Source of the DNA: an uncultured Alcaligenaceae bacterium
Lineage (GTDB): Bacteria > Pseudomonadota > Gammaproteobacteria > Burkholderiales > Burkholderiaceae_B
DNA length: 13,896 nt
Direction: 5' to 3'
NCBI GenBank assembly: GCA_937897265.1
Contig: CALCPT010000518.1
Span: forward strand, 1-13,896
The stretch's first letter is position 1, and the number at the start of each line of letters is the position of its first letter. The translations under genes and the position numbers were made by a program. Below the pieces are notes generated by a model that saw nothing but the letters and a program-made list of their open reading frames with translations, had not been told where the DNA came from and made no database searches. Of this stretch, positions 1 to 13,896 are shown one piece after another.

Positions 1-373
1 CAGTCAAGGTGTACGGAAACCCTTTCGCCTGAAACACTTGCCCATTCAGGATTTTTCCGCAAGAGCCGACGATGGCATCGCAGGGGCTCGTCATGATCTC
101 TGGGTTGTGATCGACGCAGCGCGCACCCTCGCGCAGTTCGCGCACAAAGCAATCGTGAAGGCTGTCAAAGCGTTGTTTTTTGGCTTCGCTCAAATCGAGG
201 TCGGTAAATAGTTTCCAGGTCGCAATCGAAACATCGCGTACCCAGCCCACCTTGATTTTGCTGAACCAGCCCATGAAATGCGTGACCGCAAGCCTAGGGA
301 TTCGGTTGGTGACCAAGAAATTTAGATCTTCATGTGCAAAGACATTTCTGACCGCTTTACTGATGTTCATCAT
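1..373 (-). CDS. psd: Phosphatidylserine decarboxylase, N-terminal part (runs off left edge)
   Basis: This enzyme decarboxylates phosphatidylserine to phosphatidylethanolamine at the inner membrane. I translated the minus strand from the ATG at 373 and obtained 124 open residues to the window edge. The stretch FVRELREGARCVDHNP, followed by SPCDAIVGSCGKI and FQAKGFPYTL, matches the conserved N-terminal half of the Psd family, where the usual motif reads SPCDG. The pyruvoyl-forming LGST-type site lies outside the window and cannot be checked. A second ATG directly follows the first (370), and an AAGGTGA ribosome site precedes the pair, so either may be the start. The gene diverges from the aminotransferase at 418 with 44 bases between. 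Family assignment is confident; completeness is unknown. Confidence 0.88.
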   Translation of the reverse strand, partial: MMNISKAVRNVFAHEDLNFLVTNRIPRLAVTHFMGWFSKIKVGWVRDVSIATWKLFTDLDLSEAKKQRFDSLHDCFVRELREGARCVDHNPEIMTSPCDAIVGSCGKILNGQVFQAKGFPYTLT

Positions 374-374
374 T

Positions 375-392
375 TCGTCACCTTAAAGTCAT
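375..392 (+). promoter_or_regulatory. Weak PHO-box-like tandem repeat between psd and the aminotransferase
   Basis: The sequence TCGTCACCTTAAAGTCAT holds two GTCAY cores exactly 11 bases apart, matching the spacing of the PhoB consensus CTGTCAT-N4-CTGTCAT (5 of 7 in each half). A poorer half-site, TGTTCAT, lies 11 bases further upstream (364-370). No good -10 hexamer follows at the expected distance, and the aminotransferase ribosome site begins only 15 bases on. This may be chance. Confidence 0.18.
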
Positions 393-417
393 AAAAAGGA
401 GTTTTCGAGGCAAAACT

Positions 418-2082
418 ATGACTGATCAAATTTTGAATGTTCTGCAATACATCACTGCGGCTGCAGTAGGGCTCTGGTTGTTGTTGAGAGTCAAGCAACG
501 GCTCGAACTCTCGGTTGCCAAATATCCCTCTTTGGGCGGACACCTGCGTTGGGCCAAGCGTATCGCGCGCTGGGTGCCTGGCTACTCGTACTCCGACGAC
601 AAATGGTTTGACGCCGATGGCGCCCCACCTGAGGTGGTGAAACAGCGTCGTGCGGCTCTTGAAACGTTGGGTAATGATCTGCGTACCCGCAGTGCGTTGA
701 CTCTGGCGCATACCGCAGCGAGTAAGCCCATGATTTCTGATTTGCAGTTCATCAGCAACTATCGGGTGCCGTACCAGTTTCGTGAAGTGTTGCAGCAACA
801 CATTCAGTTGGGCAGCTTCTGGCTGAGCAGCGATGGCGTTTGGCTGACCGACATGGACGGCAATCGTTTGATGGATGTGACCGGATCGTACGGTGTGAAC
901 TTGTTTGGTCTGGATTTTTATAAATCTTGCATTGAAGAGGGAAGTCAGCTTGTGCAAAACCTGGGTCCGGTTTTGGGCTCTTACCACCCCTGTGTGCTCG
1001 ATAACATTCGTCGTCTGTGCGCGATCTCGGGTAAAGACGAAGTTTCGTTCCACATGTCGGGTACTGAGGCTGTCATGCAAGCCGTGCGTCTGGCACGCTA
1101 TCAAACCGGTCGGCAAAAAATTGTTCGCTTCACCAGTGCCTATCATGGCTGGTGGGATGACGTGCAACCGGGTCCGGGCAATCCGATGCCACCCTCTAAG
1201 CATACGTTGACGTTGCGTGAAATGCACGAGAACACGCTGCGGGTCTTGCGCAATCGTCGTGATATTGCCTGTGTGTTGGTCAACCCGATACAAGCGATGC
1301 ACCCTAACCAGGCGGCACCAACCGATTCGACGCTGGTTGATGGTGGACGACGCGTGAATTATGATCGTGCGGCGTATACCGCTTGGCTTAAGGAATTGCG
1401 CCAAGTATGCACCGAACGCGGCATTATCTTTATTTTGGATGAGGTCTTTTTGGGCTTCAGACTTGCCCCGGGTGGAGCTCAAGAATATTTCGGCCTTGAA
1501 GCGGACATGGTCACCTACGGTAAGACCCTTGGTGGCGGCTTGCCAATCGGTATTCTGTGCGGTAAGAAGAGCCTGATGAAGCGTTTCTACGCTGATCATC
1601 CGGCCGATATTTGCTTTGCACGAGGTACCTTCAATGCACACCCTTATGTGATGGGTGCGATGAATGTCTTCTTGCATCGTCAAGATACCCCAGACGTTCA
1701 GAAGCTTTATGCAGAGCTTGAAACGACCTGGATCACACGCAAGAATCAGCTTAATGCTTTGCTCAAGCGTGAAGGCCTCCCTCTGCAGGTTGAGGCCATG
1801 TCGACGGTGTGGACGGTGTTGTACGACGTACCAAGCCGCTTTAACTGGTTGTTGCAGTTTTATTTGCGTCGCGAAGGCATCGCACTGAGCTGGGTGGGTA
1901 CGGGCAGACTGATTTTTAGTCTGAACTTTACCGATGCGGATTTTGATGAATTTTGCCAACGTTTTGTACGAGCTGCACATCAGATGGCTGCGGGCGCTTG
2001 GTGGTGGACGCCGCAAGGGCAAACAAACAAACAAATTAAACGCCGTATGTTGTTAGAGATGGTGCAGCAGACAAAGCTGTAA
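418..2082 (+). CDS. Membrane-anchored class III PLP-dependent aminotransferase
   Basis: This 554-residue protein belongs to the fold-type I class III aminotransferases, the group of glutamate-1-semialdehyde aminomutase and omega-transaminases. Visible motifs are FHMSGTEAVMQAVRLAR (PLP phosphate binding), SAYHGWWDD, ILDEVFLGFR with the cofactor Asp at 341, and TYGKTLGGGLPIG with the Schiff-base Lys at 369. Family members are usually 430-460 residues. The extra length is an N-terminal extension of about 100 residues that begins with a hydrophobic segment (about residues 8-24), so the enzyme is probably anchored at the inner membrane. A GAGG ribosome site sits 7 bases before the ATG. Its neighbours are a phosphatidylserine decarboxylase and other membrane proteins, which suggests a lipid-linked or membrane-associated amine substrate. 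The actual substrate cannot be read from the sequence. It is not ordinary HemL, which is soluble and lacks this extension. Confidence 0.85.
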   Translation: MTDQILNVLQYITAAAVGLWLLLRVKQRLELSVAKYPSLGGHLRWAKRIARWVPGYSYSDDKWFDADGAPPEVVKQRRAALETLGNDLRTRSALTLAHTAASKPMISDLQFISNYRVPYQFREVLQQHIQLGSFWLSSDGVWLTDMDGNRLMDVTGSYGVNLFGLDFYKSCIEEGSQLVQNLGPVLGSYHPCVLDNIRRLCAISGKDEVSFHMSGTEAVMQAVRLARYQTGRQKIVRFTSAYHGWWDDVQPGPGNPMPPSKHTLTLREMHENTLRVLRNRRDIACVLVNPIQAMHPNQAAPTDSTLVDGGRRVNYDRAAYTAWLKELRQVCTERGIIFILDEVFLGFRLAPGGAQEYFGLEADMVTYGKTLGGGLPIGILCGKKSLMKRFYADHPADICFARGTFNAHPYVMGAMNVFLHRQDTPDVQKLYAELETTWITRKNQLNALLKREGLPLQVEAMSTVWTVLYDVPSRFNWLLQFYLRREGIALSWVGTGRLIFSLNFTDADFDEFCQRFVRAAHQMAAGAWWWTPQGQTNKQIKRRMLLEMVQQTKL

Positions 2083-2163
2083 GGGTCTGCTGTGTGATCG
2101 GTCATTACAGACTTTTAGCGCGGTGGTGAGGGTGTTCAAAGCGGTCTAGCAAGGTAGTGATGA

Positions 2164-2206
2164 CAATCAGAGACTTAAATTTCTTACGAACTTAACTCTC
2201 TGATTG
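2164..2206. repeat. Inverted repeat between convergent genes
   Basis: CAATCAGAGA at 2164-2173 is perfectly complementary to TCTCTGATTG at 2197-2206. A mismatch and four further inner pairs (TTAA/TTAA) follow. It lies in the 197-base gap where the aminotransferase and the membrane protein gene converge, so a two-way transcript-end hairpin is possible. There is no GC-rich core or T-run, so it is not a standard intrinsic terminator. I saw nothing else in this gap. Confidence 0.35.
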
Positions 2207-2279
2207 AATCTTGTTCAGTGCTGCTAAAGTTACTGGTTGAATCCGTCCAGTGAGGCCCAAGACCCCACCTTCACTCTGC

Positions 2280-2888
2280 TTAATGTGATTGAATATGTGG
2301 CATGGGGTCAATCAATTCACCGCGCATTAAATAGATGGGTGAGCGACGGTACAGCATGACGTCATGAAATGGGTCTGTCAAAATCTTCAACGCCCAAGCG
2401 AACGCCGCCTTGAAACTGTCTTTAATGCACAACTGCGCGACTCTGAATAACAAGCCAGCAACGCCCAAAAACAGCCAAGCCATACCGACAATACGCACTG
2501 TCGTATCTTCGTAAGCCTCGGGTACCGCCCAGGTGATGAGAGAAGGTTGCAGGTAAGCCAGCACCGGTACTGCGGCCCAAATTGACAGCAACACAATCTT
2601 GCGATGTAAGTTGTAGCCAACTTTAATTTCTTCTTTGTGCTCGTGGGTCGCTTGATTAACGTGATCGTAGCCCTTTGGCTCAAAAAAGAAATGACCAGAT
2701 TGGCGCGTCGTCATCGCCACTAACCAGGCAACCAACGAGGCTGCGACAGGATTGATGAAGAGCAATACATACGACACTAGAAACGATAAAGCGCTGACCA
2801 AGTGCAGGCTTTGATTAATGCGACTGTGGTGATAATAACGATGATCATCCCAGCGCTGTATTTTTAAAGTGTTTAGCAATTCTTTCAT
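2280..2888 (-). CDS. Multi-pass membrane protein, tentatively DUF962/Mpo1-like
   Basis: This 202-residue protein has about four hydrophobic segments, at roughly residues 30-45, 47-60, 98-125 and 132-155. A polar His-rich N-terminal half carries HHSRINQSLH (residues 20-29), GHFFFE (65-70) and DHVNQATHEH (75-84). The pattern of paired His, Asn and His before the first membrane segment, followed by GHFFFE after the second, resembles the DUF962/Mpo1 family. Yeast Mpo1 in that family is an iron-dependent dioxygenase of 2-hydroxy fatty acid breakdown. I infer a metal-binding, lipid-acting membrane enzyme, but the family match is from memory. The C-terminus (KILTDPFHD and RRSPIYLMRGELIDP) is cytosolic-looking and unfamiliar. 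An AAGGA ribosome site precedes the ATG. It is divergent from the glycosyltransferase and convergent with the aminotransferase. Confidence 0.6.
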   Translation of the reverse strand: MKELLNTLKIQRWDDHRYYHHSRINQSLHLVSALSFLVSYVLLFINPVAASLVAWLVAMTTRQSGHFFFEPKGYDHVNQATHEHKEEIKVGYNLHRKIVLLSIWAAVPVLAYLQPSLITWAVPEAYEDTTVRIVGMAWLFLGVAGLLFRVAQLCIKDSFKAAFAWALKILTDPFHDVMLYRRSPIYLMRGELIDPMPHIQSH

Positions 2889-3012
2889 CGTGATCCTTTG
2901 TGTTATCCGTGTCGCAAATCGAATGGTTGATGGGCAACTCCTCAGGTGAGATTATTTCAGAAGCATTGAGTCAAAAGATGAATTTTTGATGACATTCGTG
3001 TTGCAGTTTATT

Positions 3013-3047
3013 TTCATATAGTCGCTGTCATCGAACGGTTATATGAA
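3013..3047. repeat. Inverted repeat TTCATATA/TATATGAA in divergent promoter
   Basis: TTCATATA at 3013-3020 is the exact reverse complement of TATATGAA at 3040-3047, with 19 bases between. It sits in the 199-base gap between the divergent genes starting at 2888 and 3088 and brackets the candidate PHO box. It could be an operator or an AT-rich coincidence. Confidence 0.3.
3025..3042 (+). promoter_or_regulatory. Candidate PHO box upstream of the GT4 gene
   Basis: CTGTCATCGAACGGTTAT has a perfect first PhoB half-site (CTGTCAT), a 4-base spacer and a 5-of-7 second half-site (CGGTTAT). A TACAGT hexamer (3053-3058; 4 of 6 to TATAAT) begins 10 bases after the box, which is the spacing typical of PhoB-activated promoters. 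That would place transcription start near 3065 and leave a short leader before the ATG at 3088. A weaker reverse-oriented pair (ATGACAT-N4-GTTGCAG, 2989-3006) faces the other gene. The motif is seen; PhoB control is inferred. Confidence 0.4.
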
Positions 3048-3087
3048 TTGATTACAGTCATACAAACCTCAGTGATAAAGAGCTCAG

Positions 3088-4338
3088 ATGACAGAATACG
3101 CGCCCATTCAAGTCGATCGAATTTATCCCGATAAGCCTAGCCTCAGAATAGCGTTGGTGACTGAAACCTACCCTCCCGATATTAATGGGGTGGCTCACAC
3201 TGTTTCAAAAATAGTAGAAGGCTTGCGCTCTCGTGGGCACGAATTGATGTTGGTTAGGCCAAGGCATCACAGCGACACCGAGGCGGCCGCCGATTCACGC
3301 TATCAAGAAGTTTTGGTGCGCGGTGCACCGATTCCGATGTACAAGCAGTTGCGCATGGGCTTGCCCGCTCAGGGTGCTTTGCAAAAATTGTGGCTCAAGC
3401 AGCGCCCTGATCTCGTGCATATCGCGACAGAGGGGCCTTTGGGGTGGTCGGCCTCGCGGGCGGCGCGTAAGCTCAAAATACCCACAAGTTCAGACTTTAG
3501 AACCAATTTTCATGCCTACAGCCAGTTTTATGGATTTGGCTGGCTCAAGGGTGCGATTGTTGCCTACATGCGAAAATTCCATAACGCGACGCACTGCACG
3601 ATGGTTCCAACACAGGGCTTGATGGCAGAGCTGTCAAAGATCGGGTTTGATCGCTTGATGGTTGTGCCGCGTGGCGTGGATACAGAAAACTTTTCGCCCC
3701 TAAAACGCGATGAACAACTACGGCAAAGCTGGGGTGCGACTGCAGAGACGCAAGTTTTGCTGTCCGTTGGGCGTCTGGCTGTTGAGAAAAATCTCGATAC
3801 GGTCGTGCGTTGTTTCAAATCATTACAAGCCCGTGGTTTGCCAGTCAAACTGGTGATTGTTGGAGATGGCCCGTTGCGTCAAAGCCTCGAGCGCAGTATC
3901 CCAGAGGCGATCTTTGCAGGCACACGCACAGGCGTAGATTTGGCGAAGCACTATGCTAGCGCCGATTTGTTTATTTTTCCAAGCTTGACTGAGACCTTTG
4001 GTAACGTGACGATTGAGGCCATGGCAAGTGGTCTGGCCGTGGTGGCTTACGATCATGCGGCGGCCGGACAGCTCATCGAGCACAAACGCAATGGAATGGT
4101 GTTGGCGCCGAACCAAGACGCGCAGCTCTTCGAGGCGGCTCGGCAACTTGTCGAAGACTCTGCCCTGCAAACGCAAGTTCGAGTGGCTGCACGTCAGACA
4201 GCAGTGGATCGGGATTGGAGCTCGGTGATTGCGCGCACTGAGGGGATTTTTAGATCATTGATTGCTAATGAGGATCCCGCCGCCGTTGTGGTGTCTGAAC
4301 GCTCGAAGGCATCGGGTTTACCTCAGGCGTTACGCTGA
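3088..4338 (+). CDS. GT4-family glycosyltransferase, glycolipid-type
   Basis: This 416-residue retaining GT-B glycosyltransferase belongs to family GT4. The N-terminal domain opens with LRIALVTETYPPDINGVAHTVSKIVEGLRSRGHE, the glycine-containing acceptor-side motif of this group. The C-terminal nucleotide-sugar domain has LLSVGRLAVEKNL, LVIVGDGP, and the E-x7-E motif in SLTETFGNVTIEAMASG (Glu302 and Glu310). There is no transmembrane helix; such enzymes usually sit on the inner face of the membrane. The pattern resembles SqdX/MgtA/Agt-like enzymes that glycosylate diacylglycerol or related lipids. The sugar donor and acceptor cannot be assigned here. The ribosome site is weak. A candidate PHO box upstream and the lipid-gene neighbours favour a role in glycolipid synthesis over capsule or LPS assembly. 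It converges with the HAD gene, and the 109-base gap holds only a weak 5-bp hairpin (4351-4371). Confidence 0.85.
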   Translation: MTEYAPIQVDRIYPDKPSLRIALVTETYPPDINGVAHTVSKIVEGLRSRGHELMLVRPRHHSDTEAAADSRYQEVLVRGAPIPMYKQLRMGLPAQGALQKLWLKQRPDLVHIATEGPLGWSASRAARKLKIPTSSDFRTNFHAYSQFYGFGWLKGAIVAYMRKFHNATHCTMVPTQGLMAELSKIGFDRLMVVPRGVDTENFSPLKRDEQLRQSWGATAETQVLLSVGRLAVEKNLDTVVRCFKSLQARGLPVKLVIVGDGPLRQSLERSIPEAIFAGTRTGVDLAKHYASADLFIFPSLTETFGNVTIEAMASGLAVVAYDHAAAGQLIEHKRNGMVLAPNQDAQLFEAARQLVEDSALQTQVRVAARQTAVDRDWSSVIARTEGIFRSLIANEDPAAVVVSERSKASGLPQALR

Positions 4339-4447
4339 AGACGCTTCTTTGAGTAAGGTGCCTAGGTACTCGCAAAAAAATCTTTGAGCCGCCGATGCGT
4401 AGACGACGAAATTGAGAACGCGCTCAGTTGCGGGTGCAGGGTAGGCG

Positions 4448-5113
4448 TTAGAGGCGAGTCTCTGCGTAGTCGACAAAGCTTGCTGCAATAGGGTACTGCT
4501 GCACCGAGTTATCGCCGTAGCCGCTTCGATGAAATACGAACGGGATGCCGCAGTTGCTTGCACAGAGCGCGTCCACGTGCGTATCTCCAACCAGCACGCA
4601 GTCGCTGGTCTTGACTTTCAGCGCGGCGATTGTTGTGAGCAGGGGTAACGCGTGAGGCTTGGGATGAGCGGTGGTATCACCACCGGTCACGACGGTAAAG
4701 TAGGCAGACAACCCGTGTCTTTCAAGCGCTTGCTTAGCTGACCCTTCAATTTTATTAGTGCATACGGCTAAGTGATGCCCTGTAGAGCACAAGTGATCAA
4801 GTAAGGCCAAGACGTTTGGGTAAAGAAACGAATGGTCATGCGCTTGGTGCGCGTAGTGCTTTAAATACGCCTGTTGGATGTCTTCGGCAGCCGCAGCGGG
4901 AGCCTGAACGAGCTGCATCACCGAAGCTAGAATGTCGGGCAATGGGCCATATAGGTTCGGAATCACTTGCTCGGGGGCAAGCGTCTGAAAGCCGCAATCA
5001 AGTAGTGCTTGATTAGCGGCCTGCCGAATATCGGGCTCGGTGTGCATGAGCGTGCCATCAAGGTCAAAGACGATGGCCGCAGAGTGATTGATATAGTCTT
5101 TGGCTGTCTTCAT
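4448..5113 (-). CDS. HAD-superfamily phosphatase, Gph-like
   Basis: This 221-residue hydrolase of the haloacid dehalogenase superfamily resembles phosphoglycolate phosphatase. All four motifs are present: FDLDGTL (nucleophile Asp17, acid/base Asp19), Thr119 in VCTNK, Lys152 in HPKP, and LVGDTHVD with Asp177 and Asp181. An alpha-helical cap follows motif I. It is the last gene of the operon. The chosen ATG at 5113 overlaps the stop of the upstream hydrolase as TGATG, implying coupled translation; a GTG one codon earlier (5116) is also possible. It lacks the DWAGT motif of phosphonoacetaldehyde hydrolase, so it should cleave a phosphate ester, not a C-P bond. I infer that it dephosphorylates a product of the pathway or detoxifies a by-product. 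The substrate is unknown. Confidence 0.85.
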   Translation of the reverse strand: MKTAKDYINHSAAIVFDLDGTLMHTEPDIRQAANQALLDCGFQTLAPEQVIPNLYGPLPDILASVMQLVQAPAAAAEDIQQAYLKHYAHQAHDHSFLYPNVLALLDHLCSTGHHLAVCTNKIEGSAKQALERHGLSAYFTVVTGGDTTAHPKPHALPLLTTIAALKVKTSDCVLVGDTHVDALCASNCGIPFVFHRSGYGDNSVQQYPIAASFVDYAETRL

Positions 5114-6663
5114 CACCGAGACACCAAGCCAGCTGGAGATGCCGCATAGCCAGTCAAGGTACGGTCGGCATGTAGAAGCTTCCAGTCAAGCATCTTTTGC
5201 GTCATCTTTAACAGCTCGAGCGTATAGCTGGGATCTTGCGCAACATTATGAAGTTGTGCTGGATCCTTCGTCAGGTCAAAGAATAATGGTGGCAAAGCCG
5301 CAAAATGAACATACTTATACTCATCGTTTTGAATCACTGAAAGCGCGCACTGATCCATTGAGATGCCTAAAAAATCTTCAGGCTTTGAATAGTAAATATT
5401 TCTAAAATCAAATTCATAGTGCACTTCAGTGCGCCAGTCGGCAGGCGCGATACCTGTTTGTACAAACGGCAACAGCGACCGCCCGTCGCACGTTCTCGGT
5501 ATCGGCCGTTCAAGCCAGCTCAAGATTGTGGGCATAGTATCAATTGTTTCGGTAAAGTGCCGAACAATATTGCCTCGCGTAGCATCTGCTTCAGGGTTTG
5601 GATCACGCACAATCATAGGAATATGAAAGCTCTGATCGAAGTAGCCAATCTTACCTAAGAGGTGGTGATCGCCCAATTGCTCGCCGTGATCGCTGGTGAG
5701 AATGATGAGGGTGTTATCCCACTGACCGGTCTTTTTTAGGTAGTCAAAGACGCGTCCGATGTGATGATCAACCTCAGACATTAAGCCGTAGTATGTGGCA
5801 CGCATTTGACGGACTTCAGCGTCTTGCATATCGGCGCCAAGCCCTTGCCCATTTTCAAAGAAGCGGCGACGTTCAATGGATTGAAGGTAATACGCCAAGA
5901 GTGGATGCTGTGATGCTTCGAGGTCTTTGCTTGATGCTCGAATTGGCGATGGGCAGTCTTTTGGGTCATACATCTCGTGATAGGGTGCTGCCGCGCAAAA
6001 GGGTGGGTGAGGGCGGTAGTAGCCAAGATGCAAGAACCAAGGTTTATTTTCAGTCCCTTTAAGGTATTCGAGTGCGCGGTCAGTGAACCATGTGGTGTCG
6101 GATAAATGCGCGGGGACCATACTTGGCTTGGCCGTTGCGCCAATATCGGCCTCGGTAACGTCTTGCGGTAACCAGATATCGTTAGGCTTTTCAGGCATAG
6201 CGAAGCCCTGAGAGGCCAGCCAGGCAAAGTAGGCCTCTTTATCCAACCCCCACGAACCGACGGGATGCCAGCCCTCCATATCTGCACCTAAGACTTTAAA
6301 GCGCGGGTCTTCGGCAGCCGTTTCACGAGGATCAGGTGTCGTAGTGGTGTAGCCGACCAAGGCGGGCTGATAGCCGGCCTTGCGGACTTCTTTTGCGATA
6401 TTGGTGTGACGCGCATCAAGCGGAATCGTATTTTGTACCGCGCGGTGAGTCATCATATAAAGACCGGTCAGCATCGAGGCGCGACCAGGGCCGCAAGGGA
6501 CGGCTTGCGTGTAATGCTTAGCGAAAGTGACACCTTCACTTGCTAAGGATTCGATGTTTGGAGTTTGAATGACAGGGTGTCCAAGATTTTTGAGAGTATC
6601 ACCACGCCATTGGTCAACCACAATCAAAAGGACATTTTTTTGTTTAGCTGTCATGAGATGCAT
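5113..6663 (-). CDS. pehA: Phosphonate monoester hydrolase / phosphodiesterase (PMH)
   Basis: This alkaline-phosphatase-superfamily enzyme cleaves the P-O ester bond of phosphonate monoesters and, promiscuously, phosphodiesters and sulfate esters. It aligns closely, as I recall the sequences, with the Rhizobium leguminosarum and Burkholderia caryophylli PMHs over its whole 516 residues. It shares KNVLLIVVDQWR, VPCGPGRASMLTGLY, HRAVQNT, VGYTTTTPDPR, LHLGYYRPHPPF and TSDHGEQLGDHHLLGKIGYF. Cys57 in CGPGR is the C-x-P-x-R residue converted to formylglycine. Asp17, Gln18, Asn78, Thr107, His219, Asp325, His326 and Lys338 match the known metal and substrate ligands. There is no signal peptide, so it acts in the cytoplasm. 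A second ATG at 6654 gives an N-terminus closer to the characterised enzymes. It lies 14 bases after the permease gene and overlaps the HAD gene. No formylglycine-generating enzyme is in the window. Confidence 0.92.
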   Translation of the reverse strand: MHLMTAKQKNVLLIVVDQWRGDTLKNLGHPVIQTPNIESLASEGVTFAKHYTQAVPCGPGRASMLTGLYMMTHRAVQNTIPLDARHTNIAKEVRKAGYQPALVGYTTTTPDPRETAAEDPRFKVLGADMEGWHPVGSWGLDKEAYFAWLASQGFAMPEKPNDIWLPQDVTEADIGATAKPSMVPAHLSDTTWFTDRALEYLKGTENKPWFLHLGYYRPHPPFCAAAPYHEMYDPKDCPSPIRASSKDLEASQHPLLAYYLQSIERRRFFENGQGLGADMQDAEVRQMRATYYGLMSEVDHHIGRVFDYLKKTGQWDNTLIILTSDHGEQLGDHHLLGKIGYFDQSFHIPMIVRDPNPEADATRGNIVRHFTETIDTMPTILSWLERPIPRTCDGRSLLPFVQTGIAPADWRTEVHYEFDFRNIYYSKPEDFLGISMDQCALSVIQNDEYKYVHFAALPPLFFDLTKDPAQLHNVAQDPSYTLELLKMTQKMLDWKLLHADRTLTGYAASPAGLVSR

Positions 6664-6677
6664 CCGTTAGAAATAAG

Positions 6678-7550
6678 TTAGCGCAGAGTAGGATCTAGCT
6701 TGTCGCGCAGCCAGTCGCCGGTGAGGCTGATTGAGAAGGTGGTCAACACAATGACGCAGCTTGGTGCAAGCAAAATCCAGGGCGCGGTTTGTAGATACTC
6801 GCGGCCATAGCCGACCATGTTGCCCAGACTGGTCAGCGGAGGTTGAACCCCTAAGCCTAAAAAAGATAAGCCCGACTCAAGCAAAATTACTTCAGGAAAT
6901 GTCAGGGTCATGCTAACGATCAGCGTGCTCGCGATATTGGGCAGAATGTGCCGAAAATAGACGCGCCAAGAACTGGCGCCCAAAGCATGTACCGCATTGG
7001 CATAGCCTTGCTCATTGGCTGCAATCGTTAGACTCCGCGTGATGCGAGCGCTGCGTTCCCAGCCGTGGCAGCCCATTAAGCAAATAAACAATACGAGTGT
7101 ATTGCCAAAGAAGGCCAACACAGCCAACGCAATAATCATGAAGGGGATCGATGCTTGAAAATCAATCAGCGTGAGTACGATCTGCTCAATCCAGCCTTTG
7201 AAATGTGCCGCCAAAAAACCTAAGATCAGACCGATCGTTGCTGAAAGCAAGGTGCTGGCAAAAGCGATTAACAGACTCACCTGCACTGACGTCAGTAGTC
7301 GCGAAAGCACGTCGCGTCCAAGTTCATCCGTGCCAAGTAAATGCCTAGCCGAGCCCCCAAAGCCCACGGGTGGTTGCAGGCGTGCCTTGAGATCAAGCGC
7401 AGTATAGGCATAGGGGGCAAGAAGATCAGCCAACGCCGCGACGATGAAGATCCCTAGAATCCACGCGATCGATAGGATAACAAGCGGTGGATATTCTTGC
7501 CAAAAATATCGACTCGAGGCATGTGGAATAGAAGAGGCTAGAACTGCCAT
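6678..7550 (-). CDS. Opp/Dpp-type ABC transporter permease, DppC-like
   Basis: This is the second inner-membrane permease of the oligopeptide/nickel-type importer. The N-terminal segment PLVILSIAWILGIFIVAALADLLAPY is followed by the family hallmark HLLGTDELGRDVLSRLL, five more hydrophobic segments, and the EAA loop NAVHALGASSWRVYFRHILPNI that docks on the ATPases. The C-terminus, GDWLRDKLDPTLR, is typical. The frame is open back to 7673, but that start would overlap the upstream permease by 62 bases. I chose the ATG at 7550 because it gives 290 residues, the normal size, beginning MAVLASSIPHASS. The ribosome site is weak, so translation may depend on readthrough from the preceding gene, which ends 61 bases earlier. 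It pairs with the permease at 7612-8544. Confidence 0.88.
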   Translation of the reverse strand: MAVLASSIPHASSRYFWQEYPPLVILSIAWILGIFIVAALADLLAPYAYTALDLKARLQPPVGFGGSARHLLGTDELGRDVLSRLLTSVQVSLLIAFASTLLSATIGLILGFLAAHFKGWIEQIVLTLIDFQASIPFMIIALAVLAFFGNTLVLFICLMGCHGWERSARITRSLTIAANEQGYANAVHALGASSWRVYFRHILPNIASTLIVSMTLTFPEVILLESGLSFLGLGVQPPLTSLGNMVGYGREYLQTAPWILLAPSCVIVLTTFSISLTGDWLRDKLDPTLR

Positions 7551-7611
7551 GGCGGATAACTTTTTTGAGTGAAGACTACGAGGGCTGAATAGAGGATTCG
7601 ATAGTTGTCGC

Positions 7612-8544
7612 TTACTGATGCGCGCGTGAGCTCGCGCGTAAGCGCGGATCAAACAAGCAGTAGATGGCATCAACGACTAGGTTGGTTGCCACCATACTGA
7701 CTGTAATCAGCAGCAAGGCGGCTTGAACGACAGCCAAGTCCCGATTGCCCACTGCAGAAACAGTCAGTCGACCGACCCCTGGCCAAGAAAATACGCTTTC
7801 AACGACAACGGCGCCGGCGATCAAACCCCCAAGCATGAGTCCAGCGATCGTGACGATTGGCAAGGCTGCATTGGGCAGAGCATGGCGAGTGACGACTTGA
7901 GACCAGCGTAGACCTTTTGCCGACGCAGCTCGAATATAGGGTTGTCCCAAGACCTCTAACATCGACGAACGTGTGTAACGCGCCAACACAGCAGCGCCAC
8001 CTACCGTTAACGTCAGTACTGGCAAGATGGCATGCTCAACTCCGCTATACCCTCCGCTGGGTAACCAACCAAAGCTAACCGCAAAAATGAGTACCAGTAA
8101 AAGCCCCAGAACGAAGCTTGGCAAGGTGTGTCCCGCAACAGACAGACTCATGACAATACGATCGATCCATGAGTTGCGATGTAGGGCAGCAAAAATACCA
8201 GCGGGTATGCCGATCAACAGATTTAGAGCAAAGGCGGGAAGCGCTAGCGCAAGCGTGGCTGGGATCGCCTCAAGCACGAGCCTCATCGCTGGGCTCCCAT
8301 CGCGCATCGACACACCAAAGTTACCGTGAATAATATTGAGTAAATAACCCCAAAACTGCTGCCAAAGAGGCGCGTCAAGACCCCAGCTCTCACGAAAAGC
8401 CGCAATGGCTTCTGGAGGTGCGTCCGCTGATAAGATCATCATCGCTGGGTCGCCAGATAAGCGCAGGATCGTAAAAGCAAAACCGACTACCAACAAAATA
8501 GTGAGCAACGCACGCAAACTGCGGGACAACATGTAGCGACCCAT
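7612..8544 (-). CDS. Opp/Dpp-type ABC transporter permease, DppB-like
   Basis: This 310-residue inner-membrane permease shows the typical DppB layout. An N-terminal helix (residues 9-27) is followed by a periplasmic stretch containing GDPAMMILSADAPPEAIAAFRESWGLDAPLWQQFWGYL and HGNFGVSMRDGSP. Five more helices follow, with the EAA loop in AASAKGLRWSQVVTRHALPNAALPIV. The C-terminus, DAIYCLFDPRLR, is the usual ending. Its ATG lies 2 bases after the stop of the ATPase gene; an alternative ATG lies four codons in. It forms the translocation pore with the DppC-like subunit. The last codons contain a GC-rich hairpin described separately. Substrate type cannot be read from the permease itself. Confidence 0.92.
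   Translation of the reverse strand: MGRYMLSRSLRALLTILLVVGFAFTILRLSGDPAMMILSADAPPEAIAAFRESWGLDAPLWQQFWGYLLNIIHGNFGVSMRDGSPAMRLVLEAIPATLALALPAFALNLLIGIPAGIFAALHRNSWIDRIVMSLSVAGHTLPSFVLGLLLVLIFAVSFGWLPSGGYSGVEHAILPVLTLTVGGAAVLARYTRSSMLEVLGQPYIRAASAKGLRWSQVVTRHALPNAALPIVTIAGLMLGGLIAGAVVVESVFSWPGVGRLTVSAVGNRDLAVVQAALLLITVSMVATNLVVDAIYCLFDPRLRASSRAHQ
7621..7638. repeat. GC-rich hairpin at the 3' end of the dppB-like gene
   Basis: CGCGCG at 7621-7626 pairs with CGCGCG at 7633-7638 across a 6-base loop, inside the final codons of the permease. It precedes the only sizeable gap (61 bases) in the transporter block. It might stabilise or process the message. It may equally reflect the Arg/Ala codons there. 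Confidence 0.25.
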
Positions 8545-8546
8545 GT

Positions 8547-9548
8547 TTAGCTACCAGAGCCATGATGAATCATGGTGTGAAGATGGCAACTGACTGTATG
8601 CGCTTCGCCAATGCGAGTCGTAACGGGAGCGTTCGTTTTGCAGTGTGCGGTAGCGAGTGCGCACCGGGGATGAAAACTACAACCGGTTGGAACATCAACC
8701 GGATTAGGTGGTTCGCCTTTGAGGATAATGCGCCCTGAATTAGCGGCCGCATGTTTGACGCCCGGCGTCGATACCGCTGAAATCAAGGCGCGAGTGTAAG
8801 GGTGAGCTGGATGAGACAAGACATTTTTTGCAGAGCCTTGTTCGATAATCCGACCCAAATACATCACGGCAACTTCGTCGCAGATATGACGCACGACACG
8901 CAGGTCGTGACTAATAAATAACATCGTCAGATTCATCTGCTGCCGCAAATCAGCCAGTAGATTAATCACCTGTGCCTGCACTGAAACGTCAAGCGCAGAG
9001 ATCGGCTCGTCGCAGACAAGCAAGCTGGGTTTGAGCACTAAGGCGCGTGCTAGAACAATGCGCTGACGTTGGCCACCCGATAACTCATGGGGGTAGCGTT
9101 GAAACAAGTTGTCTGTCAGGCCGACGGCGCGCATCATGTTTTGTGCCGCAGCGAGTGGTTGGATCTCACCATGCTTGTCGTGGATATTCAAGGGCTCAAT
9201 GACCTGCTCAAGAGCAGTCAGGCGCCGATCGAGTGCGCTAAGTGGGTCTTGATACACCATTTGCATATGGCGGCGGGCGGCTCGCCACGCCCGATTGCGT
9301 TGCGCGGTGACGGGTTTGCCATCAAACTCAACAGAGCCGGCAGTCGCGGGGATCAAACCAAGCACCAATTTGGCCATCGTAGACTTGCCGCAACCTGACT
9401 CGCCGACGATCCCCAGAGTTTTACCACGCTGCACACTTAACGTAACACCATCAACGGCGCGTAAGATTTTTTTACCAGATAGCCAATCTTTATTTCCCTC
9501 AACAGAGAAGTGCCGCTGTAAATTGTTAACGCTTAACAATGGTGTCAT
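8547..9548 (-). CDS. Opp/Dpp-type ABC transporter ATPase, DppF-like
   Basis: This 333-residue nucleotide-binding subunit shows Walker A GESGCGKST (Lys55), Q-loop VYQDPLSALDRR, signature LSGGQRQR, Walker B LLVCDEPISALD and the switch His in FISHDL. The C-terminal oligopeptide-transporter domain has the Cys-rich stretch CSFHPRCALATAHC plus a later Cys. The frame extends upstream to 9623, but the ATG at 9548 overlaps the stop of the preceding ATPase as ATGA and yields the normal MTPLLSVNNLQRHF start, so I chose it. It partners with the DppD-like ATPase to power import through the two permeases. Confidence 0.92.
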   Translation of the reverse strand: MTPLLSVNNLQRHFSVEGNKDWLSGKKILRAVDGVTLSVQRGKTLGIVGESGCGKSTMAKLVLGLIPATAGSVEFDGKPVTAQRNRAWRAARRHMQMVYQDPLSALDRRLTALEQVIEPLNIHDKHGEIQPLAAAQNMMRAVGLTDNLFQRYPHELSGGQRQRIVLARALVLKPSLLVCDEPISALDVSVQAQVINLLADLRQQMNLTMLFISHDLRVVRHICDEVAVMYLGRIIEQGSAKNVLSHPAHPYTRALISAVSTPGVKHAAANSGRIILKGEPPNPVDVPTGCSFHPRCALATAHCKTNAPVTTRIGEAHTVSCHLHTMIHHGSGS

Positions 9549-10531
9549 GCTGCGAGCTTTCTTGTGCAGGCTAAAGCATGCCCGACGGCAATAGTTCTTA
9601 AAGAGGGTGAGCTCAAGCGACAATTGTCGTGCGCAAAATCGCAGCGAGCCTCAAAGCGACAACCTTGTATGAGTTGCCCCGCCTGAGGAATACTGCCTCG
9701 TATGGTTGTCAGACGGTGAACTTCGGTATTCAAAACAGGCATTGCCGCTAACAGACCAAGGCTGTACGGATGTTGCGCCTCGGAGAATAAGGTCTGGCTT
9801 GGTGCGCTTTCAACAATCGATCCGGCATACATCACCAGCACGCGGTCACTAATTTTTGAGATCACGCCAAGGTCGTGCGAGATCGTGACAAGAGCCATCC
9901 CAGTGTCTCGCCGTACTGTATCAAGTAATAACAAAATTTGAGCTTGCACTGTTGCATCTAAAGCGGTAGTGGGCTCATCGGCGATGAGTAAATCGGGTTG
10001 CCCGGCTAGGGCCATGGCAATCATGATACGTTGATTCATGCCGCCCGACAATTCATGTGGGTAGGCGTTCATGCGCCTTTTTGCATCTGGGATTTCAACC
10101 TGATCCAGCAAGGCAAGTACTTCTGCGCTTGCCTCAGCCCCTCGCAAGCCTCGATGAAGAGCCAGGCTTTCTGCAATTTGTGCACCAACGCGCTGCGCGG
10201 GATTCAGAGATGAGCTCGGGTCTTGAAAAATCATCGCTATTTTGCGACCACGGATTTGAGACAATTCTGTATCCGACAAGCCAAGCAACTCGCGGCCTTG
10301 AAATTTAACCGAGCCTGTCACGCGAGTGTGTTTACCCAGTAAGCCGAGTACGCCTAGCCACGTGACACTTTTTCCGCAGCCGGATTCACCGACCAAGCCA
10401 ATCGATTCGCCAGACGCTATCGTCAGGTCAACGCCATGCAACACCTCTGAGGTGTGCCCGCGTTGGTCAAACGCAATGCGCAACTCACTAATTGTCAGTA
10501 GCGGGCTAGGATTCGTGGCAATCGAGCTCAT
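9545..10531 (-). CDS. Opp/Dpp-type ABC transporter ATPase, DppD-like
   Basis: This 328-residue ATPase shows Walker A GESGCGKS (Lys54), Q-loop IFQDPSSSLNP, signature LSGGMNQR (LSGGMRQR in most relatives), Walker B LLIADEPTTALD and ISHDL. Its C-terminal domain carries CRFEARCDFAHDNC plus a fourth Cys near the end (HALACTRK), the cluster that can hold a 4Fe-4S centre in DppD-type subunits. Its ATG overlaps the TGA of the solute-binding protein gene by four bases (ATGA), and its own stop overlaps the next ATPase start the same way. The two are therefore probably made in equal amounts by coupled translation. Confidence 0.92.
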   Translation of the reverse strand: MSSIATNPSPLLTISELRIAFDQRGHTSEVLHGVDLTIASGESIGLVGESGCGKSVTWLGVLGLLGKHTRVTGSVKFQGRELLGLSDTELSQIRGRKIAMIFQDPSSSLNPAQRVGAQIAESLALHRGLRGAEASAEVLALLDQVEIPDAKRRMNAYPHELSGGMNQRIMIAMALAGQPDLLIADEPTTALDATVQAQILLLLDTVRRDTGMALVTISHDLGVISKISDRVLVMYAGSIVESAPSQTLFSEAQHPYSLGLLAAMPVLNTEVHRLTTIRGSIPQAGQLIQGCRFEARCDFAHDNCRLSSPSLRTIAVGHALACTRKLAA

Positions 10532-12198
10532 TGCTTAGGAGGAGTGAGATTCGTTGCGCGAAAATCCATGACGAAGGTCTTAGAGGCCTTCCAGGCAAAG
10601 TCTTTACGCTTCGCATAAAACACTGCGCTTTGATGTAGAACCGTATAGGCGGGGTCTTCGCGCTCGGCAATCTCTAGCATGCGCTTGAAGGTTTGTTGTC
10701 GTTCGACTGGGTCGACTGAGGTCGATAGGGTGTCAGATAATTTATTGAACTCAGCGTTTGTCCATTCGCCAGTCTGTTGTTGTTGGCCGTTGGGGCCATG
10801 CTGATTGACGAGTGAACTTACCGGATCACTGAAGGGTGCCGAATTCGACCAACCGCGAACCCCGCGAGTTGCACCTTTTTCGAAAATTTGCGCCCAGTTT
10901 TCTTTCATGGACATCTGCACGTTCAGACCGGCAGAACGCCACATCTCAAGCATAATTTGGTCGGTCTGTGTTTGATTGGTGTAGTAGTTATTCAAGCCCC
11001 TGAAGTGAATCACTTCGCCCTTATAGCCAGCTTCAGTCAGAAGCTTTTTTGCAAGCGCGACGTCATATTTCGGTACGGTCCAGCCTTTCACAAACATGTC
11101 GCCATAGAACTCGAATTGCAAGCCGGCGGGTACGCGAGTATGGCCACCCCAAATTGCTTCGACGATAGCGTCGCGATCAATCGCATGGGTCATGGCCTGT
11201 CGTACTTTCGGATTGGCCAGTACAGGGTGGTTTTTGTCGAAAGTGATCAATCTGTGATTAAGAACGGGACCACCAACCACTTCGAACTTAACGTTGCCTT
11301 GAATCGTTTTGAACTGGTCTGGTGGAATATCTGTAATGAAGTCGTACTGCCCCGACAGCAGGCCGTTGATCCGTGAAGATACCTCTGGCACCACCATGTA
11401 ACGAATTTCTTTAACGAGTGGTTTACCGCCAAAGTAGTCATCGTGCGCACTCAAGACCAGATACTGATCCATTTTCATCTCTTTGACTTTGAACGGCCCC
11501 GCGCTCACCGGTGCCTGAGCCCAGCTTGCCCAGTCTTTTGATGCCATATAGGCTTTCTTTGAAACAACCTCAGAGCCTAAACGCGCAATGCGCCCCTCTA
11601 GGGTAAGGTCTGGTACAGCATTGATTAGGCGTACGGTGTAGCGATCAATGACCTCAACGCTTTGCAATGAAGGCCATAAATTACGTGCGATCGCAGTAAT
11701 CTCAGGTGGAGGCAATTCCATGCTGCCGGCAGTTGAACTCGTGGTCTTGCGACCTATGTCTACCGCAATCGTTTTGCTGTCTTGGTCGGATTGACGGGGT
11801 GCAGAGGTTCCGAACATCCGTTCGGCACCAAAGCTAAACGCAACGTCTTCAGCAGTCACCTCGTCGCCGTTGTGAAACTTAACACCAGGGCGTAACTTGA
11901 ATTCAACTGTCTTGGCGTCAATGCGCTTCCACGACTCAGCAAGTGAGGGCTGGGGCGAGAGGTCTCCAACCGTATCAAGTTGGATCAGACCGGCATAAAT
12001 CATGGGCAACATGCGGGTGCCGACGTTGCTCTGCTCGCGCAAGGGATCCAGAGCACCACTTGTCAGTAACTGTTGTACGGCCACACGCACCACTGGGCGG
12101 GTATCCGTGGCTTGTGCAAAGACGCTCGGGTGCGCCAGAGCACACAGCGAGAATGCTGCGAGTTTCAAGAACCAACGTTTCGAGTGAAGCAGTTGCAT
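10528..12198 (-). CDS. Periplasmic solute-binding protein, family 5 (Opp/Dpp type)
   Basis: This 556-residue substrate-binding protein delivers ligand to the Opp/Dpp-type importer. The N-terminus has a Sec signal peptide (basic SKRW, hydrophobic LKLAAFSLCALA, likely cut after Ala28 in VFA-QA). No clear lipobox surrounds Cys19, so it is probably soluble in the periplasm. Family-5 features include LAESWKRIDAKTVEFKLRPGVKFHNGDEVTAEDVAFSF and KVRQAMTHAIDRDAIVEAIWGG. The ribosome site AGGA lies 5 bases before the ATG. It starts 41 bases after the HD-domain gene and overlaps the first ATPase gene. This family binds peptides, sugars, metals and opines. The hydrolase at the end of the operon suggests a phosphonate- or phosphate-ester ligand, but that is inference. 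Confidence 0.9.
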   Translation of the reverse strand: MQLLHSKRWFLKLAAFSLCALAHPSVFAQATDTRPVVRVAVQQLLTSGALDPLREQSNVGTRMLPMIYAGLIQLDTVGDLSPQPSLAESWKRIDAKTVEFKLRPGVKFHNGDEVTAEDVAFSFGAERMFGTSAPRQSDQDSKTIAVDIGRKTTSSTAGSMELPPPEITAIARNLWPSLQSVEVIDRYTVRLINAVPDLTLEGRIARLGSEVVSKKAYMASKDWASWAQAPVSAGPFKVKEMKMDQYLVLSAHDDYFGGKPLVKEIRYMVVPEVSSRINGLLSGQYDFITDIPPDQFKTIQGNVKFEVVGGPVLNHRLITFDKNHPVLANPKVRQAMTHAIDRDAIVEAIWGGHTRVPAGLQFEFYGDMFVKGWTVPKYDVALAKKLLTEAGYKGEVIHFRGLNNYYTNQTQTDQIMLEMWRSAGLNVQMSMKENWAQIFEKGATRGVRGWSNSAPFSDPVSSLVNQHGPNGQQQQTGEWTNAEFNKLSDTLSTSVDPVERQQTFKRMLEIAEREDPAYTVLHQSAVFYAKRKDFAWKASKTFVMDFRATNLTPPKQ

Positions 12199-12239
12199 GT
12201 GAATCCTGTTCTGTTGCCAAATGAGTGGGCGACGTGATG

Positions 12240-12794
12240 TTAAAGAGCCACGCTATGCATAATTTTTAAAAAGTGAGGCAAGTTTGGTGTGGCGGCAGCA
12301 GGCACTTTCGCCAAATCGTCATACCGACGCAGTCGTACCGCTTCGTGAGCAAAAGACTGAGCTTCAAACTCGGCCGCTTGAGGTGGGGTATAGACGCCAC
12401 CTTGCACAATAAGACTGTGTTTAGAAGCCGTCGAAAGTGTTCCCCAGTAAGACTGATCTGTCGCGCACAGGTAGCGCTTAGCATCGACATGCAAGCGAAT
12501 GGGTTCAAGTACAGCACTCGAGAACAAGCCTCGTAGAAACGGCAAGGCAACGTATTGATGTAAGTCGTCGCCGCGTTCGGCGCTTCCGCTTTCTTGAAGG
12601 CGGCCGGTCTTAGCCAATAAATGACCAATATCATGCAAAAGTGCTGCTGTGATCGTGTGCGCAGTTTCAGCGGCTTGTTCAGCCAAGGCCGCGCATTGAA
12701 GTGCGTGTTCAAGCTGACTGACCGCTTCACCACCGTACTGGTTTTTTCCCTCAACGGTTAGCAGCTGAGTGATGTCATCTAAAGTCAAAGCCAT
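12240..12794 (-). CDS. PhnZ-like HD-domain diiron oxygenase (phosphonate catabolism)
   Basis: This 184-residue HD-domain protein is of the type found in phosphonate-degradation operons. PhnZ and TmpB in this group use a mixed-valent diiron site to split the C-P bond of a 1-hydroxyphosphonate, releasing phosphate. The visible metal ligands fit: His30 in EHALQCA, His54-Asp55 in LLHDIGH, His79, His102 in LHVDAKRYL, and Asp159/160 in YDDLAK. Tyr20 and Glu23 in YGGE correspond to the pair that gates the iron site in PhnZ (Tyr24 and Glu27). That separates it from plain HD phosphohydrolases. An AAGG ribosome site precedes the ATG, 12 bases after phnE. Its usual partner, a PhnY/TmpA Fe(II)/2-oxoglutarate hydroxylase, is not in the window. 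I am confident of the family but not of the substrate. Confidence 0.85.
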   Translation of the reverse strand: MALTLDDITQLLTVEGKNQYGGEAVSQLEHALQCAALAEQAAETAHTITAALLHDIGHLLAKTGRLQESGSAERGDDLHQYVALPFLRGLFSSAVLEPIRLHVDAKRYLCATDQSYWGTLSTASKHSLIVQGGVYTPPQAAEFEAQSFAHEAVRLRRYDDLAKVPAAATPNLPHFLKIMHSVAL

Positions 12795-12806
12795 TTCAAA
12801 CCTTTT

Positions 12807-13523
12807 TTAAACAAGTGCCCGGCGAATGCGCGCAGAGAGCAAATCAATACAGGTCACTGTCGCGATAATAATGAGCATGACCGCACAGGTTTCTGCATAC
12901 TGAAAACCACGAATGATTTCCCACAACACAACGCCGATACCCCCCGCGCCCACCATACCTACAACGGTCGCCGAACGAACGTTTGACTCAAAGCGGTATA
13001 AGGTGAAAGAAATCCAAAGCGGCATGACCTGAGGAATCACTCCGTACAAGATTTCATGCAAGGCCGAGGCACCGGTCGAACGAATCCCCTCAACCGGTTG
13101 CGGGTCGATCGATTCGACAGCTTCAGAAAATAGTTTGGCCAAGATGCCAGTGGTATGAATCCATAGTGCCAACACACCAGCAAAGGGCCCGAGCCCCACA
13201 GCCACTACAAACAACATGGCGAATACCATCTCGTTGATGGCGCGACACGCATCCATCAGCCGACGAAAGGGCTGATAAACCCAAGGTGGAACTAGATTGG
13301 CTGACCCTAAAAGAGCCATCGGAATGGCAGTGATCACTGCAAGCGTCGTGCCCCAAAGTGCAATTTGCAGAGTCACCAGCATTTCTTCAATAAACAGCCG
13401 CCACTGTGAAAAGTTAGGCGGGAAGAAGTCAGCAGCGTAAGTTGCCATGTTGCCCGAGTCTTTAATCAAGTCTAGCGGGCGCATATCTGCCCCCTGCCAA
13501 GAGCCTGTCAACGCGAGCAACAA
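12807..13523 (-). CDS. phnE: Phosphonate ABC transporter permease PhnE, 5' end disrupted
   Basis: PhnE is the inner-membrane permease of the PhnCDE phosphonate importer. Visible are [31 protein letters not shown], five hydrophobic segments, and the EAA-type loop [40 protein letters not shown] and a normal C-terminus follow. The only start in the open frame is a TTG at 13523, which falls inside the first membrane helix. The frame continues upstream to 13619 with no ATG, GTG or TTG. PhnE-like residues ([18 protein letters not shown]) go back to about 13553, after which the sequence gives way to a reverse transcriptase on the other strand. The native start has therefore been lost. It may be a non-functional remnant or be expressed from a substitute start. 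PhnC and PhnD are absent. Confidence 0.85.
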
Positions 13524-13896
13524 TGCAGCCCAAGACCCGTACCAAAGAAGACTATGCTTGCTTGGAGCGGGTGCTGGCAGCGTTGATTCGTTACACCGAA
13601 GGAAGATTGCAACTGATCGTCAACCGCGCCAAAAGCCGCGCCGCGCCGCTCAAAGCCTGCGAGTTCCTCGGCTACCGATTGAACAACCGGGCAAAGCTGG
13701 CGTGGACGGAAAAGGCGCACCACCGTTTCAAGGAACGGATCAGGGTAATCACCAGCCGCAACCGCGGGTACAAGGTCCAGACCGTCATCGACGAGCTAAA
13801 TCTATATGTCCGGGGTTGGCTCAACTACTACAAGCTCAGCTCCACCTTCAAAGAGGTGCGGGCGTTGTCAGTATGGGTCAGGCGGCGGGTGAGGTT
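13523..13896 (+). pseudogene. Group II intron reverse transcriptase/maturase, C-terminal fragment
   Basis: The plus frame encodes 124 residues to the window edge. It matches the end of group II intron-encoded proteins: [28 protein letters not shown] (end of the RT palm and thumb), then FKERIRVITSRNRGYKV and ELNLYVRGWLNYY (maturase domain X), and a final LSVWVRRRVR. The catalytic YADD and all earlier RT motifs are missing. The ATG at 13523 lies in DNA that codes for phnE on the other strand, so this start is accidental. Real intron sequence begins somewhere around 13550-13585. The GC-rich base use differs from the neighbouring genes. Loss of the 5' end is what incomplete reverse transcription during retrohoming produces; a contig misjoin at a repeated intron would look the same. 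The right end is not visible. Confidence 0.85.

Follow-up and report, generated by a model that had tools for sequence, protein, structure and literature searches.

The window, our term for the whole 13,896-nucleotide contig (CALCPT010000518.1) of an uncultured Alcaligenaceae bacterium known solely from a fragmentary assembly, bears a tightly packed operon that joins a phosphonate monoester hydrolase (PMH, or PehA) to an ABC importer and sets both among phosphonate genes. This operon is real and conserved, and it extends beyond what the first-pass annotation saw. On balance, its sequences make it rather likely that the encoded proteins import phosphonate monoesters (R-O-P(O)(O-)-C), and perhaps phosphodiesters too, and cleave them.

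All of the genes lie on the minus strand. Nine of them, overlapping or separated by short gaps, had been described between positions 4448 and 12794; the tight array is there, but eight genes occupy that span and the ninth, phnE, lies beyond it, 12 bases upstream of the HD gene. phnE (12807..13523) encodes a phosphonate ABC permease (TIGR01097, 298 bits against a cut-off of 216.7). Its listed start is TTG, and its DNA match to a related locus (L042; 82% over 12819-13583) continues past that start to about 13583. Next come Phn-HD (12240..12794), a PhnZ-like HD-domain oxygenase, and an AccA-like family-5 solute-binding protein (10528..12198; SBP_bac_5). The importer is completed by an OppD-type ATPase (9545..10531; top NCBIfam match PRK09473 OppD, 348 bits, under cut-off), an OppF-type ATPase (8547..9623; PRK15079 OppF, 367 bits, likewise under cut-off), a DppB-type permease (7612..8544; PF00528 and PF19300) and a DppC-type permease (6678..7673; PF00528 and homology in relatives). 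The PMH gene (5113..6663) and a gene for a HAD-family phosphatase-like protein (4448..5116; PF13419) close the array. Successive intergenic distances from Phn-HD onward are 41, -4, -79, 2, -62, 14 and -4 bases, of which the large overlaps (OppD-OppF, -79; DppB-DppC, -62) hinge on the start codon chosen; the true start of the DppC-type permease is probably downstream of the listed one. Because the window is the whole contig, the upstream part of the operon is absent from it.

By sequence, the window PMH is a member of the PehA/phosphonate monoester hydrolase family (NF045661, 926 bits, cut-off 900), and it matches the RlPMH structure (2vqr, 711 bits). It contains the formylglycine motif C57-G-P-G-R (CxPxR) and Thr107 within GY105TT107; a threonine here is a signature of proficient phosphodiesterases and PMHs (excerpts of PMC5488252). 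The equivalog family, the motif and Thr107 are common to the window enzyme, RlPMH and BcPMH (2w8s). RlPMH is encoded on plasmid pRL9 of R. johnstonii, whose PMH shows, across 514 matched residues, a single difference from the 2vqr crystal sequence, Cys57 to Ala. Inspection of the window PMH by eye revealed no signal peptide.

The binding protein, by contrast, has a hydrophobic, signal-peptide-like N-terminus, as judged by eye. It had been asked whether this protein might bind plain peptides or nickel; its sequence is closest to that of the phosphodiester binder AccA (8c6u, the nearest solved relative, E 7e-84) and not to peptide or nickel binders. AccA binds sugar phosphodiesters, with reported phosphate contacts at N54, Y375, Y376 and S419 (excerpts of PMC4526662). 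In our alignment-based mapping all four are kept in the window protein, as N58, Y405, Y406 and S451. The AccA pyranose contacts Y145, W178, M372, T430, E434 and E510 correspond to L, L, L, S, Q and F, and with these contacts lost we do not class the window protein as an agrocinopine binder. An AlphaFold model of the protein, built from an 11-row alignment, was too poor for use (mean pLDDT 55.5).

The four phosphate contacts are a shared feature of this importer clade: of 87 binding-protein frames from the importer loci that we compared, the best 80 of 494 relatives, 86 retain them. To the extent that family-5 proteins were sampled, the contacts also track PMH. In four genomes with 43 PF00496 matches, 30 loci were checked, and the contacts are kept in 3 of 30 family-5 proteins, exactly the three that lie beside PMH; from the other 13 matches, two were seen, one with the contacts (L124) and one without (L120). 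The 30 proteins gave 34 frames because four frames are partial second views of neighbouring proteins, and at least two of the proteins are truncated by a contig end, with some columns missing. None of four E. coli family-5 proteins keeps the contacts.

In 30 of these best 80 loci the importer has PMH next to it, in two gene orders: downstream of the importer in betaproteobacteria and upstream of it in alphaproteobacteria. The linked set includes pRL9 and thus RlPMH itself, the crystallised Rhizobium enzyme, which adjoins the same importer as the window PMH but sits upstream of it; the 21.6-kb pRL9 stretch that we examined has no annotated phosphonate gene. The neighbourhood is therefore not peculiar to the window's genome; had it been so, the pathway first proposed would have been refuted. 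Matches of 21-22% to PMH (L090, L112) and of 31% to GDPD (L071) were not counted, and our PMH tree leaves out L044, L046 and L131. One could envision that the neighbourhood arose by chance, an ordinary oligopeptide importer having come to lie next to a promiscuous arylsulfatase-like hydrolase, and distant PMH homologues do occur in unrelated contexts. However, the linkage spans two gene orders and two classes, and of the 30 binding proteins that we checked in four genomes the PMH-linked ones alone have the residue signature, which makes this explanation highly improbable.

More distant PMHs lack importer and phosphonate context, which counts against the reading that we favour, uptake of phosphonate monoesters. 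At 22 PMH loci in further genomes from this phylum, not one of eight family-5 proteins keeps the four contacts, and HD, C-P lyase genes and PhnA are absent from every stretch, with PhnJ encoded elsewhere in the genome in 18 of the 22. Similarly, four of nine plasmid PMH loci, examined out of 34 plasmid matches, are without such an importer.

Closer to the window, phosphonate genes recur around PMH, in keeping with the link to phosphonates first proposed. In the window's order they are found at 7 of 10 PMH places that score at least 549 bits; 14 of the PMH-like places listed were examined. In relatives the operon opens with C-P lyase genes: phnG to phnM lie directly upstream in L037, L042 and L043, C-P lyase genes are partly present in L038 and L040, and phnC, D and E are present in L040 and L042. 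These relatives, together with a contig of the same genome (C447) that carries phnG-H-I and part of phnJ, point to a C-P lyase operon upstream of the window genes; the joining stretch was not found in the assembly, and a search of this genome for phnD returned nothing beyond a 26% homologue. Compared with a C-P lyase operon of phnCDE and phnGHIJKLM, the relatives' version adds cistrons for the ester importer, PMH, Phn-HD and the HAD protein. Elsewhere the partner differs. Two divergent PMH-linked importers with the contacts kept (L122, L124) both adjoin a gene for phosphonoacetate hydrolase (PhnA) that scores over its cut-off, and a third, in Roseibium (L215), also keeps the contacts and adjoins a regulator annotated as PhnF. 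Three observations run against phosphonate ester uptake: L119, with the same importer and PMH, has no phosphonate gene nearby; L121 and L123 have neither the importer nor a clear phosphonate gene; and L120 pairs PMH and HD with a different importer that is without the four contacts.

The PhnZ-like oxygenase is genuine, scoring 225.4 bits against the TIGR03276 cut-off of 214.6, and so shares an HD family with the mixed-valent diiron oxygenases PhnZ, TmpB and PhnZ1. Its nearest solved structures are 6npa and 4mlm, and what we take to be the metal and substrate residues of PhnZ are conserved in the alignment. It falls below the cut-off of 300 for the PhnZ1 and TmpB equivalogs (148 and 138 bits), and no PhnY/TmpA-type 2-oxoglutarate hydroxylase appears among profile matches to the window's genes. 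Unlike PhnZ, TmpB and PhnZ1, the window-type enzyme sits with C-P lyase in relatives. The first-pass annotation had assigned it the pathway's C-P cleavage by oxidation; that main role is unsupported, as relatives carry C-P lyase genes and, among the best 80 of 494 importer loci, of which some are incomplete, HD turned up in just 7, all in the window's own clade. Likewise, the adjacency of PMH, a family-5 binding protein and HD holds within this clade, and at L120 it recurs with the other importer.

Alternatively, PMH and HD could act inside the C-P lyase pathway, with PMH clearing or recycling ribosyl-phosphonate or cyclic ribosyl-phosphate esters, the niche of PhnP, and the Opp importer as a separate passenger. 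This arrangement would suit L125 and L127, where PMH is flanked by phnCDE and C-P lyase and the 20-kb stretch has no Opp importer, and the C-P lyase pathway does proceed through ribose phosphonate esters (excerpts of PMC10574752). Yet L119, L122 and L124 combine PMH with an importer in genomes that lack PhnJ, and the binding proteins of all three keep the phosphate contacts, so we regard a role of this kind as improbable.

Genome-wide co-occurrence does not single out PMH. PhnJ is encoded in 43 of 45 genomes of the importer clade, as against 30 of 300 genomes of the window's order; the 45 are drawn from 46 of the best 80 loci, with the window's own clade and most Bradyrhizobium left out. In R. 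johnstonii's order, where 99 of 199 genomes have PhnJ, it is present in 13 of 14 importer genomes and 86 of 185 others (p ~6e-4). Within the importer clade, PhnJ is equally common in genomes lacking PMH (21 of 21) and in those that have it (22 of 24), and its association with the importer may reflect phylogeny or genome size. Four genomes with PMH but no PhnJ (G169, G005, G210 and G240, the last of which contains L119) count against our preferred reading. We also set aside a Pho-box scan upstream of the operons: shuffled sequences seldom reached the matches of 11-12 of 14 positions (14 of 300 or fewer) at L049, L050, L119, L084, L052 and the same-genome contig C447, and at least 56 of 300 shuffles reached the observed score at L072, L042, L037, L043, L045, L046, L047, L048, L055 and L060.

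Of the alternatives, a different cargo deserves the most weight. The importer could carry a sugar or glycerol phosphodiester, with PMH in the place of AccF, the HAD protein in that of AccG, and the phosphonate neighbours sharing phosphorus-starvation control. The solved binding protein closest to the window's is AccA, with about 35% identity and the same phosphate-contact residues, and the acc genes, for agrocinopine catabolism, encode an importer (the binding protein AccA with AccBCDE), the phosphodiesterase AccF and the phosphatase AccG (excerpts of PMC4526662). The gene order of the window array would fit such a layout, with an importer, a predicted cytosolic ester hydrolase and a phosphatase-like gene that overlaps it, although by annotation AccF and AccG are from other families than PMH and HAD, and the window array, unlike acc, is set within a phosphonate operon. 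Phosphodiesterase is one of the two primary activities of RlPMH (excerpts of PMC5488252), and sugar-transport and sugar-isomerase genes adjoin the pRL9 locus. Among the best 80 of 494 loci, GDPD stands beside the importer in five, none of them with PMH; in 36 the neighbour is a xylose-isomerase-like TIM barrel. With such neighbours beside many importer copies, the cargo may be a phosphodiester, which counts against phosphonate ester uptake. The TIM-barrel gene itself could not be assigned as a phosphodiesterase (top NCBIfam CbiR, 51.8 bits, cut-off 105; Pfam AP_endonuc_2). Three systems that cleave C-P bonds, however, recur beside PMH in the window's order (C-P lyase, Phn-HD and PhnA), the checked pyranose contacts of AccA are lost, and the HAD gene, among the best 80 of 494 loci, is found in the window's own clade only. 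For these reasons we think this reading less likely than the favoured one, though a phosphodiester cargo, alone or alongside phosphonate monoesters, is still worth serious attention. The HAD protein falls short of the phosphoglycolate phosphatase cut-off (TIGR01449 PGP, 152.9 bits against 180).

Under the favoured reading, uptake of phosphonate monoesters, we infer what class of substrate is handled, in which order the steps run and what HD and HAD do, as follows. The AccA-like protein would capture the intact ester through its P-oxyanion group, the four-subunit ABC importer would carry it inward, and cytosolic PMH, with its formylglycine nucleophile, would cut the P-O-R ester. The freed phosphonate could then enter the pool imported by PhnCDE, with C-P lyase breaking the C-P bond, or phosphonoacetate hydrolase in other lineages, while Phn-HD may handle an alpha-hydroxylated subset. 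The HAD protein probably dephosphorylates a phosphomonoester, either a released or a parallel one. More broadly, we see an even chance that these loci represent a distinct class of ABC importer for intact phospho(no)esters, which combines AccA-like binders with swappable cytosolic hydrolases (PMH, GDPD, perhaps the TIM-barrel enzyme), and in which the natural task of PMH is to open phosphonate monoesters once inside the cell, ahead of C-P lyase, Phn-HD or PhnA.

Bacterial phosphonate uptake has been described mainly for free phosphonates. In the literature passages available to us that treat PMH/PehA, which do not include the original PMH papers, we found neither a physiological role nor a description of a PMH operon with an importer. 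Among excerpts, only PMC5649143 names both phosphonate monoester hydrolase and C-P lyase: in Sulfitobacter, a PMH homologue is present in 7 of 8 isolates, including every isolate with C-P lyase, and alkaline-phosphatase-like enzymes are postulated to cut the ester link with dissolved polysaccharide. Gene names of the pRL9022x and pRL9023x series are absent from the main text, so far as available, of two R. leguminosarum transcriptome papers (PMC3333776, PMC6421345).

PMH/PehA enzymes serve as a model of catalytic promiscuity, and the cluster suggests a natural role for this well-studied laboratory enzyme. Given that RlPMH adjoins a dedicated importer with its phosphate-binding subsite kept, that role is directly testable by ligand binding and knock-out. 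If true, a pathway that brings in small esters intact would extend the known picture of phosphonate uptake, and would mean that environmental phosphonate esters are abundant enough to justify a route of their own into the cell.

The window, contig C518 (13,896 bases), belongs to a 3.75 Mb assembly of 728 contigs that is 89% complete. Its minus strand carries an array between 13523 and 4448, with intergenic gaps of -79 to 41 bases; in 5' to 3' order on that strand the genes are phnE, a PhnZ-like HD-domain oxygenase gene (Phn-HD), a family-5 binding protein, two Opp-type ATPases, two Dpp-type permeases, a phosphonate monoester hydrolase (PMH) and a HAD protein. The first-pass annotation had placed nine genes in 4448..12794; eight lie inside that span, and the ninth, phnE, falls just beyond it. 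PMH (926 bits against a curated cut-off of 900), Phn-HD (225 against 214.6) and PhnE (298 against 216.7) all pass. The HAD protein stays under the phosphoglycolate phosphatase cut-off (153 versus 180 bits), and the HD protein under the equivalog cut-offs of PhnZ1 and TmpB. The residues that we take to be the PhnZ metal ligands are preserved in the HD protein when aligned. No hydroxylase partner for it is in view; that it serves as a helper for alpha-hydroxylated phosphonates is a guess.

Two features flank the array. At 13523-13896, on the plus strand, a group II intron reverse transcriptase/maturase fragment (TIGR04416 positions 226-346, 61.9 bits) reaches the contig end. Its similarity starts at about 13562 and that of phnE extends to 13583, so that the two overlap by roughly 20 bases; the fragment is either a truncated intron at the phnE start or an assembly join. 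In the related locus L042, phnD occupies the corresponding place. The adjoining block at 2-4338 includes a class III aminotransferase (554 aa), a GT4 glycosyltransferase closest to glycolipid synthases, under their cut-offs, an Mpo1-like protein scoring narrowly below the Pfam cut-off and, judged by eye, the start of a gene resembling phosphatidylserine decarboxylase. The block looks like lipid metabolism, and most of it is found again in L038, L039 and L042.

Named species genomes were scanned with the window binding protein, and the best 80 of 494 relatives were used. The closest seven of these (L037-L043, 92-95% identity) are metagenome-assembled genomes: two are labelled Alcaligenaceae, two uncultured beta proteobacterium and one Burkholderiaceae, and the labels of the other two, Bordetella parapertussis and Methylopumilus, are doubtful. 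L037, L042 and L043 have phnG to phnM, L038 has the genes from phnH onward, and L040 and L042 have phnC, D and E. After the phn genes, these loci continue with HD, binding protein, ATPases D and F, permeases B and C, PMH and HAD, up to each contig's end. Another contig of the window's own genome, C447, carries phnG, phnH, phnI and part of phnJ (76% DNA identity to L042); sequence joining this phnJ part to phnE was not found in the assembly. Given the relatives' gene order and the C447 phn genes, the window very probably covers the downstream half of an operon for C-P lyase to which an ester importer and PMH are added.

The first-pass annotation had suggested a search for conserved adjacency of PMH, a family-5 binding protein and an HD oxygenase. 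The pairing of PMH (>50% identity) with the importer recurs in 30 loci of the best 80 of 494; HD is not in view at 25 of those 30. Twelve are betaproteobacterial, with PMH downstream (in L044, a 3.2-kb contig, OppD is followed directly by PMH), and 18 are alphaproteobacterial, with PMH upstream; the linkage was therefore rebuilt, or kept through rearrangement. Among the 30 is Rhizobium johnstonii 3841 plasmid pRL9 (L072/L117), annotated as PehA followed by a binding protein, two ATPases and two permeases. Over 514 residues this PehA differs from the crystallised enzyme RlPMH (2vqr, pRL90232) only at Cys57, which is Ala in the crystal. Nine of 34 matches on annotated plasmids with PMH were examined, and a family-5 importer lies directly behind PMH in five (pRL9, H1, H19, H20 and Roseibium H21). 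The remaining four (39-43% identity) have no such importer directly behind PMH; three have other ABC genes within the stretch. In Roseibium, a phnF-annotated regulator is divergent from PMH. Upstream of pehA on pRL9, on the same strand (L117:13511-19862), are a sugar ABC importer, a sugar phosphate isomerase/epimerase and a Gfo/Idh oxidoreductase, an order found again on two other R. leguminosarum plasmids; this hints that the alcohol part of the ester may be a sugar.

Among solved structures, those of the agrocinopine-binding protein AccA come closest to the window binding protein (E 7e-84, about 35% identity; next family member E 3e-33) and rank before peptide and nickel binders. According to the AccA report (PMC4526662), Asn54 and Ser419 each touch the sugar as well as the phosphate, whose oxygens are held by Tyr375 and Tyr376; Glu504, also named there, was omitted from our comparison for a mismatch with the chain at the offset used. 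By alignment, these four phosphate contacts are all preserved in the window (N58, S451, Y405 and Y406), as does hinge Asn284 (N314), and the pyranose-side residues Tyr145, Trp178, Met372, Thr430, Glu434 and Glu510 become L, L, L, S, Q and F. This phosphate subsite suggests a charged P-ester as ligand, and the loss of the AccA sugar contacts says that it would not be agrocinopine. The four contacts are preserved in 86 of 87 binding-protein frames from the best 80 of 494 loci, 83 with the full NNYYWSN string, in the PMH-linked proteins of L122 and L124 (about 30% identical to the window's), and in that of Roseibium L215 (38% identical, nearest solved relative likewise AccA). Among 30 background family-5 proteins (34 frames) fetched from four genomes, exactly the three beside PMH (window, L119, L122) have all four, and none of the other 27 does; nor does any of E. 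coli K-12 DppA, OppA, NikA and GsiB. Counting against the pattern, importers near PMH at L120, L174, L175 and L178 lack them.

A PMH-centred survey avoids the bias of selecting by binding protein. Within 300 genomes of the window's order (by inference Burkholderiales), eight genomes besides the window's contain PMHs scoring 549 bits or more, at ten places that were all fetched, and seven places have phosphonate genes in the 20-kb stretch. HD homologues are present at L120 (207 bits in a trimmed frame, slightly below the Phn-HD cut-off) and L125-L128 (L125 at 232 bits, the rest via tblastn). L122 and L125-L128 have phnC, D and E, L125 and L127 have C-P lyase genes, L126 has a phnG end, and L122 and L124 have phosphonoacetate hydrolase (PhnA) above cut-off. 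A family-5 importer is present at four places (L119, L120, L122, L124), three with the four contacts. The stretches of L121 and L123 have neither importer nor phosphonate genes, and weaker PMH relatives (L129-L132, at most 346 bits) have single generic ABC-ATPase matches or nothing. A phylum-wide survey (398 genomes, threshold 1e-130) added 22 PMH genomes and 22 loci. HD, C-P lyase genes and PhnA are absent from all 22 stretches; family-5 binding proteins, eight in total, occur somewhere within seven of them, and not one of the eight has the four contacts. With seven of ten in the order versus none of these 22, phosphonate context is a trait of those PMHs of the order that are closest to the window's, and not of PMH-like proteins generally.

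In a tree of 64 PMHs, a 31-member clade (100/99) contains both the window and RlPMH; 30 of its members have the importer, a figure biased by most of them having been collected via the binding protein; those found via PMH, besides the window, are L119 (importer present) and L157 (absent). The importer label changes three times over the whole tree. Single clusters at L122:3177-19193 and L124:89-12814, in genomes without the C-P lyase marker PhnJ, combine PhnA, an HpnZ-like alcohol dehydrogenase, an aldehyde dehydrogenase, a family-5 importer, PMH and a PhoD-like phosphatase. At L125-L128 the HD homologue adjoins an aldehyde dehydrogenase (about 31% identical to L124's), and an MFS-transporter-like protein (by eye) is close by in L125, L126 and L128; an aldehyde could be an intermediate.

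PhnJ occurs in 43 of 45 importer genomes, drawn from 46 of the 80 loci (best 80 of 494), the misses being L046 and L050. Background frequencies are 30/300 genomes in the window's order and 99/199 in R. johnstonii's. In the latter, sampled irrespective of importer except for the centre genome, PhnJ is found in 13/14 importer genomes (E up to 1e-100) versus 86/185 others (Fisher p 6e-4), or 12/13 without the centre (p 1.2e-3), phylogeny and genome size being uncontrolled in both; the lone exception is G867, whose binding protein (49%) is the most diverged. In the window's order the figures are 5/9 PMH genomes, four of the five positives being one genus, versus 25/291 (p 7e-4, with the same factors uncontrolled); phylum-wide, 18/22 PMH genomes have PhnJ. 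Importer genomes have it equally often where the locus lacks PMH (21/21) or contains it (22/24), and PhnJ therefore informs on the importer, not on PMH.

The binding protein has an apparent signal peptide and PMH has none (both by eye), so the ester would have to reach the cytosol before PMH acts: the importer would take it in, and PMH would then cleave it. RlPMH has two primary activities, on phosphonate monoesters and phosphodiesters, according to PMC5488252. Around PMH in the window's order three unrelated C-P-cleaving systems recur and point to a phosphonate half-molecule; similarly, PMC5649143 notes that all Sulfitobacter isolates with C-P lyase have a PMH homologue. The composition of the acc operon itself, and a GDPD gene beside the importer at five loci of the best 80 of 494, all without PMH, point to phosphodiesters. 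We consider phosphodiesters an unlikely main cargo and phosphonate monoesters a somewhat probable one; a mixture is quite possible. Separately, in 36 of the best 80 of 494 loci, three also with GDPD and one with PMH, the AccA-like importer adjoins a xylose-isomerase-like TIM-barrel protein that shows weak similarity to the phosphodiesterase CbiR (GDPD and TIM-barrel loci: L051-L054, L057; L068 and L074-L116, Bradyrhizobium and kin).

The individual parts are already known, PMH, Phn-HD and C-P lyase being named families, and the importer-PMH operon has its closest working model in the acc operon. In the portions of the open-access literature examined, we came across no account of a PMH operon that includes its importer. 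The window operon thus presents a good chance to assign a natural role to PMH, a model enzyme.
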